From positions 1-64,000 of the forward strand of contig CAIJLV010000138.1 in the NCBI GenBank assembly GCA_903821635.1: a stretch of 64,000 nucleotides of DNA. Reading direction: 5' to 3'. Source of the DNA: an uncultured Verrucomicrobiota bacterium (GTDB taxonomy: Bacteria > Verrucomicrobiota > Verrucomicrobiia > Limisphaerales > UBA9464). Below, piece after piece: positions 1 through 64,000 of this stretch. The notes under the pieces were generated by a model. That model was not told where the DNA came from. It worked only from the letters and a program-made list of their open reading frames with translations, and did no database searches. Position 1 is the first letter of the stretch. The number at the start of each line of letters is the position of its first letter. Both the position numbers and the translations under genes were made by a program.

Positions 1-341
1 AGTTTCGCGCCTCGAGGCAGCTCGAAAATTTCGTCTGAGCAAGAAAAAGGAGGGTCATCCTCCCCCACGAAGGACGACCCCCCCACCTCCAATTCCCCTC
101 CCATTCCCCAACTGAAAACCTGCGGTCGCCGGTTTTCCCGCGCAAACGGAGATCGTTGAGTAGCGCAGTTGTATCCACTCCATTCGCGCCACAGCCAGAA
201 CGCCGGCGTCCGCAACTGGGAATGTAGCGATGGCCATGCCATGCTAAAATTTCGCATCGGTGCGAATCTCCGCCGTGCCTGCGGGGCCGCCACCCCGGAT
301 TTGGGCTTTTTCCTGACCATTTCCCCCGCCATCGTCGCCGG
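1..341. other. Leading non-coding stretch upstream of proA
   Basis: I see no convincing gene here. The short open frames on the minus strand are low-complexity and resemble nothing I know. The stretch contains a run of seven C around 79-85 and presumably the proA promoter, but I cannot point to clear -35 and -10 boxes. Confidence 0.4.
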
Positions 342-1631
342 GTGACGTTGTTGGAACAGATGGAAACCTTGGCCCGGCAGGCCAAAACCGCCGCCCGCCA
401 GTTGGGCCGGTTGAGTGCTGAAGAGAAAAACCAAGCCCTCGCCGCCATGGCGGTGGCCTTGACTGAGGCCGGGCCGGCTTTGGCTGAAGCCAACGCCAAG
501 GATCTCGAAGTCGGCCGTTCACTCGGGCTCAGTGGCGCCATGCTCGACCGACTCGCGCTCACCGACGCCCGGATCGCCGCCATGGCGCAGGGGCTCCGCG
601 AAGTCGCCGCGCTGCCGGACCCCGTCGGTCGCGTCCTCGACGAACGCACCCGCCCGAACGGTCTGCGTCTCCGCAAGCTCAGCACGCCTATCGGCGTCGT
701 GGTCATCATCTACGAATCGCGGCCCAACGTGACCGCCGATGCCGCGAGCCTGTGTTTTAAGACCGGCAACGCCACCATCCTCCGTGGCGGCAAGGAGGCC
801 CTGAACAGCAACCTGCTCATCGCCCGCCTGATGATCGAGGCTGGCCAGCAGGCGCTCGGCGACCGTTTCCCCGCCCACGCGATCCAGGTCGTGCCCACGA
901 CCGACCGCGAGGCCATTCCCGCGCTGCTGTCGCTCACCCAATACGTGGACCTCTGCATGCCCCGCGGCGGCGAAGGCCTCATCCGCGCCGTGACCGAGTG
1001 CTCCAAGGTGCCTGTGATCAAGCACTACAAGGGCGTCTGCCACGTGTTCGTGGACCGCGCCGCCGACCTCGCGATGGCCGGCGACATCGTCTTCAACGCC
1101 AAGTGCCAGCGCCCCTCCACCTGCAACGCCACCGAAACCCTGCTCGTGGACCGTCCCGTCGCCGCCACCTTCCTCCCCGCCATCGCCGCCAAGCTCGCCG
1201 AGAAAAACGTCGAGCTCCGCTGCGACCCCGAGGCGCTGACCCTGCTCAATTCGAAACCCGAAACTCGAAACCCGAAACTCGTCGCCGCCAGCGACGCGGA
1301 TTGGTCCACCGAATACAACGACTACATCCTCAACGTCCGCGTCGTGGACGGCGTGGAGGCGGCCATCGAACACATCGCCACCTACGGCTCCGCCCACAGC
1401 GACACCATCGTGACGGCCGATGCGGTAACCGCGGCGAAGTTTCAGCAGGAGGTGGACTCCGCCGCCGTTTACTGGAACGCCAGCACGCGCTTCACCGACG
1501 GCTACGAATTCGGCATGGGCGCCGAAATCGGCATCAGCACCGACAAGATCGGCGCCCGCGGCCCGATGGGACTGGAAGAGCTGTGCAGCTACAAATGGCT
1601 GGGTTTCGGGAACGGGCAGTTGCGAGTCTGA
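342..1631 (+). CDS. proA: Glutamate-5-semialdehyde dehydrogenase (gamma-glutamyl phosphate reductase)
   Basis: ProA catalyses the NADPH-dependent reduction of gamma-glutamyl phosphate to glutamate-5-semialdehyde, the second step of proline synthesis, in the cytosol. The 429-residue product has the usual family length and collinear aldehyde-dehydrogenase motifs: the ESRPNVT segment near residue 125, and the catalytic Cys at about residue 261 in RPSTCNATE. The C-terminal GPMGLEELCSYKW is typical of ProA. The start is GTG at 342; an in-frame ATG at 360 is the alternative. Residues 304-313 (SKPETRNPKL) are encoded by a perfect 14-bp tandem duplication at 1251-1278 that I do not expect in the family (see findings). 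No proB is adjacent, so the gene stands alone here. Confidence 0.96.
   Translation: MTLLEQMETLARQAKTAARQLGRLSAEEKNQALAAMAVALTEAGPALAEANAKDLEVGRSLGLSGAMLDRLALTDARIAAMAQGLREVAALPDPVGRVLDERTRPNGLRLRKLSTPIGVVVIIYESRPNVTADAASLCFKTGNATILRGGKEALNSNLLIARLMIEAGQQALGDRFPAHAIQVVPTTDREAIPALLSLTQYVDLCMPRGGEGLIRAVTECSKVPVIKHYKGVCHVFVDRAADLAMAGDIVFNAKCQRPSTCNATETLLVDRPVAATFLPAIAAKLAEKNVELRCDPEALTLLNSKPETRNPKLVAASDADWSTEYNDYILNVRVVDGVEAAIEHIATYGSAHSDTIVTADAVTAAKFQQEVDSAAVYWNASTRFTDGYEFGMGAEIGISTDKIGARGPMGLEELCSYKWLGFGNGQLRV
1251..1281 (+). repeat. 14-bp perfect tandem duplication inside proA
   Basis: The unit TCGAAACCCGAAAC occurs twice in a row (1251-1264 and 1265-1278) and is followed by TCG. It adds about ten residues in frame to a probable surface loop just before the conserved ASDADWSTEY segment. 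Similar dispersed GAAACCCGAAACT-type strings are, to my recollection, common in Verrucomicrobiota and Planctomycetota. Confidence 0.85.
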
Positions 1632-1641
1632 CTTGGCCGTT

Positions 1642-1675
1642 CAGTTACTGATCGATGACAACTGACTACTGATTG
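1642..1675. repeat. ACTGAT-rich short degenerate repeat, copy 1
   Basis: Just after the proA stop, the sequence cycles through ACTGAT, ACAACTGA and CTACTGATT-like words. It resembles the ACTGATCACTGA-type string at 2203-2236. It lies between a stop codon and the next start codon and shows no hairpin with a T-tract. Confidence 0.5.
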
Positions 1676-1692
1676 CCCGCCCCTAATTCGCC

Positions 1693-2217
1693 ATGAAAGT
1701 CTTCCTCCTGTTGGTTGCAGTCACCGCTTTCGCCGTCGCTGCCTCAGCCGCCGACTTCGACGCCAAGGCTGCCTTTGCCCAGCTCCAGTCGCTCGCCGGC
1801 GAATGGAATGGCTCCGTCGTCAAACGCGACGGCCCGAAGACCACCGTGGATTACCGCCTGACCGCCGGCGGCAAGACCGTCATGGAGACCCTCTTCGGCG
1901 GCGGCGCGCACGAGATGATTTCCATGTATCACCTCGACGGGCCGGACCTCGTCATCACGCACTTCTGCGCCATGGGTAACCAGCCCCGCATGAAGCTCGA
2001 CCGCGTTGCCTCCCGCACGAACGAGTTCCACTTCGCCTTCAGCGGTGGCAGCAATCTTGACGCCGCGAAAGACACCCACATCCACGAAGGCCGCCTTCGT
2101 TTCCCGACGGCCGATCGGCTCGAAGCCGAATGGGTCGTGTTCCGAAATGGGAAGCCCGTCGGGACCAACGCCTTCTTCCTAAGCCGCTCACCCAAACCGT
2201 CGCCCACTGATCACTGA
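1693..2217 (+). CDS. Secreted DUF1579-like protein
   Basis: This 174-residue protein starts with a clear signal peptide of about 19 residues (ending ASA-AD). The mature domain contains LAGEWNGS, then short beta-strand-like segments including ETLFGGGAHEMISMYHLDG. This is the pattern of small beta-barrel DUF1579-like proteins, whose exact role is unknown to me. It should be periplasmic. The last residues (PTDH and the stop) are encoded inside a short ACTGATCACTGA repeat, so the original C-terminus may have been replaced. It lies 62 bp after proA and 28 bp before the alcohol dehydrogenase. Confidence 0.75.
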   Translation: MKVFLLLVAVTAFAVAASAADFDAKAAFAQLQSLAGEWNGSVVKRDGPKTTVDYRLTAGGKTVMETLFGGGAHEMISMYHLDGPDLVITHFCAMGNQPRMKLDRVASRTNEFHFAFSGGSNLDAAKDTHIHEGRLRFPTADRLEAEWVVFRNGKPVGTNAFFLSRSPKPSPTDH

Positions 2218-2236
2218 ACACTGTCCACTGATTACT
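2203..2236. repeat. ACTGAT-rich short degenerate repeat, copy 2
   Basis: The string CCACTGATCACTGAACACTG followed by TCCACTGATTACT overlaps the stop codon of the DUF1579-like gene and ends ten bases before the dehydrogenase start. On the opposite strand it would read as NQWTVFSDQW-like peptide. I recognise that as a frequent spurious peptide in Verrucomicrobiota and Planctomycetota. Confidence 0.6.
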
Positions 2237-2245
2237 TTCCCGATC

Positions 2246-3274
2246 ATGCGCGCCCTCCAACTCGAATCCCCCAAGTCCTTCCGCTTCGTTGACATCGCCG
2301 CGCCCGCCGCACCCGGACCCGGCGAGGCGCTCCTGCGCGTCCAACGCGTCGGCATCTGCGGCACCGATTACGGCGGCTTCCTCGGCAAGATGCCCTTCTA
2401 CAGCTACCCGCGCATTCCCGGCCACGAACTCGGCGTCGAGGTGCTCGCGGTCGGCGACGGCGTGACCCATGTCCGCCCCGGTGACCGCTGCTCGGTCGAG
2501 CCTTACCTCAACTGCCAGAAGTGCTCCGCCTGCCGCCGCGGCCACACCAACTGCTGCGAGCACAACCAGACCCTCGGCGTCATGTGCGACGGCGGCCTCA
2601 CGAGCCAGATCATCCTGCCCGCCCGCAAGCTCCACCCCGCCAACCAGCTCAGCTACGAGCAGTCCGCACTCGTCGAGACGCTCGCCATCGGCTGCCACGC
2701 GGTGAACCGCAGCCAGTTGAAGGCCGGCGAAACCGCCCTCGTCATCGGCGCCGGCCCCATCGGGCTGTCCGCCATCGAATTCACCAAGCTCGCCGGCGCC
2801 CGCACCCTCGTCATGGACATGAACGAACAGCGCCTCGCCTTCGTGCGCGACGTCATGGGCGTGCCCGACACCATCCTCACCACCGGCGACGGCTCCGAAC
2901 TCGCCCGCCTCGCCGACCTCACCGGCGGCGAACTTGCCCATGTCGTTGTGGACGCCACGGGCTCCAACAAGTCCATGAGCCACGCGCTGAACTACTGCGC
3001 CTTCGCCGGCCGGCTCGTCTATGTCGGCATCACGCAGGCCGAACTCGGCTTCCCCCACGCCTCCGCGCTGCACCGTCGTGAACTCACGATCCTCGCCAGC
3101 CGCAACGCGCTGCCGGGCGACTTCACGCGCATCATCCACGCCATCGAAACCGGCCAGCTCGACACCCGCCCCTGGATCACCCACCGCGCTCCCTTCGCCG
3201 AAGTCATCGAAGCCTTCCCGAACTGGCTGAAGCCGGAAACCGGCGTGATCAAGGCGGTGGTTAGTCTTGATTGA
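2246..3274 (+). CDS. Zinc-dependent alcohol/polyol dehydrogenase (MDR family)
   Basis: This is a 342-residue medium-chain dehydrogenase/reductase. Catalytic zinc ligands are visible at C38 (GICGTD) and H60/E61 (GHE). Structural zinc cysteines are C90, C93, C96 and C104. A Rossmann nucleotide-binding glycine motif (GAGPIG) lies near residue 166. Members oxidise secondary alcohols or sugar acids with NAD(P). The closest type I can name is the RspB/L-threonine-dehydrogenase-like group, and the substrate cannot be deduced. The ATG is preceded by a repeat and no strong Shine-Dalgarno is visible. The next gene starts 35 bp after its stop. Confidence 0.9.
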
Positions 3275-3309
3275 ACTTCGGAACTGGATTCTTCGTCAGC
3301 CTTCGCCAC

Positions 3310-4095
3310 ATGCGCCGCGCCGCCTTCACCCTGATCGAGCTTCTCGTCGTCATCGCCATCATCGCGATCTTGGCGGGGATGCTTCTGCCCGCACTGAGCA
3401 AGGCCAAGGCCAAGGCGCAGGGTTCGGCCTGCCTCGCCAATCTCAAGCAGCTCCAGCTCGGCGGGCAGATGTATTCGGATGACCACTCGGACCGCTACGT
3501 GAACAACCACGGCGTGGGCGAGACGCGCACCCGCCGCCACAACTGGGTCAACAACGTCCTGAACTGGGAGGACTCCGAGGAGAACACCAACCGCCTCTAC
3601 CTTACCGACGCGCTGCTGGGCAGTTACCTCGGCAAGTCGGTCGCCGTGTTCAAGTGTCCGTCGGACCAGTCGCGCTCGCTTGTGGGCCCGCGCACGCGCA
3701 GTTACGCGATGAATTCGCTCGTCGGGGATCCGGGTGAACTCACCAACAAGTTCAATCCGTCGTTTACCCAGTTCTTCAAGGAGGCCGACGTCACCGCGCC
3801 GGCGAACACCTTCGTGCTGCTCGACGAGCATCCCGACACGATCAACGACGGCTTTTTCATGAACCGGCTGGAGGAGGCGCCCAAGTGGGGCAACATCCCG
3901 TCCGGTTTCCACGGCGCCTCGGCCAATTTTACGTTTGCGGATGGCCACGTCGAAACGCACCGCTGGGCAGTGACCTCGGGTGAGTCGTCCACGCTGCGCC
4001 CGAACGTCAAGGGGGGGGGCGGCGGTGTGTTCGCGGTGACGGTGCTCACCGATTGGAACTGGGTGAAGGAGCGGACCAGTGTGCTAAAGCGTTAG
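3310..4095 (+). CDS. H-X9-DG prepilin-type protein
   Basis: The N-terminus carries a class III prepilin signal, with [19 protein letters not shown] in the first 21 residues. Cleavage and N-methylation are expected before Phe6, with Glu at position 5 of the mature protein. The C-terminal part has the H-X9-DG motif ([16 protein letters not shown]), which marks the large pseudopilin-like family of Verrucomicrobiota and Planctomycetota. Their role is not established; they may be minor pilins or surface proteins using the type IV pilus/T2SS machinery. I chose ATG 3310 because the open frame upstream (from TTG 3271) only adds residues ahead of the prepilin leader. A run of G lies near the end of the gene (around 4012-4021). 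Confidence 0.88.
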
Positions 4096-4197
4096 CGACA
4101 GTGCCGCGGCTTCGATCAGTGACTGGGGTGGGTGTTGGCCTCCGCCGGGCTTTCCGTCGGCGCCGGTTTGGTTCAGCTTCAAGTCGCTCAACGCGTC

Positions 4198-4959
4198 ATG
4201 ATCCTGCTGCTCGATATTGGCAATACGCACACCCACGTCGGCCTCGCCAATGGGTCGCGCCTGCTCCGTGCTCGCGATTTTTCCACGGCCGCGGTGCGGT
4301 CGGGCGAGCTGGCGCCAGAACTCCAAGCGTGGCTCAAAGCGGTCCGCCCGACCGGGGCCGCCCTAGCCTCGGTGGTGCCGGCCGCGACGGAGCCGGCCCA
4401 GGCGACTTTGACCGAATTGTTCGGTTTTCGGGCGCTCGGGTTGACCCCGGAGACCTTGCGGGGGGTGGAAATTGATTATCCCCGGCCTCAGACCATCGGC
4501 CCGGACCGACTGGCGAACGCGTTGGCGGCGAAACATCACTTTGGAGCGCCGGTCGTCGTGGTGGATTTCGGGACGGCGGTGACGTTTGACGTGGTGGACC
4601 GGCGGGGCTGCTACGTGGGCGGCGTCATTGCGCCTGGTCTCGCCGCCATGACGGATTACCTGCACGAAAAGACGGCGTTGCTGCCGCGGATCCGTATTCG
4701 CGAGCCGCGCGGCGTCATCGGCAAGAATACGGAGCACGCGATGCTGGTGGGCGCTGTCCATGGCTATCGCGGTTTGGTGCGGGGTTTGATCGTAGAATTG
4801 AAGCGGGAGCTAGGCTGTCGGCGGCTTCCGGTGGTGGCCACGGGAGGTTACGCGAAGCTGATTGCGGCGGGTTTGCCGGAGATTGACGCCGTGCGGCCGC
4901 ATTTGACGTTGGAAGGGCTGCGTTTGCTGTGGGCCGCCCACGAAATCGAACCCGACTGA
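4198..4959 (+). CDS. coaX: Type III pantothenate kinase
   Basis: CoaX phosphorylates pantothenate in the first committed step of coenzyme A synthesis. The N-terminal MILLLDIGNTHTHVGL is the ASKHA-fold phosphate-1 motif. VVVDFGTAVTFDVV in the middle and GGVIAPGL are the expected type III signatures. With the start at ATG 4198 the protein has 253 residues, the usual length. The open frame extends upstream to 4132, but those 22 residues precede the conserved start. It lies about 100 bp after the prepilin gene and about 85 bp before a lipoprotein gene on the same strand. Confidence 0.94.
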   Translation: MILLLDIGNTHTHVGLANGSRLLRARDFSTAAVRSGELAPELQAWLKAVRPTGAALASVVPAATEPAQATLTELFGFRALGLTPETLRGVEIDYPRPQTIGPDRLANALAAKHHFGAPVVVVDFGTAVTFDVVDRRGCYVGGVIAPGLAAMTDYLHEKTALLPRIRIREPRGVIGKNTEHAMLVGAVHGYRGLVRGLIVELKRELGCRRLPVVATGGYAKLIAAGLPEIDAVRPHLTLEGLRLLWAAHEIEPD

Positions 4960-5045
4960 AGGCGGGCACCGATCCTAGGCAAGGGGCGCACGGGCCGTTT
5001 ATCCCGCCAGTTGAAAAGCCGGCGCGGCGCCACCAAGCTGGCGCC

Positions 5046-5609
5046 ATGCAAATCTTCCTGGGTGGGTTCAGTTGCCTCACTGCCGCGCTGCTCGCGATCG
5101 GTTGTGAGCGCAGTCCCTCGCCGGTTTCGACCCTGCCGTCGGCACCGCCGCTGGCGGTGACCACTGCTGTGCGGGTGGCGGAAGCCCCGACGATCTACGC
5201 CGGCCGGCCGCTTACCAATCTCCCGACCATGAAACTCTGGGTCGGTCCTCACGAGGTGACCGCTCAACTCGCGATGAAGACGGTCGAAATGGCGACTGGC
5301 ATGATGCACCGCGACACGATTGAGCCGGAAGAAGCGATGCTCTTTCCACTGCCGCGACCGATGCAGGCGTCGTTCTACAACCGCAACGTCAACTTTGACC
5401 TCGGCGTCGCCTACATTGATCCGGAAGGCATCATTCAGGAAATCATCACGTTGAAGCGGCGGGATGAGACGCCGCGGCCGTCGCAGTCGCTGCGCATCCA
5501 GTTTGTGCTCGAAGTCGCGCCGGACTGGTTCCAGCGCAAGGGCGTGGGGGTGGGCACGGAAATTCGCACGCCGCAGGGGCCCTTGAAACAAGCCTTCACC
5601 TTTCGCTGA
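5046..5609 (+). CDS. DUF192-family lipoprotein
   Basis: The 187-residue product begins with a lipoprotein signal (hydrophobic stretch, then LAIGC, with Cys at about residue 20). Its domain matches DUF192: residues around WVGPHEVTAQLA, the TGMMHRD turn, the MLFPLP strand and the FDLGVAYIDPEGIIQEI region. DUF192 proteins are small, mostly exported beta proteins of unknown biochemical role. ATG 5046 was chosen because it begins the lipoprotein signal. nadE begins nine bases after its stop, so the two are probably co-transcribed. Confidence 0.85.
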   Translation: MQIFLGGFSCLTAALLAIGCERSPSPVSTLPSAPPLAVTTAVRVAEAPTIYAGRPLTNLPTMKLWVGPHEVTAQLAMKTVEMATGMMHRDTIEPEEAMLFPLPRPMQASFYNRNVNFDLGVAYIDPEGIIQEIITLKRRDETPRPSQSLRIQFVLEVAPDWFQRKGVGVGTEIRTPQGPLKQAFTFR

Positions 5610-5618
5610 ACCGTCCCC

Positions 5619-7274
5619 ATGCGTATCGCGCTCGCACAGCTCAACACCACTGTCGGCGACTTGGCCGGCAACGAAGCCAAGATCCTCGCCGCCTACCAGC
5701 GCGGGGTCGCGGCCGCCGCCGAACTAGTCATCGTGCCCGAACTGGCGCTGACCGGTTATCCGCCGCGCGATCTGCTGACCAAGCGGGCCTTCGTTGAAGC
5801 CAATTTGGCGGCCTTGCACCGGCTCGCCGGCGCAACCGGGGACGTGGGGTTGCTGGTGGGGTTTGTGGGCGAAAATGGACGCCGACCGGGCCGGAAACTG
5901 ACCAACTCCGCCGCGTTGCTCGCGGGGGGGCGGGTGGTCGCCATCCGGAGTAAGTCGCTGCTGCCGACTTACGACGTCTTTGACGAAGACCGTTATTTCG
6001 AGCCGGCGGTGGAGAATTCGCCGCTTGAGTTCCGTGGCCGCAAGCTGGGCGTCACCATCTGCGAGGATGTTTGGAACGATGAAGATTTCTGGCCGGAACG
6101 CCGTTATCGGCCGAATCCGGCGGTGGAGCTCGCGGCGGCCGGAGCTGAAATTCTCCTCAACTTGTCCGCGTCGCCGTGGCAGGTCGGCAAGGATCGGACG
6201 CGGCACGCCATGCTCGCGAGCCTCGCGCTGAAAACTCGCCGACCGGTGGTTTACTGCAATCTGGTGGGGGGGAACGACGAACTGGTCTTTGATGGGCAGA
6301 GCCTAGTGTTCAGCGCCACGGGGGCACTGGTGGCGCAGGCAGAAGCGTTTGCCGAAGATTTTCGAGTCATTGAAACCGACGTGGCGGGCGGCGCGACCTT
6401 CCGGGCTTTGGCGGTGGAGCAGGCGATTCATGACGCACTCGTGTTGGGCACGCGCGACTACCTGCACAAGTGCGGCTTCAAAGCGGCGGTGCTGGGGCTG
6501 AGTGGCGGGATTGATTCGGCCGTCGTGGCGGCGCTCGCGGTGGCGGCGCTCGGGCGGGAGAATGTCCGCGGGTTGGCTTTACCTTCGGAATTCAGCTCGC
6601 AGGGGTCGCTCGACGACGCCCGGGCGCTGGCGGAAAATCTGGGCATCGCCTACGACGTGGTGCCGATCCAGCCGTGCTTTGCGGCGGTGAAGGCGCAGTT
6701 GCGGGGCGTATTTGCCGGGCGCGCGGAAGATGTCGCCGAGGAGAATCTTCAGGCCCGATTGCGGGGCGTCATCCTGATGGCGATGTCGAACAAGTTTGGG
6801 TCCCTGCTGCTGACGACCGGGAACAAATCCGAACTGGCGGTCGGTTACTGCACGCTTTACGGCGATATGTGCGGCGGCCTAGCGGTCATTAGCGACGTGC
6901 CGAAGACGATGGTTTATCGGGTCGCGCAGTGGATCAATGCGGACGCCCAAAAGCGCCTCGGGCACGAGTTGATTCCCGCCGCTAGCATCACCAAACCGCC
7001 CAGTGCCGAACTGCGACCGGACCAGACGGATCAGGACAGTCTGCCGCCCTACGATGTGTTGGACGCGATTCTCGAAGGCTACGTCGTCGAGGCAAAGTCC
7101 GCGGCCCAGTTGATGGCCGAGGGGCATCCAGAAGCCGCGGTTAAACGCGTCGTGAAACTGATCGATGGCTCGGAATACAAACGCCGCCAAGCGGCGCCGG
7201 GGCTCAAGGTGACCACCAAAGCATTTGGGGTTGGTCGGCGGTTCCCCATCGCCCAACGCTGGCGCGAAGTTTGA
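5619..7274 (+). CDS. nadE: Glutamine-dependent NAD+ synthetase
   Basis: This 551-residue two-domain enzyme makes NAD from deamido-NAD, ATP and glutamine. The N-terminal nitrilase-type glutaminase domain shows its Glu (VPELALTGYPPRD), Lys (RSKSLLPTYDVFDE) and nucleophilic Cys (ICEDVWNDEDFW). The C-terminal synthetase domain shows the ATP-pyrophosphatase P-loop (LSGGIDSAVVA, about residue 292) and TTGNKSELAVGY. Length and motif order are those of the bacterial glutamine-dependent form. The ATG is directly after the DUF192 gene. Confidence 0.97.
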   Translation: MRIALAQLNTTVGDLAGNEAKILAAYQRGVAAAAELVIVPELALTGYPPRDLLTKRAFVEANLAALHRLAGATGDVGLLVGFVGENGRRPGRKLTNSAALLAGGRVVAIRSKSLLPTYDVFDEDRYFEPAVENSPLEFRGRKLGVTICEDVWNDEDFWPERRYRPNPAVELAAAGAEILLNLSASPWQVGKDRTRHAMLASLALKTRRPVVYCNLVGGNDELVFDGQSLVFSATGALVAQAEAFAEDFRVIETDVAGGATFRALAVEQAIHDALVLGTRDYLHKCGFKAAVLGLSGGIDSAVVAALAVAALGRENVRGLALPSEFSSQGSLDDARALAENLGIAYDVVPIQPCFAAVKAQLRGVFAGRAEDVAEENLQARLRGVILMAMSNKFGSLLLTTGNKSELAVGYCTLYGDMCGGLAVISDVPKTMVYRVAQWINADAQKRLGHELIPAASITKPPSAELRPDQTDQDSLPPYDVLDAILEGYVVEAKSAAQLMAEGHPEAAVKRVVKLIDGSEYKRRQAAPGLKVTTKAFGVGRRFPIAQRWREV

Positions 7275-7434
7275 GCCCCAAACCGGGCGGCGCCCGAGTT
7301 TCAGCCGCCGGGTCCTGAGCCGCCGGTTTTCGGAGCGGCGGTATTCCTCGAATGCGGGTGGATTCGCCCGCGTCGCACTTCGGCTGCCGAGTTGTATCTT
7401 TAGGGAAAAACGTCAGCCTTCCGGAGGCCTCGCC

Positions 7435-9105
7435 ATGAACCTTTCGCACCTTTTGCTCACCAACGGGCTGTTGACCGACAGCCAGTTGACCGACGCGCTG
7501 TCCTTGCAGCGCGCGGAGGGGCTGCGCCTCGACCGCGCCATCATTCAGCTCGGGTTATTGACGGAGCTCCAACTGCTGGAGTTGATGGCCGAGCAATTGC
7601 ATCTGCCGATGGTGCAGTTGCAAGAGCTCACGATCGCGCCGGAGATTCTGCGAGCGTTGCCGTCCAAGATTATTTACCGGAAGCGGCTCGTCCCGATTTC
7701 CCGCGAGAACGGGATTCTCAATGTCGCCACGAGCGACGCCTTCGACCTCTACGCCTTTGATGATTTGCGGCTGAGCACCGGGCTCGACATCCAGCCGGTG
7801 CTCGCGCCGCGCGACGACATCGACAAGCTCATCAAGTCTCACTACGGGCTCGGCGGCGATACGCTCGACGAAATGGTCGGGGCCGATGACCTCGAAGGCG
7901 TCAGCGTCACCGGCGAATCGGGCGAAGACCTGATGGAGTTGGCGCAGGAGGCCAGCGTCATCAAGCTGGTCAACGAGATCATCGTCGAAGCGGTCAACGA
8001 ACGGGCGTCCGACATCCACATCGAGCCCTACGAGCACCACATGGCGATCCGCTACCGGATCGACGGCGTGCTTCAGGAAGCCTCAGTGCCACCGCAGATG
8101 CACCGCTTCCAAGCGGCGATCATTTCCCGCATCAAGATTCTCGCGAACCTGAACATTGCCGAGCGGCGCATCCCGCAGGACGGCCGCATCAAGTTCCAAG
8201 TCGGCGGCCGGCAGGTGGACGTCCGCGTGAGCGTCATCCCCATGATCTTCGGCGAAGGTGTGGTCATGCGTCTCTTGGACAAGGCCAACGTGCTGTTCAC
8301 GCTCCAGCAACTCGGCATGGACGAGACGACCTACGGAATGTTCAAAGGGTTGATTGATCGCCCGCACGGCATTTTCTTGGTCACCGGGCCGACCGGTTCC
8401 GGCAAGACGACCACCCTTTACGCCGCGCTCAATGCCATTATTGGCCCGGGACTCAAGGTCATCACGGTCGAGGACCCGGTGGAATACAACCTTCAGGGCG
8501 TGAACCAGATCCCGGTGAATCACCAAGTCGGCATGACCTTCGAGAAGGGGCTCCGCGCGATCCTGCGGCATGATCCTGACGTGGTGATGATCGGTGAAAT
8601 TCGCGACCTCGAAACCGCCAGCGCCGCCACCCAAGCGGCAATGACGGGGCACTTGGTGTTGTCCACGCTGCACACCAATGACGCCGCCTCTTCCGCCATG
8701 CGTCTGATCGAGATGGGCGTCGAGCCGTTCTTGGTCAGCAGCACGATGATCGGGGCGATGGCGCAACGCCTCGTCCGGCGCCCTTGCTCCAAATGCAAGG
8801 AGCTCTATGAACCCGACTTGGCGACGTTGCCGCGCGACCTGATTTTGGAGCCCGGCCAGAAGCTGACCCGCGGTCTCGGCTGTCCGCACTGCCGCGGCAC
8901 TGGCTTTCGTGGCCGGACGGGTCTCTATGAGCTGATGGTGATGAACGACGCCATCGCTGAGAAGATCATCGATCGGGCGCCCTCGCCGCAGATTGTGGCG
9001 GCGGGCCGGGCGTCCGGGTTGCGCCTGCTCCGCGAGGACGGCTGGATCAAGGTCCGCGCCGGCGCCACGACCCCGGACGAGGTGGTGCTGTGCACGGCGC
9101 TGTGA
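7435..9105 (+). CDS. gspE: Type II secretion/type IV pilus assembly ATPase GspE/PilB
   Basis: This 556-residue cytoplasmic hexameric ATPase powers pseudopilus or pilus assembly. Residues 1-140 form the MshEN/GspE N-terminal region. The PAS-like N2 domain lies at about 170-285 (SDIHIEPYE). Walker A is GPTGSGKTT at 318-326, followed by Asp-box, Walker B and His-box motifs. The C-terminal tetracysteine zinc motif is CSKC...CPHC. ATG 7435 has a GGAGG ribosome site about ten bases upstream, while the longer open frame to 7225 lacks family similarity. With gspF it forms the first part of the secretion locus; the remaining genes follow after an 8-kb interruption. Confidence 0.95.
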   Translation: MNLSHLLLTNGLLTDSQLTDALSLQRAEGLRLDRAIIQLGLLTELQLLELMAEQLHLPMVQLQELTIAPEILRALPSKIIYRKRLVPISRENGILNVATSDAFDLYAFDDLRLSTGLDIQPVLAPRDDIDKLIKSHYGLGGDTLDEMVGADDLEGVSVTGESGEDLMELAQEASVIKLVNEIIVEAVNERASDIHIEPYEHHMAIRYRIDGVLQEASVPPQMHRFQAAIISRIKILANLNIAERRIPQDGRIKFQVGGRQVDVRVSVIPMIFGEGVVMRLLDKANVLFTLQQLGMDETTYGMFKGLIDRPHGIFLVTGPTGSGKTTTLYAALNAIIGPGLKVITVEDPVEYNLQGVNQIPVNHQVGMTFEKGLRAILRHDPDVVMIGEIRDLETASAATQAAMTGHLVLSTLHTNDAASSAMRLIEMGVEPFLVSSTMIGAMAQRLVRRPCSKCKELYEPDLATLPRDLILEPGQKLTRGLGCPHCRGTGFRGRTGLYELMVMNDAIAEKIIDRAPSPQIVAAGRASGLRLLREDGWIKVRAGATTPDEVVLCTAL

Positions 9106-9130
9106 AGTGGAAACTAGAACTTTCCGAACT

Positions 9131-9433
9131 GTGAGTCGCCTAAGCAAAGTCTGGGACTTTTGCTTAGGTGTAGCCGTGATCACTGCTACGCCGATTCTCT
9201 CGGGCGCGATGCTTTTCTGGGTCGCAGACTGGTTTCCTCATTCAAAACCTGTCCGTTGGGGAGTGCTGCTAGTCGGCTGCTTATGCTTCCTAAGGGCATG
9301 CCTCTGGCGGCGCAAACACAGGCAAATTCCAAGGTCATTTCTTGTCGGCGAGATACTGGTTGGAACGGTGTTTTGCCTCGCATTTGTTTTCGCTTACACC
9401 TTCGCAGGCTATGCCGCTCATGCCGCAGACTGA
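9131..9433 (+). CDS. Small orphan membrane protein (three predicted TM segments)
   Basis: The open frame of 100 codons from GTG 9131 encodes three hydrophobic segments at about residues 8-30, 37-52 and 64-90. I recognise no family. An alternative start is GTG 9176. Its composition is less GC-biased than that of neighbouring genes, and it ends 13 bases before the nested inverted-repeat element at 9446. A strong hairpin overlaps its first codons (9139-9168), which may instead be the gspE terminator. Its reality as a gene is uncertain. Confidence 0.4.
   Translation: MSRLSKVWDFCLGVAVITATPILSGAMLFWVADWFPHSKPVRWGVLLVGCLCFLRACLWRRKHRQIPRSFLVGEILVGTVFCLAFVFAYTFAGYAAHAAD
9139..9168. terminator. Strong hairpin after gspE
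   Basis: CCTAAGCAAAGTC, a TGG loop and GACTTTTGCTTAGG form an almost perfect 13-14 bp stem starting 34 bases after the gspE stop. No T-tract follows, so intrinsic termination is uncertain. It could also be a translational control structure or a repeat remnant. Confidence 0.45.
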
Positions 9434-9445
9434 CACAAGATTGGC

Positions 9446-9645
9446 AGCGCCGGAGGCGCGACAGAAAGTAGCCCACGGCGTGAGCCGTGGGGCGAAGTCG
9501 CGTTGCAGTCGAGCCCCGGTAGGGGCGACAGAGGTTGGGGCGGCGGCGGGTCAGTCTCTTTCGCCCCTTCCGGGGCTCACCCCGTTTGGTTTGTTACCCA
9601 CGGCTCACGCCGCGGGCTACTCTCTGTCGCCACTCCGTGGCGGGC
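9446..9645. repeat. Nested inverted-repeat element, copy A (complete)
   Basis: The outer arms are 9446-9490 and about 9596-9642. Both carry GCGACAGA(A/G)AGTAGCCC followed by an internal hairpin of the type ACGGCGTGAGCCGTGG. Inner arms GAGCCCCGGTAGGGGCGA and its imperfect complement (about 9511-9575) lie inside. The whole folds into one long nested stem. Related copies are at 54594-54717 and 55251-55440. No open frame of interest is contained. Confidence 0.8.
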
Positions 9646-9656
9646 GGCGGCTCCGC

Positions 9657-9776
9657 GCGGGAGTGAGACTCTCTGAGTCGCGAGTGAATGCCCCTTCCAC
9701 TCGCGGTCCCAGTTCGATTACCGCCGGTCTTTGTAATCTCGATCCTCTTGCGGCTCGGAGAGCCGCGCTCCCGTAA
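9657..9776. repeat. Imperfect inverted-repeat element with GAGACTCTCTGAGTCGCG ends
   Basis: The left end (about 9658-9686, GCGGGAGTGAGACTCTCTGA then GTCGCGAG) is an imperfect inverted copy of the right end (about 9748-9776, CTTGCGGCTCGGAGAGCCGC then GCTCCCGTA). The right end abuts the gspF start codon, so it could affect gspF translation. A related CTCGGAGAGTCGCGCTCCCG string occurs at 52691-52710. Confidence 0.55.
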
Positions 9777-9778
9777 CC

Positions 9779-10981
9779 ATGCCCCAATTCACCTACACCG
9801 CCATGAACGAGTCCGGCGCCCGGGTTTCCGGCGCGCTGGAGGCCGATAGCGAGGCCGCGGTCCTGCGATTGCTGGAAGATAAGCGCCTGTTCCCAGTGTC
9901 CGTGAAGGGCAAGGGGATCACTGCCGCGGGTAAACCCAAGCGTCGGCGCGTGAAGATGGCTGACCTCGGGATGATTTACAGCCAGTTGGCGGATCTGCTC
10001 GGTTCCGGCGTGCCGTTGCTGCGGGCTTTGGATTCGCTGGTGAAGTCCACGCCGGTGCCGCACCTCAAGGAACTGCTCAAGGAAATCCGGTCCGCGGTGG
10101 CCGAAGGTAAGTCACTGACGGACACGCTTCGGCAGTATCCGGAAATCTTTCCGCCCCTGCACACAGCGATGATTCAGGCCGGTGAACGGGCGTCGTTCAT
10201 GGAGGAAGTTCTGCGCAGCCTCTCTGGCTTCATTGAGCGCTTTGAGGAATTAAGGGGCAAGGTGATGGGGGCGCTGATCTACCCGGCGGTGTTGGCGGGC
10301 TTGGGCACGGTGGTGATGCTGGCGGCGCTGATGTTCTTCGTGCCCAAGTTCGAGCCGCTGCTGGCCAACGCCAAGAAGCCGTTGCCGTCCGAGATCATGT
10401 TCGCCGCGAGCCACATTGTCCGGAACTACTGGTATCTGGTGTTCCTCGGCCTCGTAGGGGTCTGTGGGTTGGTCTGGTTAAACCTCAAAAATCCAGCCGT
10501 GCGGCGGAAACTGGAGGTGTGGCAGCTCAAGATTCCAGTGGTTGGGTCCGCGCTGCGGTTGCTGGCGATCACGCGATTTTGTCGCATCTTGGGCACGATG
10601 CTGGCCAACGGCGTGCCCCTGCTGGCGGCGCTGAAGATCAGCAAGGATGCCACGGGCTCGAACATCTTGGCCGAGCGCATTTCCGAGGCTGCGGAAGCGG
10701 TCCGCGACGGCAAACGCCTCTCCGAACCGCTGAGCCAAGGTGATTTTATTCCCGAGCAGATCCTAGCGATGATCGCGGTCGCCGAGGAATCCAACAACCT
10801 CGACAAGGTGCTCGTGCAAATTTCCGACACCGTGGAGCGTCGCACTAATCGGCAGGTGGACCAGGCGGTGCGCCTGATTGAGCCAGTGATTTTGTGCTGT
10901 GTGGCGGCGGCCATCGGCTTCCTCGCGCTCGGCCTGCTGCTGCCCATCTTCACGATGGCGAGTGCGTTGGGTTCCAAGTAG
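9779..10981 (+). CDS. gspF: Type II secretion/type IV pilus inner-membrane platform protein GspF/PilC
   Basis: This 400-residue polytopic platform protein couples the GspE ATPase to pseudopilin addition. It has the tandem duplicated T2SSF domain. The first copy is at about residues 60-190 (QLADLLGSGVPLLRALDSL) and the second at about 260-390 (LGTMLANGVPLLAALKIS), each ending in a hydrophobic segment (near 170-190, 210-235 and 365-390). The ATG lies directly after a repeat element. It follows gspE with a 670-bp gap filled by repeats, and a convergent gene follows it. Confidence 0.95.
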   Translation: MPQFTYTAMNESGARVSGALEADSEAAVLRLLEDKRLFPVSVKGKGITAAGKPKRRRVKMADLGMIYSQLADLLGSGVPLLRALDSLVKSTPVPHLKELLKEIRSAVAEGKSLTDTLRQYPEIFPPLHTAMIQAGERASFMEEVLRSLSGFIERFEELRGKVMGALIYPAVLAGLGTVVMLAALMFFVPKFEPLLANAKKPLPSEIMFAASHIVRNYWYLVFLGLVGVCGLVWLNLKNPAVRRKLEVWQLKIPVVGSALRLLAITRFCRILGTMLANGVPLLAALKISKDATGSNILAERISEAAEAVRDGKRLSEPLSQGDFIPEQILAMIAVAEESNNLDKVLVQISDTVERRTNRQVDQAVRLIEPVILCCVAAAIGFLALGLLLPIFTMASALGSK

Positions 10982-11012
10982 CGGGCGTGAACGGGCGGAC
11001 ATGCTCAAAGCA

Positions 11013-11075
11013 CGAGTCCCGGCGGGCACACACGGGTTTTGCCGCCGGGACTCGCTGCCTCCGCACACGCGGAGG
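11013..11075. terminator. Convergent-gene hairpin (possible bidirectional terminator)
   Basis: A perfect 13-bp stem (11013-11025 CGAGTCCCGGCGG with 11042-11054) is followed by a 7-bp stem (11058-11075, CCTCCGC/GCGGAGG). It lies between the convergent 3' ends of gspF and the secreted-protein gene. It lacks a long T-tract and could alternatively be a dispersed repeat. Confidence 0.45.
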
Positions 11076-11124
11076 ACGTTGACATTGGGGTTTCGGCCGA
11101 GGGCGTGCGCCTGCGGTCGCGCGG

Positions 11125-13011
11125 TCAATCCACCCGGCGAAACAAGCTTGTGCCGACTCCCGTCCAAGTGAACGTGAGCCGGTCCGAGTTGGTGATCTTG
11201 AGGGTGCCGGAAACCCACTCGCGGCCCTGAAAATCGCTCCCAGCAGCAACCTGCTGCTGCCCCACCCCGGTCTTTATATCGGCCTCCCAGGTGACTTCAC
11301 CGCTGCGGATGTAAGTATCTCCGATGAGCTTGGTCGCCACCGCTTGGTTGCCGTCCAGTTTAATGCGAATCAGCTCATACCCGTTGCCCTCGTAGAACGC
11401 CACCCAGAGCCCCTCGATGGTCTTGGATTCCTCCACCACGCGGTAGAAGCGCGCGGGCTGCTCCGGGGATGTGAGCGGTTCGCTCCAGCGGGTCGCGGTC
11501 GGGTTGCCCGGCAAGCCGCTCGCGAGGTCGGCCCAGTTCACCAGGTCGCCCGAAGCCTTGATCCCGTAGGTGGCCGAGGCTTGGGAACTCCAGTTCACGG
11601 TGCTGCGTCCATTGGCCGTGGCTTGGCTCAGGAGCTCCAGCTTGCGGGTCGGGAGGCTGGTCAAGAACAGCTTGTTGTCCGGCTGTCGGGGAAAGTTCGG
11701 GATCGCCGTGCTGACGCTCAGCGTCATGAGCGCGGAGTCGCAGCCGAGGTCATCCGTGCCGTCGGCACCCAGCGGCCGGAGCGCGAGGTCCACGACATCG
11801 CCCGGGGTGAGCAGCGCGTAGAAGGTGCGGGTGAGCGCATCGGCCCGGTCGAACGGGATGGTCGCCTTATCGACGAGCTGGCCGTTGATGTGGAGCGCGC
11901 CGGTCACGCCGTTGCCGCAGGTGGCGTCGGCTTTGGCCAAGGTCCACCGGAGCGCGACCGGGCTCTTCTCAAGCAGCTCGGACGCCTGCCAGCGGCGGAG
12001 GGTCCAGCGGTTGGCGGCGGCGAGCCGCGAACTCCCGGCGGCCAGCTCGGTGCCGTCCTTCGCTTTCCAAGCGGTGCCGTTCCATTGCTGGCGTTGGCCA
12101 TCCCAATCGCCCTGGGCGGGTCCGCCGCTGAAGGGGATGAAGTCCCGCGCGGGATCGTAGTTCTCGGAGGCGCCCGCCGCCGGGGCGGTGCGATGGCCAT
12201 AGCTCCAGCCCGCCACGTCGCGGAACCCGGAGAACTCCGTCGCGGAGGTGGCGATGACGTCCCGACTAAGCGGCCGGGCCACCACATCGATGGTCCAGAC
12301 CACATCCGAGACCCATTCGTCGGGAGTGCCGATGAAACCGTTGTTGAAGAGATGCACCACATGCCGGCCCACCGGCAAGGGCTTGTGCAGGACGAACCAT
12401 TCGTAGCTCTGGAACGGGTAGACCGCCTCCGGCAAACCCCCATAGCCGACTTCGGGTGAGCGCGCCGCGGCGTCGGCCGGTATCGACAACGTGTGGACCG
12501 AGGTTGCGTGGAGGATGGGCGAGCTCAGACTGCTGTCGACGGGGACCTCTTGGCCATCGACCACCAGTTTGAAGACTTGCATCCCCCAGTCGTTCAAAGC
12601 CGCGCGGTTTTCCGCGGTGATGGTCGCCGGGTCGCGAGCGGGGTTGGGGTCGATGTAGTAGCCGTTGAACGGGAGGAAGAGGGCGGTGCCTTCGGGCACG
12701 GTTGCGGCGCGTTGCTCCGGCGGATTGCCTTTCTTCCCCAGCCAGGACTTGGCGAAGAAGAACACGGGGCCGCTTTGGTTGGCGCCCGAATTGGCCCCGG
12801 TCGGGTCCATGAAGGGGAATGCTTCGGCCTTTCCGGGGATGCTGAACATCCAGGTGAACCAGGATTCGAGCCATTGGGCGTGGGTCTTGCCGGCGTAGGT
12901 CTCGGTCGGTGGGACGAGGCCGGGCGGCGTGGCTTGAGCTTGGGCGCGGAAGGCCGCGGCGGCCAGGAGCAGCGCGGCGAGGAGTATTTTGAGCGTGGAG
13001 TTTGTCTTCAT
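11125..13011 (-). CDS. Secreted protein of unknown function
   Basis: The 628-residue product starts with a clear signal peptide (MKTNSTLKILLAALLLAAAA, cleavage near FRAQAQA). The next 110 residues contain AQWLESWFTWMFSIP, TGANSGANQSGPVFFFAKSW and EGTALFLPFNGYY. I recall this Trp-rich, QSGPV arrangement from a group of uncharacterised secreted proteins in several phyla. The C-terminal 130 residues include VNWSSQASATYGIKASGDL and end-stage strands such as ARFYRVVEE, a type of C-terminal module frequent in Verrucomicrobiota. I chose ATG 13011 because the open frame upstream has no signal and runs into repeats. It is antisense to the flanking secretion genes. Function unknown. Confidence 0.8.
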   Translation of the reverse strand: MKTNSTLKILLAALLLAAAAFRAQAQATPPGLVPPTETYAGKTHAQWLESWFTWMFSIPGKAEAFPFMDPTGANSGANQSGPVFFFAKSWLGKKGNPPEQRAATVPEGTALFLPFNGYYIDPNPARDPATITAENRAALNDWGMQVFKLVVDGQEVPVDSSLSSPILHATSVHTLSIPADAAARSPEVGYGGLPEAVYPFQSYEWFVLHKPLPVGRHVVHLFNNGFIGTPDEWVSDVVWTIDVVARPLSRDVIATSATEFSGFRDVAGWSYGHRTAPAAGASENYDPARDFIPFSGGPAQGDWDGQRQQWNGTAWKAKDGTELAAGSSRLAAANRWTLRRWQASELLEKSPVALRWTLAKADATCGNGVTGALHINGQLVDKATIPFDRADALTRTFYALLTPGDVVDLALRPLGADGTDDLGCDSALMTLSVSTAIPNFPRQPDNKLFLTSLPTRKLELLSQATANGRSTVNWSSQASATYGIKASGDLVNWADLASGLPGNPTATRWSEPLTSPEQPARFYRVVEESKTIEGLWVAFYEGNGYELIRIKLDGNQAVATKLIGDTYIRSGEVTWEADIKTGVGQQQVAAGSDFQGREWVSGTLKITNSDRLTFTWTGVGTSLFRRVD

Positions 13012-13307
13012 GACAGTGTTCCGAGTTTTCTTTGCCCGCCCGGGACTGGTCCGGGAGGCGGTTGTGTTTGTTTGGTCATCGGGCCGTTCGGTGACCGGGC
13101 CGGGCGCACCGATTGACCTGTCACTGACCAAGGCGGAATCCACCGGCAAACCTGGCCACTTTTTCGGGAATTGTTTTTGAGGGTTCAAAACGGCAGGGGA
13201 AAAACGGCAGATGACTGGCGCAGTCCAAGCCGCTCCGCGAGCCACGGGGCCGCTGGAAGATCCGCCAGGTCGTGGACTGCGGCGGGAAGGGTCAACGGCG
13301 CGGTCCA

Positions 13308-13483
13308 ATACCAGCCTGGGGCAACGCCCCAGGCTGGCGTCCCTCCCTCCCTTCCAGGGCCAACGGCCCGGCCCATTCCGACCACGGTGCGCTGCCCGAT
13401 GGTTTCCGGCGGCGGCTGGGACGGGCCTTCAGCCCTTGTCCCGTGGCGCCCCCTGTTCCTGGGGCGTTGCCCCAGGCTGGTAT
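13308..13483. repeat. Long inverted-repeat element with 26-bp perfect ends
   Basis: The left end 13308-13333 (ATACCAGCCTGGGGCAACGC then CCCAGG) is the exact reverse complement of the right end 13458-13483. Each end also contains its own palindrome CCTGGGGCAACGCCCCAGG. The 124-bp centre carries GGGCCAACGGCCC and CCGTGGC-type short palindromes. The element lies between the 3' end of the kinase gene and the 5' end of the secreted-protein gene, with no coding content. Confidence 0.8.
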
Positions 13484-13559
13484 GGGCTCGCACCTTTGGT
13501 GCTGGGGATTTGCGGCAACGGCTGAACTGAAGGGTTTGGCTGTCTCACGCCGCGGCTTG

Positions 13560-13584
13560 GTAGCCGCCGAGGTGACGAGGCGGA
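13560..13584 (+). repeat. 25-bp repeat identical to one arm of the hairpin inside the kinase gene
   Basis: GTAGCCGCCGAGGTGACGAG followed by GCGGA occurs here, ten bases beyond the kinase stop codon. It also occurs in reverse complement at 15822-15846 within the kinase gene. The identity over 25 bases 2.2 kb apart is evidence for a dispersed repeat. Confidence 0.8.
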
Positions 13585-13593
13585 GGGGCGGGC

Positions 13594-16500
13594 CTACTCC
13601 ACCCGCCACAGCGTCACGATGCCGTCGCCACCGGCGACGGCGATCATCTTCCCGTCGGGGCTGAACGCGGCGTGCCAGAGCTGGAAGCCGCGCGGGGGCG
13701 TCAGGGTCAACAGTTCCACGCCCGCCCGCCAGTCCCACACCTTGACCTGCCCATCGAAGCTGCAGGAGACGAGCCGGCGGCCGTCCGGATGGAAGCTCAC
13801 GCCCGAGACGGCCCCGGCATGGCCGCGCAGGCTGCGCCGCACCCGCCCGGCGGAAGCCATTTCCCACAAGGTCACGGCGTTGTCGCTGTCGCCGGTGGCC
13901 AGCCATTGGCCGTCCGGGCTGAAGTCGGCGCAACGTTCCGGAAGCGCGGCCGCACTCCAGACCTCCTGCAAGTCCTCCGCCCGGCGGATGCTCAGCTTCA
14001 CCTTCTGGCAAAGCGCGAGCAGGCGGCCATCCGGCGAGACGGCGATCCCATCGAGCGTGTTTTCCAGTCCGCTGATCGAGTTGAGGTGCCGGCCGGTGGC
14101 GGCATCGAGGACGGTGAGCCTGTCCTGCTTGCTGGGTGCGTAGAGCCGGCGGCCATCGGGACTGAAGGCGAGCCAATACGGGCGTGTGGCGGGGGCGAGC
14201 GATGTTTCCCACTGCGTTTCGAGGGACGTCAGAGTCCACAACCGCACATTCTGGTCTTGGTCCGCGCTGGCCACGCGACCCTCGCGGCTCACCGCCATGG
14301 CGATGGGCCGCCCCCGCGAGTGCCCGGTGTAGGTCCCGTCCCGCTGGCCGTCCCGCGCGTCCCAAACGAAGACTTGAGGGTCGAGTCCGGCGGCCACCAG
14401 CCATCGGCTGTCCGGACTGAACGCGACGTTGCGCAATGCATCTGGATACCCCGTAAGCGAGATCACCCCTGGCCGCCCGGCCTGCCACAGGCAGATGCCC
14501 TCCGCGGAGACAGCGAGAATCCGTTCGTCCGGCAGCAACCGGATCAGGGTCCCCGATTGGCGGCGGGCGGGAAAGCGCTCCACCTGCGCGCGCCGATCCA
14601 AATCCCAGATTTGAATCAGGCCCGCAAAATCACCGATGACCAGGCGCCGGCTGTCGGTGCTGAAGGAGAATGACGACACTTCCGCTCCCGTGTTCAACTC
14701 CAGCGAGCGTCCCTCGTCGTCCAGATTCCATACCCGGTGATCGCGAGCAAAGCCGCCGGCGGTGCCGTTGGCGGCGGCCAGCTTCCGGCCGTCCGGACTG
14801 AAGAGCAGTTGGAAGAAGTGAGGCCCCGGAGTCCGCAGGGTGCGGCGCACGGTGCCGGTGGCGGCGTCCAGCAATTGGATGTCCTTCTCCACGGTCCCGA
14901 CCGCGAGGGTCTGGCCGTCGGGTGAGAAGGCCAGCGCGAGAACAGAAGCCGGGGCGGAGAAGAGGGGCTGGTGCCGACCGGTCTTCGCATCCCAGATGCG
15001 GATCTCCGTTTCGTTGGCCACGAACGCCAGGCGCTGCCCGTCGTTGGACCAGTCCAGGCTCTGGCCCGCGCCGGCGATCCCCGCAACGCGCTCCCCGGTG
15101 CGCACGTTCCAGATTGTGACGCCCCCTTCTGCCGCCTCGACCACGGCCAGAAGCTCGCCGCGGGGCGCGAGGGCCAAGGGAGCCTTGGCCGGGTTCGTGA
15201 CGGGAAGGTTGCGCAGCCATTGTCCGGAGGGAAACGCCCGGACCTGGAGCTGGCCGTCGTTGGCCATGACCATCAGGCTGGCGTCGGCCGAAAGGGCGAC
15301 GGCTCCAAGATTCGTCGAGGGAAGCAGGACCTTTTGTTCCCAGCGGCCGGACTGCTGATGAAGGAAGTTCCATTCCCAGTGCCGCAGATCGGGCGGGCAA
15401 CGGTCCAGCAGCGTGCGCATCAGCTCGGTCTGCCCGGCCTGCCAGGCGAGGCCCGCGCGATTCACCTCGGACACGTAAAGGCGCTGGCGAAAATCTTGGT
15501 TGGCGCGGTATTGCACGAACCGGACGCCAGCGACCGCCAGCACCAGCGCGAGCATAACGACCGCCGCCGCCGCGAAGCGGAGCCGGTTCCGGCGCACGAG
15601 TTTCCCGACCCGATACGCCCTGCTGGGGGGCCGGGCGACGACGGGCTCGTTGGCCAGATGCCGCTGGAGGTCGGCGGCCAGGCCGTTCGCCGTCTCGTAA
15701 CGCCGCGCCCGGTCCTTCTCCAGGCACTTGAGCACGATCCAGTCGAGGTCGCCGCGGAGCCGTTGGACCTGCTCCTGTAGCCGCCGACGTGCGGAGGCGG
15801 AGGCTGCGTCCGCACCCTCCGTCCGCCTCGTCACCTCGGCGGCTACGAGCGTCTGGCTGAGCTTGGTCGAGGGCCGCACGGGCTCGGTCTCCCGGAGGGT
15901 CCGGCGCATCGCTTCGAGGCCGGACTGGAGCAAGGTCGTGCCGTCAAACGGAGTCTGCCCGGTGAGCAGTTCGTAAAGGAGCACGCCGAGCGCGTAGATG
16001 TCGGTGCGGGTGTCGATGTCCGTGGCGTTGAACTCGGCCTGCTCCGGGCTCATGTAGGCCGGCGTGCCGATGAACATGTCGAAGCGCGTGAAGAGCGTCT
16101 TGTCCGTGAGCTGGATGCCGGCCGTGGCCTTGGCGATCCCGAAATCGATCACCTTGGGCAGCGGCACGCCGTCGTCGGAGGTGACGAGGATGTTCGAGGG
16201 CTTGAGGTCGCGGTGGATGATCCCCTTCTGGTGCGCGTGCTGCACCGCCTGGCAGACCTGGATGAACAACTGGAGCCGCGCGGCGGTGGAAAGCTGATTC
16301 TGTTCGCAGTAGTCGGTGATCCGGATGCCCCGCACCAGCTCCATCACGAAGTAGGGCCGGCCCGAGTCGGTCGTCCCTGCGTCGAGCACGCGGGCGATGT
16401 TGGCGTGGTCCATCATGGCCAACGCCTGCCGCTCCGCCTCGAAACGCGCGATGACCGAGCGCGTGTCCATGCCCAGCCTGATGACCTTCAGCGCCACGCG

Positions 16501-16818
16501 CCGCCGGACCGGTTCGGTCTGCTCGGCCATGTAGACGACCCCGCACCCGCCCTCGCCGATCTTTTGGAGCAACTTGTAGCGCCCGATGCGGTCGCCCTCC
16601 TTCGCGATCACCCCGACGGACGCCGCCGAAACATCACGTTCCGGGTCCGCCAGAAAACCACCCGCCGCGTCCTGGGCGCGTAACAGTCCCTCGACCTCCG
16701 CCCGGAGGGCCGCGTCGTCGCCGCAGGCCTGGTCGAGGAAGGCGCGGCGCGGTTCCCCGGGTGGCATCTCCGCGGCCTCATCGAAGATCATGCGGAGCGA
16801 TTCGTGGAAATCAGCCAT
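13594..16818 (-). CDS. WD40-repeat transmembrane Ser/Thr protein kinase
   Basis: This 1074-residue Hanks-type kinase has a cytosolic kinase domain at about residues 79-380. The glycine loop is IGEGGCGVVY, the ATP Lys is K111, the catalytic loop HRDLKPSN is at 202-209, DFG is at 225-227, and SPEQ is near 257. One transmembrane helix (about 414-436) follows. The rest is a run of WD40-type repeats (SPDGRRL, IWD, LWE motifs), presumably extracytoplasmic. This architecture is typical of Planctomycetota and Verrucomicrobiota. Residues about 325-348 (VAAEVTRRTEGADAASASAR and following) come from an in-frame hairpin insertion between the kinase core and the conserved RGDLDWIV segment. It lies 44 bp downstream of an ECF sigma gene on the same strand, so the two are probably co-expressed. 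Confidence 0.95.
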   Translation of the reverse strand: MADFHESLRMIFDEAAEMPPGEPRRAFLDQACGDDAALRAEVEGLLRAQDAAGGFLADPERDVSAASVGVIAKEGDRIGRYKLLQKIGEGGCGVVYMAEQTEPVRRRVALKVIRLGMDTRSVIARFEAERQALAMMDHANIARVLDAGTTDSGRPYFVMELVRGIRITDYCEQNQLSTAARLQLFIQVCQAVQHAHQKGIIHRDLKPSNILVTSDDGVPLPKVIDFGIAKATAGIQLTDKTLFTRFDMFIGTPAYMSPEQAEFNATDIDTRTDIYALGVLLYELLTGQTPFDGTTLLQSGLEAMRRTLRETEPVRPSTKLSQTLVAAEVTRRTEGADAASASARRRLQEQVQRLRGDLDWIVLKCLEKDRARRYETANGLAADLQRHLANEPVVARPPSRAYRVGKLVRRNRLRFAAAAVVMLALVLAVAGVRFVQYRANQDFRQRLYVSEVNRAGLAWQAGQTELMRTLLDRCPPDLRHWEWNFLHQQSGRWEQKVLLPSTNLGAVALSADASLMVMANDGQLQVRAFPSGQWLRNLPVTNPAKAPLALAPRGELLAVVEAAEGGVTIWNVRTGERVAGIAGAGQSLDWSNDGQRLAFVANETEIRIWDAKTGRHQPLFSAPASVLALAFSPDGQTLAVGTVEKDIQLLDAATGTVRRTLRTPGPHFFQLLFSPDGRKLAAANGTAGGFARDHRVWNLDDEGRSLELNTGAEVSSFSFSTDSRRLVIGDFAGLIQIWDLDRRAQVERFPARRQSGTLIRLLPDERILAVSAEGICLWQAGRPGVISLTGYPDALRNVAFSPDSRWLVAAGLDPQVFVWDARDGQRDGTYTGHSRGRPIAMAVSREGRVASADQDQNVRLWTLTSLETQWETSLAPATRPYWLAFSPDGRRLYAPSKQDRLTVLDAATGRHLNSISGLENTLDGIAVSPDGRLLALCQKVKLSIRRAEDLQEVWSAAALPERCADFSPDGQWLATGDSDNAVTLWEMASAGRVRRSLRGHAGAVSGVSFHPDGRRLVSCSFDGQVKVWDWRAGVELLTLTPPRGFQLWHAAFSPDGKMIAVAGGDGIVTLWRVE
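15777..15846. repeat. Hairpin repeat inserted in frame in the kinase gene
   Basis: Two 25-bp arms (15777-15801 and 15822-15846) form an imperfect inverted repeat around a 20-bp loop. The second arm is identical to 13560-13584. The insertion codes for an Ala/Arg-rich linker in the kinase and does not break the frame. Confidence 0.8.
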
Positions 16819-16862
16819 GTCAGTTCATGCGGAATTTCAGGCTGAAGCTGGCCACAAAACTG

Positions 16863-17435
16863 TCATCCCCCGGAGTCCTTGCGCAGTTCGCGATACAACC
16901 AGGCGCGCGCGAAGCTCCAATGCCGCCGCGCCGTGCGCTCCGGGATGCCCTGCGCCAGCGCCGCCTCTTCGTTCGTCATTCCGGCAAAGAAGCGGAGTTT
17001 GATGAATTCCGCGGATTCCGGGTCTTCGCCGGCCAGTTTCGTGAGCGCCTCGTCGATGGCGAGCAGCGTTTCGTCGTCGGCCGCCGCCGCCACGGAAAGC
17101 TGGTCGAGTTGGTCCAAGTCCACCCGTTGCGCACCCGCACCACGCTTGAGTGACCGCTTCTGGCGCGCCCGGTCGATCAGGATCCGGCGCATGGCCTCCG
17201 CCGCCGCGCCGAAGAAATGGCCGCGCCCGTCGAACTGTGGAGCCTGGTCCCCGACCAGACGCAGCCACGCCTCGTGGACCAAAGCGGTGGGCTGGAGGGT
17301 TTGGCCGGGCTGCTCCCGCGCCATCTTTGCGGCGGCCAGCTTGCGAAGTTCCTCATAGACCAGCGGCAGCAGTTGGTCCGCGGCCCGGGTGTTCCCCGCC
17401 TCGATGGCGCTGAGCAGCAGGGTGACTTCGGACAT
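16863..17435 (-). CDS. ECF-like RNA polymerase sigma factor
   Basis: This 190-residue sigma-70-family protein begins MSEVTLLLSAIEAGNTRAAD. It carries region 2 (ELRKLAAAKMAREQPGQTLQ, then PTALVHEAWLRLV) and a C-terminal region 4 helix-turn-helix (GMTNEEAALAQGIPERTARR). This is the ECF subfamily usually encoded next to Ser/Thr kinases in Planctomycetota and Verrucomicrobiota, where the kinase is thought to control it in place of an anti-sigma factor. ATG 17435 was chosen because the open frame upstream is unlike the family. It is divergent from gspG with 203 bp between them, so it could regulate the secretion genes, the kinase, or itself. Confidence 0.92.
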   Translation of the reverse strand: MSEVTLLLSAIEAGNTRAADQLLPLVYEELRKLAAAKMAREQPGQTLQPTALVHEAWLRLVGDQAPQFDGRGHFFGAAAEAMRRILIDRARQKRSLKRGAGAQRVDLDQLDQLSVAAAADDETLLAIDEALTKLAGEDPESAEFIKLRFFAGMTNEEAALAQGIPERTARRHWSFARAWLYRELRKDSGG

Positions 17436-17638
17436 GAGGCGAGGATAGGCGGAGGCTGGCTGGACAGACCAGCCCGCTTGTAGGGACAAATCCTGCCCGT
17501 GCTTCCGCCTCTGGCCGGGATTGTCGTCCGAACGTCTTGAACGCTTCGGAGGCACAAAAATCTTTGCCGTAACACAGTTGAATCTTGTCGGGTTTTCCAC
17601 CGTCCGGCTAACGTCCGAATCTAGCATTTCAACTGCGT

Positions 17639-18157
17639 ATGACCGTCCCGCAACTCAGCACCCTCGCCCGCCGTCGCCGGCGCGCGTCCGGCTTCACCCT
17701 GATCGAAATTCTTCTCGTCATCGTCATCATCCTGCTGCTCGCGGGCGCGCTGGTCGTGTTCGTGCTGCCCCAGCAGAAAGGGGCGGAGAGAAACACCACC
17801 CGCCTGATGCTTCAACAGGTCGGCAACGCCCTCGACACCTACCGGCTCAACCTCGGGCACTACCCGAATGAGCAGGAAGGCGGCCTCGACGCGTTGCTCA
17901 AAAAGCCCTCCTTTGAAAACGAACGGTTGGGCGAAAAATGGCAGGGTCCCTACTTGAAACCCGGCACCACGCTCGATGACCCGTGGAATAACAAGATCCG
18001 CTACGAACTCGCCGACCTCGCCACCCAGGGCGAAAAGACCGGCGCGTTACCCTATAAGCTTTTCTCGGTCGGACCGGATGGTCAGCCCGATACGGACGAC
18101 GACGTCAAACTCGCTTCAGACGAACCGAATTCGGGCTCGACCGGCACGCAGAACTGA
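17639..18157 (+). CDS. gspG: Major pseudopilin GspG
   Basis: This 172-residue major pseudopilin has a prepilin leader (RRRRRASGFTLIEILLVIVI), so cleavage is expected between Gly and Phe about residue 18. The globular part contains GPYLKPGTTLDDPWNNKI and the C-terminal calcium-loop signature SVGPDGQPDTDDDVKL, both diagnostic of GspG. It would polymerise into the periplasmic pseudopilus that pushes substrates through the secretin. It is the first gene of a tightly packed run gspG-H-I-J-K-L-M-D. Confidence 0.96.
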   Translation: MTVPQLSTLARRRRRASGFTLIEILLVIVIILLLAGALVVFVLPQQKGAERNTTRLMLQQVGNALDTYRLNLGHYPNEQEGGLDALLKKPSFENERLGEKWQGPYLKPGTTLDDPWNNKIRYELADLATQGEKTGALPYKLFSVGPDGQPDTDDDVKLASDEPNSGSTGTQN

Positions 18158-18189
18158 GTTCACCCCGTGTCTCTCCACGGAACCATCGC

Positions 18190-18960
18190 ATGGGCACCCC
18201 AACGGGTCTTCAACGACCGACGGCCGGGGCCGGCTTCACTCTGGTTGAGCTGGTCCTGACGATTGCGTTGATGCTCCTGTTGGTCAGTGCGGCGGTATTC
18301 AATTTCGGTTCTGCCCAGCGCGGCTCCCAACTCGACGAGGGCGTCGGCCAACTCGAATCCCTGATTCGCTACGCCCGCGCCCAAGCCGCCAGCACCGGCC
18401 GCTTGGTGCGGATCAGTTTTGGCGACGAATCCGCGGTCGGTTCGACCAATGCCACGGAGAATGCCACGGAGGTTTCCGGCGGCATTCAGGTGCTCTGGGA
18501 ACCTGATTCCTTGGGCACCCCGGGCCAGTTCGAGCGGTTGCGGGAGGCGACCCCTTTCACTGATCGGCTGAACGAACTCGTCCAGTTCAGCCCAGTCCTC
18601 AAAACGGAACCCGCCGGGGCCATCCGCGGAACCGTTACCGGATTGGGGACGGTGGACCCGGCGGACGCCGAGCCGGTAACCCCGTTGCCGGCCGACGAGG
18701 GCGTTGCGGCCAAGACGTTGCCAGCGATTTCGTTTTATCCCGACGGCTCCAGCGATTCGGCGGAATTGCTGCTCCGATCAATCGACGTAGAAGACCAGCG
18801 CCAAGTCCACCTCACGCTCGTGGGGTTGACGGGCACGGTGCGACGGAAATGGATTTCCCCGGAAGCGGGGGCGACGCCGGCTGAGGAAGTCGAATCGAGC
18901 CCGCGCGAAGCCAACGGTGTGAGCCCCCCGCCGCTAGCCAAACCAAGTTCCACGCCATGA
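18190..18960 (+). CDS. gspH: GspH-like minor pseudopilin
   Basis: This 256-residue protein has a prepilin leader (GAGFTLVELVLTIALMLLLV) and a GspH-type body: AVFNFGSAQRGSQLDEGVGQ, then a helix LESLIRYARAQAASTGR and beta strands (VRISF, ISFYPDGSSDSAELLL). GspH is part of the pseudopilus tip with I, J and K. The C-terminal roughly 45 residues are low-complexity and extend beyond the usual length. Its stop overlaps the next start (ATGA at 18957). Confidence 0.85.
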   Translation: MGTPTGLQRPTAGAGFTLVELVLTIALMLLLVSAAVFNFGSAQRGSQLDEGVGQLESLIRYARAQAASTGRLVRISFGDESAVGSTNATENATEVSGGIQVLWEPDSLGTPGQFERLREATPFTDRLNELVQFSPVLKTEPAGAIRGTVTGLGTVDPADAEPVTPLPADEGVAAKTLPAISFYPDGSSDSAELLLRSIDVEDQRQVHLTLVGLTGTVRRKWISPEAGATPAEEVESSPREANGVSPPPLAKPSSTP

Positions 18961-19430
18961 AGGCGGCCTCGCTGTCATCGGGACTTGGCCGCCCGAGCGG
19001 TGCCCGCACCTCGGTCGGGTTACGGTTCGCTCACCGGGGCGCCGCACTCATGGAAGTCCTGCTCGCGCTCGCCTTATTTGTGGCGGCGGCCGCGGTTGTC
19101 ACCGGCGCGTTGAACTCGTCGCTGACGAGTTTGGAGCGCCAAAAACTGGGCTTACACGCGCTCAACCTGGCCACCAGCACGCTCGCGGAAATCCAACTAG
19201 GCCTCCGACCCGCCTCCGGCGAAGGCCAGCAGGCGTTTGCGTCGCCGCTTCAGGAGTGGACTTGGGAATTGCTGGTCACCCCCTTGGAAACCGAAGTCGG
19301 TGAAGCCGCGGGCTTGGTTCGGGCGGAAGTTGTCATTCGTCATGCCACGGCCCCGGTCGTCCAACGGCTCGCGCACGTGCTCAAACTTGGGACCAAAGCC
19401 GCCGCGCCAGCGGTTGTGCCGGAGCCTTGA
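18957..19430 (+). CDS. gspI: GspI-like minor pseudopilin
   Basis: This 157-residue protein has a prepilin-like segment GAALMEVLLALALFVAAAAV. It begins with Ala-Leu-Met in place of the usual Phe-Thr-Leu, but the Glu5 equivalent is present. The mature helix continues to LNLATSTLAEIQLG, as in GspI. It overlaps gspH by four bases, and three bases separate it from gspJ. The assignment rests on position and general pattern more than on a unique motif. Confidence 0.78.
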   Translation: MKAASLSSGLGRPSGARTSVGLRFAHRGAALMEVLLALALFVAAAAVVTGALNSSLTSLERQKLGLHALNLATSTLAEIQLGLRPASGEGQQAFASPLQEWTWELLVTPLETEVGEAAGLVRAEVVIRHATAPVVQRLAHVLKLGTKAAAPAVVPEP

Positions 19431-19433
19431 AGC

Positions 19434-20222
19434 ATGCGAATTCACCTCTCCACAACCTCCGTCCCGCGGACCCGAAAATTGTCCCCCTGGGTGGCGTCGG
19501 GCCGCCGGGCCGCGGCGTTTACCTTGGTCGAGGTGATTCTCGCGATCGGCATTGCGACGGCGATGCTGATCGTGGCGCTGGTTTTTTATCGGCAGGCGGC
19601 GGATCTCCGCGGTCAGATTCTTCAAGAATCCGACCGCTGCGCCACGGTCCGGCTGGTGTTGGATCGAATGGCCGCCGATCTCCGGACTGCGTTGCCGGTG
19701 CCGGGTTCCAAGCACAGCTTTTTGGGTGACACGGGGTCGCTCAGTTTTACGAAGTCCGGTTTGGCCGGGGCAAACGCCGCGGGGGCAAGCGGCGGATTAA
19801 CCCGGGTTTCGTTCACGACGGTTCAGTCCAACGAAGGCACCAACTGGGTTGTCAGCGGTTTCGATCGGCGGGAAGAGTTATTGTCGGCTGTGCGCCCGGC
19901 GCAGGTTTCCGGGTTCGGCCTGACGAACTTGGCGGCGGGGGGCCCGGACTGGGACTCGACCAATCGGGTGACAGAACCACTGACCGACCTTATCCGGTTC
20001 GCCCATTTTCGCTATTGGGATGGCGCCGCTTGGCTCGAAGGCTGGACCAATGCCGCGCCACCGCCGGGGGTGGAGATCATTTTGGGCACCGATCCGCTAC
20101 CGCCGGAAGTGACGGCGGACGAATATCCGTTCGAGCAGTTCCGTCGGGTCATCTTCCTGCCGGCTGGAATCGCCCGGCGAACGCCTGAAGCGGTGGGCAG
20201 TGAACCGCTTTTAACACCGTGA
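19434..20222 (+). CDS. gspJ: GspJ-like minor pseudopilin
   Basis: This 262-residue protein has a prepilin leader (RAAAFTLVEVILAIGIATAM), a long N-terminal helix through LRGQILQESDRCATVRLVLD and a large C-terminal beta domain. Size and gene order match GspJ, a pseudopilus-tip component. Its stop overlaps the GTG start of gspK (GTGA at 20219). Confidence 0.82.
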   Translation: MRIHLSTTSVPRTRKLSPWVASGRRAAAFTLVEVILAIGIATAMLIVALVFYRQAADLRGQILQESDRCATVRLVLDRMAADLRTALPVPGSKHSFLGDTGSLSFTKSGLAGANAAGASGGLTRVSFTTVQSNEGTNWVVSGFDRREELLSAVRPAQVSGFGLTNLAAGGPDWDSTNRVTEPLTDLIRFAHFRYWDGAAWLEGWTNAAPPPGVEIILGTDPLPPEVTADEYPFEQFRRVIFLPAGIARRTPEAVGSEPLLTP

Positions 20223-21796
20223 CACTGCCCCGTCATTCATGGCCTGTAGCACCGGTTCCCGAGTTTCGGGACCGGGCTTGGAATCGAGCGCCCGTCCACT
20301 TGGGGCGTCGTCGGCGGGCGTTTGTGCTGCTGGCGGTGCTGGTGTTCATCATGTTGCTTTCGATGGTGACGGTGAGCCTGCTGTTTCGGTCGCGGGCTGA
20401 GGAAACGGCGGCCAGCGCGAGTGCGGGCGCCGAGCAGGCGTGGGCCGCGGCTCTCAGCGGGGTGCAGGAAGCCTTGCGCGTGGCGTCTTCGTCCGCCGCC
20501 GGCACCGACGAATGGTTGGATAATCCGGCGGCTTTCCGGGAACGACTGGTGTTTGAAGATGGCGCCGACCGCTGGTTGTTCACGGTTTATTCACCGGGCG
20601 ACAGTGAGTCGTTGACCGAGGTGCGCTCTGGGCTTTCGGATGAAGCGTCGCGGGTAAACCTGAATCATCCCGGCGGGGTTGACTTGGCCAAGATTCCGCG
20701 GATGACGGCGGCCATGGTCCAGTCCCTTCGGCAGTTTACCGGCGGGCAAACCAACGGAACAATGACTGCGGTCGAGGTCGCCCCGGCCCCGGCGGAGTCC
20801 GCGGAACCGCCGCCGAGCTTGGATTCGTTGGGGGAATTCTTGGAAACAGATCCGGACGAAATGGAGTTCAGTTCCTACTCCGAGGCTACGCCGCGTCGGC
20901 CGCTCGCTTCCCTGGAGGAATTGGCCGGCATCCCTGGGTTCAGCCGGACGCTTTTGTTCGGCGAAGATGCCAATTTCAACGGGCGTCTGGACCCGAATGA
21001 AAACGACGGCGACGAGCACCTCCCGCCCGACAACCGCGATGGCCGGCTGGATCACGGCATGGCGCAGTATTTTACGGTGACGGCCTATGATCCCGACCGC
21101 ACCCGGGCGGGCAAATTGCGGGTGGACTTAAACAGCGCCGTCGAGGTGCTGCCCCCGGCGGATTTGCCGGCGACGTTTACCAACTACGTGGCGGCGTTGC
21201 GGGCGGCGAAGATAAAGTTGGTCCACCCGGTGGACGTGCTCGAGGCCGTGGCAAAGACCAAGAACGAGCAGGGGCAGGACGTGGAAGTGGCGTCGGGCAT
21301 CACCAAGGAGCAACTCCCCCTGATCCTCGATCTCTTTACGACGGATGGCGAAGGCCGGCACGAAGGCTTGATCAATCTCAACACGGCCAACGCGATCGTG
21401 CTGGCGACGTTGCCCGGAGTGGATGCGGCCTTGGCCGAGACCATCGTGTCTACGCGCACCGCGGTGCGCCCGGAGCAGCGCCTGACCCCGGCCTGGTTGT
21501 TGACTGAGGGGGTGGTGGACGCGGAAAAATTCAAGCTCTTGGCACCGTTCCTCACCGCCCGCAGCTTTCAGTTCAGCTTTCACGTGATCGGTTACAGCCT
21601 GCCGGCTGGCCGGTATCGCGTGCTGGATGTGAAAATTGACGTCGCCGGAAGTGAACCGCGCGTCACCAGCCTCAGGGACATCACCCGCTTGGGGCTTCCC
21701 TTCAAACTCCAAGCCGAGACACTGGAAAAATCCGCCCCGGGGACCGCACAATCCCGGCCGGCAGTTTCCCCCATTCCAAAACTTATACATGGCTGA
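20219..21796 (+). CDS. gspK: GspK-like minor pseudopilin
   Basis: The 525-residue product has a hydrophobic segment (RAFVLLAVLVFIMLLSMVTV) without the usual Glu5, as in true GspK. A large body follows, with the helix-hairpin-helix-like motif LINLNTANAIVLATLPGVDA that characterises GspK. GspK caps the pseudopilus tip. The start is GTG at 20219, overlapping the gspJ stop. It is longer than the roughly 320-residue proteobacterial form, with extra acidic sequence around residues 180-270. Its 3' end overlaps the start of the next gene by eight bases. Confidence 0.88.
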   Translation: MTLPRHSWPVAPVPEFRDRAWNRAPVHLGRRRRAFVLLAVLVFIMLLSMVTVSLLFRSRAEETAASASAGAEQAWAAALSGVQEALRVASSSAAGTDEWLDNPAAFRERLVFEDGADRWLFTVYSPGDSESLTEVRSGLSDEASRVNLNHPGGVDLAKIPRMTAAMVQSLRQFTGGQTNGTMTAVEVAPAPAESAEPPPSLDSLGEFLETDPDEMEFSSYSEATPRRPLASLEELAGIPGFSRTLLFGEDANFNGRLDPNENDGDEHLPPDNRDGRLDHGMAQYFTVTAYDPDRTRAGKLRVDLNSAVEVLPPADLPATFTNYVAALRAAKIKLVHPVDVLEAVAKTKNEQGQDVEVASGITKEQLPLILDLFTTDGEGRHEGLINLNTANAIVLATLPGVDAALAETIVSTRTAVRPEQRLTPAWLLTEGVVDAEKFKLLAPFLTARSFQFSFHVIGYSLPAGRYRVLDVKIDVAGSEPRVTSLRDITRLGLPFKLQAETLEKSAPGTAQSRPAVSPIPKLIHG

Positions 21797-23432
21797 CCGC
21801 ATACGCAGATTAGCACCGATTCTGAGGCGGCTGGGGCTCCGCCGGGAGCGCCGGCCGAAGGCCCCTTCGCAAATCACCGCGCTCGACGTGGAGGGCACCA
21901 CCCTGCGCGTGGTGCAGACGGGTTCCCGGGGCAGCTTTGCCCGAGTGCTGAGCGCGCCACTGGAGTTCGCGCCGGACGCGGATCGGAACGATCCCGCGGT
22001 GCTGGGCGCTGCCCTGAACCGGGCGCTCGCGAAATTGCGGCTCAAGCCTGCGACGGTGGTGATGGGCCTGCCCCGAGCGCGGGTGGTGCTGCGGACGCTG
22101 ACTGTGCCGGTGATCGAAAAGACGGCTGAACTCGCTTCCTTGGTTCATTTCCAAGTGGGGAAGGACCTGCCGTTCCGCATGGACGAAGCGGTCATCGACT
22201 TCAAGGTCCGCCGCCAAATCATGCCCCCCCTTGAGCGCACCGAACCCCGGGAAGGTGCGGAAGCGGTCTCGGCGACGCCCAAACTGGAGGTGCTCGTGGC
22301 GGCCGTGAAGAGGGAGGTCGTGGAATTTTATCAGCGGGTGGCCGAAGCCGCCGGCTTCAAGCTGAGTGCGTTGGGGTTGCTCCCCTACGCCAACGCCCGC
22401 TGCGTCGAGGCGTGTCACGTGGCGGATGGCGACGACGCCTTTGCCCTTGTGTCCCTCCGGCCGGATGAGGTCGGCATCGACATCATCGCCCAGCAGTCGT
22501 TGCTGTTCAGCCGCGGGGCCGCGATCCGGGTCGGCGCCGAGACGCCGACGGCAGAGGGGTTTCTCCCCCTCGCGGTGATTGAAGTTGTGCGCAGCTTGCA
22601 CAGCTACAGCGGGCTGGAGGCAAATCCGGTCGTGGGGAAAGTCGTGGTCACCGGGGCGACCGGGCATGAGGCCGAGGTCGTGTCGGCGCTCGCCGGACGC
22701 CTGACGACGCCGTGCACGGTGCTGGATCCGGCGGCTGTGCTGGACCTGCCGGTGGATGCCCGCGAAGCGGCCGCCGGCGCCTTGGGCGCGCTGGGTTTGG
22801 CCTTGGGGCTGGGTGATGCCTCAGGGCTGCCGTTCGATTTCCTCAACCCGAAACAACCCGCGGTGCAGCGCGATCTGCGCAAGATTTGGATTCTTTCCAG
22901 CGTGGCGGCCGGCGCGGTGCTTTTGCTGGTCATCTTCGGTCTCCGTTCAATCCTCGTGAATCGCCGCACCGACGTCCTCAATGCGGCCAATGCCGAATTT
23001 GCCGAAGCCGACAAGAAGCGGCCGGTTTATCGCAAACTGATTCAACAAACTGGGGTCGTGGAGGACTGGATCAAAGGGGAACGAGATTGGCTGGAGCACT
23101 ACGCTTACCTGACCTCCGTGCTGCCGCCCAGTGAGGAGGTTTACCTCACTTCGATCGCGATCAGTGGTCAGAACACGATTCGCATGTCAGTGCAGGCCCG
23201 CAGCGGGGAAACCTTGGCCCGGTTGGAGAAGCAATTGGTCAGCGCCGGCTACGAGGTGAAGCCGTTGGCGATCACGCCGGGGGCGGACCGGTTCGGTTAT
23301 GAGTTCCGTTCCACGGTTGAACTGGGCGTGCCCGCCCGGTTGAAGATCGATTTGCACAAAGCCAAGCCTGCTCCCCGACCGATCGACGACATCTCGTTGA
23401 ACGCAGCCGCTTGGAAGCGAGGTGTGCAATGA
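21789..23432 (+). CDS. gspL: GspL-like protein with PilM and PilN parts
   Basis: This 547-residue protein joins an actin-like PilM/GspL cytoplasmic domain (from ITALDVEGTTLRVVQTG to about residue 355) to a transmembrane helix at about 367-392. A PilN-like periplasmic part follows, with a coiled region and a ferredoxin-like fold (EEVYLTSIAISGQNTIRMSV). This is the arrangement of GspL, which recruits GspE to the membrane. ATG 21789 overlaps the end of gspK, and its stop overlaps the start of the next gene (ATGA at 23429). Confidence 0.88.
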   Translation: MADRIRRLAPILRRLGLRRERRPKAPSQITALDVEGTTLRVVQTGSRGSFARVLSAPLEFAPDADRNDPAVLGAALNRALAKLRLKPATVVMGLPRARVVLRTLTVPVIEKTAELASLVHFQVGKDLPFRMDEAVIDFKVRRQIMPPLERTEPREGAEAVSATPKLEVLVAAVKREVVEFYQRVAEAAGFKLSALGLLPYANARCVEACHVADGDDAFALVSLRPDEVGIDIIAQQSLLFSRGAAIRVGAETPTAEGFLPLAVIEVVRSLHSYSGLEANPVVGKVVVTGATGHEAEVVSALAGRLTTPCTVLDPAAVLDLPVDAREAAAGALGALGLALGLGDASGLPFDFLNPKQPAVQRDLRKIWILSSVAAGAVLLLVIFGLRSILVNRRTDVLNAANAEFAEADKKRPVYRKLIQQTGVVEDWIKGERDWLEHYAYLTSVLPPSEEVYLTSIAISGQNTIRMSVQARSGETLARLEKQLVSAGYEVKPLAITPGADRFGYEFRSTVELGVPARLKIDLHKAKPAPRPIDDISLNAAAWKRGVQ

Positions 23433-24430
23433 ACCGCCGAGAAAAAATCCTCATTGGAGCGGTCGGCGGCCTCGCCGGGGTGTTTCTCCTCATTTACGGC
23501 CTGCGGGTGGTGTTTCTGGCACCGCTCCGCGATTTGGATAAACGCACCGCGCTGGTGCGGGAGAAGATCGCCAAGATCCAGACGGACCGCAGAAACTACT
23601 TCGCCGCCGAAGATCGTCTCAAAGCGATCACGAGGACGACCTTTGCGGACACCCCCGACCAAGCCAGCGCCCGGTCGGGAGAAATCCTGACTCAACAGAT
23701 CCTCGCTGCGGGGTTGGCGGAATCCGACTTCACGCGGCTGCCGGTGGGTCCCCGCAAGCTGCGGGGCGCCAGCGAAATTGGCTGGAATATCCAAGGTGAT
23801 GGTCCGCTGACCAACGTCGTAAATCTCCTGTTCACGCTGAACCATTCACCGTGGCTGCACCGCACGGAGAATCTGACGGTCACCCCGGGCGATGCGCCTG
23901 GCGTCGTGCGGGTGCGCTTCCGCTATTTGACGTTGGTGATCGAGCCGGCGCCCGAGGTGGAGCGGACGAATTTGGTGGCCACGCTCACGCTGGAATCACC
24001 CGAGCGGCACCTGCTCAACAACATCGTCTCGCGCGACCTGCTCCGGCCCTACATCAAACGCCCGCCGGCGCCCGCGCAGCCCGGTCAACCGGCGCCGCTC
24101 CCCTCGAAGCCGGGCGTGCCGCCTGGGTTGGAGACGTTCCGCGTGGTTTCGCTCTCGGAATGGAACGGTCAGCCGGAGATCCACATCCGTGATCTGGCCG
24201 CGCAGAAGACGGTGCGCTACCGACCGGGCGATGAACTGGCGGGCGGCACGATCGTCATGGTGGACTACCGCCCGATGCCCTTGCCGGGGAACTCACTTTT
24301 GCAGTCCTACAGCCGCCTGATCCTGAAACTCGGCCAAGAGTATTGGGCGGTCGAACGTGGCCGGACCCTCGCTGAAAAACATAAACTGGCTGATGCCGAA
24401 CTTCCGCCCCAACTGGCTCAAAAGCCGTAA
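23429..24430 (+). CDS. gspM: GspM/PilO-like inner-membrane protein
   Basis: This 333-residue bitopic protein has a short cytoplasmic N-terminus, one helix at about residues 8-31, a charged coiled region (LDKRTALVREKIAKIQTDRR) and a periplasmic domain of GspM/PilO type. The residues from about 200 on are rich in Pro and may include a PilP/GspC-like strand region (TFRVVSLSEWNGQPEIHIRD). That could take over the secretin contact normally made by GspC, but this is an inference. The secretin gene begins seven bases after its stop. Confidence 0.8.
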   Translation: MNRREKILIGAVGGLAGVFLLIYGLRVVFLAPLRDLDKRTALVREKIAKIQTDRRNYFAAEDRLKAITRTTFADTPDQASARSGEILTQQILAAGLAESDFTRLPVGPRKLRGASEIGWNIQGDGPLTNVVNLLFTLNHSPWLHRTENLTVTPGDAPGVVRVRFRYLTLVIEPAPEVERTNLVATLTLESPERHLLNNIVSRDLLRPYIKRPPAPAQPGQPAPLPSKPGVPPGLETFRVVSLSEWNGQPEIHIRDLAAQKTVRYRPGDELAGGTIVMVDYRPMPLPGNSLLQSYSRLILKLGQEYWAVERGRTLAEKHKLADAELPPQLAQKP

Positions 24431-24437
24431 TTCCGTG

Positions 24438-27400
24438 ATGTCTTCGCTCGCTCCCTTTTCCGCTATGAAATCGCTCCGTTTGGTTTTTCTCGGCACCACC
24501 CTGCTGGCCGGTTCGGGCGCGGTGGCCCAACCCGCCGCCCCGCCCGATGTCGTCGTCAGTGCGCCGGCTACCGTCGCGTCTGCCCGCAACATCCGCTTCC
24601 AGTTCGACGGCATTCCGTATGCCGACGTGGTGGAGCGGTTTGCGCAGATGGCCGGCAAGCCGCTGCTGTCGGACACCAATATCGTCGGTTCGCTCACCTA
24701 CGACGATCCGAATGCCTACAGCTACGTCGAGGCGCTCGACACGCTGAACCTCATGCTTGCCATGAAGGGCGTGATGCTGGTTGAGGATGGCAACAACCTG
24801 CGGTTGGTGCCGTTCAAGCAACTGCCGTCCATGCCGCTCCGCATCATGCGCGGCACGGAGAATGTGGGAGATGTGCGCCCCAACGAAGTCGTCACCGTCG
24901 TGCTCGACGTGAAGAACCTCGACGCCAAGGAAGTCGCGGATTCCCTCCTGCCGATGCTCTCTAATGCTGGGTCGGTCGCGACCCTAGGTCGGGGACGGGG
25001 ACTCGTGGTCACGGACCGGCTCGCGAATATCCAGCGGGTGCGCACGTTGATGACGACCATCGGCAACGAGCAGGCGGCCGACCGGCAGATGAAGACTTAC
25101 ACGCTGCTCAATGCGTCGGGCGCGATCGTATCGGATTTGCTCAATCGCACCTTCGGAGTCGCCACCGCGCCGAAGCGGACCTCCTTCAATCCGAACACCA
25201 AAGCGATGGACGTCCTGCCCCCGGACCCCAACGACTACATCACCTCGGTGTATGATGACGCGTCCCGCACGCTGGTGTTGTTTGGCCCCAATGAACGGCT
25301 TGGCCTCGCCGAAGAGCTCATCAACAAGTTCGAGCAGAAGGACGGCGCGGGCGGAGATGTCCGGATTTACCAACCGCAGACGATCAAAGCCGAGGAACTC
25401 GCCAGCATGATCCGGCAGGCGATTCCCGGCGTCGCGGGTCCGAACGAAACCGGCAGTGCCGCAGCTACCAAGGCGCGGGTCATCGCCGACAAGGAACAGA
25501 ACCGACTGATCGTGGCGGCGCCGCTGCCGGGCCAACTTGACCAGATCGAGCAACTCATTACGCGGGTGGACAAGGGAATCGTCGGCGCCGTGGGTGTCGG
25601 CGGCGAAAATGCCCTCGTGCCGACCCGCGGGGAGTCGATTCAGCTCACCAAGATTTTCCGGCCGCGTGCGACCGAGGCGACCAACGTCACCGCGATCCTC
25701 AAGCAGGCCCTGACCCGGAAGAACAAATCCGGCCAGGTCGTGACCTCGGCCAGCGTCAGCTACGATGGCGGCAGTCAGAGTGTGGTGGTGACCGGTTCGC
25801 CGGCGGACTTGCAGACCGCGAGCGACATTGTGTCGCAGTTGGAAACTGGTTCGAGCCAACCCACCCCGTTGCAAACGCGTTTTATTGAGGTCGGTTCGCC
25901 CGAGGAAGCCCGCCGCATCCAGCCACTCGTGGAGCAACTCTACCGGAACCAGAGCGCGGACGGGTCCACCTCGACCGTCGCGCACGCCAAAATCCTCGCC
26001 GACACGGAGTCCGGCCGCCTGATTGTCACCGCCAGCCAGGAGCATCTCCAACGCATTGAGAATCTGGTGACGCAACTGCGGGCTGACAAACCGCAGACCC
26101 AGACGCGGCGTTTGAAGGTCATTTCGCTCAAGAACAGCCGCACCGAAGCGGCGTTGCCCAATATCCAGAACCTCGTGAGCGAACGCATGGCGGACCGGCG
26201 TTTCGCGACCGTGCCCAAGCCTTCGCTGGTGGCCGATGTTCCCAACAACCGGCTGCTGGTCACGGCAACTGACGATCAATTGAAGGAGATCGAGGCCGTG
26301 GTGGGCATCGTGGACATCGCCCCGGTGCAGACGGAGCGCGAATTGAGTGTCATCCCGCTGCAAGCCAAGCAGGCCGCCGAAATCATTCCGCTGGTGACGC
26401 AACTCGTCGGCCAGTTGGCCGCCCCTGGCCAGTTGGCGCCGACGCTCATGGCGGACCCGACGGGCAAACAGATCATCGTGCTCGCCGTTGCCAAGGATCA
26501 GGAACGGATCCGCACGTTGGTGAAGCAGTTTGACGTCACCCCGGCGACTGCGGCTCCCCGGCAGTTCCGAGGCATCGAATTGTTCAGTCGCACCGCCGTG
26601 GAATTCACGCCGCTGGTGCAGCAGCTTTATCAGGAACAAGTCCGTGGCCAACCCGAGCCCGCGGGCGGCGCCGCCACCCTAATTGCCGAGGCGAAGAACA
26701 ACCGCATCATGGTCAGCGGCGCGGACAAGGAAATCGCCCGGGTCGAGGGTATCATCCGGCAACTGGATCCGGTGGAGAAGAAGGCGGCGAAGGAAGAGAC
26801 GCGCGTCATCCGCTTGAAGACGGCTTCCGCCACCGAATTGGTCGGGCTGGTGGAGAAGAGTCTCAACGCCCAGTCCCAACAGGTGAAGGTGTTGTTGGAT
26901 GCGCGCAGCAACAGTTTGGTCATCACCGGCGACCGGGCTGCCGTCGAAGCGGCGTGGCAAATGATCCAGCAACTCGACACGCGCCCCGAAGCCGGGCCGC
27001 GCGAGTTGAAGGTGATCGAACTCAAGTCCGCGGATGCAAATACCCTGGCGCCGACGGTGACCACGCTGTTCACGGAACTGCTCCGCGATCAACGGGGGGC
27101 GGATTACGTGACCGGCACCAAAATTGTCCCTGACCCGGTGGCCAACCGCCTGATCATCACCGGCGGCGCCGCGGAGATCGAACAGGTCGCCAGCATCGTG
27201 AACCGGCTCGACAACAGTCCCCAACAAGCGCCTGGGGCCCGTGTTTTCAAGTTGAACCAAGCGGAGGCTGGCATGATGGCTCCGATTGTTTCGAGCGCGA
27301 TGATGCGCTACGACCCGCGGGGTCTGCCGATCAAGCGGGTCACCGTCACGGCCGACGAAAAATCCAATTCCCTGATCGTCTCCGGCACGCGGACCGATTT

Positions 27401-30400
27401 GCAGGATGCGGAATCCGTCATCGAAAAACTCGACGGTGGCGGCGAGGCGGTTACCCGCGAAAAGCAGCTCCGCATTTTTGAGGTGAAGGGTGATCCCGAC
27501 GCCCTAGCGACGCTCTTGCAGAAAGTGTTCTCCGCGCAAAATCCGGGTCGGAATCTGAGCAGTGTGCTGAGCATCACGCCCGAGCCGGCGAGCAAGCGCC
27601 TGCTGGTGCTTGCTTCGCCCACGGTGCTTGCTCAGGTCGAGACGATGGTCACCGCGCTGGACGCCAAACCCGAGCAGGGCGTGCGTGAGCTGCACTCGGT
27701 GGAGTTGAAGAATGCGACCGCTGCCGACCTCATGACGAAGGTCAACCAGATCTACGCCGAGCAGTCGCAGGGCAAAACCCTCAAGCCGGCGACGATCTAT
27801 CCCGACGCGTCTGGCACCCGCTTGCTCGTTCAAGGCACAGACGAACAAGCCGCGAGCATTCAGCAGATTGTTAGCACGCTGGAAAGCCAGGTCCGGCCCG
27901 CCCGGGAAACCAAGGTGTTCGACCTCGGCAAGCTCGCCGAAGCGCAACGCCTCATGCCGTTGGTGCAGCAGCTTTACCGCGATCAACTTGCGAGCACCCC
28001 GCAACTGGGTTCGCCCGACGCCCAGATCGTCAGCGACGGCAAAACCGGACGCGTGTTCGTGAGTGCGCGCGCCGACCAGTTAAAAACGGTGGAAGACATC
28101 ATCGCACGCCTCCAGTTGAACGCCGGGCCCGGGCAGGCATCCCGCGAAACCAAGACCTTCGAAGTGGGCACCGCGGCGGACGTTCAGCGCCTGCACCCGC
28201 TCGTTCAGCAGCTCTATCAGGACCAGTGGAAGGACAAGCAAGACACCGATCCGGCCGACGCCCAGATTATGGCTGATCCCAAGGCGGGCCGCCTCATCAT
28301 TACGGGGAAACCCGAGCATTTGAAACAGATTGAGGCCATCCTCCAACAGCTCGGCACCGGCAAGGCGCGCACGGAAAATCGGCAGACGCGCATCATTGAT
28401 TTGACGACCGCCAGCGCGGTGGAACTCGCGACGACGGTGCGCACGCTTTACTTGGAGGAAGCCAAGGGGCGCTTAGGGGGATCCACTCCCGACACGCTCA
28501 TCACGCCCGACACCGGCGGCAATCGGCTCATCCTCGTGGGTGACACCAACGAGCTGGCCGCGGTCGAAGAAGTGGTCCGCAAACTCGATAAGGCTAGCGC
28601 CCAAAGCGCCTCAGCCCGCGTGTTCAAGATCAAGTCCGCCGAACCTGAAAAGGTCGCCGAAATCCTGACCACCTCTCTCGTGCGTTACGACGCCTACGGC
28701 CGGCCTCAAAAACGGGCCACGGTGTCGGTGGACGCCAAGACTCGCACGCTGATCGTGACCGGCGATCCGAAGGAATTGCAGGGCGTTTCCCTGATCATCG
28801 AACAGTTGGACCAATCGCTCGGCGAGGTGCCGGAACGTCGGACCAAAGTCATCACGCTGAAACAGGGCCGGGCGGCGACCCTTTCGCCCAAGGTGCGCCA
28901 GCTTTACGCGGACCGCATCAAGAGCCAGCCGGAGCTGTCCACGTCGGATATTCTCATTTTGGAAGAGGGCGAGAGCAACCAACTCATCATCGCCGGCAAC
29001 GACGCCCAGTTGAAGGTCGTGGACCAGATTGTGGACGAACTTCAATCCGCGCAGTTGACCCGCGTCGGCCGCGAAACTCGGCTGTTGTCCGTGGGCAGCG
29101 CCGATGAATTGGCCCGGCTTCAGCCGTTGGTCCAGCAACTCTACACCGACCGCTTCAAGGGGCGTGATGCGAGCGATCCGGCCGACGCGCAAATCATCCC
29201 CGATGCCAAAAACGCCCGCTTCATCGTGACCGCGCGCACGAACCACATTGAGGAAATTGAAGCGATTCTGACCCAGTTGCGGAGTAACGAAACCGCGTTT
29301 CAAGCGCGCGATACCCGGGTGTTTGACCTGACCACGGCCAACGCCGTGGAGCTCTCCACCACCGTGCGGACGCTCTATACCGAACAGGCCAAGAATCGGC
29401 CCGGTGCGCCGGCGGCCGACACGCTCATCACGCCCGACGTGAGCGGCAACCGCATCATCGTCACCGGTGGCACGAACGAACTGGCCGTGGTCGAAGACCT
29501 CATCCGCAAGCTCGACAAGGTCGGCAGCCAGAGCGCCTCGGCCCGCGTCTTCAAGATCAAGTCGGCGGAGCCCGAAAAGGTGGCGGAAATCCTTTCGACG
29601 TCGCTGGTGCGTTACGACGCCTACGGTCGGGCCCAGAAGCGCGTCACGGTTTCGGTCGATGCGAAGACTCGGACGCTGATTGTCACGGGGGATCCCAAGG
29701 AACTGGCTGGCGTTTCCCTGATCATTGAGCAGTTGGACCAGTCACTCGGGGAAGTTCCGGAGCGAAAGACCAAGGTGATCAATCTCAAGCAGGGGAAGGC
29801 CTTGGTGCTCTCGCCCAAGGTGCGCCAACTTTACGCGGATCGCATCAAGAGTCAGCCGGAGTTGACCACGTCGGACATCCTCATCTTGGAAGAGGCGGAG
29901 AGTAATCAACTCATCATCGCCGGCAACGACGCGCAATTGAAGGTCGTGGGGCAGATTGTGGATGAATTGCAGTCCGCGCAGTTGACCCGCGCCGCCCGCG
30001 AAACCCGGCTGTTGGAAGTGGGCAGCGCCGACGAACTCAGCCGCCTTCAGCCGTTGGTCCAGCAACTCTACACCGACCGTTTCAAAGGCCGGGACGCGAG
30101 CGATCCGGCCGACGCGCAGATTATTCCCGATGCCAAGAACGCCCGCTTCATCGTGACCGCGCGGACCAATCACCTCGCGGAGATTGAGGAGATCCTCGCC
30201 CAGTTGCGCAGCAACGACACCGCGTTCCAGCCACGGGACACCCGAGTGTTTGACCTGACCTCGGCCAACGCCGTGGAGCTCTCCACCACCGTGCGGACGC
30301 TCTATACCGAACAGGCCAAAAATCGGCCCGGTGCGCCGGCGGCCGACACGCTCATCACGCCTGACGTGAGCGGCAACCGCATCATCGTCACCGGCGGCAC

Positions 30401-33400
30401 GAATGAACTGGCCGTGGTCGAAGACCTCATTCGCAAGCTCGACAAGGTCGGGGCCCAGAGCTCGACCGCCCGGGTGTTCAAGGTGAAGTCCGCGGACCCG
30501 GACAAGGTGGCGGAAATCCTTGGCACCGCGCTGGTCCGTTACGATGCCTACGGTCGGCCACAGAAACGGGTCAGCGTGGTGACCGACCCGAAGACCCGCA
30601 CCATCATCGCAACTGGTGATCCGAAGGAGCTTCAGGCGGCGGCGGTCATTATTGAGCAGTTGGATTCGTCGCTCGGAGCGGAAGCCGGCCGGTCGATGCG
30701 GGTGTTGCCGCTGAAAGATCGGCGCGCCTCCGAGATTAGCGCCAAGATTCGGCAGGTGTATCAGGATCAAGCCCGCAATAACCCTGAGTTTGGCACGACG
30801 GAGCCGCTGATTTTGGATGATGCCTTGAGCAATCAACTGATCGTGGCGGGCAACGAAAAGCAGCTCAATGCCCTCGCGGAAATCACTACCCTATTGCAGG
30901 CCGGCGGCACGACCGGTGGCCGGCAGTCAAAGGTGTTCCCGTTGCAGCGCTCTTCCGCCACTACGCTGGCGGGGATGATCGCGCAGCTTTACGCGCGCCG
31001 CGGTCAGACCGGCGATCCATCGGAGTGGGTGCTCGCCAGCACGGGCGGCAATGAACGGACCCTGGTGGTGGAAGCTCGTCCGGCGGTGCTTGAGCGGATC
31101 GAGCAATTGGTCAAGGAGGTGGACGGTGCCGGGCCGGACGGGGAAAACGTGATCCAAACGGTGCACCTCGAAAAGGGGCGCGCCGAAGACCTCGCCGAGG
31201 CGGTCAACCGGGTGCTGAGCGCCCGCGGCGACGCCGCGACCACCCGGCGCGTCAGCATTACGCCGGTGGCGGGTGCCAACAGCCTGTTGCTCAACGGGCC
31301 GACCAACGCTGTCCAGCAGGTCATCGACGTGATCCGTGGCCTCGACAAGGAAGGCGCCGGCAGCAGTGACATCGAAGTGCGCATCTACAAACTCGAAAAT
31401 GGCAGCGCGCGGGAAGTTTCCAGTGTGCTCCAGCAGTTGCTCCAATCCGTGTCCCGTAATTTCCGGCGCAGCCCGACCGGGCCTGGGGATAACGAGGGGG
31501 CTGGCGGCCGGCGGACGCCGCAGACCAGCGTCTCCGTGGATGAGCGTTCCAACAGCCTCATCATCTCGGCGACCGAGACGCATTTCAAAGTGGTGGAGAA
31601 GATCCTGCCGACGCTCGACAAAGCCCCGGAGCGCTCCGACCGCGACGTGCAGTTTGTCTGGTTGCGCAAGGCCAAGGCCTACGATGTCTCCTCCAAACTC
31701 GACACCCTGTTCGAGGATCGGCCCCGCGCCGACCGGCCGGTGATCGAGCCTGACCTCACGGCGAATTCGCTGACGATCATCGCGAAGCGCGGCGACATTC
31801 CCCAGATTCAGGACCTGATTTCCCGCCTCGACGAACAGGGCAAGGAATCCGCCGTGCAAGTTCGGTTGCGCCCGCTTGACCGTGTGGCCGCCGACCAAAT
31901 GGCTAAGATGCTGGTCAGCATCTACCCTCAGGTTTCCGGCACACCGCTGCGCTTGGCCGACAAGGTTTCGCCGCCGGCCGAGAAGCAGGATGCCGAGGAA
32001 CTCAAGGCCCCCGAAGTGGTCATTGCCGTGGATAAGGCGGCCAACGCGCTGATACTTTCCGGTCCGGCGCAGGAGTTGGACGGCGTGGATCGGTTGGTCA
32101 CCGAGCTGTCGCTGAACTTCTACGGCAACGAATCCGAATTTCGCCTGTTTGCGATCAAGGATGCCGATCCGGTCATTGTCGCCCGCACCCTCACCGAATT
32201 GCTGCGCCAGGACCCGGTTCAAGTGCAGCAACCCGGTCAGCCACCCCAAGCCGTTGCGCCCAAACAACGCATCACCGTCGTCGCGGAACCGCGCACGCGC
32301 AGCGTCATCGTGCGCGCGCGGCCGACGGACTTCGCGTTGATGGAGTCGTTGATCAAGCAACTCGACAACGCGGGGCAGATTGCCCAGTTGGATTTTCGCG
32401 TCGTGCCCCTAACCAATGCACCGCCGGAGAAGTTGCTGCCCCTCGTTCAGCAGATGGTCACCCAGCTCAGCGCCAGCCGCCCGGGCGATCCCGTCACCGT
32501 GGCGGTCGATTCGCGTGGCCGGGGATTGGTAGTGATCGCCCGGGACACGATGGCGACCCAAGTCGAAAAGCTGATCCAGTCACTCGATACACCAGCCGCC
32601 CACGTCGAGGTCGAGGTTCAGATCGTGCCGCTGAAGCAGGCGAATGCCGTCCAGCTAGCGGCCGTATTGCGGGGCATGCTCCGCCCCGGCACCGCCGGCG
32701 AGTCGACGTTGGAATCACGCGAACTGCAGGAGCAGGTGCGCCGGCTCAAGGTGCGCAACCCGCAGGGCGAGACCGTGCTGCTGGACCTTACCAAACCGAT
32801 CAAAATCGCCACCGACCCCGCGGCCGGTGCCGGCGGCGGCAACCGCCTGCTGCTCACCTCGACGCCGGACAACCTCGCGGCGTTGACCGCGATCGTGGGG
32901 CTGATGGATTCGGTGCCGGTGCTCGACGGGGTAAAGCTTCGTTTCGTGCAGTTGGAGCACGCCGACGCGGCGGCGGTGGCGCAGACGCTGACCTCGGTTT
33001 TCACCCAGGGCCGCACCTTAGCGGTGGGCCCCGCTGGTCCCGGCGCGCAGCCGGCAGAGCAGGGGAAGGCGCTGGTGCAACCGCTGAACGTGGCGGTGGA
33101 TAACCGGAGCAATACGCTGATCTTGAGCGGTCAACCCGACAGTCTGGATCTGGCCCAAAAGCTGATCGCCGACTTGGATCGGGAATTGTTCCGCTACGTG
33201 ACGGACGTGCGAATGTTCCGGCTCAAGCACGCTTCGGCCACTCGCCTAGTCCCGTTGTTACAATCGGTCTTCACCGAGGGAGCGGCCGTGCCGGGCACCG
33301 AAGGTCTTTCCACCCAGATCACCCGCCTGCGCACCTTGAAGGATGGCGAACGCGGCAAAGTGAACCAGACGCCGAAGAATCGTCCCGCGCTGACCATTCA

Positions 33401-36400
33401 GGCGGACGACCAGTCCAACATCCTCATCGTCGCCGCCCGCAGTGACAATTTGCCGCTGATCGCCGACGTGATCGAGCAGCTCGACATCCCGGCGGCTTCC
33501 GGGTTGGAGACGGTCCGGGTTTATCCCCTCGAACACGCCGAGCCGGCGGCCGTGCAAAAGGTCTTGAGCGACCTCTTCACGGGGCCGCGCGCGACGTCGC
33601 TGCGCAACGAAGATCGCCCGGTGATCACCGTGGATGCGCGGACCGGTTCCCTCATTGTGGCGGGCAACAGCAAGGCGTTCGGCGTGATCGAGGGGTTGCT
33701 GAAGAGCTTGGATCAGAAGCTGCCATTTGATTTGCGTGACATCGCCTTCATTCCCCTCGAACACGCCGATGCGAATGTGGTGGCCCCCACGCTCCAGAAG
33801 TTGATGGATGCCCGGGTCACCCAGCGTGCGACGCTGAATCAGGGCCAAGCGGAAGCCTTGAAAGTCATCATCATGGCCGACCAGCGCAGTAACGCACTCA
33901 TCGTCGGCGGGGCGCGCGAAGGCTTCGAGTTGGTCCAAAACCTCGCGAAACAGCTTGATCAGGCGGCCCCCGCCTTGAGCGGACGGGTCCGCTTGATTCC
34001 GATGCAGTATGCCGATGCCCGCGTTGTTGCGAGCACGCTGAGCACGCTCTTTGAGCAGCGTTATGCCGCCCTCCGCACCGCCGATGTGCAGCGCAACAAG
34101 CCGATCATTCTGCCCGACACCCGCAGCAATTCGCTGTTGGTCGCCGCCAGCCAAGAGGATAACCGAACGCTCGACGACTTGTTGAAGCGGCTTGATGCCA
34201 AGCAGGACAACCCCGCCCTCACGCTCACGGTCCTGCCGCTGAAATTCAACGACTCGGCCCGCGTGGCGACGATGATCGAAAGCATTTTTTCCGCCCGGCA
34301 ACGCGCGCAGACGCTGCCCGGCTCCACCCCGCTGCCGAGCGAGCAGATCAAGCTGGAACCCGACCCGCTCAATAACGCGCTGATCGTTTCCGCCAGTAAG
34401 GAGAACCTGGAGCTCGTGCAAGGGCTGCTCCTCAAGTTGGATGCGGAACCCGTCATTCCGGGCGGCGTCTTCGAGACCTTCACCTTGGAATTTGCCGACG
34501 CCACGCGCATCTCCACTATCCTCAAGTCGCTCGTCGATCAGGGGCTTTACCGTCCAGGCCGGCCAGCCAACGCCTCGGGCCGGGGTGGCAATGCGGGCCG
34601 CGACACGCTGTCGATCAGTGTCGATCCGCGGAGCAATACGCTGATCGTCAGCGCCAGTCCGGAAAACCTCACGATCGTGCGTGAAGTTGTGAAACGGCTC
34701 GACGCCAAGGACCTCGCCGCCAATGCCGACGTAAAGCTCTATGCTCTCAAAAACGCTCGGGCGAGTTCCCTTGCGACGACTTTGCAGCAGTTTTTTCAGG
34801 CCAAGCGCACCGCCGACAGCATCGCGGTCAACGCCAACCAACGCTCCATTCCGGCAACCGTCATCGCCGACGATCGCATCAACTCGATCCTCGTCACCGG
34901 CGGCAAGGAGGCGTTCGACCTAGTGGATCGCATGTTGCCCCAACTGGATGGTGACAGTGTGTTTTCGCGGCTGAACTTCCGGGTGTTTCCGTTGAAGAAG
35001 GCGACGGCGCTGAAATTGCAGGCCACGCTCCAACCCATCTTCGCCAATCGCCCGCCCAAGGTCCGGGGCGAGCCGGTAGACCCGATCACCATCATCGCCG
35101 ACCAATGGGTGAATGCGTTGCTGGTTGGCGCCACGGTGGATGATTTGAGCACGGTGGCCTCCTTGATTGAGAAGCTCGACAGCGACCCGACGGAAACCGG
35201 CATCTCGATTCATGTGTTCCCGCTCGCCAAGGCCGACGCCCGCCGAGTGGCCACCACGGTGCAGGGGTTGTTCCGGGAGAATCTGCCCAACCAGATTCTG
35301 CCCATCACCGTTTCGGCGGATGAGCGGATCAACGCCATCGTCGTGTCCTGCGGTGAGACGGACGCCCAACGCATCGGTCAACTCGTCCAGAAACTCGACA
35401 CCGATCAGGTGGCGAAGGTCAGCGAAATTAAGGTGTTCCCGCTGCAGTTTGCCCGGGCCGAAGCCCTGGCTTCGATCCTCAATACGGCGTTGAACACCAA
35501 GCCGGTGGCGCTCAATGAGCAGAGCCCCAACGCGCAGTCGGTCCTGCAATTCATCACCCGCACCGAGCTCGGTCAGGAACTCGTCACGGCGGCGCTCAAG
35601 GAGTCGGTGCTCATCACCCCGGATCCGCGGATGAACTCGCTGATCGTCTCCGGCCCGGTGGATTACATGGGTCTATTAGAGCAGATCGTGACCCGGCTCG
35701 ACGCCAGCTCGCCGCAGGTGGCCAAGATCAAGGTCTTCTCCCTCCAGAACGCCGACGCTCGGCAGATGGCCGATGTCTTGACCCAGATGTTTCGCATGAC
35801 CCCGACCGGCGGTCCCGCCACTGGCCAACGTTCCGTGCAATACACGCTCGTGCGCAACCTCGCCGCTGACGCCGGCCCGGGCGAGGAGTCGATGGCTTCC
35901 GCCACGCTGGGCACAGCCGAGCAGAACGCGCTGACGGTCACCGTGGACCCACGGACCAACAGTTTGCTCGTCGGCGGCACCGATCATTATGTCACCCTTG
36001 TCTCCCAATTGATCGACACCCTCGATTCGAGCACGACGCACGAGCGAAATTCGGAAGTCATCCGCCTCAAAAATTCCCAAGCCTCGGAAGTCGCCCTCGC
36101 TATCCGCTCGTTCCTCGATCAGGAACGCCTAAAGCTGATCCAAGCGCTCGGAGTGGATGCGGCGGCGGCGGCTCAGCGCATGATGGACCAGGAAGTTGCC
36201 GTCGTTGCCGAGCAAACCAGCAATACCCTGCTGCTCTCAGCCAATCACCGTTATTTCGAGCAGGTGCGCCGGCTGATTGATGAACTCGACCAAGCCCAAC
36301 CACAGGTCCTCATCCAAGTGCTGCTCGCTGAGGTGACCCTCGACAACGCCACCGACCTCGGCGTCGAGTGGAGTCACAATGGCAGCAAGGGCGACGTGGC

Positions 36401-37190
36401 CTACGGCATTGGTTCTGACTTTGGCGTGGCGGATTCGCTGAAGAACTTCGGCGGTTTCTCCAGCGCGGTCACGGGCAGTGACTTCAGTTTCCTCCTCCGT
36501 GCACTCAAGCAGCAGGGCCGACTGGAAGTGCTCAGCCGCCCACAGATCGTCACCTCCGACAACAAGCCGGCGACCATCAACATCGGTCAGCGCGTTCCCC
36601 TCGTGGACCAGAGCCGGCTGGATGCGCAGAACAATCTGACCACGCAATTTCGCTACGAGGACGTGGGAGTGAACCTGACCGTGACGCCCAAAATCAGTCC
36701 GGACGGTTTCGTGAAGATGGAAATCGGCACGACCAACAGTTCGATCAGCACCTCCACGGTTGAGGTCAACAAAGGGTCCTCGGTGCCAATCATCAATCAA
36801 CGCAAGGCCAACACCACCGTCAGCGCCCAGAGCGGCCAGACGATCATCATCGGTGGACTCATCGCCACCACCGACGACAAGCGGGTGAAGAAAATGCCGG
36901 TGCTGGGCGAGATCCCCTACCTCGGAGCCTTGTTTCGCACCAGTTCCACCAAGCGCGATCGCAAGGAGCTCCTGATCATGCTCACTCCCGTGGTCATGGA
37001 GAATCATCAGCGCAAGGTGAAGCTCAGCGATCCTGACGAGGTGCTGCGCCAAGAATTGGATTCGTCCAACTTCAAACCCCTGATGAAGCAGGGTGAAATG
37101 CAGCGTAAACTGCTCGAACCGCTCTACCAGACCAACCGCCCCACGTGGCGGGATCAAGTGCTGCCGAACAAGAAGGAAAATTCGCTGTGA
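24438..37190 (+). CDS. gspD: Giant secretin (GspD/PilQ-like) with about 47 N1/NolW-like modules
   Basis: This outer-membrane secretin has 4,250 residues, about six times the normal length. A signal peptide (MKSLRLVFLGTTLLAGSGAV, preceded by nine residues if ATG 24438 is used; ATG 24465 is the alternative) is followed by an N0/STN domain (about residues 52-135). I then count about 47 tandem modules of 65-105 residues. Each has the N1/NolW pattern: an (F/L)xLxxAxAxxLxxxLxxLF helix, a variable loop, a D-x-x-S-N-x-L-I-V strand, and a helix ending in QLD. The C-terminal secretin domain is complete: VLIQVLLAEVTLD, VLSRPQIVTSDNKPATINIG, QSGQTIIIGGLI and LFRTSSTKRDRKELLIMLTP, about residues 3955-4190. 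The frame is open throughout. The rough monomer mass is about 460 kDa (110 Da per residue). Confidence 0.97.
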   Translation: MSSLAPFSAMKSLRLVFLGTTLLAGSGAVAQPAAPPDVVVSAPATVASARNIRFQFDGIPYADVVERFAQMAGKPLLSDTNIVGSLTYDDPNAYSYVEALDTLNLMLAMKGVMLVEDGNNLRLVPFKQLPSMPLRIMRGTENVGDVRPNEVVTVVLDVKNLDAKEVADSLLPMLSNAGSVATLGRGRGLVVTDRLANIQRVRTLMTTIGNEQAADRQMKTYTLLNASGAIVSDLLNRTFGVATAPKRTSFNPNTKAMDVLPPDPNDYITSVYDDASRTLVLFGPNERLGLAEELINKFEQKDGAGGDVRIYQPQTIKAEELASMIRQAIPGVAGPNETGSAAATKARVIADKEQNRLIVAAPLPGQLDQIEQLITRVDKGIVGAVGVGGENALVPTRGESIQLTKIFRPRATEATNVTAILKQALTRKNKSGQVVTSASVSYDGGSQSVVVTGSPADLQTASDIVSQLETGSSQPTPLQTRFIEVGSPEEARRIQPLVEQLYRNQSADGSTSTVAHAKILADTESGRLIVTASQEHLQRIENLVTQLRADKPQTQTRRLKVISLKNSRTEAALPNIQNLVSERMADRRFATVPKPSLVADVPNNRLLVTATDDQLKEIEAVVGIVDIAPVQTERELSVIPLQAKQAAEIIPLVTQLVGQLAAPGQLAPTLMADPTGKQIIVLAVAKDQERIRTLVKQFDVTPATAAPRQFRGIELFSRTAVEFTPLVQQLYQEQVRGQPEPAGGAATLIAEAKNNRIMVSGADKEIARVEGIIRQLDPVEKKAAKEETRVIRLKTASATELVGLVEKSLNAQSQQVKVLLDARSNSLVITGDRAAVEAAWQMIQQLDTRPEAGPRELKVIELKSADANTLAPTVTTLFTELLRDQRGADYVTGTKIVPDPVANRLIITGGAAEIEQVASIVNRLDNSPQQAPGARVFKLNQAEAGMMAPIVSSAMMRYDPRGLPIKRVTVTADEKSNSLIVSGTRTDLQDAESVIEKLDGGGEAVTREKQLRIFEVKGDPDALATLLQKVFSAQNPGRNLSSVLSITPEPASKRLLVLASPTVLAQVETMVTALDAKPEQGVRELHSVELKNATAADLMTKVNQIYAEQSQGKTLKPATIYPDASGTRLLVQGTDEQAASIQQIVSTLESQVRPARETKVFDLGKLAEAQRLMPLVQQLYRDQLASTPQLGSPDAQIVSDGKTGRVFVSARADQLKTVEDIIARLQLNAGPGQASRETKTFEVGTAADVQRLHPLVQQLYQDQWKDKQDTDPADAQIMADPKAGRLIITGKPEHLKQIEAILQQLGTGKARTENRQTRIIDLTTASAVELATTVRTLYLEEAKGRLGGSTPDTLITPDTGGNRLILVGDTNELAAVEEVVRKLDKASAQSASARVFKIKSAEPEKVAEILTTSLVRYDAYGRPQKRATVSVDAKTRTLIVTGDPKELQGVSLIIEQLDQSLGEVPERRTKVITLKQGRAATLSPKVRQLYADRIKSQPELSTSDILILEEGESNQLIIAGNDAQLKVVDQIVDELQSAQLTRVGRETRLLSVGSADELARLQPLVQQLYTDRFKGRDASDPADAQIIPDAKNARFIVTARTNHIEEIEAILTQLRSNETAFQARDTRVFDLTTANAVELSTTVRTLYTEQAKNRPGAPAADTLITPDVSGNRIIVTGGTNELAVVEDLIRKLDKVGSQSASARVFKIKSAEPEKVAEILSTSLVRYDAYGRAQKRVTVSVDAKTRTLIVTGDPKELAGVSLIIEQLDQSLGEVPERKTKVINLKQGKALVLSPKVRQLYADRIKSQPELTTSDILILEEAESNQLIIAGNDAQLKVVGQIVDELQSAQLTRAARETRLLEVGSADELSRLQPLVQQLYTDRFKGRDASDPADAQIIPDAKNARFIVTARTNHLAEIEEILAQLRSNDTAFQPRDTRVFDLTSANAVELSTTVRTLYTEQAKNRPGAPAADTLITPDVSGNRIIVTGGTNELAVVEDLIRKLDKVGAQSSTARVFKVKSADPDKVAEILGTALVRYDAYGRPQKRVSVVTDPKTRTIIATGDPKELQAAAVIIEQLDSSLGAEAGRSMRVLPLKDRRASEISAKIRQVYQDQARNNPEFGTTEPLILDDALSNQLIVAGNEKQLNALAEITTLLQAGGTTGGRQSKVFPLQRSSATTLAGMIAQLYARRGQTGDPSEWVLASTGGNERTLVVEARPAVLERIEQLVKEVDGAGPDGENVIQTVHLEKGRAEDLAEAVNRVLSARGDAATTRRVSITPVAGANSLLLNGPTNAVQQVIDVIRGLDKEGAGSSDIEVRIYKLENGSAREVSSVLQQLLQSVSRNFRRSPTGPGDNEGAGGRRTPQTSVSVDERSNSLIISATETHFKVVEKILPTLDKAPERSDRDVQFVWLRKAKAYDVSSKLDTLFEDRPRADRPVIEPDLTANSLTIIAKRGDIPQIQDLISRLDEQGKESAVQVRLRPLDRVAADQMAKMLVSIYPQVSGTPLRLADKVSPPAEKQDAEELKAPEVVIAVDKAANALILSGPAQELDGVDRLVTELSLNFYGNESEFRLFAIKDADPVIVARTLTELLRQDPVQVQQPGQPPQAVAPKQRITVVAEPRTRSVIVRARPTDFALMESLIKQLDNAGQIAQLDFRVVPLTNAPPEKLLPLVQQMVTQLSASRPGDPVTVAVDSRGRGLVVIARDTMATQVEKLIQSLDTPAAHVEVEVQIVPLKQANAVQLAAVLRGMLRPGTAGESTLESRELQEQVRRLKVRNPQGETVLLDLTKPIKIATDPAAGAGGGNRLLLTSTPDNLAALTAIVGLMDSVPVLDGVKLRFVQLEHADAAAVAQTLTSVFTQGRTLAVGPAGPGAQPAEQGKALVQPLNVAVDNRSNTLILSGQPDSLDLAQKLIADLDRELFRYVTDVRMFRLKHASATRLVPLLQSVFTEGAAVPGTEGLSTQITRLRTLKDGERGKVNQTPKNRPALTIQADDQSNILIVAARSDNLPLIADVIEQLDIPAASGLETVRVYPLEHAEPAAVQKVLSDLFTGPRATSLRNEDRPVITVDARTGSLIVAGNSKAFGVIEGLLKSLDQKLPFDLRDIAFIPLEHADANVVAPTLQKLMDARVTQRATLNQGQAEALKVIIMADQRSNALIVGGAREGFELVQNLAKQLDQAAPALSGRVRLIPMQYADARVVASTLSTLFEQRYAALRTADVQRNKPIILPDTRSNSLLVAASQEDNRTLDDLLKRLDAKQDNPALTLTVLPLKFNDSARVATMIESIFSARQRAQTLPGSTPLPSEQIKLEPDPLNNALIVSASKENLELVQGLLLKLDAEPVIPGGVFETFTLEFADATRISTILKSLVDQGLYRPGRPANASGRGGNAGRDTLSISVDPRSNTLIVSASPENLTIVREVVKRLDAKDLAANADVKLYALKNARASSLATTLQQFFQAKRTADSIAVNANQRSIPATVIADDRINSILVTGGKEAFDLVDRMLPQLDGDSVFSRLNFRVFPLKKATALKLQATLQPIFANRPPKVRGEPVDPITIIADQWVNALLVGATVDDLSTVASLIEKLDSDPTETGISIHVFPLAKADARRVATTVQGLFRENLPNQILPITVSADERINAIVVSCGETDAQRIGQLVQKLDTDQVAKVSEIKVFPLQFARAEALASILNTALNTKPVALNEQSPNAQSVLQFITRTELGQELVTAALKESVLITPDPRMNSLIVSGPVDYMGLLEQIVTRLDASSPQVAKIKVFSLQNADARQMADVLTQMFRMTPTGGPATGQRSVQYTLVRNLAADAGPGEESMASATLGTAEQNALTVTVDPRTNSLLVGGTDHYVTLVSQLIDTLDSSTTHERNSEVIRLKNSQASEVALAIRSFLDQERLKLIQALGVDAAAAAQRMMDQEVAVVAEQTSNTLLLSANHRYFEQVRRLIDELDQAQPQVLIQVLLAEVTLDNATDLGVEWSHNGSKGDVAYGIGSDFGVADSLKNFGGFSSAVTGSDFSFLLRALKQQGRLEVLSRPQIVTSDNKPATINIGQRVPLVDQSRLDAQNNLTTQFRYEDVGVNLTVTPKISPDGFVKMEIGTTNSSISTSTVEVNKGSSVPIINQRKANTTVSAQSGQTIIIGGLIATTDDKRVKKMPVLGEIPYLGALFRTSSTKRDRKELLIMLTPVVMENHQRKVKLSDPDEVLRQELDSSNFKPLMKQGEMQRKLLEPLYQTNRPTWRDQVLPNKKENSL
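24888..36300 (+). repeat. Array of about 47 tandem secretin N1/NolW-like modules
   Basis: These are the modules counted by eye in the translated secretin, each closing with an LD- or LQ-type turn. Most modules are diverged. Loops are short (modules of 65-75 residues) in the first two thirds and longer (80-105 residues) in several of the last modules. Usual GspD proteins carry N1, N2 and N3, that is three of this fold. My count could be off by one or two. Confidence 0.88.
28386..30900 (+). repeat. 927-bp higher-order tandem repeat (four modules per unit) within the secretin gene
   Basis: The same positions recur at an exact 927-bp distance. RVFDLTTANAVELSTTVRTL-type modules begin at 28386, 29313 and 30240. 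RVFKIKSAEPEKVAEIL-type modules begin at 28617, 29544 and 30471. The first two units are near-identical over their full length (309 codons). The third is close over its first two modules and then diverges. This shows recent growth by unequal recombination, in frame. Confidence 0.93.
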
Positions 37191-37669
37191 AGTTTACTCC
37201 TTGGGTGCTTGGTGCGCTGGGGTGGGTGGCGGTTTTGACGACTGGCTGTGTGACTGGCGGGGGCGGTGGAACCGTCTCTGAAATCCATCTCTTCGGGGTC
37301 CCGGTGGCACTCAATTTGGACAGTATTCCGGGCCCCGACGGGATCGGTGTTCGGATCTATGCGAGCGCGCCTGGTGTCGCCCGGGGCGTGGTCATTCGGT
37401 CGGGCGTGCTCCAAGTCCTATTGTTTGAGGGCGCCCTGGACGCCGGCGAATTGAAAGCCACCGCTGCGTTGAAGGTCTGGTCCTTGGGCGCCGCGGCCTT
37501 GAAACCGCTCGCGGCGGAAACCTCTCTGGGAGTTGGCTACCAGCTCGCCCTGCGCTGGGAACAAGCCATCCCGCGGACCGCCGTCGTCACCGTGGTGGCC
37601 CGTTATCAGCGCCCCGGCGGGGAGGAATTCTGGTCTACCCCCAACACGGTCTCGGTCGCTGTAAAGTAA
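37187..37669 (+). CDS. Small lipoprotein, candidate pilotin of the giant secretin
   Basis: The 160-residue product starts at GTG 37187, overlapping the secretin stop codon. A lipoprotein signal ends in LTTGC (Cys about residue 21). The mature domain is a short, mostly beta protein (GIGVRIYASAPGVARGVVIR, then RTAVVTVVARYQ). I recognise no family. Translational coupling to the secretin gene and the lipobox suggest an outer-membrane lipoprotein helping secretin insertion (a pilotin role). This rests on context only; known pilotins are mostly helical or TPR proteins. Confidence 0.75.
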   Translation: MKFTPWVLGALGWVAVLTTGCVTGGGGGTVSEIHLFGVPVALNLDSIPGPDGIGVRIYASAPGVARGVVIRSGVLQVLLFEGALDAGELKATAALKVWSLGAAALKPLAAETSLGVGYQLALRWEQAIPRTAVVTVVARYQRPGGEEFWSTPNTVSVAVK

Positions 37670-37676
37670 TCGTCCG

Positions 37677-37845
37677 CCAGTAGTCCCGGCGTAACTGCTC
37701 CAGCGCCAGGTGTGACTCCTCCAGACTTGTCCCACCGGCCCGCAGCACCACGCTCCAGCAGCGTGGTGGCCAAGACTCGTCCGGCAGGCGCGGCAGCGGG
37801 CTTGGGGCTGGGTTCTGGGACGGTTCCTGAACGAAAGGAAAGCTG
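37677..37845 (-). pseudogene. Truncated N-terminus of an RNA polymerase sigma factor gene
   Basis: On the minus strand the frame reads CWSVVLRAGGTSLEESHLAL then EQLRRDYW. This is very close to the start of a verrucomicrobial ECF sigma-factor family, in which I expect the frame to continue with YPLYAY-like sequence. Here it runs directly into the 3' end of the lipoprotein gene (RTITL), so the rest is missing. The upstream end is uncertain. Confidence 0.6.
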
Positions 37846-38338
37846 AGCGGCGCCACTGCGGGTGGTCTAAAATGATGGCAGACCGGAGCGAGGTTCCAAC
37901 GCACTGGGCGGCGAAAACAGAGATTAAGGGGGCAAGGCAGGTCCCGGGCAGCGGATCAAGGATGCCACCAGAAACATAGCCAGCACCACCCGCCGCTCGG
38001 CCGCTCGGAGAGCCCGCCGCCGAGCGAGACCACCATCAATTAAGCCCTGAATTTGAGGCCCCCCAATTATCGGCCGGGAAGATCTCCACCGGTTTACCGA
38101 AGTTGCCCCAAGTTGAGTGCGAGCAGCACTGGGGTAACTCCACAGTTATCCAAGGGTGCGAAGCAGAGACGAATTACGGTGCAACCTGTTGTTAAACAGG
38201 ATTTTTGGAATCTTCAAAAGTAAGGATCGAGTTGGATCCAAACGAGGAGATTCAAACTTCGGTAAGTAACGCCCAACGGGGAGAGGATGTCGGCGCACTG
38301 TATTTCATATAAGTTGTTTCGGATTAACAACTTAAATA
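37846..38338. other. Non-coding stretch between the sigma remnant and tRNA-Asn
   Basis: I see no gene here. A hairpin-prone string CTCGGCCGCTCGGAGAGC lies near 38003-38030. The second half is clearly more AT-rich than the rest of the window. It is the downstream flank of tRNA-Asn, where integration often occurs, but I find no attachment-site duplication. Confidence 0.4.
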
Positions 38339-38413
38339 TGGCTCCAGAGGTAGGACTTGAACCTACAACCACACGGTTAACAGCCGCGTGCTCTACCATT
38401 GAGCTACTCTGGA
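38339..38413 (-). tRNA. tRNA-Asn (anticodon GTT)
   Basis: On the minus strand the gene reads from TCCAGAG (38413) to CTCTGGA plus G and an encoded CCA (38339). The seven-base acceptor stem is perfect. The D arm is AGCTCAATGGTAGAGC, the anticodon loop has GTT within CGGCTGTTAACCG, and the T arm contains GGTTCAAGTCC. All standard features are present. Confidence 0.97.
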
Positions 38414-38457
38414 ACTCCGTAACGGGCGAACAAAGTAGCGGCTGATTTTGGCAAGCG

Positions 38458-39567
38458 TCAAAGGCTTTTTACAGGTTCATGCGGAAGGGATTCCGTGCGA
38501 GGCACCCGATGTGTCCCGTAGTCCCGGCCGGGGCGTTCCAATTCGAGCAGCCGCAGTTTGCGCCAGAGGCCACCGCCATAGCCCCCCAGAGCGCCTCCAG
38601 AATTCACGACCCGGTGGCACGGAATCACGATGGCGATGCGGTTTGCGCCGTTGGCCAAACCCACGGCGCGCTGCCCGTTGGGGCAGCCGAGGCGGTGCGC
38701 GAGTTCCGCGTAGGAAGCGGTTGCTCCAAACGGAATCTGGCGGAGTCCGGCCCAGACTCGTTCCTGAAACGCGGTGCCTGGGGCGTGCAGGGGAACGGTG
38801 AAAATCTGTAACTGTCCGGCAAAATAGGCGGCCAGTTCGTTTTTCAACTGGTTGAGGTGTGGGTGTTCGCCGGGAACCCAAGGTAGCCCCACTCGTTGGC
38901 GCAGTCGTTTGAGCGTGAGGGTGACCCGTTCCGGATCGGAAAATTCCAGCAGGCAGATGCCCAAGTCACTGGCGGCGATGAGCAGGGGGCCAAGCGGGGA
39001 GGCGATGACCTCGGCCTTGAGGCAGGCCGAGGTTCGAGCGGCGCCGGGCGGAGTCCCGAAATGCCGGCTGAAGGCGTCCCGAAATCCGCTGTGCGATTCA
39101 AAGCCGTGTCCGAGGGCGGCCGCATCAAGGGTGCCGCCCTGCTGCAGGGTGGTGAGAGCCCGACCCAGCCTTTGGTGGCGGGCATATTCGGCAAAGCTGA
39201 GGCCGAGATGATGTTGAAACCAGCGGCGCACGCGGGCGGGTTCAAGGCCGAGTCGTTTTAGGTCGGTGGCCGTCAGGCGGGTGTCGGGTTCTGCTTCAAG
39301 GCGTTGGAAGAGTGGTTGTAACCAAGCGGGGCGCTCTCCAGGGCTGGTTTGCGGGTGGCAGCGTAGACAGGCTCGGTAGCCTCGGGCGCAAGCCTCGGCC
39401 GGGGTGGCGAAATATTCCAAGTTCTCCGGCTTCGGTTTACGTGCGGGACAGGACGGGCGGCAGAAGATTCCGGTGGTGCGCACGCCGGCCACAAACAGGC
39501 CGTCGAAGCTGCGGTCACCTTCGAGAAAGGCTTGTTCCATCGTAGACCGCGGCGGGAGCAAATTCAC
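38458..39567 (-). CDS. ada: Bifunctional transcriptional regulator / O6-methylguanine-DNA methyltransferase Ada
   Basis: The 369-residue Ada protein repairs alkylated DNA and activates the adaptive response. Order of parts: an N-terminal zinc/phosphotriester domain with the four cysteines of CRPSC and CLRC (about residues 36-70), an AraC-type helix-turn-helix region (about 85-180, with LGHGFESHSGFRDAFSRHFG), and a C-terminal methyltransferase with active-site PCHRV (about residue 323). The start is ATG 39567; ATG 39540 is an in-frame alternative closer to the family start. It lies next to tRNA-Asn in a block without operon partners. Confidence 0.95.
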   Translation of the reverse strand: MNLLPPRSTMEQAFLEGDRSFDGLFVAGVRTTGIFCRPSCPARKPKPENLEYFATPAEACARGYRACLRCHPQTSPGERPAWLQPLFQRLEAEPDTRLTATDLKRLGLEPARVRRWFQHHLGLSFAEYARHQRLGRALTTLQQGGTLDAAALGHGFESHSGFRDAFSRHFGTPPGAARTSACLKAEVIASPLGPLLIAASDLGICLLEFSDPERVTLTLKRLRQRVGLPWVPGEHPHLNQLKNELAAYFAGQLQIFTVPLHAPGTAFQERVWAGLRQIPFGATASYAELAHRLGCPNGQRAVGLANGANRIAIVIPCHRVVNSGGALGGYGGGLWRKLRLLELERPGRDYGTHRVPRTESLPHEPVKSL

Positions 39568-39825
39568 AAGGCCGACGTTAGCGAGAGCTGGTTGCGACGC
39601 TCCACCGAAAATGCGCTACGGAAGTGGGGTTGATTGCTCGGGTTTGATGTCCGGCCGCTGCACGGTTCTCGCGGGTAAATTGGCCGTGGTGCCGGTGGCG
39701 TTAGCAGGCTTGAGCGCGTGCTGGTGGGAATTTGCCGCTTCTCGGGGCTGGGGCTCGGCAAACAGAGGCTCATTTCCGCCAATCGGCGCGTGGTGAACGG
39801 GCTCCATGAGCGTAGGTTGAATGTG

Positions 39826-40101
39826 ATGAAACCACGAACCTCACCTTCCCGTGGTCCCGCCTTGGTGGTGGTGCCCGCGCCAACAGAAACGCCCGTCAAT
39901 ACGTGGATGAAGCCGGAGAATTCGGAGTCAGCCAAACGGCAATCCGATGAGCGGGCTCACCCGAATGCCCGGGATCCCAGAGGCACCGCCACGCGCGAAG
40001 AAATTCGGAAGGAAGTCACGCGCAAGCAGCCCGCTCGTCAGTCGGAGCGGCCCCGCGAACGGCGCGGTCAGCCTCGCAGTCACAAACCGGGTGCGGAGTG
40101 A
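39826..40101 (+). CDS. Possible small basic protein
   Basis: The open frame of 91 codons from ATG 39826 encodes a hydrophilic, strongly basic protein, with a C-terminal half rich in Arg, Lys and Glu (REEIRKEVTRK, RPRERRGQPR). I recognise no family, and composition alone could produce this. It is the only plausible gene between ada and the small membrane ORF. Confidence 0.3.
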   Translation: MKPRTSPSRGPALVVVPAPTETPVNTWMKPENSESAKRQSDERAHPNARDPRGTATREEIRKEVTRKQPARQSERPRERRGQPRSHKPGAE

Positions 40102-40228
40102 GCGAGGTATCCGTCTGCCAGGGGCAATTCGTGCGGAATTTAGGGCAATTGCGGTGGAGCGGCACCGGGTGTGCACGGGCACGGTCCGCGCCCAAGTCGC
40201 CGGTGGGTCCGGCTAACATTCACTTCTT

Positions 40229-40324
40229 ATGCTCGTTAATCTTCTGATCTTCACTTTCGCCGTCGCCGTGGTCGTGGCTTACGTGGTGGTGGCCATTAAG
40301 GTGGTCAACGAATCTGAATCGTAA
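40229..40324 (+). CDS. Possible 31-residue single-pass membrane microprotein
   Basis: ATG 40229 opens a 31-codon frame starting MLVNLLIFTFAVAVVVAYVV. It is almost entirely one transmembrane helix, followed by a short tail AIKVVNESES. The frame has a normal start and stop and lies in an otherwise empty region upstream of hom. There is no recognisable family and no clear Shine-Dalgarno. Confidence 0.4.
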   Translation: MLVNLLIFTFAVAVVVAYVVVAIKVVNESES

Positions 40325-40445
40325 GGCCGCCCGCAACCCCGCAGGGCAGGGGGCTGGCGTTGGACGGTGCCGGGGCGTCGACCGCTCGCCGGTTCAAAAA
40401 GGCATTGTTCCGGTTCGTGCCCCTCGCCAGTCTCTGCGGCTCGTT

Positions 40446-41798
40446 ATGCAGCAGGTGAATCTCGGCCTTGTGGGTGGCGGAACCGTCGGTGGTGGCGTAG
40501 TCAATGCGCTTCAGCGGAACGGCGCCCTTATGGCTTCGCGGCTGGGGGTGGAATTGCGGGTGGTCAAAGTGGCGGTGCGTGACCTCAAAAAAGCGCGACT
40601 GGCCACCCTATCGTCGCGCTTGCTTACGACCGACTGGCGTCAAGTCGTCAATGATCCCGCAGTCCAAGTGGTGGTGGAGTTGATGGGGGGGACGACGATT
40701 GCGAAAGAGGTCGTCTTAGCAGCGTTGCGGCTGGGCAAGTCGGTGGTCACCGCCAACAAGGCCCTGCTGTCCGCGCATGGCGAAGAGTTGTTCGCCGAAG
40801 CGGCGCGGTCCGGCGCCAACCTTTACTACGAGGCGTCCGTCGCCGGCGGTATTCCGATCATCAAGGTGTTGCGCGAGTCGCTGGTCGGTAATCGGGTGCT
40901 GCATCTGGCCGGCATCGTCAACGGCACCTGCAATTACATCCTCACCCGGATGAAGCTCGAAGGCGCAGACTTTGCCGACGTGCTCGCCGAGGCCCAGCGA
41001 CTGGGTTACGCCGAGGCGGAACCCTCGCTCGATATTGATGGGCACGACGCCGCGCACAAGGTCGGTATCCTCGCCTCGCTGGCCCATGGTTTTTGGGTGA
41101 AACCGGAGCAGATTCACACCGAAGGCATCCGGCACCTCAGCAAGCTGGACCTCCAATTCGCGGCCCAACTGGGTTATACGATCAAACTGCTGGGCATCGT
41201 GAAAAGTTTACCGGAGCCGCTGCCGGCTAAGACAAAATCTCCCGTCACGGCGGGGCGGCGCAAATCCGCCCGGGTGCAGGTCTCCGTCTATCCGGCGCTG
41301 GTGCCCAACGGACACGTCCTGGCCTCGGTCAATTACGCGTTCAACGCCATCTCTGTGCGGGGCGACGTGGTGGGCGACACGCTATTTTACGGCCGTGGAG
41401 CGGGTTCGGAAGCCACGGCCAGTTCCGTGTTAAGCGATCTTGCCGATGCGGCTCTCGACTTGAAGCACGGATCAATCCGGCGCGTGCCCGACTTTGTGGC
41501 GCATGACGGGCAGGGCCAAGTCTGCCCCTTGGCCGAAGTCGTTTCGCGGTATTACGTGCGCCTGATGGTGCTCGACCAGCCGGGCGTCTTTGCGCGGATC
41601 GCCACCCTGCTGGCGAGGGCGAAGATTGGAATTTCCTCCATCATCCAGCCCGAGGGCCATGCCGGTGAAACGGTGCCCGTGATCCTGATGATCCACGATG
41701 CCCCCAACCTCGCGATGCAGCGCGTGCTCGCGCAGATTGCGAAGCTCCCGGACGTAAAGTCCAAGCCTGTCATGATTCGCGTGGAAGCTTTCGACTGA
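40446..41798 (+). CDS. hom: Homoserine dehydrogenase
   Basis: This 450-residue enzyme reduces aspartate semialdehyde to homoserine, the branch point to threonine and methionine. The N-terminal Rossmann motif is [13 protein letters not shown] (residues about 5-17). Catalytic-domain signatures are the [10 protein letters not shown] region, [17 protein letters not shown] and [14 protein letters not shown]-terminal ACT domain ([20 protein letters not shown]) is the likely threonine feedback site. It lies seven bases upstream of thrC, so the pair is an operon. No homoserine kinase gene is in the window. Confidence 0.97.
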
Positions 41799-41805
41799 TC
41801 CCCCC

Positions 41806-42879
41806 ATGAGTGCCCATTTCCAATCCTGGCCCGGCGTCATTCGCCGTTACGCACAATTCCTTCCCGTCACCGCCGAAACCCCGGTGGTCACGCTGCTGGA
41901 GGGTAACACCCCGCTCATTTCAGTGCCGAACTTCGTGGCGGCGATCGGCGGGAGCTTCGATCTCCGCCTGAAATACGAGGCCATGAACCCGACGTGTTCG
42001 TTCAAAGACCGCGGCATGACCATGGCGATCACCAAGGCGAAAGAGCGGGGTGCCCAGATCGTCGTGTGCGCCAGCACTGGCAACACCAGCGCCAGCGCGG
42101 CGGCCTACGCGGCCCGGGCCGGCTTGAAGTGTGTGGTGCTGTTGCCGAAGGGTAAGATTGCTCACGGCAAACTGGCTCAAGCCCTCCTCTACGGTGCGAC
42201 TACGGTGAGTATTGAGGGCAATTTCGACGATGCGCTCCGCATCGTCCGAGAACTCGGCGAGACTGGGTTGGTTGAAGTCGTCAATTCCGTGAACCCGGTT
42301 CGCATCGAAGGGCAGAAGACCGCTGCATTTGAAATTTGCGACGCGTTGGGAGACGCCCCGGACTTTCATTTCCTCCCGGTCGGTAACGCCGGCAACATCA
42401 CGGCCTACTGGAAGGGATTCAAAGAGTATCACGCCGCCGAGCGGTCGGACACGTTGCCCAAGATGATGGGTTGGCAAGCCGCCGGGGCCGCTCCCCTCGT
42501 GCTCGGCTATCCGATCGCCCATCCGGAGACCGTGGCGACGGCTATTCGCATCGGAAATCCCGCCAGTTGGCAGCCCGCCCTTGAGGCAGCCCGCGAGTCG
42601 GCCGGAGCCATCCGCAGCGTGACGGACGAAGAAATCTTGCACGCCTACAAACTGCTCGCCCGCACGGAAGGCATCATGGTCGAACCAGCCTGTGCCGCGC
42701 CGCTTGCCGGGCTGATCAAGTGCGTGCAGTCCGGGGAAATTCCCGAGGGTTCACTGATCACGGCGACCATGACGGGCCACGGACTCAAAGATCCGGACAC
42801 CGCCATCAGGGTCGCCGGCTTTGAGCCCATCGTGACGGCGGCGACGAAGGAGGCGGTGATGTCCGCGGTGGGACTTTGA
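41806..42879 (+). CDS. thrC: Threonine synthase
   Basis: This 357-residue PLP enzyme converts O-phosphohomoserine to threonine. The PLP lysine lies in [11 protein letters not shown] (about residue 66), the phosphate-binding loop is [14 protein letters not shown], and the C-terminal TGHGLKDPD is typical. It is the short class found with hom in many bacteria. It ends at a probable bidirectional terminator facing the convergent nuclease gene. Confidence 0.96.
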
Positions 42880-42884
42880 CCGGG

Positions 42885-42912
42885 GAGCCCCGGAGGCCGG
42901 GGCTCAAAATTT
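42885..42912. terminator. Bidirectional terminator between thrC and the nuclease gene
   Basis: The nine-base stem GAGCCCCGG / CCGGGGCTC with an AGG loop is followed by AAAATTT. It lies six bases after the thrC stop and overlaps the stop of the convergent minus-strand gene. Base composition allows termination in either direction. Confidence 0.6.
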
Positions 42913-43443
42913 CCAGTCCACACCCACGCTGAGCACGGCGCCGAAGCGGTTTTTGTAGAACAATTGCCGCTGCTGCACGCCGAACTCGTGGACGAGTTTG
43001 GTCAACTTTACGTCGAAACAGCAGTATTCGGCGATCTCCAGCATCTTGCCTTGGCGGAACCATTCCAGCGCTTGGAGTCCATCGCCGGTTTTGCTCAATC
43101 CGAAGGTCGCTTCGGCAATGGCGTCCAGACCGAGCCGATGCCCCAGCTTGTCCTTGAGGTCGATCAGCATGTCCAGCGACGGCAGTTGGGTGAGATCCAT
43201 GACGGTGTAACCGTGCAGCACTTCGAAGTCGAACCGCACATGGTTGAAGCCGACCACGAGGTCCGCACGTTGGAGTTCCCGCAGCAGGTCATTGACCTCG
43301 GGTTCGCCGTAAATCCGGTAGCCGCTCCGGGCCGTCGAATACGTCACCCCCAGGCTCATTTTCATGTCACGAATTTTGCTCCAGCCACCGACTTCCTCGG
43401 CGGATTTCTGCGTCTCCAAATCGAAGTAAACGATGTTCCTCAC
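42904..43443 (-). CDS. DEDD-type 3'-5' exonuclease-like protein (RNase H fold, YprB-like)
   Basis: The 179-residue product has the acidic motifs of DEDD nucleases: FDLETQ at residues 7-12, VVGFNHVRFDFEVL (about 63-76), and a C-terminal YCCFDVKLTKLV carrying the last Asp. It resembles the ribonuclease H-like domain of the YprB family. The substrate is unknown; it is likely a cytosolic nucleic-acid nuclease. It is monocistronic and convergent with thrC. Confidence 0.8.
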   Translation of the reverse strand: MRNIVYFDLETQKSAEEVGGWSKIRDMKMSLGVTYSTARSGYRIYGEPEVNDLLRELQRADLVVGFNHVRFDFEVLHGYTVMDLTQLPSLDMLIDLKDKLGHRLGLDAIAEATFGLSKTGDGLQALEWFRQGKMLEIAEYCCFDVKLTKLVHEFGVQQRQLFYKNRFGAVLSVGVDWKF

Positions 43444-43491
43444 GCGGCGCCCCGAGTGTGCGAAGAAGCTGGCGCCACAACAAGCCTCGGG

Positions 43492-44463
43492 TCAGGGGCC
43501 GGGGTTTTCTCCGCCGGGCGACCGGCTTGATTCCAAAGCGATTCGCAAGGCCCGGGCCGCCGCCAAAGCCTCCCGGGCGGCCGCGACCGTGGCTGGAGTC
43601 GGGGGGGCTGAAAAGTTGAGACCCGGGGCCGAAAGCTCCTCGGGATCGCCGAGCCCGGTGGCGCGGTATTGCCGGAGGCGTTCGAGGATCAGATCCCGAA
43701 TTTCTGACGCGTTGCCGACGCCGTGAAAGCAACCGACGTGGAGTGAATGGCTAGCTCGGGGATGGCCCGGTTGACCGCCCCCGCCGCCGGCCGATTCGAC
43801 CCGAAGGTCGGCCAGCCCGAGCCACCGTTGGATGGGGCCTTGGGTGACGGTGACCTGTTGCAGATTGGCGAAGCTCATCGTCATTTCCCCCACACTCCAA
43901 ACCCCGGACCGGATACGCAGGCTGCGATCGGTGACCATATACCAGCGTTGTTCGTAATCGAGTCGTAGCACCGTGTAACTGACGAACGCCTGCCCGAGGA
44001 AAAAGCCGAACCCCACGAACTCAAGGGCCAGTAGAACGGGCACCGCCCAAGGCGGAAGTTCACTGATCACGCGCGCAGCCTCGACGGAGAACTCATTCCT
44101 CGTGCGTGCTTGCCGCTTCTGGGAGCGCCGTTCGGCAGGGGGGCTGGAGGTGCCTTCGGAGGGTGCCGAAACGCTGCTGCCAGCGTTTGTGCTGGCCCCC
44201 AGCACGGGTGCCGACGCGGCGGCCGTGGAGCGCTCGCTCTGCCATTTTACCCGGCCTAGGTTGAGCACGCTCAGCCAGAAAATGACGCCCGCCAAAGCAA
44301 GCACTTGGCTGCCGGTCCAAACTGCCAGTCGCAACCGAAGGTAATTGGGCGCAGCGCGAAAAATCTGCACCGATTCAGGCTGGCCGGCGGGTGGTTGCGG
44401 CTCGGGTGGCACCTTCAGCAGTGCGAGGACGAGCTGTCGGCTTTTCTTAAGCATGCGGTTCAT
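43492..44463 (-). CDS. Membrane protein with bacterial PH domain (YdbT-like)
   Basis: This roughly 323-residue membrane protein has two hydrophobic helices near the N-terminus (LRLAVWTGSQVLALAGVIFW, and another at PPWAVPVLLALEFVGFGFFL). A bacterial PH (DUF304/bPH_2) domain follows, with the characteristic RSLRIRSGVWSVGEMTMSFA and NLQQVTV. Between the helices lies a low-complexity Ser/Arg linker. ATG 44463 overlaps the end of the upstream PH-domain gene by 17 bases; ATG 44454 is an alternative. Such paired PH membrane proteins (YdbS/YdbT type) occur widely, and their function is not well defined. Confidence 0.82.
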   Translation of the reverse strand: MNRMLKKSRQLVLALLKVPPEPQPPAGQPESVQIFRAAPNYLRLRLAVWTGSQVLALAGVIFWLSVLNLGRVKWQSERSTAAASAPVLGASTNAGSSVSAPSEGTSSPPAERRSQKRQARTRNEFSVEAARVISELPPWAVPVLLALEFVGFGFFLGQAFVSYTVLRLDYEQRWYMVTDRSLRIRSGVWSVGEMTMSFANLQQVTVTQGPIQRWLGLADLRVESAGGGGGQPGHPRASHSLHVGCFHGVGNASEIRDLILERLRQYRATGLGDPEELSAPGLNFSAPPTPATVAAAREALAAARALRIALESSRSPGGENPGP

Positions 44464-45034
44464 CCGGAGAAGCAGTTGGACGGTCGCCCCAAGCGGCCCG
44501 CACGGCGCGCAGTTCGACGGCGAGCTCACGCAGAGCGACGGCCAGTTCATCGGTGACCTCGGCTGGCGGAACTGGGGGTGGGCTGGTGGCGGTGGAAACC
44601 GGGTTGATGCCGCGCATTTTGGAGTAAAGGAAGTCGCGGACGGATTCGAACTCCTTGATCCCTTCGAGGGTCATTTCCGCGGCCGCGTTGCCGCTGGCGG
44701 TCTGGATCATGATGCGGGCGAGGCCAAGCCAGCGTTCCACCACATTGGACTGGAGGTGGATGTCTTGGATGCGGGCGTAGTTGAGCACGATCTGGCGGCG
44801 CCAGAGCACGCCCCAGCTCATGGAGACCCCTTCTTCGGTGAAGCGGTAACGCAGCGTGCGATAACGGAAGTAAAAGTAAGGCAGCAGCACGGGGGCCGCC
44901 GGAAGGAGGACGAGCCCGTTGAGCAGGTAATACGTCCATAGGCTCCGGTGGGGACGTTCGAGTTGCTGGATCGCGGCCTCGTCGCAGTGGGGCTTCACGG
45001 AGGCAAGCTGGCTCCGGTCGCCGTCCAAAGGCAA
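44447..45034 (-). CDS. Membrane protein with bacterial PH domain (YdbS-like)
   Basis: This 195-residue protein has one long hydrophobic hairpin (LWTYYLLNGLVLLPAAPVLL) followed by a PH domain: the RYRFTEEGVSMSWGVLWRRQ strand pair, YARIQDIHLQSNVVERWLGL, and a final strand with a helix. The C-terminal 50 residues are Pro-rich, then helical (RELAVELRAVRAA). It overlaps the downstream PH-domain gene and forms a two-gene operon. Confidence 0.85.
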   Translation of the reverse strand: MPLDGDRSQLASVKPHCDEAAIQQLERPHRSLWTYYLLNGLVLLPAAPVLLPYFYFRYRTLRYRFTEEGVSMSWGVLWRRQIVLNYARIQDIHLQSNVVERWLGLARIMIQTASGNAAAEMTLEGIKEFESVRDFLYSKMRGINPVSTATSPPPVPPAEVTDELAVALRELAVELRAVRAAWGDRPTASPDEPHA

Positions 45035-45115
45035 GTGGCTGGCTGGTTTGCAAATTCTTCAACTTGCGCCTCAACCCTACCTCCCCGTATCAAAATCGCC
45101 CCGGGAACAGGTGCG

Positions 45116-46294
45116 ATGATCTTTAATACGTTTTCCTACTTTCTGCTGTTCCTGTTGCCGGCGGCAGTCCTGTTCCGCTGCGTCTCCCCGAACTGGCGAG
45201 CGCCGCTGCTGGGGCTTTCCGGCGCGGCTTTCTATATTTTCTTTTCGCTCACCGCCGTCGGCGGCGTGGCCGGAGCTTGCTGCTTGGCCGTGTTTCTCTG
45301 GGAAGCGCTTTTCAGCCGGCTTTACCGCCGCGGTTCGGTGTGGTGCGTGGTGGGCATCGTCCAAGCCTTGGTCGTCTTGTTGATCTTCAAATACTGGAAT
45401 TTCCTCGTCCGGGTGATCCCTGGTCTGCCGGAAAACTGGCACTGGAGTGGGGCGTTTCTGCCGCTCGGAATCTCATTTTTTACCTTCGAATTCATCCATT
45501 TTGCGCGCGATCGCCGGCTCGGGAAAGCAGAGGCGGGGGGCTTCTGGGAATACTTCGCGTTCATCCTGTTCTTTCCCACCATGGTGGCTGGCCCCATCAA
45601 GCGGTATCAGGACTTCTTGCCAGCGCTGCGAAATCCCTCCCCAGACTGGGCCCGGGATTGGGAACGGGGGCTGACGCGGATTCTGGCCGGTTTGGTGAAG
45701 AAGTTTGCCATCGCCGACGTGCTGACGGCCTTCACTGGGCATCTAAACGGGGCTGACATCATGCAGGCGGAACGCTGGGTGTTGCCGTTGTGGATCTTGG
45801 CTTATGGCTTCCAGATTTACGCCGATTTTTCGGCCTACTCCGACCTTGCCATTGGATCGGCGAGATTGTTTGGGCTGCCCGTAAAGGAGAATTTCGATTG
45901 GCCCATTCTGCAAACCAACATCGCTGAGTTCTGGAGCCATTGGCACATGTCATTGACCCGTTGGCTAACGGACTACGTGTTCATTCCACTGGGCGGATCG
46001 CGGGTGCCGCTGCCGCGGGTCTACCTGAATGTCGTCGCCACCCTGCTCATCAGCGGCTTGTGGCACGGGGCGGGGCTGAACTTTGTCGTGTGGGGTTTGT
46101 GGCATGGTGTGGCCCTCGCAATCCATCGGTGGTGGTCCCACCGAGGCCCCAAGTCAGAGGCGCCCCCGGGAAAGCTCCGGCTGATCGGGGCGTGGACGCT
46201 GACCTTTCTTTGCGTCAACTTAGGCTGGGTCTGGTTTGCCATGGATATTTCCACCGCCATGCTGTTCTTACGGCGACTTTTTTGGGGCGCATGA
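45116..46294 (+). CDS. MBOAT-family O-acyltransferase (AlgI/DltB-like)
   Basis: The 392-residue polytopic enzyme moves acyl groups across the inner membrane onto an envelope polymer. It has the AlgI signature PTMVAGPIKRYQDFLPA, then FWSHWHMSLTRWLTDYVFIP, and the catalytic His in SGLWHGAGLNFVVWGLWHG. About ten hydrophobic segments are visible. ATG 45116 begins the first helix (MIFNTFSYFLLFLLPAAVLF). Its stop overlaps the start of a 61-aa microprotein gene (ATGA). The acceptor polymer is unknown. The gene set (MBOAT, microprotein, SGNH, deacetylase) suggests acylation of an exopolysaccharide or similar glycan. Confidence 0.95.
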   Translation: MIFNTFSYFLLFLLPAAVLFRCVSPNWRAPLLGLSGAAFYIFFSLTAVGGVAGACCLAVFLWEALFSRLYRRGSVWCVVGIVQALVVLLIFKYWNFLVRVIPGLPENWHWSGAFLPLGISFFTFEFIHFARDRRLGKAEAGGFWEYFAFILFFPTMVAGPIKRYQDFLPALRNPSPDWARDWERGLTRILAGLVKKFAIADVLTAFTGHLNGADIMQAERWVLPLWILAYGFQIYADFSAYSDLAIGSARLFGLPVKENFDWPILQTNIAEFWSHWHMSLTRWLTDYVFIPLGGSRVPLPRVYLNVVATLLISGLWHGAGLNFVVWGLWHGVALAIHRWWSHRGPKSEAPPGKLRLIGAWTLTFLCVNLGWVWFAMDISTAMLFLRRLFWGA

Positions 46295-46476
46295 GGCACT
46301 GGTTCCAACAATTCAAGTGGTGGGTCGAGTTTCTGGCAGGCGAAACCGATGAGCCCCCAACCGGCTTGCCTCAGCGTGGCCGCTGGGCTCTGAGGGCGCT
46401 TTGGTGGGCGCTGCTAGCGGTCGTTGTCGCGGTCTTTTGCGGCCAGTCGTCGAAGTTCATCTACATCGATTTTTGA
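46291..46476 (+). CDS. DltX/DUF5989-like membrane microprotein of the MBOAT system
   Basis: The 61-residue product has an amphipathic N-terminus (MRHWFQQFKWWVEFLAG), one transmembrane helix (about residues 35-52, LRALWWALLAVVVAVFCG) and the extreme C-terminal motif KFIYIDF. DltX (next to DltB) and DUF5989 proteins (next to AlgI-like MBOATs) are small one-helix proteins ending in a similar F-I/V-Y-x-x-F motif. The Tyr of that motif has been proposed to carry the acyl group from the MBOAT to the SGNH enzyme. Its start overlaps the MBOAT stop, and the SGNH gene starts three bases after its stop. Confidence 0.85.
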   Translation: MRHWFQQFKWWVEFLAGETDEPPTGLPQRGRWALRALWWALLAVVVAVFCGQSSKFIYIDF

Positions 46477-46479
46477 CCC

Positions 46480-47451
46480 GTGACCACCCGGCGACAGTTT
46501 CTTACATCCGTGGCCCTCGCCGCCGGGCTTTTGCTCGCGGCCAATGTCGGGATTCGCTGGATGGCCCGAAATTCCAACCCGCGGCAACTGCTGCGGCAGA
46601 TTTCGCAGGGGACTTCGAATCAGGTTTTTGCCGTGGGAAATTCCGTGATGGCGGCGGGTTTTGACGCGGCGGCCTTCACTGCCAAGGCAGCGGCTGCCGG
46701 CGAGCCGTTGACGGCCTTCAATGCGGGGCTGGGCGCGACCGGACCGATCCAGCACCTGCTGATTACCCGAGCCATCCTCCGCGCTCACCCGGAGGCCCAA
46801 AGCATTGTCTATGGCTTCTTTGACTTCATGCTCACTCAGCCGGTTCAGGAAGATTGGCGACTCCTGTTCGGCAATAACGCGATGGTCTTCTACACCGAGC
46901 CCGCCATCGCGGCCCGCCATGAAACTTCGAGTGCGTTCGGCCGGTGGGCGTTTCAAGTAGTCGGTGGGATTCCCATGTTTGCCGAGCGCGGCGCGATCTG
47001 GGCGCGGGTCGAACAATTGCGGCGCGATTTGGGCCAACTGGGCCTGCCGCCCGCGGCGGTGAATCGTTTTGGTCGGGTGGAAGATTTTTCCCCGGTTGAA
47101 AATACCACCGAAGGCTCAAGGCGGGTGCGCACGGTTGAGAATGTCGCGAGCGACGTCCCGCTCGCTTCACCGGTGGTTGAGCTGCTGGGACAAGCCCGCG
47201 AACGAAACGTTAAAGTTTGGGTCGTTTCGGTCCCGATGCCAGCGGCGCATCGTAAGCACTACGCTTCGCCGGAATGGCAGGCCTATTTTACCCTGCTGCG
47301 CGGAAAATTGGCCGCCCACGGGGCCGAGCTGATTGATGCCAGCGATTGGGTGGCTGACGATGCCTTGTTCATGGACGCGCTCCATTTGGGGCCGGAGGGA
47401 GCAATTCGATTCAGCCTCCGACTTGCCGAAACAATCGGCGCCCACCGATGA
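46480..47451 (+). CDS. SGNH-hydrolase-like protein (DltD/AlgJ-type partner of the MBOAT)
   Basis: The 323-residue protein is anchored by an N-terminal helix (FLTSVALAAGLLLAANVGIR). It contains SGNH blocks: FAVGNSVMAAGFDA with the likely nucleophilic Ser (about residue 53), FNAGLGATGPIQH (Gly/Asn blocks), and a C-terminal DALHLGPEG with the Asp-x-x-His pair. It would transfer the acyl group to the polymer in the periplasm. The start is GTG at 46480, three bases after the microprotein stop. A PIG-L deacetylase gene follows after 53 bases. Confidence 0.85.
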   Translation: MTTRRQFLTSVALAAGLLLAANVGIRWMARNSNPRQLLRQISQGTSNQVFAVGNSVMAAGFDAAAFTAKAAAAGEPLTAFNAGLGATGPIQHLLITRAILRAHPEAQSIVYGFFDFMLTQPVQEDWRLLFGNNAMVFYTEPAIAARHETSSAFGRWAFQVVGGIPMFAERGAIWARVEQLRRDLGQLGLPPAAVNRFGRVEDFSPVENTTEGSRRVRTVENVASDVPLASPVVELLGQARERNVKVWVVSVPMPAAHRKHYASPEWQAYFTLLRGKLAAHGAELIDASDWVADDALFMDALHLGPEGAIRFSLRLAETIGAHR

Positions 47452-47504
47452 TCCCGCCGGCGCGCCCACTTTTTTAGCAACCGCACTCAGGCTCAACTTA
47501 TCGC

Positions 47505-48362
47505 ATGAATCCCTACGCAACGCTCGTTTCCGAATACGCCCGGTTCTTCCGCGAAGGCAAAGATTATCCACTGGGCGGGTTTGCCCCGGCTCCCAATCCT
47601 CCGCTGCCCGTGGGCGCGCCCAACGCGCTCATCTTTTCGCCGCATCCCGACGACGAATGCATCATCGGGGCGTTACCGTTGCGGCTCCGGCGGGAAGCCG
47701 GGTGGAACGTCATCAATGTTGCGGTCACTCAGGGTAGCGCCAAGGCCCGGCAGGCCGAGCGCTTGGCTGAATTGACCGAAGCGTGCAGGTATATTGGTTT
47801 TGGTTTGCTTCAGACCGCGCCCGCCGGCTTGGAAAAGGTGACGCCTAAGTGTCGGGCGGAAGAGCCGGTTGTGTGGTGCCGCATGGTGCAAGTGATTGCT
47901 GATATTTTGGCAGCCGAGCAGCCCCGGGCGATTTTCTTCCCGCATGAAGTGGACTGGAATGGCACCCACATCGGCGTGCATTTCCTCGTGCTGGATGCCT
48001 TGGCGTCGCTCGGTTCCCAGCTGACGACTTATCTGGTGGAGACGGAGTATTGGGGCCAGATGCCGCGGCCCAATCTCATGGTGGAAGTCGGCGAGCAGGA
48101 CTTGATTGATCAAGTGACCGGCACCTCGTTCCACGTCGGTGAGGTGCGGCGCAATCCCTTCCACCTGCTTTTACCCGCTTGGATGCAGGATAACGTTCGC
48201 CGGGGCGGGGAACTGGTGGGGGGCCAAGGGGGAGCAGCCCCTAATTTCGGGTTCGCGACCCTTTACCGCCTCCAAGTGTGGCGCGACGGGCGGGTGCAGG
48301 AAGTTCAAGCGGGCGGGCGAAATCTGGGCGTGGCCGAAAATCCGGCAGGTCTGTTTGCGTAG
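47505..48362 (+). CDS. PIG-L family (LmbE-like) deacetylase
   Basis: The 285-residue metal-dependent deacetylase has the zinc motif FSPHPDDE (about residues 45-52) and the later HIGVH pair (about 155-159). Members remove acetyl groups from N-acetylglucosamine-type sugars. Co-orientation with the MBOAT-SGNH genes suggests work on the same glycan or its precursor, as an inference. It lacks a signal peptide, so it should be cytosolic. Confidence 0.9.
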   Translation: MNPYATLVSEYARFFREGKDYPLGGFAPAPNPPLPVGAPNALIFSPHPDDECIIGALPLRLRREAGWNVINVAVTQGSAKARQAERLAELTEACRYIGFGLLQTAPAGLEKVTPKCRAEEPVVWCRMVQVIADILAAEQPRAIFFPHEVDWNGTHIGVHFLVLDALASLGSQLTTYLVETEYWGQMPRPNLMVEVGEQDLIDQVTGTSFHVGEVRRNPFHLLLPAWMQDNVRRGGELVGGQGGAAPNFGFATLYRLQVWRDGRVQEVQAGGRNLGVAENPAGLFA

Positions 48363-48660
48363 GCAAATTGCCGCCTCTAGTTCGGGATTCGGGGTGTGGC
48401 AGTCGATGTTTTTGGGGAGACTCCCACGTGGGGTCTGAAGGCTACCGGTTGGCCTCTTCGGAGGCTCCCGGACGATCAGTTCACTGCACTGAGCCGCACC
48501 GCGTTTTGAACCCCGGGGAAATCTGGGCGTGACGGTCTGAGCGCCCAAGCTTCTTCCCGAGATGACGGGCGGCCCAATTGGGTTTAGGGCGGGCGATTTT
48601 GCCACTAAAAAGGAGGCAACCCAGAGCTACTACCCGGGCCACTTGAGTCAATCATCCAAC
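48363..48660. other. Non-coding stretch between the deacetylase and the prepilin gene
   Basis: I see no gene in these 300 bases. The words GAAATCTGGGCGTG (also at 48318) and GGGGAGACTCCCACGTGGGG suggest further dispersed repeat material, but I cannot assign it to a family. Confidence 0.4.
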
Positions 48661-48690
48661 AAAAAAGGGCACCCCTGCGGGTGCCCTTGG
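48661..48690 (-). terminator. Intrinsic terminator of the prepilin gene
   Basis: On the minus strand GGGCACCC, a four-base loop and GGGTGCCC are followed by TTTTTT. This is a classic Rho-independent terminator 17 bases after the prepilin stop codon. Confidence 0.9.
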
Positions 48691-48706
48691 TAAGCAGTCG
48701 AAGCGA

Positions 48707-49507
48707 TTACTTCTTGGGGAAGAGCAACTGCTGGTCGCCACCGGCTTGCACCGCGTCGCGGAGCTGGTCAGCCAAACGGCCACCGGTCACCTGCTGGACG
48801 GAACCATCACCCAAAAGGAGGTTGCCCGCGGTCTGGTGAATCTTGTTGTCATAGGAGGCCCTGACCGAAATCGCGGCGTTGGCGTTGGCCGGAGCCTTCA
48901 AGGTCAGGATCGACGTCACCTTGGTGTAATCGAAGGTGGCCGGGGTCATGATGATGCCAACCGAGTTGGAGATGGAGATGTTGCGATCACCACCCAGAAT
49001 CGACTGGGGCTGCTCTTCCTGAGCGGACATGCCCAAGAAGTAGCTGATGGCCTTGTTGCCTTGGAAGGCATTGGTCCGGAGGATCGCTCCGAAGTTTGGT
49101 GCGATCTGGGTGTCAGAGTCCGAAGGGCAAGCCAAAATCTTGGGGGTGCTCAACTCGTTGGAGAGCGCCAAGAAGTGCACGAACACGCCGCCATTGAGCC
49201 AACTCGCGGTGGCCGAGAGGCCCGTGCCGCCATTCACCGTGGCGCCAGCTTGGGTGTTGTATTCCGCCGTGCCGCCTTCATTGGTGCTAATGCCCCAAGG
49301 GAATTGGCCATTGTTGTCCGTCGCGAAGATACGCAGGGCCAGACCGTGATTTTTGAGGTTGTTGACGCAGCTAATGCGGGAGGCTTTGGCCTTCGCCTTG
49401 GCGAGAGCCGGAAGAAGCATGCCTGCAAGGATCGCGATGATGGCGATCACGACGAGGAGTTCGATCAGCGTGAAGGCGCTGAAACGCTGTTTACGGAGAC
49501 GGTTCAT
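48707..49507 (-). CDS. H-X9-DG prepilin-type protein (second copy)
   Basis: The 266-residue product has the class III leader [20 protein letters not shown], with Glu at mature position 5, then [20 protein letters not shown]. Near the C-terminus [16 protein letters not shown] fits H-X9-DG. It has its own strong terminator and a possible own promoter. That fits an abundant monocistronic pilin or surface protein better than a minor component. ATG 49507 starts the canonical leader, while the open frame upstream to 49690 is unlike the family. Confidence 0.9.
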
Positions 49508-49534
49508 AGGTGTTTTTGTGTGTGACGGAGCTAA

Positions 49535-49573
49535 GTTGCGCGACACTAGTGATCGCTCACTTTTTGTGTCAAC
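49535..49573 (-). promoter_or_regulatory. Candidate promoter of the second prepilin gene
   Basis: On the minus strand a perfect TTGACA box lies at 49572-49567. About 16 bases later comes ACTAGT, a weak -10 candidate, leaving a leader of about 40 bases. Only the -35 box is convincing. Confidence 0.35.
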
Positions 49574-49763
49574 GCCTTTCCACCCTTCCTCTAAGCAGTG
49601 CCAATGCCAGAGTCGGAAATTGCCTGGCCGAAGGCGAAAATGGGCTGATTTTGTCCGGCTGGCGTTTCCGAGCGTGTGAGTTTTGGACACCCTGCGTGAA
49701 GTTCACGCTCCCACCCGAATGTCCGCTTGCTCAGCCGTCGAACTTTGGGTTTATCGGCTCGCC

Positions 49764-52058
49764 ATGCGCCTTCGTAACCTGCTGTGGGTTTTCGTCTGTC
49801 TCAACTTCGTCAACTTGGATCTGCTCGGCCGCGACTTAAGCTCGCTGGGCCAACGGATTCACGGAACCCACCGTGCGCCTGGGGCGGTCACGGATGCCCC
49901 CTATCTACAGGAAGTGAGCCGCAAGGTTTCGTCCGCCGTCCCCCTCACCAGCGTCGCCCGGCACGGCGGTGAGGTCTTCGCTGGTTCGGCCAAGGGAGTA
50001 TTGCGGCTCGCCGGCCAACAGTTCGTGGTCGACGCGGCGCTGCCCCAGCTCGTCCAACGCCTCGTCACCACCCCGGGGAGTCTCTGGGCCATCACTTCAC
50101 CTGGCCTGCATCGACACGACGTTTCCGGCTGGAAACAGATCTCGTCGGCCGCGGTGACCGATGTCGCCGAGTTCCGCGGCGACGTGCTGGCCGCCGTCGG
50201 CAACCAACTCTGGCGTGCGCGGGGCGACGCCTTGGAACTGCTGTCCACGAACAAGGCGCGCTTCGGCCTCACGCGCCTCGTGCCGCACCATGAGACGCTC
50301 TACGTCCACGGCCCGGGCCGGCTCGCACCGTATGCGTTCGGCGCGTTCGGCGGCGTGGATGCCTACACTTGGCCGGCCGACCTGAACTGGGACTGGGGCA
50401 CGCTGCCGTCGCCGAACACCCGTGACGCGTTGAGCGTCGGCCCGGCGCTGTATCTCGCCACCGACCGCGGCCTCGGCGTGCTGCGCGGCATGTCGCTGAC
50501 CCAACTCCGCGGGGAGCAGGGCCTGCCGTTCGAGGACACGCTCTGCCTCGCCGCCGGCTTCACCAACGACTTGTGGATCGGCACCTCGCACGGCGCGATC
50601 CGGCACGTGGACGGCGACTTCCACTACTTCGCCGGCCAACGCTGGCTGCCGGGCGAACGCGTCAACGCCATTGCGGTGAGCGGCCGTTCTGTCTATCTCG
50701 CGACCGACCGCGGCCTGGGGATCATCGACTACGAACCCTACACGCTCGCGAAGAAGGCCGCTTACTACGAACGGCACCTGGAGGAATGGGGCCAGAAGCG
50801 CCTCGGCTTCGTGCACAAGCTGGAGTGGGACGCGCCGACCAAGGAATTCGTCCGCGAGGTCAGCGACAACGACGGCGGTTACACCGGCAACTACCTCGCC
50901 TCCCAATGCTACCGCTACGCCGTCACCCAGGATCCCGCCGCCCGGCGCGAGGCGACCAACACGTTCCACGCCCTCCGTTGGCTGGAGGCGATGAGCGGCA
51001 TTCCCGGTTTCCCGGCACGTTCCGTCTGGGCCAAGGGTGAGCGCGGACATCAGGCCGGTCACGGCTCGGGCAACTACGCCGCCGAGTGGCACGACACGGC
51101 GGACGGGAAGTTCGAGTGGAAGGGCGACACGTCGAGCGACGAACTGTGCTCCCTGTTCTATTCGTTCAGCCTGTTCCTCGAACTCGTCGCGCAGGGCGAT
51201 GAAGTCGCGCAGGCCAAGACGCACCTCGCGCGGGTCGCCACCCACCTGATCGAACACAAATGGCAGCTCGTGGATCTCGACGGCAAACCCACGCGCTGGG
51301 GGCGTTGGGATCCGGATTACTTCCTGACCGACGAGGGCAAATACGACCGCGGTCTCCAAGCGGTTGAGCTGCTCTCGTTCATCAAGACCGCCGAGGTCCT
51401 CACCGGTGAGCCCAAGTTCGCCGCCGCCTACCGTGAACTCGTGGCGCTCGGGTATCCCGGCTACACGCTGCGCGCACGGAACACCTTCCCGCCCGACAGC
51501 GTCCTGCACTTCCTCGATGAACTCGCCTTCTGGAGTTACTGGAACCTCCTCCGCTACGAGCAGGACCCGGAACTCCGCGCTCTCTACCGCCGTGGCTACG
51601 AACGCAGCCACGAAGTCGTTCGCGTGGAGCAGAACGCTTGGTTCAACTTCCTCTACGGCGCCCTGACCGGCCACGACTGCGAACCCGACCACGCCGTCGA
51701 ACACCTCCGCGGCTGGCCGCTGGATTTGCGCGCGTGGTCCTACCAGAACTCGCACCGCGCCGACCTCCGCACGCCGCCCGGCTACGTCGCGCTCAAGGGT
51801 GGCACGAAGACGTTCCCGCCCCGTGAAACCGAACCGCTCCGGCTCGACCACTGGCTCATGCAGGCCGACGGCGGCGCGGGCGGCAATGACGTGGTCGAAC
51901 CCAGCGGCTGGCTGCTCGCCTACTGGCTCGGCCGCTACCACGGTTTCATCGCCGCCCCGACCGCGACCGACCCGCAACTGCTCACCGTGGAGCACACCTA
52001 CGGCCACGAACTGGGCGCGAAACCGTATGTGGGGCCTGGAAGGCCGCCGGGATTTTGA
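49764..52058 (+). CDS. Large secreted protein: beta-propeller-like N-half and helical C-half
   Basis: The 764-residue product begins MRLRNLLWVFVCLNFVNLDL, a probable signal or anchor. Residues about 60-340 consist of short beta repeats such as GGEVFAGSAKGVLRLAG, ALYLATDRGLGVLRG, DLWIGTSHGAIRHVDG and SVYLATDRGLGIIDYE. These resemble the two-component-regulator propeller repeat. The remaining 400 residues are helical with aromatic motifs (DNDGGYTGNYLASQCYRYAV, THLIEHKWQLVDLDGKPTRW) and look like an alpha/alpha-toroid of the kind found in carbohydrate-active proteins. No catalytic motif can be named. The start was set at the first Met before the hydrophobic segment. Confidence 0.8.
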   Translation: MRLRNLLWVFVCLNFVNLDLLGRDLSSLGQRIHGTHRAPGAVTDAPYLQEVSRKVSSAVPLTSVARHGGEVFAGSAKGVLRLAGQQFVVDAALPQLVQRLVTTPGSLWAITSPGLHRHDVSGWKQISSAAVTDVAEFRGDVLAAVGNQLWRARGDALELLSTNKARFGLTRLVPHHETLYVHGPGRLAPYAFGAFGGVDAYTWPADLNWDWGTLPSPNTRDALSVGPALYLATDRGLGVLRGMSLTQLRGEQGLPFEDTLCLAAGFTNDLWIGTSHGAIRHVDGDFHYFAGQRWLPGERVNAIAVSGRSVYLATDRGLGIIDYEPYTLAKKAAYYERHLEEWGQKRLGFVHKLEWDAPTKEFVREVSDNDGGYTGNYLASQCYRYAVTQDPAARREATNTFHALRWLEAMSGIPGFPARSVWAKGERGHQAGHGSGNYAAEWHDTADGKFEWKGDTSSDELCSLFYSFSLFLELVAQGDEVAQAKTHLARVATHLIEHKWQLVDLDGKPTRWGRWDPDYFLTDEGKYDRGLQAVELLSFIKTAEVLTGEPKFAAAYRELVALGYPGYTLRARNTFPPDSVLHFLDELAFWSYWNLLRYEQDPELRALYRRGYERSHEVVRVEQNAWFNFLYGALTGHDCEPDHAVEHLRGWPLDLRAWSYQNSHRADLRTPPGYVALKGGTKTFPPRETEPLRLDHWLMQADGGAGGNDVVEPSGWLLAYWLGRYHGFIAAPTATDPQLLTVEHTYGHELGAKPYVGPGRPPGF

Positions 52059-52073
52059 AGTCGGTGAACGGCG

Positions 52074-52664
52074 TTGCTGAGCGCGCTTTCACTGAATCTC
52101 GTTCCTGTTCACTTTCCCGACTTGAAGCCTCCACGTGGGCTCCGGACGGTTGCCGCGTGTGCGTTCCTGGTCGCTGGTAGCCTTTATGGCTGGTATCGCT
52201 GGACCTGGCCTTACGGTCCAAGGCCGTGCCAACTGCCCTGCCTCATGTCTGCGTTGCTCGGCACCGCCGCGGATGACAATGGGCGCTTTCCTGAAGACCT
52301 GTTCTCCACCAACACGATTGGCCAGCTTCGAGGTTGGGGAATTGGTGGCCAGTTAGGGGGGGATTTCCGGCGACATACCGGAAACCTTGCGCCGGATCGA
52401 CGCGGGTCTGCCTTTGGACGCCAATGTTTAGAGTTTGGTCTATTGGCCGGGCTTCCGCGCCGATGACCCCGCCTAACTCGCGATCATCTGGGACCGCACC
52501 GAGGGGGCTGGCTGGCAACGCTTTCCGGTCGCAGAGAAATGCGGTGGGTTTCGCGAACGGGACTCACGGCAGCCTTCCTGAAAACGCAGGCGGAACTCCG
52601 TGCCCACGTCCTCGCGAGCCGGACCAATCCACCGGTCCCGGCCGTCTTCAAGCCGGCGGACTGA
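52074..52664 (+). pseudogene. Decayed gene with frameshifts and internal stops
   Basis: The first frame (from 52074) gives a membrane-anchored N-terminus with FLVAGSLYGWYRW and [20 protein letters not shown]. Near a run of seven G (about 52356) sense shifts to the next frame: [20 protein letters not shown], then [32 protein letters not shown], interrupted by TAG, TAG and TAA. A last stretch returns to the first frame ([20 protein letters not shown]) and ends at 52664. Each piece looks protein-like and the order is continuous, so a single gene has decayed. The family is unknown, probably a small anchored protein. Confidence 0.6.
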
Positions 52665-52679
52665 GTCCCGAGGATTGGA

Positions 52680-52712
52680 TCGACTCGCGACTCGGAGAGT
52701 CGCGCTCCCGAC
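52680..52712. repeat. CTCGGAGAGTCGCGCTCCCG repeat
   Basis: CGACTCGCGACTCGGAGAGT then CGCGCTCCCG resembles the right end of the element at 9748-9776 (GGCTCGGAGAGCCGCGCTCC), with compensating changes that keep the GACTC...GAGTC hairpin. It lies just downstream of a decayed gene. Confidence 0.5.
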
Positions 52713-52909
52713 GGAATCACGTTCTCCAAGGCGGACACCTCCTTTCCCCCGCCCGCTCCTCCTTCCTGCGTCGGGAAGAGAGGGAGCCCAAGCCAAGGTC
52801 CAATTGCACCCTTCCCGCGGCCCCTTCATCCCGGGCTTGGCACCGTCGTGAACTTCCCGGCACACTTTTCCGCCGCCACCACCCACCACTTCCCGAGAAA
52901 GGTAACTCC

Positions 52910-54076
52910 ATGAGCAGCGTCCGCGTCCTCGTCGGCACCAAGAAGGGTGCCTTCATCCTCACCGCCGACGGCCAGCGCCGGAATTGGCAGATCACCGGTC
53001 CGCACTTCGCGGGCTGGGAAATCTACCACCTCAAGGGCTCTGCCCTGGACCCCAACCGCCTCTTCGCCTCGCAGTCGAGCGGCTGGTTCGGCCAGATCAT
53101 CCAGCGCTCCGACGACGGCGGCAAAACCTGGAACCCGCCCGGCACCAAACCCGAGGACCTCATGGGCCCCGACGGCATGCCGAACGGGAAGAGCAACGAG
53201 TTCCGCTACGAAGGCACCGTGGGCACCCACAAGTGGTATGACGGCACTCAGCATCCCTGGGAGTTTAAGCGCATCTGGCACCTCGAACCCTCGCTCACCG
53301 ATCCCGACCTCGTGTATGCCGGCGCCGAGGACGCCGCGCTGTTCCACTCCCGCGACGGCGGCAAGTCATGGCAGGAATTCGCCGGCCTGCGCGGCACGAA
53401 AGGCGCCCTGTGGCAGCCCGGCGCCGGCGGCATGGCCGTTCACACCATCATCCTTGATCCCCAGAATCCGCGCCGCATCTACGTCGCCATCTCGGCGGCG
53501 GGCGCCTTCCGCACCGATGACGGCGGCCTCACCTGGAAGCCGATCAACCGCGGCCTGAAATCCCAATACGAGCTGCCCGATCCCGACGCGGAAGTCGGCC
53601 ACTGCGTCCACCGCATCGCGCTGCACCCGTCGCGCCCCGACGTGCTCTACATGCAGAAGCACTGGGACATCATGCGCAGCGACAACGCTGGCGACCAATG
53701 GAGCGAGGTCAGCGGCAACCTGCCCACCGACTTCGGCTTCCCGATCGATGTCCACGCGCACGAACCGGAGACGATCTACGTCGTGCCCATCACCAGCGAC
53801 TCGCTGCACTACCCGCCCGACGGCAAGCTGCGCGTCTATCGCAGCAAATCCGGCGGCAACGACTGGGAACCGCTCACCAAAGGCCTGCCACAGCAGGACT
53901 GCTACGTGAACGTCCTGCGCGACGCGATGGCCGTGGACACGCTCGACACCTGCGGCGTCTATTTCGGGACGACCGGCGGCCAGGTCTATTGCTCGCCCGA
54001 CGGTGGCGATTCGTGGCAGACCATCGCCAGCCACCTGCCGCCCGTGCTGTCGGTGGAGGTGCAGACGCTGCCGTGA
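52910..54076 (+). CDS. BNR/Asp-box repeat beta-propeller protein (exo-sialidase-like fold)
   Basis: The 388-residue protein has repeated Asp-box motifs: [60 protein letters not shown] and [12 protein letters not shown]. That is at least six blades of a sialidase/YCF48-like propeller. No signal peptide is seen. A GAGAAAGG ribosome site precedes ATG 52910. The catalytic sialidase Arg triad is not evident, so a true sialidase role is unlikely. In other genomes I recall this protein next to a MoaD-like gene; here that partner lies 1.4 kb downstream. Confidence 0.88.
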
Positions 54077-54095
54077 ATCCTAACGAAGCATTCGT

Positions 54096-54437
54096 ATGTC
54101 TTGGAACCTGATCATCTATCAGCCGGGCAACCCGTCCGGACAAAGCAAACCCCTGGGTCGGCTTGACCGCGTGAAGGAAGCCTTTTCCTCCGTGTTCCCC
54201 GAACTTGAGTGGGAGTCACCGAATGAGGCCACGCTTCCCATCGAAGGTGGCTTTCGCCTCGAACTGACCGAACAGGATGGACTCGTCGTCGATGTTTCCA
54301 CACACGGTGGCTTCAATCACCTCCAGCAATTTGCCGAGCTTTGTAAGCGCGAGGGTTGGCGGATGGCCGATGCGCAGGAAGGCGAGGACGTGGATCTGGA
54401 GGACCCGGTGCGTTGGATGGAGGAGCGTTGTGGATAG
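54096..54437 (+). CDS. Conserved-looking protein of unknown function
   Basis: The 113-residue soluble protein starts MSWNLIIYQPGNPSGQSKPL and ends PVRWMEERCG, with an alternating strand/helix pattern and an acidic tail. It begins 19 bases after the BNR protein's stop. I do not recognise the family. Codon use is ordinary for the window. Confidence 0.65.
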   Translation: MSWNLIIYQPGNPSGQSKPLGRLDRVKEAFSSVFPELEWESPNEATLPIEGGFRLELTEQDGLVVDVSTHGGFNHLQQFAELCKREGWRMADAQEGEDVDLEDPVRWMEERCG

Positions 54438-54513
54438 CCGTTCCCGCGCGAAGATCTTTCGTCGTCGCTAACAGACGAATTCCGGAAGCCAACGTCTGAA
54501 ATGAAAGTTCCAC

Positions 54514-54592
54514 GTGCAACCCCAACCCCTCATCTGCGTTAGCGACGTGGAAGCCAGCAGTCGTTGGTATCAGCGCGTGCTCGGCTGCCGAA
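54514..54592 (+). pseudogene. Truncated VOC (glyoxalase/bleomycin-resistance) gene, cut by repeat element B
   Basis: From GTG 54514 the frame reads MQPQPLICVSDVEASSRWYQ then RVLGCR. This is the standard first strand and helix of a VOC-superfamily protein of the glyoxalase type. Immediately after, the sequence enters the GGCCCGGCAGGGCCGGCAGA arm of the inverted-repeat element. No continuation of the VOC domain is found downstream. Confidence 0.7.
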
Positions 54593-54593
54593 T

Positions 54594-54717
54594 GGCAAAA
54601 GGCCCGGCAGGGCCGGCAGAAAGTAGCCCCGGGCGTCAGCCCGGGGTAAATCGCCCCGTAGGGTCAGAGTCCCGGCAGGGGCGAATGGGCCCGAGTCTGC
54701 CACCCCCACTCGAACAG
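54594..54717. repeat. Nested inverted-repeat element, copy B (truncated)
   Basis: The outer left arm GGCCGGCAGAAAGTAGCCCC followed by the hairpin GGGCGTCAGCCCGGGG (54611-54646) is intact. The inner part (CCCGGCAGGGGCGAATGGGC) follows, but the right outer arm is missing. It sits at the break point of the VOC remnant and in direct orientation with copy C. Confidence 0.75.
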
Positions 54718-54760
54718 AAGCTGTCAGTAAACCCAACGTTGAGTTGGCATTATCCGCCTT

Positions 54761-55219
54761 ATGTATTTCTGGAACATTGATGAGCTCAAAAACGAAATGA
54801 CTGCGCGTCCATTTTCCGAACGGGAAATGCTGCCCTACTTGATAGTGTTCGTTGTTCTCTCTACTGCGAGTTCCTACATCACGACTGCTCCCTCTACCGT
54901 GTGGGACGGCCTTGGGGCAATGTGGAGTATCGCTCTCGCAGTGGTTGGCACCATTTACATTTACCGACAGAACGGTGGAGCGAGTGGCCGGCATTTCCTT
55001 CAGCGATACTTCGCAGTGGGTTGGGTCATTGGGCTGCGTTGCCTCGTCTTTGTCGGGGGTGCTGCCATCATCTTTTTCGTTACGCTAGACTGGATGGGGG
55101 GCGTTTCGGAAAACGCGAGCTGGCCTGAGTTCCTGTTTGGTGTGGTAGCCGAGACAGCGTTCTATTGGAGGATTGGCCACCATATCCGAGACGTTGCGCT
55201 CAGAACACCGATGGCCTGA
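54761..55219 (+). CDS. Orphan membrane protein
   Basis: The 152-residue product has three or four predicted helices: about residues 24-40 (LPYLIVFVVLSTASSYI), 52-68 (MWSIALAVVGTIYIY), 85-110 (YFAVGWVIGLRCLVFVGGAA) and a weak last one near 125-140. The family is not recognised. Base and codon use is less GC-rich than its neighbours. The gene is flanked by two copies of the inverted-repeat element (B and C). An alternative start is ATG 54797. Confidence 0.6.
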   Translation: MYFWNIDELKNEMTARPFSEREMLPYLIVFVVLSTASSYITTAPSTVWDGLGAMWSIALAVVGTIYIYRQNGGASGRHFLQRYFAVGWVIGLRCLVFVGGAAIIFFVTLDWMGGVSENASWPEFLFGVVAETAFYWRIGHHIRDVALRTPMA

Positions 55220-55250
55220 ACATATCACTGTCTTGTCTTTAGATCTGGCA

Positions 55251-55440
55251 AATGGCCCGTTAGGGCTGACAGAAGGTAGGCCCGGGCGTGGGCCCGAGGT
55301 AAATCGTCCCCCAGTGGTAGCGCCCCGGCAGGGGCGAAAGAGGCGGATTCTGCCGCCCCTGCCAGGGCTCTACCGTTTCTCCTGCTTGTTCACCCCGGGC
55401 TCACGCCCGGGGCTACGTTCTGCCGCGCCTCCGGCGCTGA
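55251..55440. repeat. Nested inverted-repeat element, copy C (complete)
   Basis: The left outer arm (about 55251-55299, GGGCTGACAGAAGGTAGGCC then CGGGCGTGGGCCCG) pairs with the right arm (about 55391-55440, CCGGGCTCACGCCCGGGGCT then ACGTTCTGCC). Inner arms GGTAGCGCCCCGGCAGGGGC and its imperfect complement lie between. The structure is the same as copy A at 9446. Confidence 0.82.
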
Positions 55441-55462
55441 TGACGGCAACTCCATCGCTGCC

Positions 55463-55759
55463 ATGATCCGCGTCGTCCTGCCCTACCACCTCCGCAACCT
55501 CGCCCGCGTGGACGAAGAGGTCACCTTGGACGTGCCCGAGCCGGTCACGATCACGGCGACGCTCGACGCCTTGGAAGCGCGTTTCCCCATGCTGCGCGGC
55601 ACCATCCGCGACCACGGGACGCTGAAGCGCCGGCCGTTCATCCGCTACTTCGCCTGCAAGGAAGACCTGTCGCTGGAGCCGGCCGACACCGTTTTGCCGG
55701 ACGCCGTCGTCGCCGGCACGGAACCCTTCCTCGTGGTCGGTGCGCTGGCCGGCGGCTGA
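55463..55759 (+). CDS. MoaD/ThiS-like ubiquitin-fold protein
   Basis: The 98-residue protein has a ubiquitin-like strand order: [20 protein letters not shown] at the start, a helix [10 protein letters not shown], and a C-terminal [11 protein letters not shown]. Ending in Gly-Gly suggests activation by adenylation or sulfur transfer, as in MoaD and ThiS. A true molybdopterin role is unlikely because no moa genes are nearby. It is probably the usual neighbour of the BNR-propeller protein. Confidence 0.82.
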
Positions 55760-55766
55760 AACCCAC

Positions 55767-56333
55767 ATGAGCCAACCCACTGACAACGCCTTCGTCGCGC
55801 TGCTTCGCGGCATCAACGTCAGCGGCCAGAAACTGATGCCGATGGCCGCCGTGCGGGAGCACTTCACCGCCGCCGGCTACCGCCGGGTGCAGACCTACAT
55901 CCAGAGCGGTAACGTCTATTTCGAGACCCGCGTCCGTGACGCGCGGAAGCTGGAAACAGACCTCGGCCAACTGATCCGCACTGCCTACGGCTGGGAGGTG
56001 CCGGTGATGGTCCGCAGCCTCGCGGAGTTGGCGGACATCGTCGCGCGGAGTCCCTTTGCCGCGCCTGACCGGAGTTGTGAGCAGGTTTACGTGGGATTCC
56101 TCCGCGGCGTCCCGCCGGCCGCCGCCGCGGCCGATTTGGTGGCCCGGAGCATGGCGACGGACCGATTCGTGGTGGACGGCGCCACGCTCTACGTCTGGCA
56201 GCGCAAGGACGTGCCCAAGAACCTGCTCGACAAGCTGAACCTCGAACGCCTGCTCCAGACTGACGTGACGCTCCGCAACTGGGCCACCACCGTCCGTCTA
56301 ACCGCTTGGCCCACCGTGAAAACCACCGCATGA
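55767..56333 (+). CDS. DUF1697 family protein
   Basis: The 188-residue product begins MSQPTDNAFVALLRGINVSG and contains AGYRRVQTYIQSGNVYFETR, both diagnostic of DUF1697, and a C-terminal LLQTDVTLRNWATTVRL. The family has a compact alpha/beta fold and no established function. ATG 55767 lies seven bases after the MoaD-like stop, so the two may be co-transcribed. Confidence 0.9.
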   Translation: MSQPTDNAFVALLRGINVSGQKLMPMAAVREHFTAAGYRRVQTYIQSGNVYFETRVRDARKLETDLGQLIRTAYGWEVPVMVRSLAELADIVARSPFAAPDRSCEQVYVGFLRGVPPAAAAADLVARSMATDRFVVDGATLYVWQRKDVPKNLLDKLNLERLLQTDVTLRNWATTVRLTAWPTVKTTA

Positions 56334-56492
56334 ACGGATCCGTTTCCAACTCGGATTCTGCTGGGCGGGGCCGCCGGGAATCCGGGATACAAAATGATCC
56401 GGTTCGGTGTCCTGAATCACCGCGTTCGTTCGTCAGGGTTGTGGCATTTGACCGTTCAAGTTCTCCTGACCACTTCCACGATCACTACTGCC

Positions 56493-56612
56493 GTGTAGCC
56501 CTACCTCTGCTTCGAAGGCCGCTACGAAGCGGCCCTTGAATTCTACCGCCAGAAGCTTGGCCACGAAGTGCTGGCGCTGATGCGTTTTAAGGAATGCCGG
56601 CTCCCGGTAGGC
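56493..56612 (+). pseudogene. Remnant of a PhnB-like VOC gene
   Basis: In one frame the sequence reads V-stop-PYLCFEGRYEAALEFYRQKL and GHEVLALMRFKEC. This matches the N-terminus of PhnB-like VOC proteins, where I expect V-Q-P-Y-L. A TAG at 56496-56498 replaces the expected Gln codon. After about 38 codons the frame runs into the 3' end of the antisense TatD-like gene. Both ends are therefore broken. Confidence 0.7.
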
Positions 56613-56630
56613 CAATCCGTTGGGCAGCCT

Positions 56631-57440
56631 TCATGCCGTCGGAAGCCGGAACTTCGGCGACTGGCTCAAAAAGCGCACCGGGTTCTGGTAAACCACCTTG
56701 TCCACGGCCTCGGCGGTCCAGCCGCGGCGGCGCATTTCCAGCGCGGTCTTGGGAATCGCCAGCGGGACGCTTTCGCCCCAGTCGCACGCCGAGTTCATCC
56801 AGAGCCGGTCGCTGCCATACACGTCGAGGATGTCCACGGCGCGGGCCGGCGTGCATTTGCTGATCGGGTAGAGCGTCATGCCCGCCCAATGCCCGCGGTC
56901 GAGCACCACCTTCACCGTGTGCTCCTCCACGTGGTCGATCAGCACGCGCTCGGGCCGGATGCGCGGATCGTTCTTCAGCACGTCGAGGATCAGGCGGGTG
57001 CCCTTGAGCTTGTCCTCCAGATGCGGGGTGTGAACGAGGATGAGTTGGTCGTGTCGCGCGGCCAGGTCCACGTGCCGTTCGAGCACCTTCAGCTCGTTGC
57101 GCGAATTCTTGTTGAGGCCGATCTCGCCGATGCCGAGCACGGTGGGCCGATCAAGGAACTCCGGGATGATCCCGATGACGTCCTCGGCGAGCTTCACGTC
57201 CTCGGATTCCTTGGGGTTGATGCAGAGCCAGCAGAAGTGGGGCAGGCCGTATTTGGCGGCGCGGGCCGGCTCGTATTCCGTGAGTTGGCGGAAGTAGTCG
57301 CGGAAGCCGTCCACCGACGAGCGGTCGAAGCCGGCCCAGAAGGCGGGTTCGCAGACGGCGGCGCAGCCGGCGGTAACCATGTCGAGGTAGTCATCCGTGG
57401 TGCGGCTGACCATGTGGCCGTGGGGTTCGATGTAGCGCAT
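56631..57440 (-). CDS. TatD-like metal-dependent hydrolase (EboB-like)
   Basis: The 269-residue TIM-barrel amidohydrolase shows metal-binding IEPHGHM at residues 4-10, GIGEIGLNKN with Glu (about residue 102), LVHTPH (about 136-141), LIDHVEEHTV and NSACDWGES with the final Asp. The sequence pattern (SRTTDDYLDMVTAGCAAVCE, PAFWAGFDRSS) is that of EboB from the ebo cluster, involved in transport of precursors to the periplasm in other bacteria. No other ebo gene is in the window. Its 3' end abuts the VOC remnant. Confidence 0.8.
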   Translation of the reverse strand: MRYIEPHGHMVSRTTDDYLDMVTAGCAAVCEPAFWAGFDRSSVDGFRDYFRQLTEYEPARAAKYGLPHFCWLCINPKESEDVKLAEDVIGIIPEFLDRPTVLGIGEIGLNKNSRNELKVLERHVDLAARHDQLILVHTPHLEDKLKGTRLILDVLKNDPRIRPERVLIDHVEEHTVKVVLDRGHWAGMTLYPISKCTPARAVDILDVYGSDRLWMNSACDWGESVPLAIPKTALEMRRRGWTAEAVDKVVYQNPVRFLSQSPKFRLPTA

Positions 57441-57465
57441 AGAGAAAAGTCGCCCAAGGGTTCTG

Positions 57466-58308
57466 TTACATCAAGCAACGCAATGACCGCCCAAAACCGT
57501 CGGGACTGGGGAAAAGTGTTTCGGCATCGATGTTCATCAGAGCCAACTCAGACAAAAGCTCACGGCGAAGTGATGAAGGGATAAGCAATTTCCGAAGGTA
57601 ATTCTTCGGCTTGTCAGGCGATTTCTGCTGCGCCGACGCAACGAGGCTCTCACACGCTGGCTTCGTCAGATCGAAACCGAAGATGAACATCCCCTTTTGC
57701 TTGGGAATACGGTCGGGGACCAGATGCGGGAGTGTCTCTTCCACCCGAGATCCGTCGCAATGCTCGGCATAGGAATCTTCGTGCCCGCGGCTTTTGAAGC
57801 CTTTCGGGTCAACGCGGAAGCCGAGCAACTTATTGCGATCTCGGTTTGGAGCATCGTCAGGGTCAGCCGCTCTGAGCAGTTCACGGTGAATAGCCCAGAC
57901 GGCAGCGAAGTTCTCTGACGCGCCTTGGTCCGGCGGTGTGAGGTCTTCGGCAGCGAAGAAAGCTGCAACCCAAGGTGACAGCGAAACATCAAGCAACCTT
58001 GTCGGAGCACTGTAATGCTGCATCCATGCAAGCCATTCCGTGGCGCTGTCGGTTGCCGGACGGAACGGAAACCAAAGGTGGGCACGCCGAGTGAACTCTT
58101 TATAGCACCGCTGCTCGAATGTTTGAATGGTATCCTTCGATTGCAGGCCATTACGCCTCGCGCAGCGGACCGCTGTTGGCTCCAAGAGCCAATTGGCGCA
58201 TTGATGCCCGCGAAACAGCCATCCTCGAGTTTCCTCAAATTGCTGGCGCAGTTCGGTAAGCGTGGTGACAGGAACCTCAATCTCCTGATGTTTCGGATGA
58301 GTTTTCAT
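57466..58308 (-). CDS. FRG-domain protein
   Basis: The 280-residue protein has the FRG-domain signatures: RGWLFRGHQ (about residues 28-36) and MQHYSAPTRLLDVSLSPWVA (about 96-115), followed by AAFFAAED. FRG proteins are of unknown biochemical activity and are found in variable, often defence-related gene neighbourhoods. ATG 58308 overlaps the stop codon of the DUF5990 gene (58305) by four bases. Composition is less GC-rich than its neighbours, a sign of recent acquisition. Confidence 0.85.
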   Translation of the reverse strand: MKTHPKHQEIEVPVTTLTELRQQFEETRGWLFRGHQCANWLLEPTAVRCARRNGLQSKDTIQTFEQRCYKEFTRRAHLWFPFRPATDSATEWLAWMQHYSAPTRLLDVSLSPWVAAFFAAEDLTPPDQGASENFAAVWAIHRELLRAADPDDAPNRDRNKLLGFRVDPKGFKSRGHEDSYAEHCDGSRVEETLPHLVPDRIPKQKGMFIFGFDLTKPACESLVASAQQKSPDKPKNYLRKLLIPSSLRRELLSELALMNIDAETLFPSPDGFGRSLRCLM

Positions 58309-58784
58309 CTTGTTTCTCCTGCTTGCCACCCACCGCCGAGCAACGGCACTGACGCGCACGCCGGGCCGCCATCCTTCGCCACGGCGTGGACGCGGGCCAC
58401 CAGCGTTGCGTCCGTCTTCACGGCCTTGGCGATCTGGGCAGCCTTGAGGTCGCGCAGGTGAACCTTGAGCCGGCGGAACCGCTCGCACTGGCCGGCGCGT
58501 TCACTGGACCAGCTCAGGTAGAAGAACCGCTCCCCACGCTTGCCGTGGACTGCCGGGCCGGCGAAGTCGGGTGCGCCATCCAGGCTGGGCTTCACAGTGA
58601 TTTCCGTAGCCCACGCCAGCGCGCCGTTGCCCGCGGGTAAACCCGCCTGGAAACCATCCTTGATCTGCAGGTCGACCTGGATGTGGCGCCGTCCGTCAAA
58701 ACCCTCGAAGAGGTCCGCCGGCAGCGCTTCGCACACGAGGCGCACGCGCACGGTTGGCTCTGTGGTCTTGGTGGTGGTTGGCAT
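58305..58784 (-). CDS. DUF5990 family protein
   Basis: The 159-residue protein contains VRLVCEALPADLFEGFDG, SLDGAPDFAGPAVHGKRGER and RFFYLSWSSER. I recognise these as DUF5990 features. Function unknown; it is probably a small beta-rich soluble protein. It directly precedes the FRG-domain gene with overlapping stop and start, and follows the PIN toxin gene by four bases, so a four-gene operon is possible. Confidence 0.72.
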   Translation of the reverse strand: MPTTTKTTEPTVRVRLVCEALPADLFEGFDGRRHIQVDLQIKDGFQAGLPAGNGALAWATEITVKPSLDGAPDFAGPAVHGKRGERFFYLSWSSERAGQCERFRRLKVHLRDLKAAQIAKAVKTDATLVARVHAVAKDGGPACASVPLLGGGWQAGETR

Positions 58785-58788
58785 GGAA

Positions 58789-59250
58789 TCAAAGCTTCAC
58801 CGGCTTCAAGCCACAGGCAGCGGCCAGCTTCTGCTGCCGCTCGTCGAAGGTCAGGAAATGCTTCAGCTTTAGTTCCATCGCACAGGCGACATGCAGCACA
58901 TCGGAGGCCCGCGTGCCCAGCGTGGGCGAATGGGTCCGGCTCAATTCGATGGCCTGGTTCAACGCCGCCCGCAACATGACGGATGTCTGCTGAAGGTTTC
59001 CCTCCGCGAAGTCGTGATCCAAGGCACCCCAAGCTTCGATCGCCTTCTCCGACGAGACCTCTCCGCGAAACTGGGCGAGCCCGATGGCGTTCGCGATCTC
59101 GGCGCGCCCGTGATGGGTGACTGGCAGGGAACCGGGAAGCCGTGCGCGCCAAGCCACGATTGCACGTGAGCGTGGCTGGTGCAGGTAGAGCGGGATCAGT
59201 GCGCTCGGGTCCGCGTAAATGTCTTCAGCGGTCGCCACGGTTGTAGTCAT
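58789..59250 (-). CDS. PIN-domain toxin (VapC-like ribonuclease)
   Basis: The 153-residue PIN protein has the first acidic residue in IYADPSALIPLYL, a middle Glu in GRAEIANAIGLAQ, and the C-terminal RASDVLHVACAMEL and FLTFDERQQKLA. These are the metal-binding acidic positions of VapC-type RNases. ATG 59250 overlaps the upstream antitoxin gene by 26 bases, as expected for a toxin-antitoxin pair. Confidence 0.9.
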   Translation of the reverse strand: MTTTVATAEDIYADPSALIPLYLHQPRSRAIVAWRARLPGSLPVTHHGRAEIANAIGLAQFRGEVSSEKAIEAWGALDHDFAEGNLQQTSVMLRAALNQAIELSRTHSPTLGTRASDVLHVACAMELKLKHFLTFDERQQKLAAACGLKPVKL

Positions 59251-59479
59251 GCAGGGCTTGGGCCGCTTCCGCCGACATGGGCTCCGGCCTCTGGGCCAGT
59301 AAGCGGGCCATGTAGTCCGGCAAGGGGGCTCGCTTCCTTGGCTTCGGCGTGATCGGTTCAATCACGTAAGCTGGCTCGCCGTTGTCGGTGATGGTAACAC
59401 GGCCAAATTCCTCCAGCTTGCGCTTCACGGACCGGAAATCGGTGCGAAGTTCCCGGATGCTGGCGGTGGCGGTGTTCAT
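59225..59479 (-). CDS. Phd/YefM-type antitoxin
   Basis: The 84-residue protein begins with a Phd/YefM DNA-binding fold: ASIRELRTDFRSVKRKLEEF then GRVTITDNGEPAYVIEP. A C-terminal disordered, Pro/Arg-rich toxin-binding tail follows. It should neutralise the PIN toxin and repress the operon. Direct TGTTTCACGC and GTGAAACA half-sites just upstream (59485-59505) may be its operator. Confidence 0.88.
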   Translation of the reverse strand: MNTATASIRELRTDFRSVKRKLEEFGRVTITDNGEPAYVIEPITPKPRKRAPLPDYMARLLAQRPEPMSAEAAQALHDYNRGDR

Positions 59480-59483
59480 ATGC

Positions 59484-59506
59484 GTGAAACACTACTGTTT
59501 CACGCT
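59484..59506. promoter_or_regulatory. Possible operator of the toxin-antitoxin operon
   Basis: The inverted sequence CGTGAAACA-CTACT-TGTTTCACG (about 59483-59505) is a perfect nine-base palindrome with a five-base centre, located directly upstream of the antitoxin ATG. Such palindromes are the usual autoregulatory sites of Phd/VapB-type antitoxins. Confidence 0.65.
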
Positions 59507-59512
59507 GTTCGG

Positions 59513-59782
59513 TCAACCGGCTTTCCCCGGCCACGCGCCCACGGCGCCTTTGCCCGGAGCCTTGGCGATGGGTTCGGCCGTGGGATCGCTGAAGGCGAGC
59601 AGGACGGCTTCGGCGCGCTTCGGATCACCGTCCGCGAGATGTTTCATGGCGTCGCGGAACGCGGTCAGGCGGAAGTCGGCGTCGCCGGAACCGCGGTCCA
59701 CGCGGTCGAGGAAGGCGGCGAGCTCGATGAGCTTGCACCGGGCGTCCATGAAGTAGAGGTCGAGCACTTGCTGGCGCGTCAT
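59513..59782 (-). CDS. Small helical protein of unknown function
   Basis: The 89-residue product from ATG 59782 starts MTRQQVLDLYFMDARCKLIE, continues LAAFLDRVDRGSGDADF, and ends in a Gly/Pro-rich tail. It is soluble and helical. I have the impression of having seen similar short proteins in Verrucomicrobiota and Bacteroidota, but I cannot name a family. An upstream in-frame ATG at 59824 is possible. Confidence 0.6.
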   Translation of the reverse strand: MTRQQVLDLYFMDARCKLIELAAFLDRVDRGSGDADFRLTAFRDAMKHLADGDPKRAEAVLLAFSDPTAEPIAKAPGKGAVGAWPGKAG

Positions 59783-59869
59783 AGGCAGGAAATTGACGGA
59801 GGAAACGTGGCTTGGCTTCACCACTGGCTCAAGTGTGAGTGTATTGGGGTGGGAGCGTTGCTTGCGTTC

Positions 59870-60553
59870 TTAAGGAGTGGCGTGTCCCTGTCGCAGCTTG
59901 GCGAGCAACATCACGATCCGGCCGGCGATGATCGCGGCGGTGATCAAGAGGAGAATGCCGCTGGCTTGAGAAAGGCGCCGCAGAGCGAGGGACGAGAGTT
60001 GGCTATGCCCGCGGGAAACCCCCCAACTGACGCCACCAAACCAAACCAAGCCGCTCCCGGCGACGCCCAAACAGAAGCACCCTTTGCTAGTCCACGAGGC
60101 TTCCATCGCCCCGTGCGCCAGCAGGGAGCCGGTGATGCCGATCCACAACAGCAGCACGCCAGGGTTGCCCAGCACCCGCACGAAGCCGGTCCAGAAGGCG
60201 GTGTGGGGATGCAGCTTTTGCTCCACGAATTCTTCCACTTTTTCTTCGCCGGGAATGTGGCCGGCCCGCAGGTATTTGATCGCGAGCCAGAGCACCAGCA
60301 GGAAGCTGAACAGCTCCATCGCCGCCCGCACGAACTGGATCTCAAACAGCTTCGCAAACCCGGCGAACGCGACGGCGCAATAGATCGTTTCCATGAGCAC
60401 GGCGCCGATCGCCATGATGAATGCGCGGCGGAATCCGCGGGTGGCGCTTTCGTTGACGACGGTGACGTTGATGGGGCCGCCGAGCGCGGAGGTGATGAAG
60501 CCGGCCAGCAACCCCAGCCCCCCGGCGGTCAGCATGTCGGTGAGGGAAATCAT
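59870..60553 (-). CDS. LysE-family transporter
   Basis: The 227-residue membrane protein has six predicted helices. It shows a LysE/RhtB-like pattern: GFITSALGGPINVTVVNESA in the first helix pair, RAFIMAIGAVLMETIYCAVA, and NPGVLLLWIGI before the last helices. These exporters move amino acids or small metabolites out of the cell; the substrate is unknown. It lies 36 bases downstream of pssA on the same strand. Confidence 0.85.
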   Translation of the reverse strand: MISLTDMLTAGGLGLLAGFITSALGGPINVTVVNESATRGFRRAFIMAIGAVLMETIYCAVAFAGFAKLFEIQFVRAAMELFSFLLVLWLAIKYLRAGHIPGEEKVEEFVEQKLHPHTAFWTGFVRVLGNPGVLLLWIGITGSLLAHGAMEASWTSKGCFCLGVAGSGLVWFGGVSWGVSRGHSQLSSLALRRLSQASGILLLITAAIIAGRIVMLLAKLRQGHATP

Positions 60554-60588
60554 GAGGCGGGGCAGGGAAAACGGGAAAAGCCGCCGAA

Positions 60589-61497
60589 TCAGGGCGAGCC
60601 AGCCGGAGGGATCCCAGTCGGGAGCGATTTCTGGGGGCCGTCCAAATCGTCCTCGTCCGGGTCATCGTCCACTTCGATTTCCTTCTGCATCGGCCGCGAA
60701 ATCCACGGGCGAATGAGTCCGTAAACGAGGTAGGCGGTGAAGACCAGTGGCGCGGCAAACGGCAGCAATTTCTGCCAAAGCACGATGACCGCCCCCACGA
60801 CCATGACGACGACCAGGGTTTTCACGAAGGGGCGTTGGGTGCGCCAATCCAGCTTTTTGAAGGTCGGATATTTGACTTCGCTGACCATCATGACCGACAG
60901 AAAAACGAGGATGATGGGGAGGGCGTAACGCCAAGTGCCTACGCTGAACTCTTTTTCCTCCAACCAAAGCAGGAAGAGGGTCAGCGACGCGACCATGCCT
61001 GCGGCCATAGGAATGGGGATGCCCAAGAAATATTTGCCGCCCCCGGAGCCGGACATGGCGGCGAGGCAATTGAAGCGCGCCAGCCGGAACGCCCCGCAAA
61101 TCACAAATAGTGACGCGATGAACCAGCCCACTTCGGGATGCTTCACGAACACATCCTTGAGCACGATGCGATGCACCAAAAACGCGGGGGCGACGCCAAA
61201 ACTGACGATGTCGGCGAGCGAGTCAAATTCGCGGCCAAACGGCGATTCGAAGCCTCCCATGCGGGCTACCCGCCCGTCGAAGAGGTCAAAAATGCAGGCC
61301 AACAGGATATAAAGCAGGGCCTCGCGGATGACGCGGGGATAATTGGGGTCGAGCAAGTCCGCCTCGACGATGCGGGTGATGGCGAGGAAGCCGCAGAATA
61401 GATTTGCCGCCGTGAGCAGGTTGGGCAGCAGGTAGATCTTGAGCCGGGCGTCGGTGGTTGAGTCGGCGGCCGGCAAATTCTGCGGGTTGGAGTTCAT
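60589..61497 (-). CDS. pssA: CDP-diacylglycerol--serine O-phosphatidyltransferase
   Basis: The 302-residue membrane enzyme makes phosphatidylserine from CDP-diacylglycerol and serine. The CDP-alcohol phosphotransferase motif (DLFDGRVARMGG, then FGREFDSLADIVSFG) is complete, at about residues 72-100. Several helices follow, with an acidic C-terminal tail (EIEVDDDPDEDDLDG). It overlaps the psd gene by four bases, so the two successive steps of phosphatidylethanolamine synthesis are in one operon. Confidence 0.95.
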   Translation of the reverse strand: MNSNPQNLPAADSTTDARLKIYLLPNLLTAANLFCGFLAITRIVEADLLDPNYPRVIREALLYILLACIFDLFDGRVARMGGFESPFGREFDSLADIVSFGVAPAFLVHRIVLKDVFVKHPEVGWFIASLFVICGAFRLARFNCLAAMSGSGGGKYFLGIPIPMAAGMVASLTLFLLWLEEKEFSVGTWRYALPIILVFLSVMMVSEVKYPTFKKLDWRTQRPFVKTLVVVMVVGAVIVLWQKLLPFAAPLVFTAYLVYGLIRPWISRPMQKEIEVDDDPDEDDLDGPQKSLPTGIPPAGSP

Positions 61498-62183
61498 GCT
61501 CGAAGTTTGGCCATGACCGTGGTGCCCCCAACCACCTTATCACCGAGCTGCACGGTGACTTCGGCGTTCAAAGGCAGGTAAAGGTTGGCCCGGGAACCGA
61601 ACTGGATCAGCGCAATGCGTTCGCCTTTGGTCACGCGTTCGCCCACCGCGAGCCACGGAATGATGCGGCGGGCGATCAGGCCGGTGATCAGGCGAACGCC
61701 CACCGTGGCGCCGGCCGGGTCCGAGGCTTGGAAGCCGAGCAGCACGTTTTCATTAAACTGGGCACAGTCCGTCCGCATGGCGTTCAGAAACTTGCCGGGC
61801 GTATGTTTCACCAAGGTGACCTCGCCGGCCACGGGCGCCTGTTGCACATGGACGTTGAAAACATTGAGGAAGATGGAGACCCGGCGGCAGCGGCCACCCA
61901 TCACAGTGGGCTCCTCGGTTTCGTCAATGACGTCGACCGTCCCGTGCGCTGGGGCGACCACGAGCCCGGCGCCGGGCGGGACTTGGGCGTCGGGGTCGCG
62001 GAAAAAATACAGGGTGAAGAGCGCCATCAGCAGCCCGAGGGCGCAAAAAGTCGCTGCCAACGCCAACCCGACGGTGCCCTTGGGCCAACCCAACGACACA
62101 AGTCCGACCAGAAAAATGACCACTAGAACGACCTTTGCGAGGATCGCGCCAGCGGCGGCGAGCGCTTTGCCTTTGTGCTTCAC
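61494..62183 (-). CDS. psd: Phosphatidylserine decarboxylase
   Basis: The 229-residue protein decarboxylates phosphatidylserine to phosphatidylethanolamine. Two N-terminal helices (about residues 10-55) are followed by the catalytic domain with VVAPAHGTVDVIDE, FLNVFNVHVQQAPVAG and the self-cleavage site IQFGSRANLYLP. There the Ser becomes the pyruvoyl cofactor. It is the short (archaeal-type) form common in this phylum. First gene of the psd-pssA pair. Confidence 0.94.
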   Translation of the reverse strand: MKHKGKALAAAGAILAKVVLVVIFLVGLVSLGWPKGTVGLALAATFCALGLLMALFTLYFFRDPDAQVPPGAGLVVAPAHGTVDVIDETEEPTVMGGRCRRVSIFLNVFNVHVQQAPVAGEVTLVKHTPGKFLNAMRTDCAQFNENVLLGFQASDPAGATVGVRLITGLIARRIIPWLAVGERVTKGERIALIQFGSRANLYLPLNAEVTVQLGDKVVGGTTVMAKLRA

Positions 62184-62457
62184 AGGCGAAGCTTAGGCGG
62201 CACGGCCGGACAGGGAAAGCGCAGGGTTTTCCAACCGCGAACCGGCGGGAGAAGCCGTTGGGGGCAGGCCAACTGCGATACGGCTGAGCTCAATCCGGCC
62301 GGCGCTGAAGTCGGCGCTAGGTCGGTGAATCGGACCGATCAGGCCAGTGGCCGGGGCGCGCGCAGGGGGGGCTCAGGCTGAAGAATGGCCTTTCCCGGCC
62401 CGCGAGATTCTGACCTATTCACTGCCCGCTTGCCCTGCAAGCGACTGTTTACACGCC

Positions 62458-63657
62458 ATGAGTTTACCTACCGCCCTGATCAAACCCGGTGAAGCCGATC
62501 GTCTAATTGCTGGCCATCCTTGGGTTTACGGCAATTCGATTTTCCGCCTCACCGCCCCGGCCAAAGACGGCGACGTCGTCCAGGTGAAGGACCACCGCCA
62601 ACGCTTCATTGGGGTCGGCTTTTACAATTCCCGCTCCAAGATCGCCATCCGGCTGCTCGACCGGGAGCGGACTGACTTCGGCGCGAGCTTTTTTCGCGAA
62701 CGAATCGCGGCAGCGCTGGCCCTCCGCCGCAAGCACATGCCGCAAGCCACCTCTTTCCGCGTGGTCAACGCTGAGAGTGACTTCCTTTCCGGTCTGATCG
62801 TGGACAAATATGAGGATGTGCTCGTGTTGCAGACCAGTTCGTTGGGCATGGACAAGCGCAAACACCTCATCGTCGCCGCGTTGCTCGAACTCTTCCAACC
62901 GACGGCCATTGTCGAACGAAACGACATGGGTTCGCGGAAATTCGAGGGACTCCATGAATCCAACGCCGTGTTGCACGGTGAAGCCCCTGCGGAATTCACG
63001 GTGCAAATGAATGGGTTAACCTTTCGGGTGCCCGCGGGTGGCGGCCACAAGACGGGGCTCTATCTCGATCAGCAGGTCAACTACGCGCGCGTCGCCGAAC
63101 TGTCCCAGGGCGCCGAAGTGCTGGACTGCTTTTCCTACCTCGGTGGTTTCGCGCTGCACTGCGCCCGAGCAGGGGCCAAGAATGTCACGGGGCTCGACCA
63201 AAGCGAAGAGGCCGTGAAGGCCGCTCGCACCATCGCTGAGGCCAACGGAGTCACCGAAGGCTTGAGCTACGACACCACCAACGTGTTCGACTGGCTGCGC
63301 GAAAAGACGGTGACCGGCCCCAACGAACGGCTCATCCCGCGCTACGACGTGGTGGTCCTTGACCCACCATCGTTTACCCGCACCCGTGCGGCGGTTGATG
63401 GAGCTCTGCGCGGCTACAAGGAAATCCACCTGCGGGCGCTGAAGCTGTTGAAGACCGGCGGCACGCTGGCAACCTTCTGCTGCTCCCACCACGTGGATGC
63501 ACGCCTCTTTGAGGACGTTATTGTGGCCGCCGCCGCTGATGCTCACGTCATGCTTCGGCGGGTTCGAAGTTTCAGCCAATCGCCGGATCATCCTATCGTC
63601 CCGGCGATCCCCGAGACGGAATACCTCAAGGGTTTCGCCTACGAAGTCGTGCGGTAA
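62458..63657 (+). CDS. rlmI: Class I SAM-dependent 23S rRNA methyltransferase, RlmI-like
   Basis: The 399-residue product has an N-terminal PUA domain (IAGHPWVYGNSIFRLTAPAK), a middle EEHUD-like domain and a C-terminal Rossmann methyltransferase. Visible motifs are VLDCFSYLGGFALHCA (SAM-binding motif I), the catalytic-site VVLDPPSFTRTR and FCCSHHV. RlmI methylates C5 of C1962 of 23S rRNA in E. coli; the target here is inferred. ATG 62458 begins the PUA domain, and the upstream frame to 62347 has no similarity. Confidence 0.92.
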   Translation: MSLPTALIKPGEADRLIAGHPWVYGNSIFRLTAPAKDGDVVQVKDHRQRFIGVGFYNSRSKIAIRLLDRERTDFGASFFRERIAAALALRRKHMPQATSFRVVNAESDFLSGLIVDKYEDVLVLQTSSLGMDKRKHLIVAALLELFQPTAIVERNDMGSRKFEGLHESNAVLHGEAPAEFTVQMNGLTFRVPAGGGHKTGLYLDQQVNYARVAELSQGAEVLDCFSYLGGFALHCARAGAKNVTGLDQSEEAVKAARTIAEANGVTEGLSYDTTNVFDWLREKTVTGPNERLIPRYDVVVLDPPSFTRTRAAVDGALRGYKEIHLRALKLLKTGGTLATFCCSHHVDARLFEDVIVAAAADAHVMLRRVRSFSQSPDHPIVPAIPETEYLKGFAYEVVR

Positions 63658-63677
63658 TCGGCCGTCGGCCGATTTTA
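63656..63677 (+). terminator. Terminator of the rlmI-like gene
   Basis: ATCGGCC, a GTC loop and GGCCGAT, followed by TTTT, start at the last base of the stop codon. The stem is seven bases and GC-rich, with a short T-tract. Confidence 0.65.
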
Positions 63678-63934
63678 AGTTGCCTCGCCCGGACGGGAAA
63701 GGCAGTGGCCGGCAGGTGTGGAGGCAACTCGGCGGGGCAAACGCTCGGCCCACTGCCTCCCGCCTCCCCGCCAAGTTGGGTGATAGGTTAGGCTGAACCC
63801 GGGTTGCCCCTCATTCAGCGGTGTTGCTTGCAGCGACTAACTGAGCGGTGGGGCGGTCTGGTTTTGAGCCCGGTTCTCTCGGGGCCGAGGCTGGTATTGC
63901 CGCGGGCCCAGTTTTACGGTTCGGCTTGCACGTC

Positions 63935-64000
63935 ATGAAACGCATTCAGGCTTGGTTTCCGACCTTCATCTACTGTGACCGCCTTCAGCGCGGCGCTTGG
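63935..64000 (+). CDS. Start of a probable 2OG-Fe(II) oxygenase-like gene (cut by window end)
   Basis: The last 22 codons read MKRIQAWFPTFIYCDRLQRG AW. The IQ-W-FPT-IY pattern is the typical N-terminus of a family of putative 2-oxoglutarate/Fe(II) oxygenases. The rest of the gene lies outside the window, so the assignment is tentative. Confidence 0.5.
   Translation, partial: MKRIQAWFPTFIYCDRLQRGAW

What the first reader, a model, noticed from the sequence alone, without database searches (positions are those of the whole stretch)
15777..15846. Hairpin element inserted in frame in a protein kinase, with a 25-bp identical copy just past the gene
The 70-bp hairpin adds a linker (VAAEVTRRTEGADAASASAR...) between the kinase core and the conserved RGDLDWIV segment. 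One arm is identical over 25 bases to 13560-13584, ten bases beyond the stop of the same gene. This is a protein-coding repeat insertion that preserved the frame, of the kind known for palindromic elements in Rickettsia.
Basis: partly seen in the sequence, partly recalled or inferred. Interest (0 to 1): 0.6.

Follow-up and report, generated by a model that had tools for sequence, protein, structure and literature searches.

The report
Mobile palindrome repeatedly inside kinase genes
A small palindromic DNA repeat of the kind usually found between genes sits in frame inside a bacterial protein kinase, and related bacteria carry different families of the same kind of repeat at the same place in their kinases, so one spot in a protein keeps being occupied by mobile-type DNA.

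Summary
The 70-bp hairpin at 15777-15846 is a head-to-head pair of 24-bp GTAG-headed REP units (a REPIN), in frame in a kinase-WD40 gene; a third, single unit lies 9 bases past the stop. The unit is dispersed in the genome and occurs in 41 of 145 related genomes. Relatives show more than a one-off insertion: in 37 of 119 distinct kinase linkers examined (27 genomes) the linker holds REPIN arms at the same place and frame, of several different REP families. One genome carries three families in paralogous kinases. Orthologous genes 95% identical in DNA differ by a whole linker cassette (REPIN plus a few flanking codons) that replaces the ordinary linker, net +8 residues. So 'simple insertion into the linker' is only partly right; the best reading is a shared coding site where REPIN-bearing cassettes are exchanged between kinases. 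In-frame GTAG REPs in genes are already published (PMC3733652); I found no report of this kinase hotspot in the library searched. The family's transposase was not identified, and the recombination route is inferred.

The parts
15777..15846 (-). REPIN: two inverted GTAG-type REP units, 70 bp, reads VAAEVTRRTEGADAASASARRRL in the kinase frame
15823..15846 (-). REP unit GTAGCCGCCGAGGTGACGAGGCGG (first arm in gene direction)
15777..15800 (+). REP unit GTAGCCGCCGACGTGCGGAGGCGG (second arm, opposite strand, 1 mismatch to the family pattern)
13560..13583 (+). Single REP unit, identical to the first arm, just past the kinase stop codon
13594..16818 (-). Host gene: PknB-like Ser/Thr kinase (Pfam Pkinase, residues 81-376) with C-terminal WD40 propellers, 1074 aa; repeat-encoded residues start at 325, in the linker between helices alphaG and alphaH of the kinase C-lobe

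Best explanation
The hairpin is a REPIN (head-to-head pair of GTAG REP units) living in frame in the alphaG-alphaH linker of a kinase. In this order of Verrucomicrobiota the linker is a shared site for such elements. Linker cassettes, each a REPIN plus a few flanking codons, replace the ordinary linker and are exchanged between kinase paralogues and genomes by homologous recombination through the nearly invariant motifs on either side (RPST and RGDLDWIV). Several REP families occupy the site. It is tolerated because a REPIN of length 3k+1 keeps an open frame (VAA..RRRL) in either orientation and encodes a short, probably helical, surface insert. Shown: the repeat, its dispersal, the same place and frame, different families at the site, close pairs with and without it. 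Inferred: recombination as the exchange route, first entry by RAYT-type transposition, and lack of an essential function of the peptide.
For: Dispersed family: 12 sites in the own genome; 41 of 145 relatives at up to 1 mismatch, up to 271 copies. Same place: 37 of 119 distinct linkers have at least one recognisable REP arm; most left arms start 27 nt after the PST codon and the element length is 3k+1 except in family F. Several families (A to E, and the unrelated F in L167); G185 alone has A, C and F. Second repeats nested in frame in L155 and L172. Close pairs with different linkers: L076 (A) and L096 (ordinary), 95.4% over 950 nt of flanks; L135 (A) and L140 (C), 89.6%; L140 and L272 (ordinary), 89.2%. 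Third-codon-position identity in arms against flanks: 0.85 v 0.54 (6 family-A kinases, 15 of 15 pairs) and 0.89 v 0.48 (9 family-B kinases, 36 of 36 pairs). Genomes whose kinase carries a family hold more copies of it elsewhere: p 0.006, 0.008, 0.001 over 49 genomes. Kinases with and without REPIN are intermixed in the tree: 21 changes against a shuffled mean of 20.8.
Against: No linker was found that is the ordinary one split by a REPIN, so the first entry is not seen. Some genomes with an intact kinase REPIN have no further copy of that family (G005: two sites, the number its kinase accounts for), so refreshing from local copies cannot be general. The spacer (..EEEV..) is alike across families B, C and E, which also fits one old insertion with later change of the arms. 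No RAYT gene with family A units beside it was found at 35 RAYT-type loci. The tree has many open forks, four long end branches and two rows of odd make-up. Arm identity is inflated because families were assigned by likeness to a consensus. The genomes are mostly fragmented drafts.
Confidence: 0.68

Rival explanations
1. One old REPIN insertion in an ancestral kinase, inherited and diversified; the different families are products of mutation and of gene conversion by genomic REPINs.
For: Shared spacer residues (EEEV..A[SD]SRR.LR.KE) in families B, C and E; decayed versions such as L142, L164-L166; 14 of 36 REPIN kinases have another REPIN kinase as nearest flank.
Against: 22 of 36 REPIN kinases are nearest to a kinase without recognisable arms (such kinases are also 82 of the 119); family F is unrelated in sequence and has another length class and right junction.
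Confidence: 0.2
2. Independent direct transposition (RAYT) of REPINs into the same linker many times, because it is a preferred target.
For: Several families at one place; the left flank is usually CTC, CTG or CTT; an ArgJ-like protein and a PVC-type heme protein also have REPINs at one shared site in different genomes.
Against: Close pairs show replacement of the ordinary linker including flanking codons, not insertion into it. Part of the shared sites in the heme protein may be inheritance (G000 and G001 are one genus).
Confidence: 0.12
3. An ordinary old piece of the protein kept by protein-level selection that resembles a REP by chance.
For: Homologues share VAA..SRR.L residues.
Against: The DNA is a dispersed repeat; third positions are conserved beyond the flanks; unrelated proteins carry the same peptide.
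Confidence: 0.03
4. Assembly chimeras between kinase paralogues in draft genomes create the linker differences.
For: Most genomes are fragmented; kinases are multicopy.
Against: Elements keep frame, arms and place in 27 genomes; L076 and L096 match on both sides of the linker over more than 2 kb.
Confidence: 0.04

Closest known systems
GTAG-tagged REP families and intragenic REPs (Di Nocera et al. 2013, PMC3733652; abstract, outline, sections 5 and 15, and passages read)
   Same: GTAG head; head-to-head dimers, most 20-100 bp apart; REPs inside genes, inserts encoding 20-30 residues; most intragenic GTAG cases in the verrucomicrobium O. terrae, uvrA among them; different REPs at about the same site in recB of two Xanthomonas species
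   Different: The parts read report no kinase site, no cassette replacement, and no one site shared by many genomes and families
REPINs and RAYTs (PMC3116915; search listing only)
   Same: Pair of inverted REPs as the unit, many copies per genome (recalled)
   Different: Here in coding DNA; matching RAYT not identified
Rickettsia palindromic elements (Ogata et al. 2000, 2002; seen only through passages of PMC10969869 and PMC3733652)
   Same: Palindrome in frame in unrelated proteins
   Different: About 150 bp for those cited, or CGTC-tagged (RPE-4, RPE-6); no GTAG; other bacteria

Membership tests
GTAG REP / REPIN | GTAG tetranucleotide at one end | tested here: met
   all three window units
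GTAG REP / REPIN | stem-loop behind the tag | tested here: met
   CCGCC..GGCGG, 5-bp stem with 10-nt loop, read from the sequence; short against the published 6-13 bp, though 5 bp is reported for one species
GTAG REP / REPIN | dispersed multicopy repeat, often as head-to-head pairs | tested here: met
GTAG REP / REPIN | cognate RAYT gene next to units of the same family | tested here: inconclusive
   5 RAYT-type hits in the own genome, all with other GTAG/GTGG hairpins near; no family A unit at 35 loci; one family B pair near a RAYT-type gene of G187
Rickettsia palindromic element | in-frame insertion in unrelated proteins | tested here: met
Rickettsia palindromic element | RPE sequence (CGTC tag for RPE-4 and RPE-6) | tested here: not met
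   units bear GTAG; tag of RPEs taken from PMC3733652

The most novel reading that the evidence does not exclude
The alphaG-alphaH linker of these kinases is an evolved exchange site: REPIN hairpins inside the genes act as recombination handles that let kinases swap linker modules among paralogues and species, so mobile palindromes generate diversity in a signalling family.
Probability: 0.2. Interest if true: 0.85.

Novelty: new variant of a known kind. Interest (0 to 1): 0.58.

Why it matters
In-frame palindromic repeats have been described as variably placed in unrelated genes. A single protein position occupied by several REP families in at least 27 genomes, with close relatives lacking it, gives natural replicates for asking how mobile DNA enters proteins, whether it is neutral, and what moves it.

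Tried and rejected
RAYT for family A: 35 loci looked at, not found. Frame bias of REPs in genes from pattern-chosen loci: 36 of 83 elements lie in a long read-through frame, frames 18/13/5; many such ORFs are probably spurious in GC-rich DNA, so not used. Clean empty site through ArgJ: relatives of the same genus have short tandem repeats or other sequence in that loop, so no base-exact empty site. The kinase structure model is of moderate quality (mean pLDDT 73.7; 54-59 in the linker), so helix-loop-helix is only a hint. Names: the one genome-collection scan returned 7 stretches, labelled Pedosphaera sp., Verrucomicrobiales, and Akkermansia muciniphila (the last I distrust). Dropped before counts: 10 of 129 linkers as duplicates; L077 and L149 left out of the flank statistics because their flanks do not align with the rest (they were and in the tree). 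Linkers that the text pattern missed (for example G110 C33, and L168 of G156) are not among the 119. The 119 come from best-scoring hits, so 37 of 119 is not a prevalence.

Full report
Observation. The window holds a 1074-residue kinase-WD40 gene on the minus strand, 13594-16818. Within it, 15777-15846 is a 70-nt inverted repeat that folds at -52.7 kcal/mol, z -6.6. Each arm begins GTAG. The arm 15823-15846 (GTAGCCGCCGAGGTGACGAGGCGG) recurs exactly at 13560-13583, nine bases past the stop codon, and the match runs 25 bases.

What it is. The unit is a dispersed repeat. The own genome (237 contigs, 87% complete) has 12 sites with up to 3 mismatches, the reversed control none. Three of the places are in genes: this kinase; a kinase remnant at C68 from which most of the kinase core is missing; and a 73-bp pair in frame in a PVC-type heme protein at C194 (the name is my reading of the sequence). 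Of 145 related genomes searched (the own one counted among them), 41 have it at up to 1 mismatch, with up to 271 copies; the reversed control gave one hit in all. GTAG heads, head-to-head pairing and dispersal fit the GTAG REP superfamily (PMC3733652).

Relatives. I collected kinase linkers from hits to the window kinase and to an alignment of REPIN-type linkers over 320 genomes of the order (65 of 320 had a match, non-kinase copies included). Of 119 distinct linkers, 37 have at least one arm within 4 mismatches of a REP consensus; 82 have none. The 37 come from 27 genomes (places). The left arm mostly starts 27 nt after the PST codon, in the same frame; lengths of elements in these 37 run from 70 to 139 nt and are 3k+1, except family F with 72. 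Families: A as in the window; B GTAGCAGCCGACGTNAGGAGGCTC; C GTAGCAGCGAACGTNAGTTCGCTC; D and E with GGAC/GTCC stems; F GTAGCGGCGTCTCGGTAGAGCGCCGC, unrelated. G185 has A (L136), C (L140, L144, L145) and F (L167). L155 and L172 carry a second repeat inside the first, in frame.

Insertion or exchange. L076 (family A, genome G030) and L096 (ordinary linker, G004) are alike over more than 2 kb and 95.4% identical in the 950 nt around the linker. Exact identity stops 16 bases into the linker and resumes for its last 12; between them TQAM-REPIN-QELVN stands where the other has ordinary linker. L135 (A) and L140 (C) are 89.6% alike in flanks with different families; L140 and L272 (ordinary) 89.2%. So whole linker cassettes are replaced. 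By flank DNA, 22 of 36 REPIN kinases that could be compared are nearest to a kinase without recognisable arms, 14 to another REPIN kinase. The tree of 62 rows needs 21 changes between with and without, as many as shuffled labels (20.8); well-supported branches alone force 8. That tree has many weak forks and four long rows.

DNA-level identity. Arms of kinases of one family agree at third codon positions more than their flanks do: 0.85 v 0.54 (family A, 6 kinases), 0.89 v 0.48 (family B, 9 kinases). Assignment to a family by likeness inflates this. Genomes whose kinase has a family hold more other copies of it (Mann-Whitney p 0.006 for A, 0.008 for B, 0.001 for C/D/E; 49 genomes that I chose, kinase copies subtracted by hand), but G005 has no more than its kinase accounts for.

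Other proteins. In-frame REPINs also occur in proteins that by their sequence look like ArgJ (L176, L188, L343: same site in two family-level groups), alanyl-tRNA synthetase (L179), histidinol-phosphate aminotransferase (L178), UvrA (L185) and the heme protein (L006, L175, L180); these names are my reading and come from no database call. They were found with a query in this frame, so they say nothing on frame bias.

Place in the protein. Pfam Pkinase spans residues 81-376. Against PknB (3f69) the unmatched stretch of the window kinase lies before LDAVVLKAL; the helix names alphaG and alphaH are recalled. The model has helices at 273-286 and 296-308 (model numbering) around the repeat-encoded loop, but with pLDDT 54-59 there; the best fold match is the kinase PknS.

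Mechanism. Shown: repeat, dispersal, recurrence at one place, several families, replacement in close relatives. Inferred: homologous recombination through flanking motifs, transposase origin, neutrality. RAYT-type genes exist in the own genome but stand near other GTAG/GTGG hairpins.

Literature. REPs inside genes are known, O. terrae having most among GTAG species (PMC3733652, section 15 read). My searches for REPIN/RAYT with coding terms, palindromic elements in coding genes, Verrucomicrobia REPs, and kinase with REPIN (open-licence PMC library only) listed no report of this kinase site. The supplementary list of intragenic REPs of that paper was not available to me, so kinases may be in it.

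Noticed in passing
window 9445-9491, 9597-9637, 54602-54650, 55389-55439: Other GTAG hairpins (GTAGCCCACGGCGTGAGCCGTGGG type), of the type that stands beside RAYT-type genes of the own genome at L029 and L030.
   Followed up: partly
L333-L341 (genus of G207), ArgJ-like loop: Where G207 and G209 carry a REPIN, several relatives of the same genus have short tandem repeats (e.g. AGTCAGA units) in frame in the same loop.
   Followed up: partly
L026 1207-1692 (own genome C68): Kinase remnant lacking most of its core but keeping the REP-bearing linker.
   Followed up: no
L155, L172: Second palindromic element nested in frame inside a kinase REPIN.
   Followed up: no
L088: Kinase linker with a run of SA-type repeats next to a REP arm, possibly a slippage expansion of the arm.
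   Followed up: no
window 28489-30642: Three direct copies of 300 nt spaced 927 bp.
   Followed up: no
L178, L179, L183, L185: In-frame REPINs in proteins that look like biosynthesis, translation and DNA repair enzymes.
   Followed up: partly

Follow-up and report, generated by a model that had tools for sequence, protein, structure and literature searches.

A giant GspD secretin with 47 N1-type modules in a Verrucomicrobiota type II secretion locus and the long periplasmic tube it may form

Introduction

The N domains of the secretins GspD and PilQ build stacked rings. To our knowledge, characterised secretins carry only a handful of such rings, and six have already been termed exceptional. 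GspD of the type II secretion system (T2SS), represented by PulD, XcpQ, ExeD, and EpsD, is a protein of about 600–750 aa with a signal peptide, an N0 domain, three N1-type modules (N1–N3), and a pore, and one survey put the mean length of the secretin family at 555 ± 151 aa (PMC4827864). PilQ of Thermus thermophilus, a 757-aa component of the type IV pilus and DNA-uptake machine, has extra N-domain rings; with six rings, it measures 35 nm in length and is said to cross a wide periplasm (PMC5745081, PMC4463427). In PVC bacteria, the periplasm can be much enlarged and convoluted (PMC5394234, PMC3660258), and a ribosome-free rim compartment, the paryphoplasm, is described in the subdivision-3 strain Ellin514 (PMC2647929). 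No description of giant or many-domain secretins, or of such secretins in Verrucomicrobiota, was found in our literature search, the scope of which left out most subscription papers.

Here we analysed a stretch of 64,000 nucleotides (the window) from an uncultured Verrucomicrobiota bacterium of the GTDB order Limisphaerales (assembly GCA_903821635.1, contig CAIJLV010000138.1, positions 1 to 64,000), in which an earlier note, made from the sequence alone, had reported a secretin of 4,250 residues.

Results

Domain architecture of the giant secretin

The forward strand of the window contains a reading frame that is open from 24357 to 37190, with a probable ATG start codon at 24438 that sits eight bases past the last base of the stop codon of the upstream gene. 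The resulting gene (gspD, 24438..37190, +), identified by open reading frame and domain searches, encodes a giant T2SS secretin of 4,250 aa and about 460 kDa, and the calculated mass of a 15-mer is about 6.9 MDa. The protein begins with a predicted Sec signal peptide comprising the first 31 residues (MKSLRLVFLGTTLLAGSGAVA-Q; 24438..24530, +), which was read by eye without a predictor. The signal peptide is followed by an N0 domain at about residues 50–130 (24585..24827, +) and a first N1 module at about residues 140–210 (24855..25067, +). Both were identified by the match of the XcpQ N0-N1 structure (4ec5) to residues 63–203. The array of 46 further N1-type modules (Secretin_N, KH-like) occupies residues 218–3951 (25089..36290, +), and the secretin pore domain (PF00263), supported by Pfam and PDB matches, lies at residues 4022–4187 (36501..36998, +).

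Pfam searches returned 39 Secretin_N stretches with 1,213 bits in all, and a single Secretin domain (residues 4022–4187, E 3e-50, 170.5 bits). To count the modules, we used a module HMM of 67 positions, seeded with nine window modules and iterated over 21 giant proteins, which detected 46 modules between residues 218 and 3951 (weakest i-E 1e-8). Each module is 60–100 aa long, and the modules are connected by linkers of 8–12 aa, with the sole exception of a 25-aa linker near the N-terminus. Together with the N1 at about residues 140–207 beside N0, these amount to 47 N1-type modules and one N0; in some orthologues, this extra first module was also picked up by the module HMM. The figure of about 47 modules in the earlier note thus proved exact, and its claim of one N0 and a single ordinary pore held. 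Its proviso that a domain search might find only a few true N1 modules was not met, with nearly all of them detected. Pfam matches of the array to eukaryotic KH, HMA, and fatty-acid-synthase models were rejected as mere fold resemblance, with the secretin models dominating; the eukaryotic KH matches arise because the KH fold is common to both.

Predicted structure of the modules

AlphaFold single-chain models were generated for a ten-module block (residues 706–1462) and for the last modules together with the pore. In both models, each module is predicted to adopt a beta-alpha-beta-beta-alpha (EHEEH) fold. For the middle block, the 38 best matches in the PDB (E ≤ 0.001) were secretins without exception, and two consecutive modules superposed on N1–N2 of GspD (3ezj) at 4.1 Å across 122 residues. 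Structure prediction supported the secretin N-domain fold; the packing of neighbouring modules was left undetermined (pTM of 0.23 and 0.34, both low); because of this low packing confidence, the models do not demonstrate ring stacking.

Assignment of the giant protein to GspD

Analysis of the sequence identified the giant protein as the GspD secretin of a T2SS in one Verrucomicrobiota order. It scored 1,344.7 bits against the GspD equivalog model TIGR02517, with a cut-off of 351.35; this score is summed over 26 stretches and is thus inflated by the repeats, and the best stretch covers positions 126–596 of 600. The protein scored 1,345 bits as GspD versus 425 bits as PilQ, its best PDB matches were GspD structures, and a profile built from mid-array modules matched such structures in their N domains (5wq7, E 2e-20). 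It shares with PulD, XcpQ, ExeD, and EpsD the signal peptide, the order of N0, N1-type modules, and pore, the place in a gsp operon, and the best sequence and structure matches, but has 47 N1-type modules where they have three. At 4,250 aa, it is six to seven times as long as a normal secretin, with about 47 ring-forming modules against the usual two to five, and for these reasons it is a variant and not an ordinary GspD. The interpretation in the earlier note was supported as to the giant secretin; what it suggested might be a new class of secretion channel is better put, in view of the TIGR02517 score and the canonical gsp operon, as an extreme GspD variant restricted to one order.

Two other systems invite comparison. 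Thermus PilQ likewise has extra N domains, whereas the giant protein has about eight times as many modules and is encoded in a T2SS-type locus. Akkermansia, which belongs to the same phylum, has secretin-type and PilM-like pilus proteins (Amuc_1098 and Amuc_1101) whose models gave only weak matches, far short of the curated thresholds (56.9 of 750 bits and 17.8 of 650 bits), and the Amuc_1098 model is just 805 positions long. The genome of the window also carries six further secretin genes with open frames of 453–1,347 aa (contigs C145, C234, C93, C125, C28, and C195).

The T2SS locus

The gene order in the window is E-F-[insert]-G-H-I-J-K-L-M-D, followed by a lipoprotein gene. Profile matches identified the ATPase GspE (7225..9105, +), which has an MshEN domain and an uncertain start codon, and the platform protein GspF (9779..10981, +), while the major pseudopilin GspG (17639..18157, +) scored above the cut-off of TIGR01710. 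The minor pseudopilins rest on weaker matches than GspE, GspF, and GspG: GspH (18190..18960, +) has a weaker profile match, and the GspI-like (18957..19430, +), GspJ-like (19434..20222, +), and GspK-like (20219..21796, +) proteins match below the cut-offs. The GspL position is occupied by a PilM/GspL-type platform protein (21786..23432, +) identified by profile matches, and the GspM position by a protein (23411..24430, +) that is conserved in relatives and without match in Pfam, NCBIfam, or the PDB. GspC, whose HR domain binds N0, was not found by single-sequence or profile search, so the link between the secretin and the platform remains a guess; the C-terminal domain of the GspM-position protein is an unproven candidate for the N0 partner (the GspC/PilP role). 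Directly after gspD lies the gene of a lipoprotein (37187..37669, +; lipobox LTTGC) that is conserved in relatives, matches no known family, and may act as a pilotin. Its lipobox was recognisable in 41 of 54 distinct homologues under a strict rule and by eye in most of the others. The components other than the secretin are of ordinary size, as previously noted.

GspE, GspF, GspG, and the minor pseudopilins H–K are present in one locus with the order kept in relatives, and the order G-H-I-J-K-L-M-D-lipoprotein was found again in dozens of loci. On the minus strand of the window, the region 11125–17627, encoding a 727-aa protein, a WD40-repeat Ser/Thr kinase, and an ECF sigma factor, parts gspE-gspF from gspG-D. 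In relatives that show both parts of the operon, E, F, and G are near neighbours, and this region hence looks like a lineage-specific insertion. Downstream, the operon region is bounded by the gene of an Ada-type methylated-DNA repair protein (38458–39567, minus strand).

Distribution and co-inheritance

Single-frame orthologues of about 2,900–5,155 aa, encoded in the same operon, were found in independent MAGs across the order, so that the search for long homologues in other Verrucomicrobiota yielded dozens of MAGs with this architecture. Most of the 50 genomes of the same family gave 35–52 Secretin_N matches, many within single frames of 3,400–4,517 aa. Order-wide, 91 of 293 genomes had at least 20 Secretin_N matches, with frames reaching 5,155 aa in our tally. 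Almost all of the 67 loci obtained in a scan of genome contigs belong to Verrucomicrobiota MAGs, many of them from lakes, ponds, and groundwater, with record titles that include Limisphaerales and Pedosphaera. None of the 386 sampled genomes outside the order had a giant array or more than 12 Secretin_N matches in a phylum-wide count, and when the pore region was searched against the proteins of the phylum, only ordinary secretins were returned. No cultured organism with the gene was found. In the tally of 293 genomes, the giant secretin and GspL occurred together in 86, the giant alone in 5, GspL alone in 8 (mostly fragmented genomes), and neither in 194. This near-constant co-occurrence shows that the system comes and goes as a unit.

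Several individual records deserve mention. The biggest open frame (L131, G088:C60) encodes 5,155 aa; 40 modules were counted over 3,664 aa of it, and the whole protein likely holds well over 50. MAG records titled Akkermansia muciniphila, Klebsiella pneumoniae, Proteobacteria, and Phycisphaerales (L068, L084, L085, L090, L091, L093, L099, L104, and L126) carry the verrucomicrobial gene or operon, and their organism names are probably wrong. Among them, L126 (PMYM01000241.1) has the most divergent complete operon (34% identity), with its secretin split into two overlapping frames of 3,435 and 884 aa, perhaps by a frameshift. Partial giant arrays of 17 and 14 modules occur in L109 (labelled Planctomycetales) and L130 (labelled Pirellulales), reflecting either mis-binning or a wider spread.

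Conservation, selection, and growth of the array

Within the family, six full-length proteins from other genomes are 65–83% identical to the window protein from end to end. Modules 27–46 are 65–84% identical to their counterparts in ten relatives and the pore 59–93%, indicating at the sequence level that the array is conserved about as strongly as the pore; N0, with 72–93% identity where fully aligned, ranks with the best-conserved parts of the protein. The giant gene has a dN/dS of 0.11–0.15 overall and a pN/pS of at most 0.55 per comparable module, and every module that could be compared is under purifying selection.

Among 30 intact copies, the array comprises 42 modules in 20, 45–46 in five, 39 in three, 43 in one, and 37 in one (N1 not counted), and 28–41 modules in more distant families. 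Four window modules have no counterpart in the sister genome. They map to an expansion hotspot (28489..31269, +) of three tandem units of 927 nt (309 aa, four modules) that start at 28489, 29416, and 30343; at this site the window has one unit more than its sister genome and other relatives, whose arrays are four modules shorter there. Within modules 14–25 of the window and its near relatives, modules resemble each other most at a lag of four; elsewhere the peak is at a lag of two or three. In a tree of the last seven modules and the pore, where 42 modules are the common state, the 46-module state requires at least four changes on well-supported branches. The tree and the lag pattern indicate that the module count is mostly stable but shifts by duplication or loss of blocks, and that arrays grow via tandem duplication of blocks of two to four modules.

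Discussion

Our preferred reading, to which we give somewhat better than even credence, is that the giant protein is a T2SS secretin forming a tube of about 48 rings across a deep periplasm. The sequence and the number of domains were observed, as were the operon, the conservation, the co-inheritance, the selection, and the mode of expansion; the stacking of the rings, the length of the tube, the width of the compartment, and the cargo are inferred. About fifteen copies of GspD would make the usual outer-membrane pore, from which a stack of about 48 rings (N0 plus 47 N1-type) would extend through the periplasm to the inner-membrane platform. With an assumed 2.5–3 nm per ring, the tube is estimated at roughly 120–140 nm; the ring spacing of Thermus PilQ is wider than this assumption. 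The six-ring Thermus protein provides a precedent for secretin length that scales with the breadth of the periplasm. Such a tube would guide an equally long pseudopilus plus cargo over a very deep or invaginated periplasm, as in other PVC bacteria, and the module number would set its reach and evolve by the tandem gain or loss of two- to four-module blocks. A tube joining platform to pore would account for the conservation of N0, for the strong selection, and for a module count that stays stable. We regard as evenly balanced the fuller proposal of a conserved nanotube (~15-fold, ~48 rings, at least 120 nm, ~7 MDa) that serves the T2SS across a deep periplasm and whose block-tuned module count acts as a ruler of envelope depth.

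For an array of this length, the earlier note had listed modules that fold back, extend outside the cell, or are cleaved, or an exceptional compartment. The last is the most natural of these options, because an enlarged periplasm or a paryphoplasm occurs in other PVC bacteria. The periplasm cannot be 100 nm deep everywhere, since the six other secretins of the genome (open frames of at most 1,347 aa) presumably function too. Further points against the tube are the absence of any structure or microscopy, the undetermined packing in the AlphaFold models, and the lack of a GspC identified by sequence; both the 100-nm length and the exceptional compartment are inferences.

That the array is an artefact of assembly or frameshift, such as a collapsed or chimeric repeat, can be virtually discounted. 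The window genome is a fragmented draft of 237 contigs, but orthologous arrays with the same architecture occur in dozens of independently assembled MAGs, the dN/dS is typical of a real gene, and the window's tandem units are at least 21% divergent in DNA from the reference copy and are therefore not a recent assembly error. On these grounds we reject the artefact, which the earlier note had named as a possible refutation; the module count could still be off by one four-module unit, while the architecture is secure. It also appears very doubtful that cleavage after export frees the array from the pore as a separate periplasmic or surface fibre, a reading supported only by the general argument that 100 nm is too long for an ordinary periplasm. 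The linkers are nearly uniform without an odd spacer as a cleavage mark, the 25-aa linker lies near the N-terminus, and the strong conservation of N0 points to continued docking at the platform.

A tether or scaffold without a continuous channel is unlikely but is the rival that we take most seriously. Assembly would then be confined to N0 and the rings near the pore, and the rest would be flexible or folded-back chains of beads, maybe fifteen of them, by which the pore is anchored either to the platform or to the cell wall. Repeat arrays often serve as spacers, and such a role would fit the lack of a set module packing in the single-chain models and the presence of ordinary secretins in the same genome. 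Pure spacers, however, usually diverge quickly, yet purifying selection keeps every comparable module, one to one between genera, about as strongly as it does the pore; moreover, the linkers are short and mostly uniform, and a Pfam search found no peptidoglycan-binding domain in the protein. Rather improbable, in our view, is a long conduit for a pilus instead of secreted proteins, in which the GspG–K filament would be a true pilus for adhesion, uptake, or electron transfer. The protein in the GspL position is PilM-like, the many-ring secretin of Thermus serves pili (PMC5745081), and Planctomycetes have pili-like fibres joined to envelope-spanning structures (PMC5394234). Against this, the filament genes make up a T2SS complement, including a GspK-like protein and a GspG that passes its equivalog cut-off; the secretin matches GspD far better than PilQ, and no retraction ATPase turned up in those window genes that were tested.

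Many families in one bacterial order hold 28 to more than 46 modules under strong selection, and the module count is steady at 42 across much divergence. Either these bacteria possess the longest secretion conduit inferred to date, or N domains also serve another purpose. The proposed tube brings a testable prediction to the debate over a "compartmentalised" cell plan in PVC bacteria, namely that the module count tracks the local distance between the inner and outer membranes. If the nanotube is real, the array would be a genetically encoded ruler for the depth of the Verrucomicrobiota envelope.

Follow-up and report, generated by a model that had tools for sequence, protein, structure and literature searches.

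Here we describe a three-gene cassette, comprising an MBOAT acyltransferase, a single-helix microprotein and a membrane-anchored SGNH acyltransferase, that very probably acts as a three-subunit transmembrane acyl relay onto an envelope polysaccharide. It lies within the window, the whole 64,000-nt stretch of DNA that was analysed, which comes from a member of the Verrucomicrobiota. Judged by sequence, the microprotein is the detached form of an acyl-shuttle tail, which in other AlgI/PatA-type MBOATs is fused to the enzyme itself.

PatA uses acetyl-CoA to acetylate the Tyr in the FxYxxF hexapeptide at its own C-terminus, PatB uses the resulting acetyl-peptide, and DltB–DltX–DltD has been described as carrying out the same chemistry with the motif placed on a microprotein (PMC12148441). 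The same paper, from 2025, presents non-Dlt MBOAT/SGNH pathways as having no DltX-like microprotein (PMC12148441). Acyl-shuttle chemistry is thus already published, and as far as we have searched the literature, the new element here is a shuttle subunit encoded separately in a system other than Dlt. Those searches found no DltX-like protein in Verrucomicrobiota or Acidobacteriota, and a mention in the first description of the acyl shuttle, from 2023, is possible. The clade of split MBOATs from these two phyla is a counter-example to the published statement on non-Dlt pathways. By a narrow margin we favour the stronger view, which contradicts that statement, of a second, independent separation of the tail outside Dlt, in Gram-negative-type phyla and within an acyl-CoA-driven relay of three subunits.

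The cassette and its downstream neighbour are arranged as follows:

45116–46294, + strand: MBOAT acyltransferase (Pfam MBOAT), 392 aa, ATG at 45116, stop codon TGA at 46292–46294
46291–46476, + strand: microprotein, 61 aa, single helix, ATG at 46291, stop codon at 46474–46476, ending CGQSSKFIYIDF (FIYIDF)
46456–46473, + strand: acyl-shuttle hexapeptide F56-I-Y58-I-D-F61, placed by alignment and conservation counts
46480–47451, + strand: membrane-anchored SGNH acyltransferase, 323 aa, GTG start
47505–48362, + strand: PIG-L/LmbE deacetylase (Pfam PIG-L, 1e-11), downstream neighbour

The MBOAT and microprotein genes meet in an ATGA overlap, and 3 bases separate the microprotein from the SGNH gene; these coordinates, which we checked on the sequence, agree with the packing and the FIYIDF ending reported in the initial annotation.

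Scanning about 85,000 species genomes with an MBOAT alignment returned 51 loci, which include two contrasting sets. The close set (57–71% MBOAT identity) holds 22 complete loci besides the window, 20 of them distinct, and in every one an MBOAT of about 390 aa without a tail motif is followed by the microprotein and then the SGNH protein, whose gene comes directly after that of the microprotein in the window and in all 22 loci. Its members include Chthoniobacterales, Opitutia and Verrucomicrobium sp. BvORR106 among the Verrucomicrobiota, and Granulicella and Acidicapsa among the Acidobacteriota; within the same genus or family, the cassette is present in three genomes. In the distant set (43% identity or less), all 26 complete MBOATs carry FxYxxF, mostly as FIYFQF, fused at their own C-terminus. 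A wider count, in which the motif is fused in all complete fused loci, is consistent with this, and no complete split MBOAT has the shuttle motif at its C-terminus as PatA/AlgI-type enzymes do. Because the close MBOATs are tail-less and accompanied by the microprotein, whereas the distant ones carry the motif fused, the microprotein is the detached tail. MBOAT, microprotein and SGNH form a strict unit, and no conserved neighbours beyond the three genes were found around the window and the 22 loci. In a held-out test, searching further genomes with nothing but the microprotein profile recovered two more loci (L121 and L125), and these also had an MBOAT before and an SGNH gene after the microprotein. 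The module is rare and patchy, occurring in 4 of 150 genomes sampled from one Acidobacteriota family and in 4 of 286 sampled from one Verrucomicrobiota class. The closest fused MBOAT in the search, at 43% identity, comes from a Candidatus Rokuibacteriota locus (L040, 1520–2932) and makes a useful outgroup for locating where the tail became separate.

The window MBOAT scores above the Pfam MBOAT cut-off (105 bits, E 8e-30) and is a short form that lacks the C-terminal shuttle tail; it shares 57–71% identity with its 20 distinct tail-less relatives. Its predicted catalytic residues are His277 (WHMS) and His317 (WHG), which a sequence alignment matches to DltB His289 and His336, respectively, and both histidines are kept in all split loci. 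The conserved WHG histidine in an MBOAT fold that marks MBOAT–SGNH acyl-shuttle systems in general is therefore present, and the C-terminal FxYxxF motif of such systems is also present, on the microprotein. The split clade further shares with fused MBOATs a PLGG[SN]R-type motif, which reads PLGGSR in the window.

In the microprotein, a single segment is clearly hydrophobic, at about residues 31–51. The F-x-Y-x-x-F motif is invariant in 21 of 21 distinct microproteins, so that the conservation check proposed initially for the C-terminal motif was passed. Across the same 21 sequences the tail follows the consensus [CS]-G-Q-[ST]-S-[KR]-F-I-Y-I-D-F with few exceptions, and the invariant positions are F-6, Y-4 and F-1 of the motif together with F-13 and Q-10. 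Tyr58 is the predicted acyl carrier, a role shown for the corresponding Tyr of PatA and cited for that of DltX (PMC12148441). No Pfam or NCBIfam family matched the microprotein over its cut-off, and the microprotein profile matched nothing meaningful when searched against PDB sequences. The expectation that annotation would leave the protein unnamed was correct for Pfam and NCBIfam, neither of which has a model; the microprotein thus points to a protein family without one in either collection.

The third subunit was identified by fold. Its matches in Pfam were weak and below cut-off (DltD 3e-4, Lipase_GDSL_2 7e-3), and a sequence search against the PDB gave no match, but the AlphaFold2 (AF2) model (pLDDT 88.9) is a confident predicted SGNH fold, with an N-terminal helix at residues 4–29 that would suit a membrane anchor. 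Foldseek placed DltD as the best match, and the model also matches PatB (Z 13.3, tied with several esterases). Ser55, Asp299 and His302 are invariant in all 15 aligned sequences, which supplies the Ser and Asp-x-x-His of a partner SGNH protein, and Asn81 is nearly invariant.

These components closely resemble those of PatA/PatB, the peptidoglycan O-acetyltransferase of Gram-negatives, and of AlgI/AlgJ-type MBOAT–SGNH pairs: an MBOAT with a catalytic His, an FxYxxF hexapeptide and a separate Ser/Asp/His SGNH protein, with a PLGG[SN]R-type motif in the MBOAT and no adjacent carrier protein or ligase. The difference lies in the tail. PatA/AlgI-type enzymes have it fused to the MBOAT by way of two additional membrane helices (PMC12148441), whereas the present MBOAT stops at about 390 aa and a one-helix microprotein of its own provides the tail.

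The cassette also has the layout of a Dlt system, with a short MBOAT, a one-helix microprotein of its own ending in FxYxxF and a membrane-anchored SGNH protein whose nearest fold is DltD. We considered whether it could be a true but diverged Dlt branch that shares its split ancestry with Gram-positive Dlt and possibly uses an aminoacyl carrier encoded elsewhere. In the MBOAT tree, the split clade and DltB each form solid clades (100/100), and both fall, along with one fused Rokubacterial MBOAT, on the same side of a 99/85 branch; a single clade of split MBOATs plus DltB was neither supported nor rejected (p-AU 0.51), so both one and two origins of tail separation are possible. Pfam DltX is, moreover, the commonest weak match of the family's microproteins (4 of 19, best E 0.002; 1.8e-20 for a control DltX), which together with the DltD-like fold and the tree is what this reading has in its favour. 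By contrast, none of the three proteins passes as its Dlt counterpart. The MBOAT reaches 167.3 bits against the TIGR04091 (DltB equivalog) cut-off of 375, within the range of about 106–183 bits covered by other non-Dlt MBOATs, fused ones included. The window microprotein has no match to Pfam DltX (PF12459) at E ≤ 1, and the SGNH protein falls below the DltD cut-offs of both Pfam (20.6 versus 22.7 bits) and TIGR04092 (16 versus 150 bits). In profile comparisons, the microprotein matched fused tails with a probability of 93 across 32 columns (87 when the fused profile was built from four sequences) and DltX, also represented by four sequences, with a probability of 50 over 16 columns; on this evidence its tail appears closer to the fused AlgI/PatA-type tails than to DltX. 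The gene order also differs (MBOAT–microprotein–SGNH here, dltX-A-B-C-D in Dlt), no dltA or dltC was found adjoining any cassette, and the best DltA match in the source genome (87% complete) scored 124 bits against a cut-off of 560. The hexapeptide is FIYIDF here and FIYNEF in Dlt, and PLGGSR, present here, was not found in any of five DltB sequences. Given the failed DltB, DltX and DltD cut-offs, the lack of a DltA over cut-off and the retained PLGGSR, the cassette is, as far as sequence can tell, not a Dlt system, and we regard a diverged Dlt branch as unlikely. The DltX-like three-part mechanism proposed initially is supported, with a correction: the shuttle motif, both histidines and the SGNH partner are in place, and the microprotein would work like DltX but is by sequence closer to fused tails.

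For these comparisons, the DltB and DltX references came from plasmid records, since no DltB over cut-off turned up when the phylum around Allobaculum was searched. Plasmids of Lactobacillaceae, Enterococcus and Niallia carry dlt genes (L110–L114), and on one of them (L110) an ORF upstream of dltA, unannotated in the gene table, ends in FIYNEF as DltX does. The dlt genes of Gram-positives have also been reported in a few Gram-negatives, including Dickeya and Pectobacterium (cited in PMC5541007). The parallel with the present cassette is a Dlt-type system in Gram-negative cells; the difference is that those genes are described as the Gram-positive dlt genes themselves.

For the cassette as an AlgI/PatA-type relay with a separate shuttle subunit, we propose the following route. 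On the cytoplasmic side of the membrane, the MBOAT would accept an acyl group, which is most likely acetyl donated by acetyl-CoA, and, with the help of His317, would hand it to Tyr58 in the microprotein hexapeptide FIYIDF. The acyl-hexapeptide would then swing to the membrane-anchored SGNH protein, where Ser55, acting with Asp299 and His302, would accept the acyl group and esterify a hydroxyl of an envelope polysaccharide. Gene order, conservation, the motif, the catalytic residues, the separateness of the genes and the predicted SGNH fold anchor this scheme in the data; for this cassette, we infer the acyl-Tyr step, the acetyl-CoA donor, the formation of a complex and the polymer target. Acetyl-CoA is the probable donor because there is no conserved ligase or carrier neighbour, no DltA over cut-off was found and the PLGG[SN]R-type motif is kept, although the support that the PLGGSR difference from DltB lends to an acyl-CoA donor is only correlative. 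The genes neighbouring the cassette point to neither a donor nor a polymer.

The initial suggestion was to look for the C-terminal Tyr in the MBOAT tunnel near the WHG histidine. To that end we modelled with AF2 a read-through chain of L021, a locus whose microprotein shares the reading frame of the MBOAT stop, using an alignment of split and naturally fused MBOATs. The MBOAT core was predicted at pLDDT >90 and matches DltB best; the microprotein blocks reached 45–57, and its final 11 residues, at 39 and 29 by block, were unplaced, so that the model speaks neither for nor against the tunnel position. The microprotein might instead be merely a structural or assembly subunit, its motif docking onto the MBOAT and carrying no acyl group, and as late as 2024 a paper on DltB put forward a regulatory role for DltX (PMC11035591). 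However, the hexapeptide that is acylated on Tyr in PatA is invariant in the microprotein and missing from the MBOAT, so a purely structural subunit would leave the relay without a carrier; we consider this reading improbable, even more so than a Dlt origin.

Several observations indicate that the acyl-shuttle microprotein is encoded by a gene of its own. The ORF is kept in 20 further distinct loci from two phyla and changes mostly at synonymous sites (dS 0.42/dN 0.04 and dS 1.00/dN 0.10 in the closest pairs), which, with the invariant motif, argues that it did not arise by chance. Its likely starts lie at −4, −1, +1, +2, +4, +8 or +9 nt relative to the MBOAT stop and occupy all three frames with respect to the MBOAT (the start in L022 is ambiguous), as expected of a separate gene and not of the frameshifted end of a fused one. 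An annotation artefact, in which a fused MBOAT gene had been frameshifted or had decayed, could produce the overlap of the microprotein with the MBOAT stop, but conservation in 20 other distinct loci, with own starts and synonymous-biased change, leaves it a negligible chance, and the use of all three frames across the 21 loci rules it out.

The split cassette can be viewed as a natural experiment on the acyl-shuttle mechanism, in which a PatA/AlgI-type enzyme has apparently been cut just before its carrier tail and neither piece has been lost; this speaks for the hexapeptide tail as a discrete functional unit. With the cassette, the DltX-like layout reaches beyond Dlt, and its genetically separable carrier can be tested more readily than a fused tail.

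The genes flanking the cassette vary between loci. The sugar deacetylase that had been noted after the SGNH gene is indeed encoded there, at 47505–48362, but is not part of a conserved unit; it adjoins the cassette only in the window and in L017, a locus of the same genus, and we rejected it as a general fourth member. Upstream, on the − strand at 43492–45034, the window encodes two adjoining bPH_2 bacterial PH-domain membrane proteins, a pair that also adjoins the cassette in L018 and in no other locus.

Two further MBOATs of the source genome carry fused tails: one ends in FIYFTF and has a probable SGNH-type gene upstream (L001, G000:C170, 1087–2460), and the other ends in FIYFQF and has a probable SGNH-type gene downstream (L003, G000:C13, 997–2436). 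Because these two fused MBOATs lie beside SGNH-type genes and the split cassette is present as well, three or more acylation systems probably operate in the source genome. Atypical tails are found among other fused MBOATs (FLYAAF, FLYAVF and FLYGAY among L076, L094 and L104), and in L104 the final aromatic residue is a Tyr.
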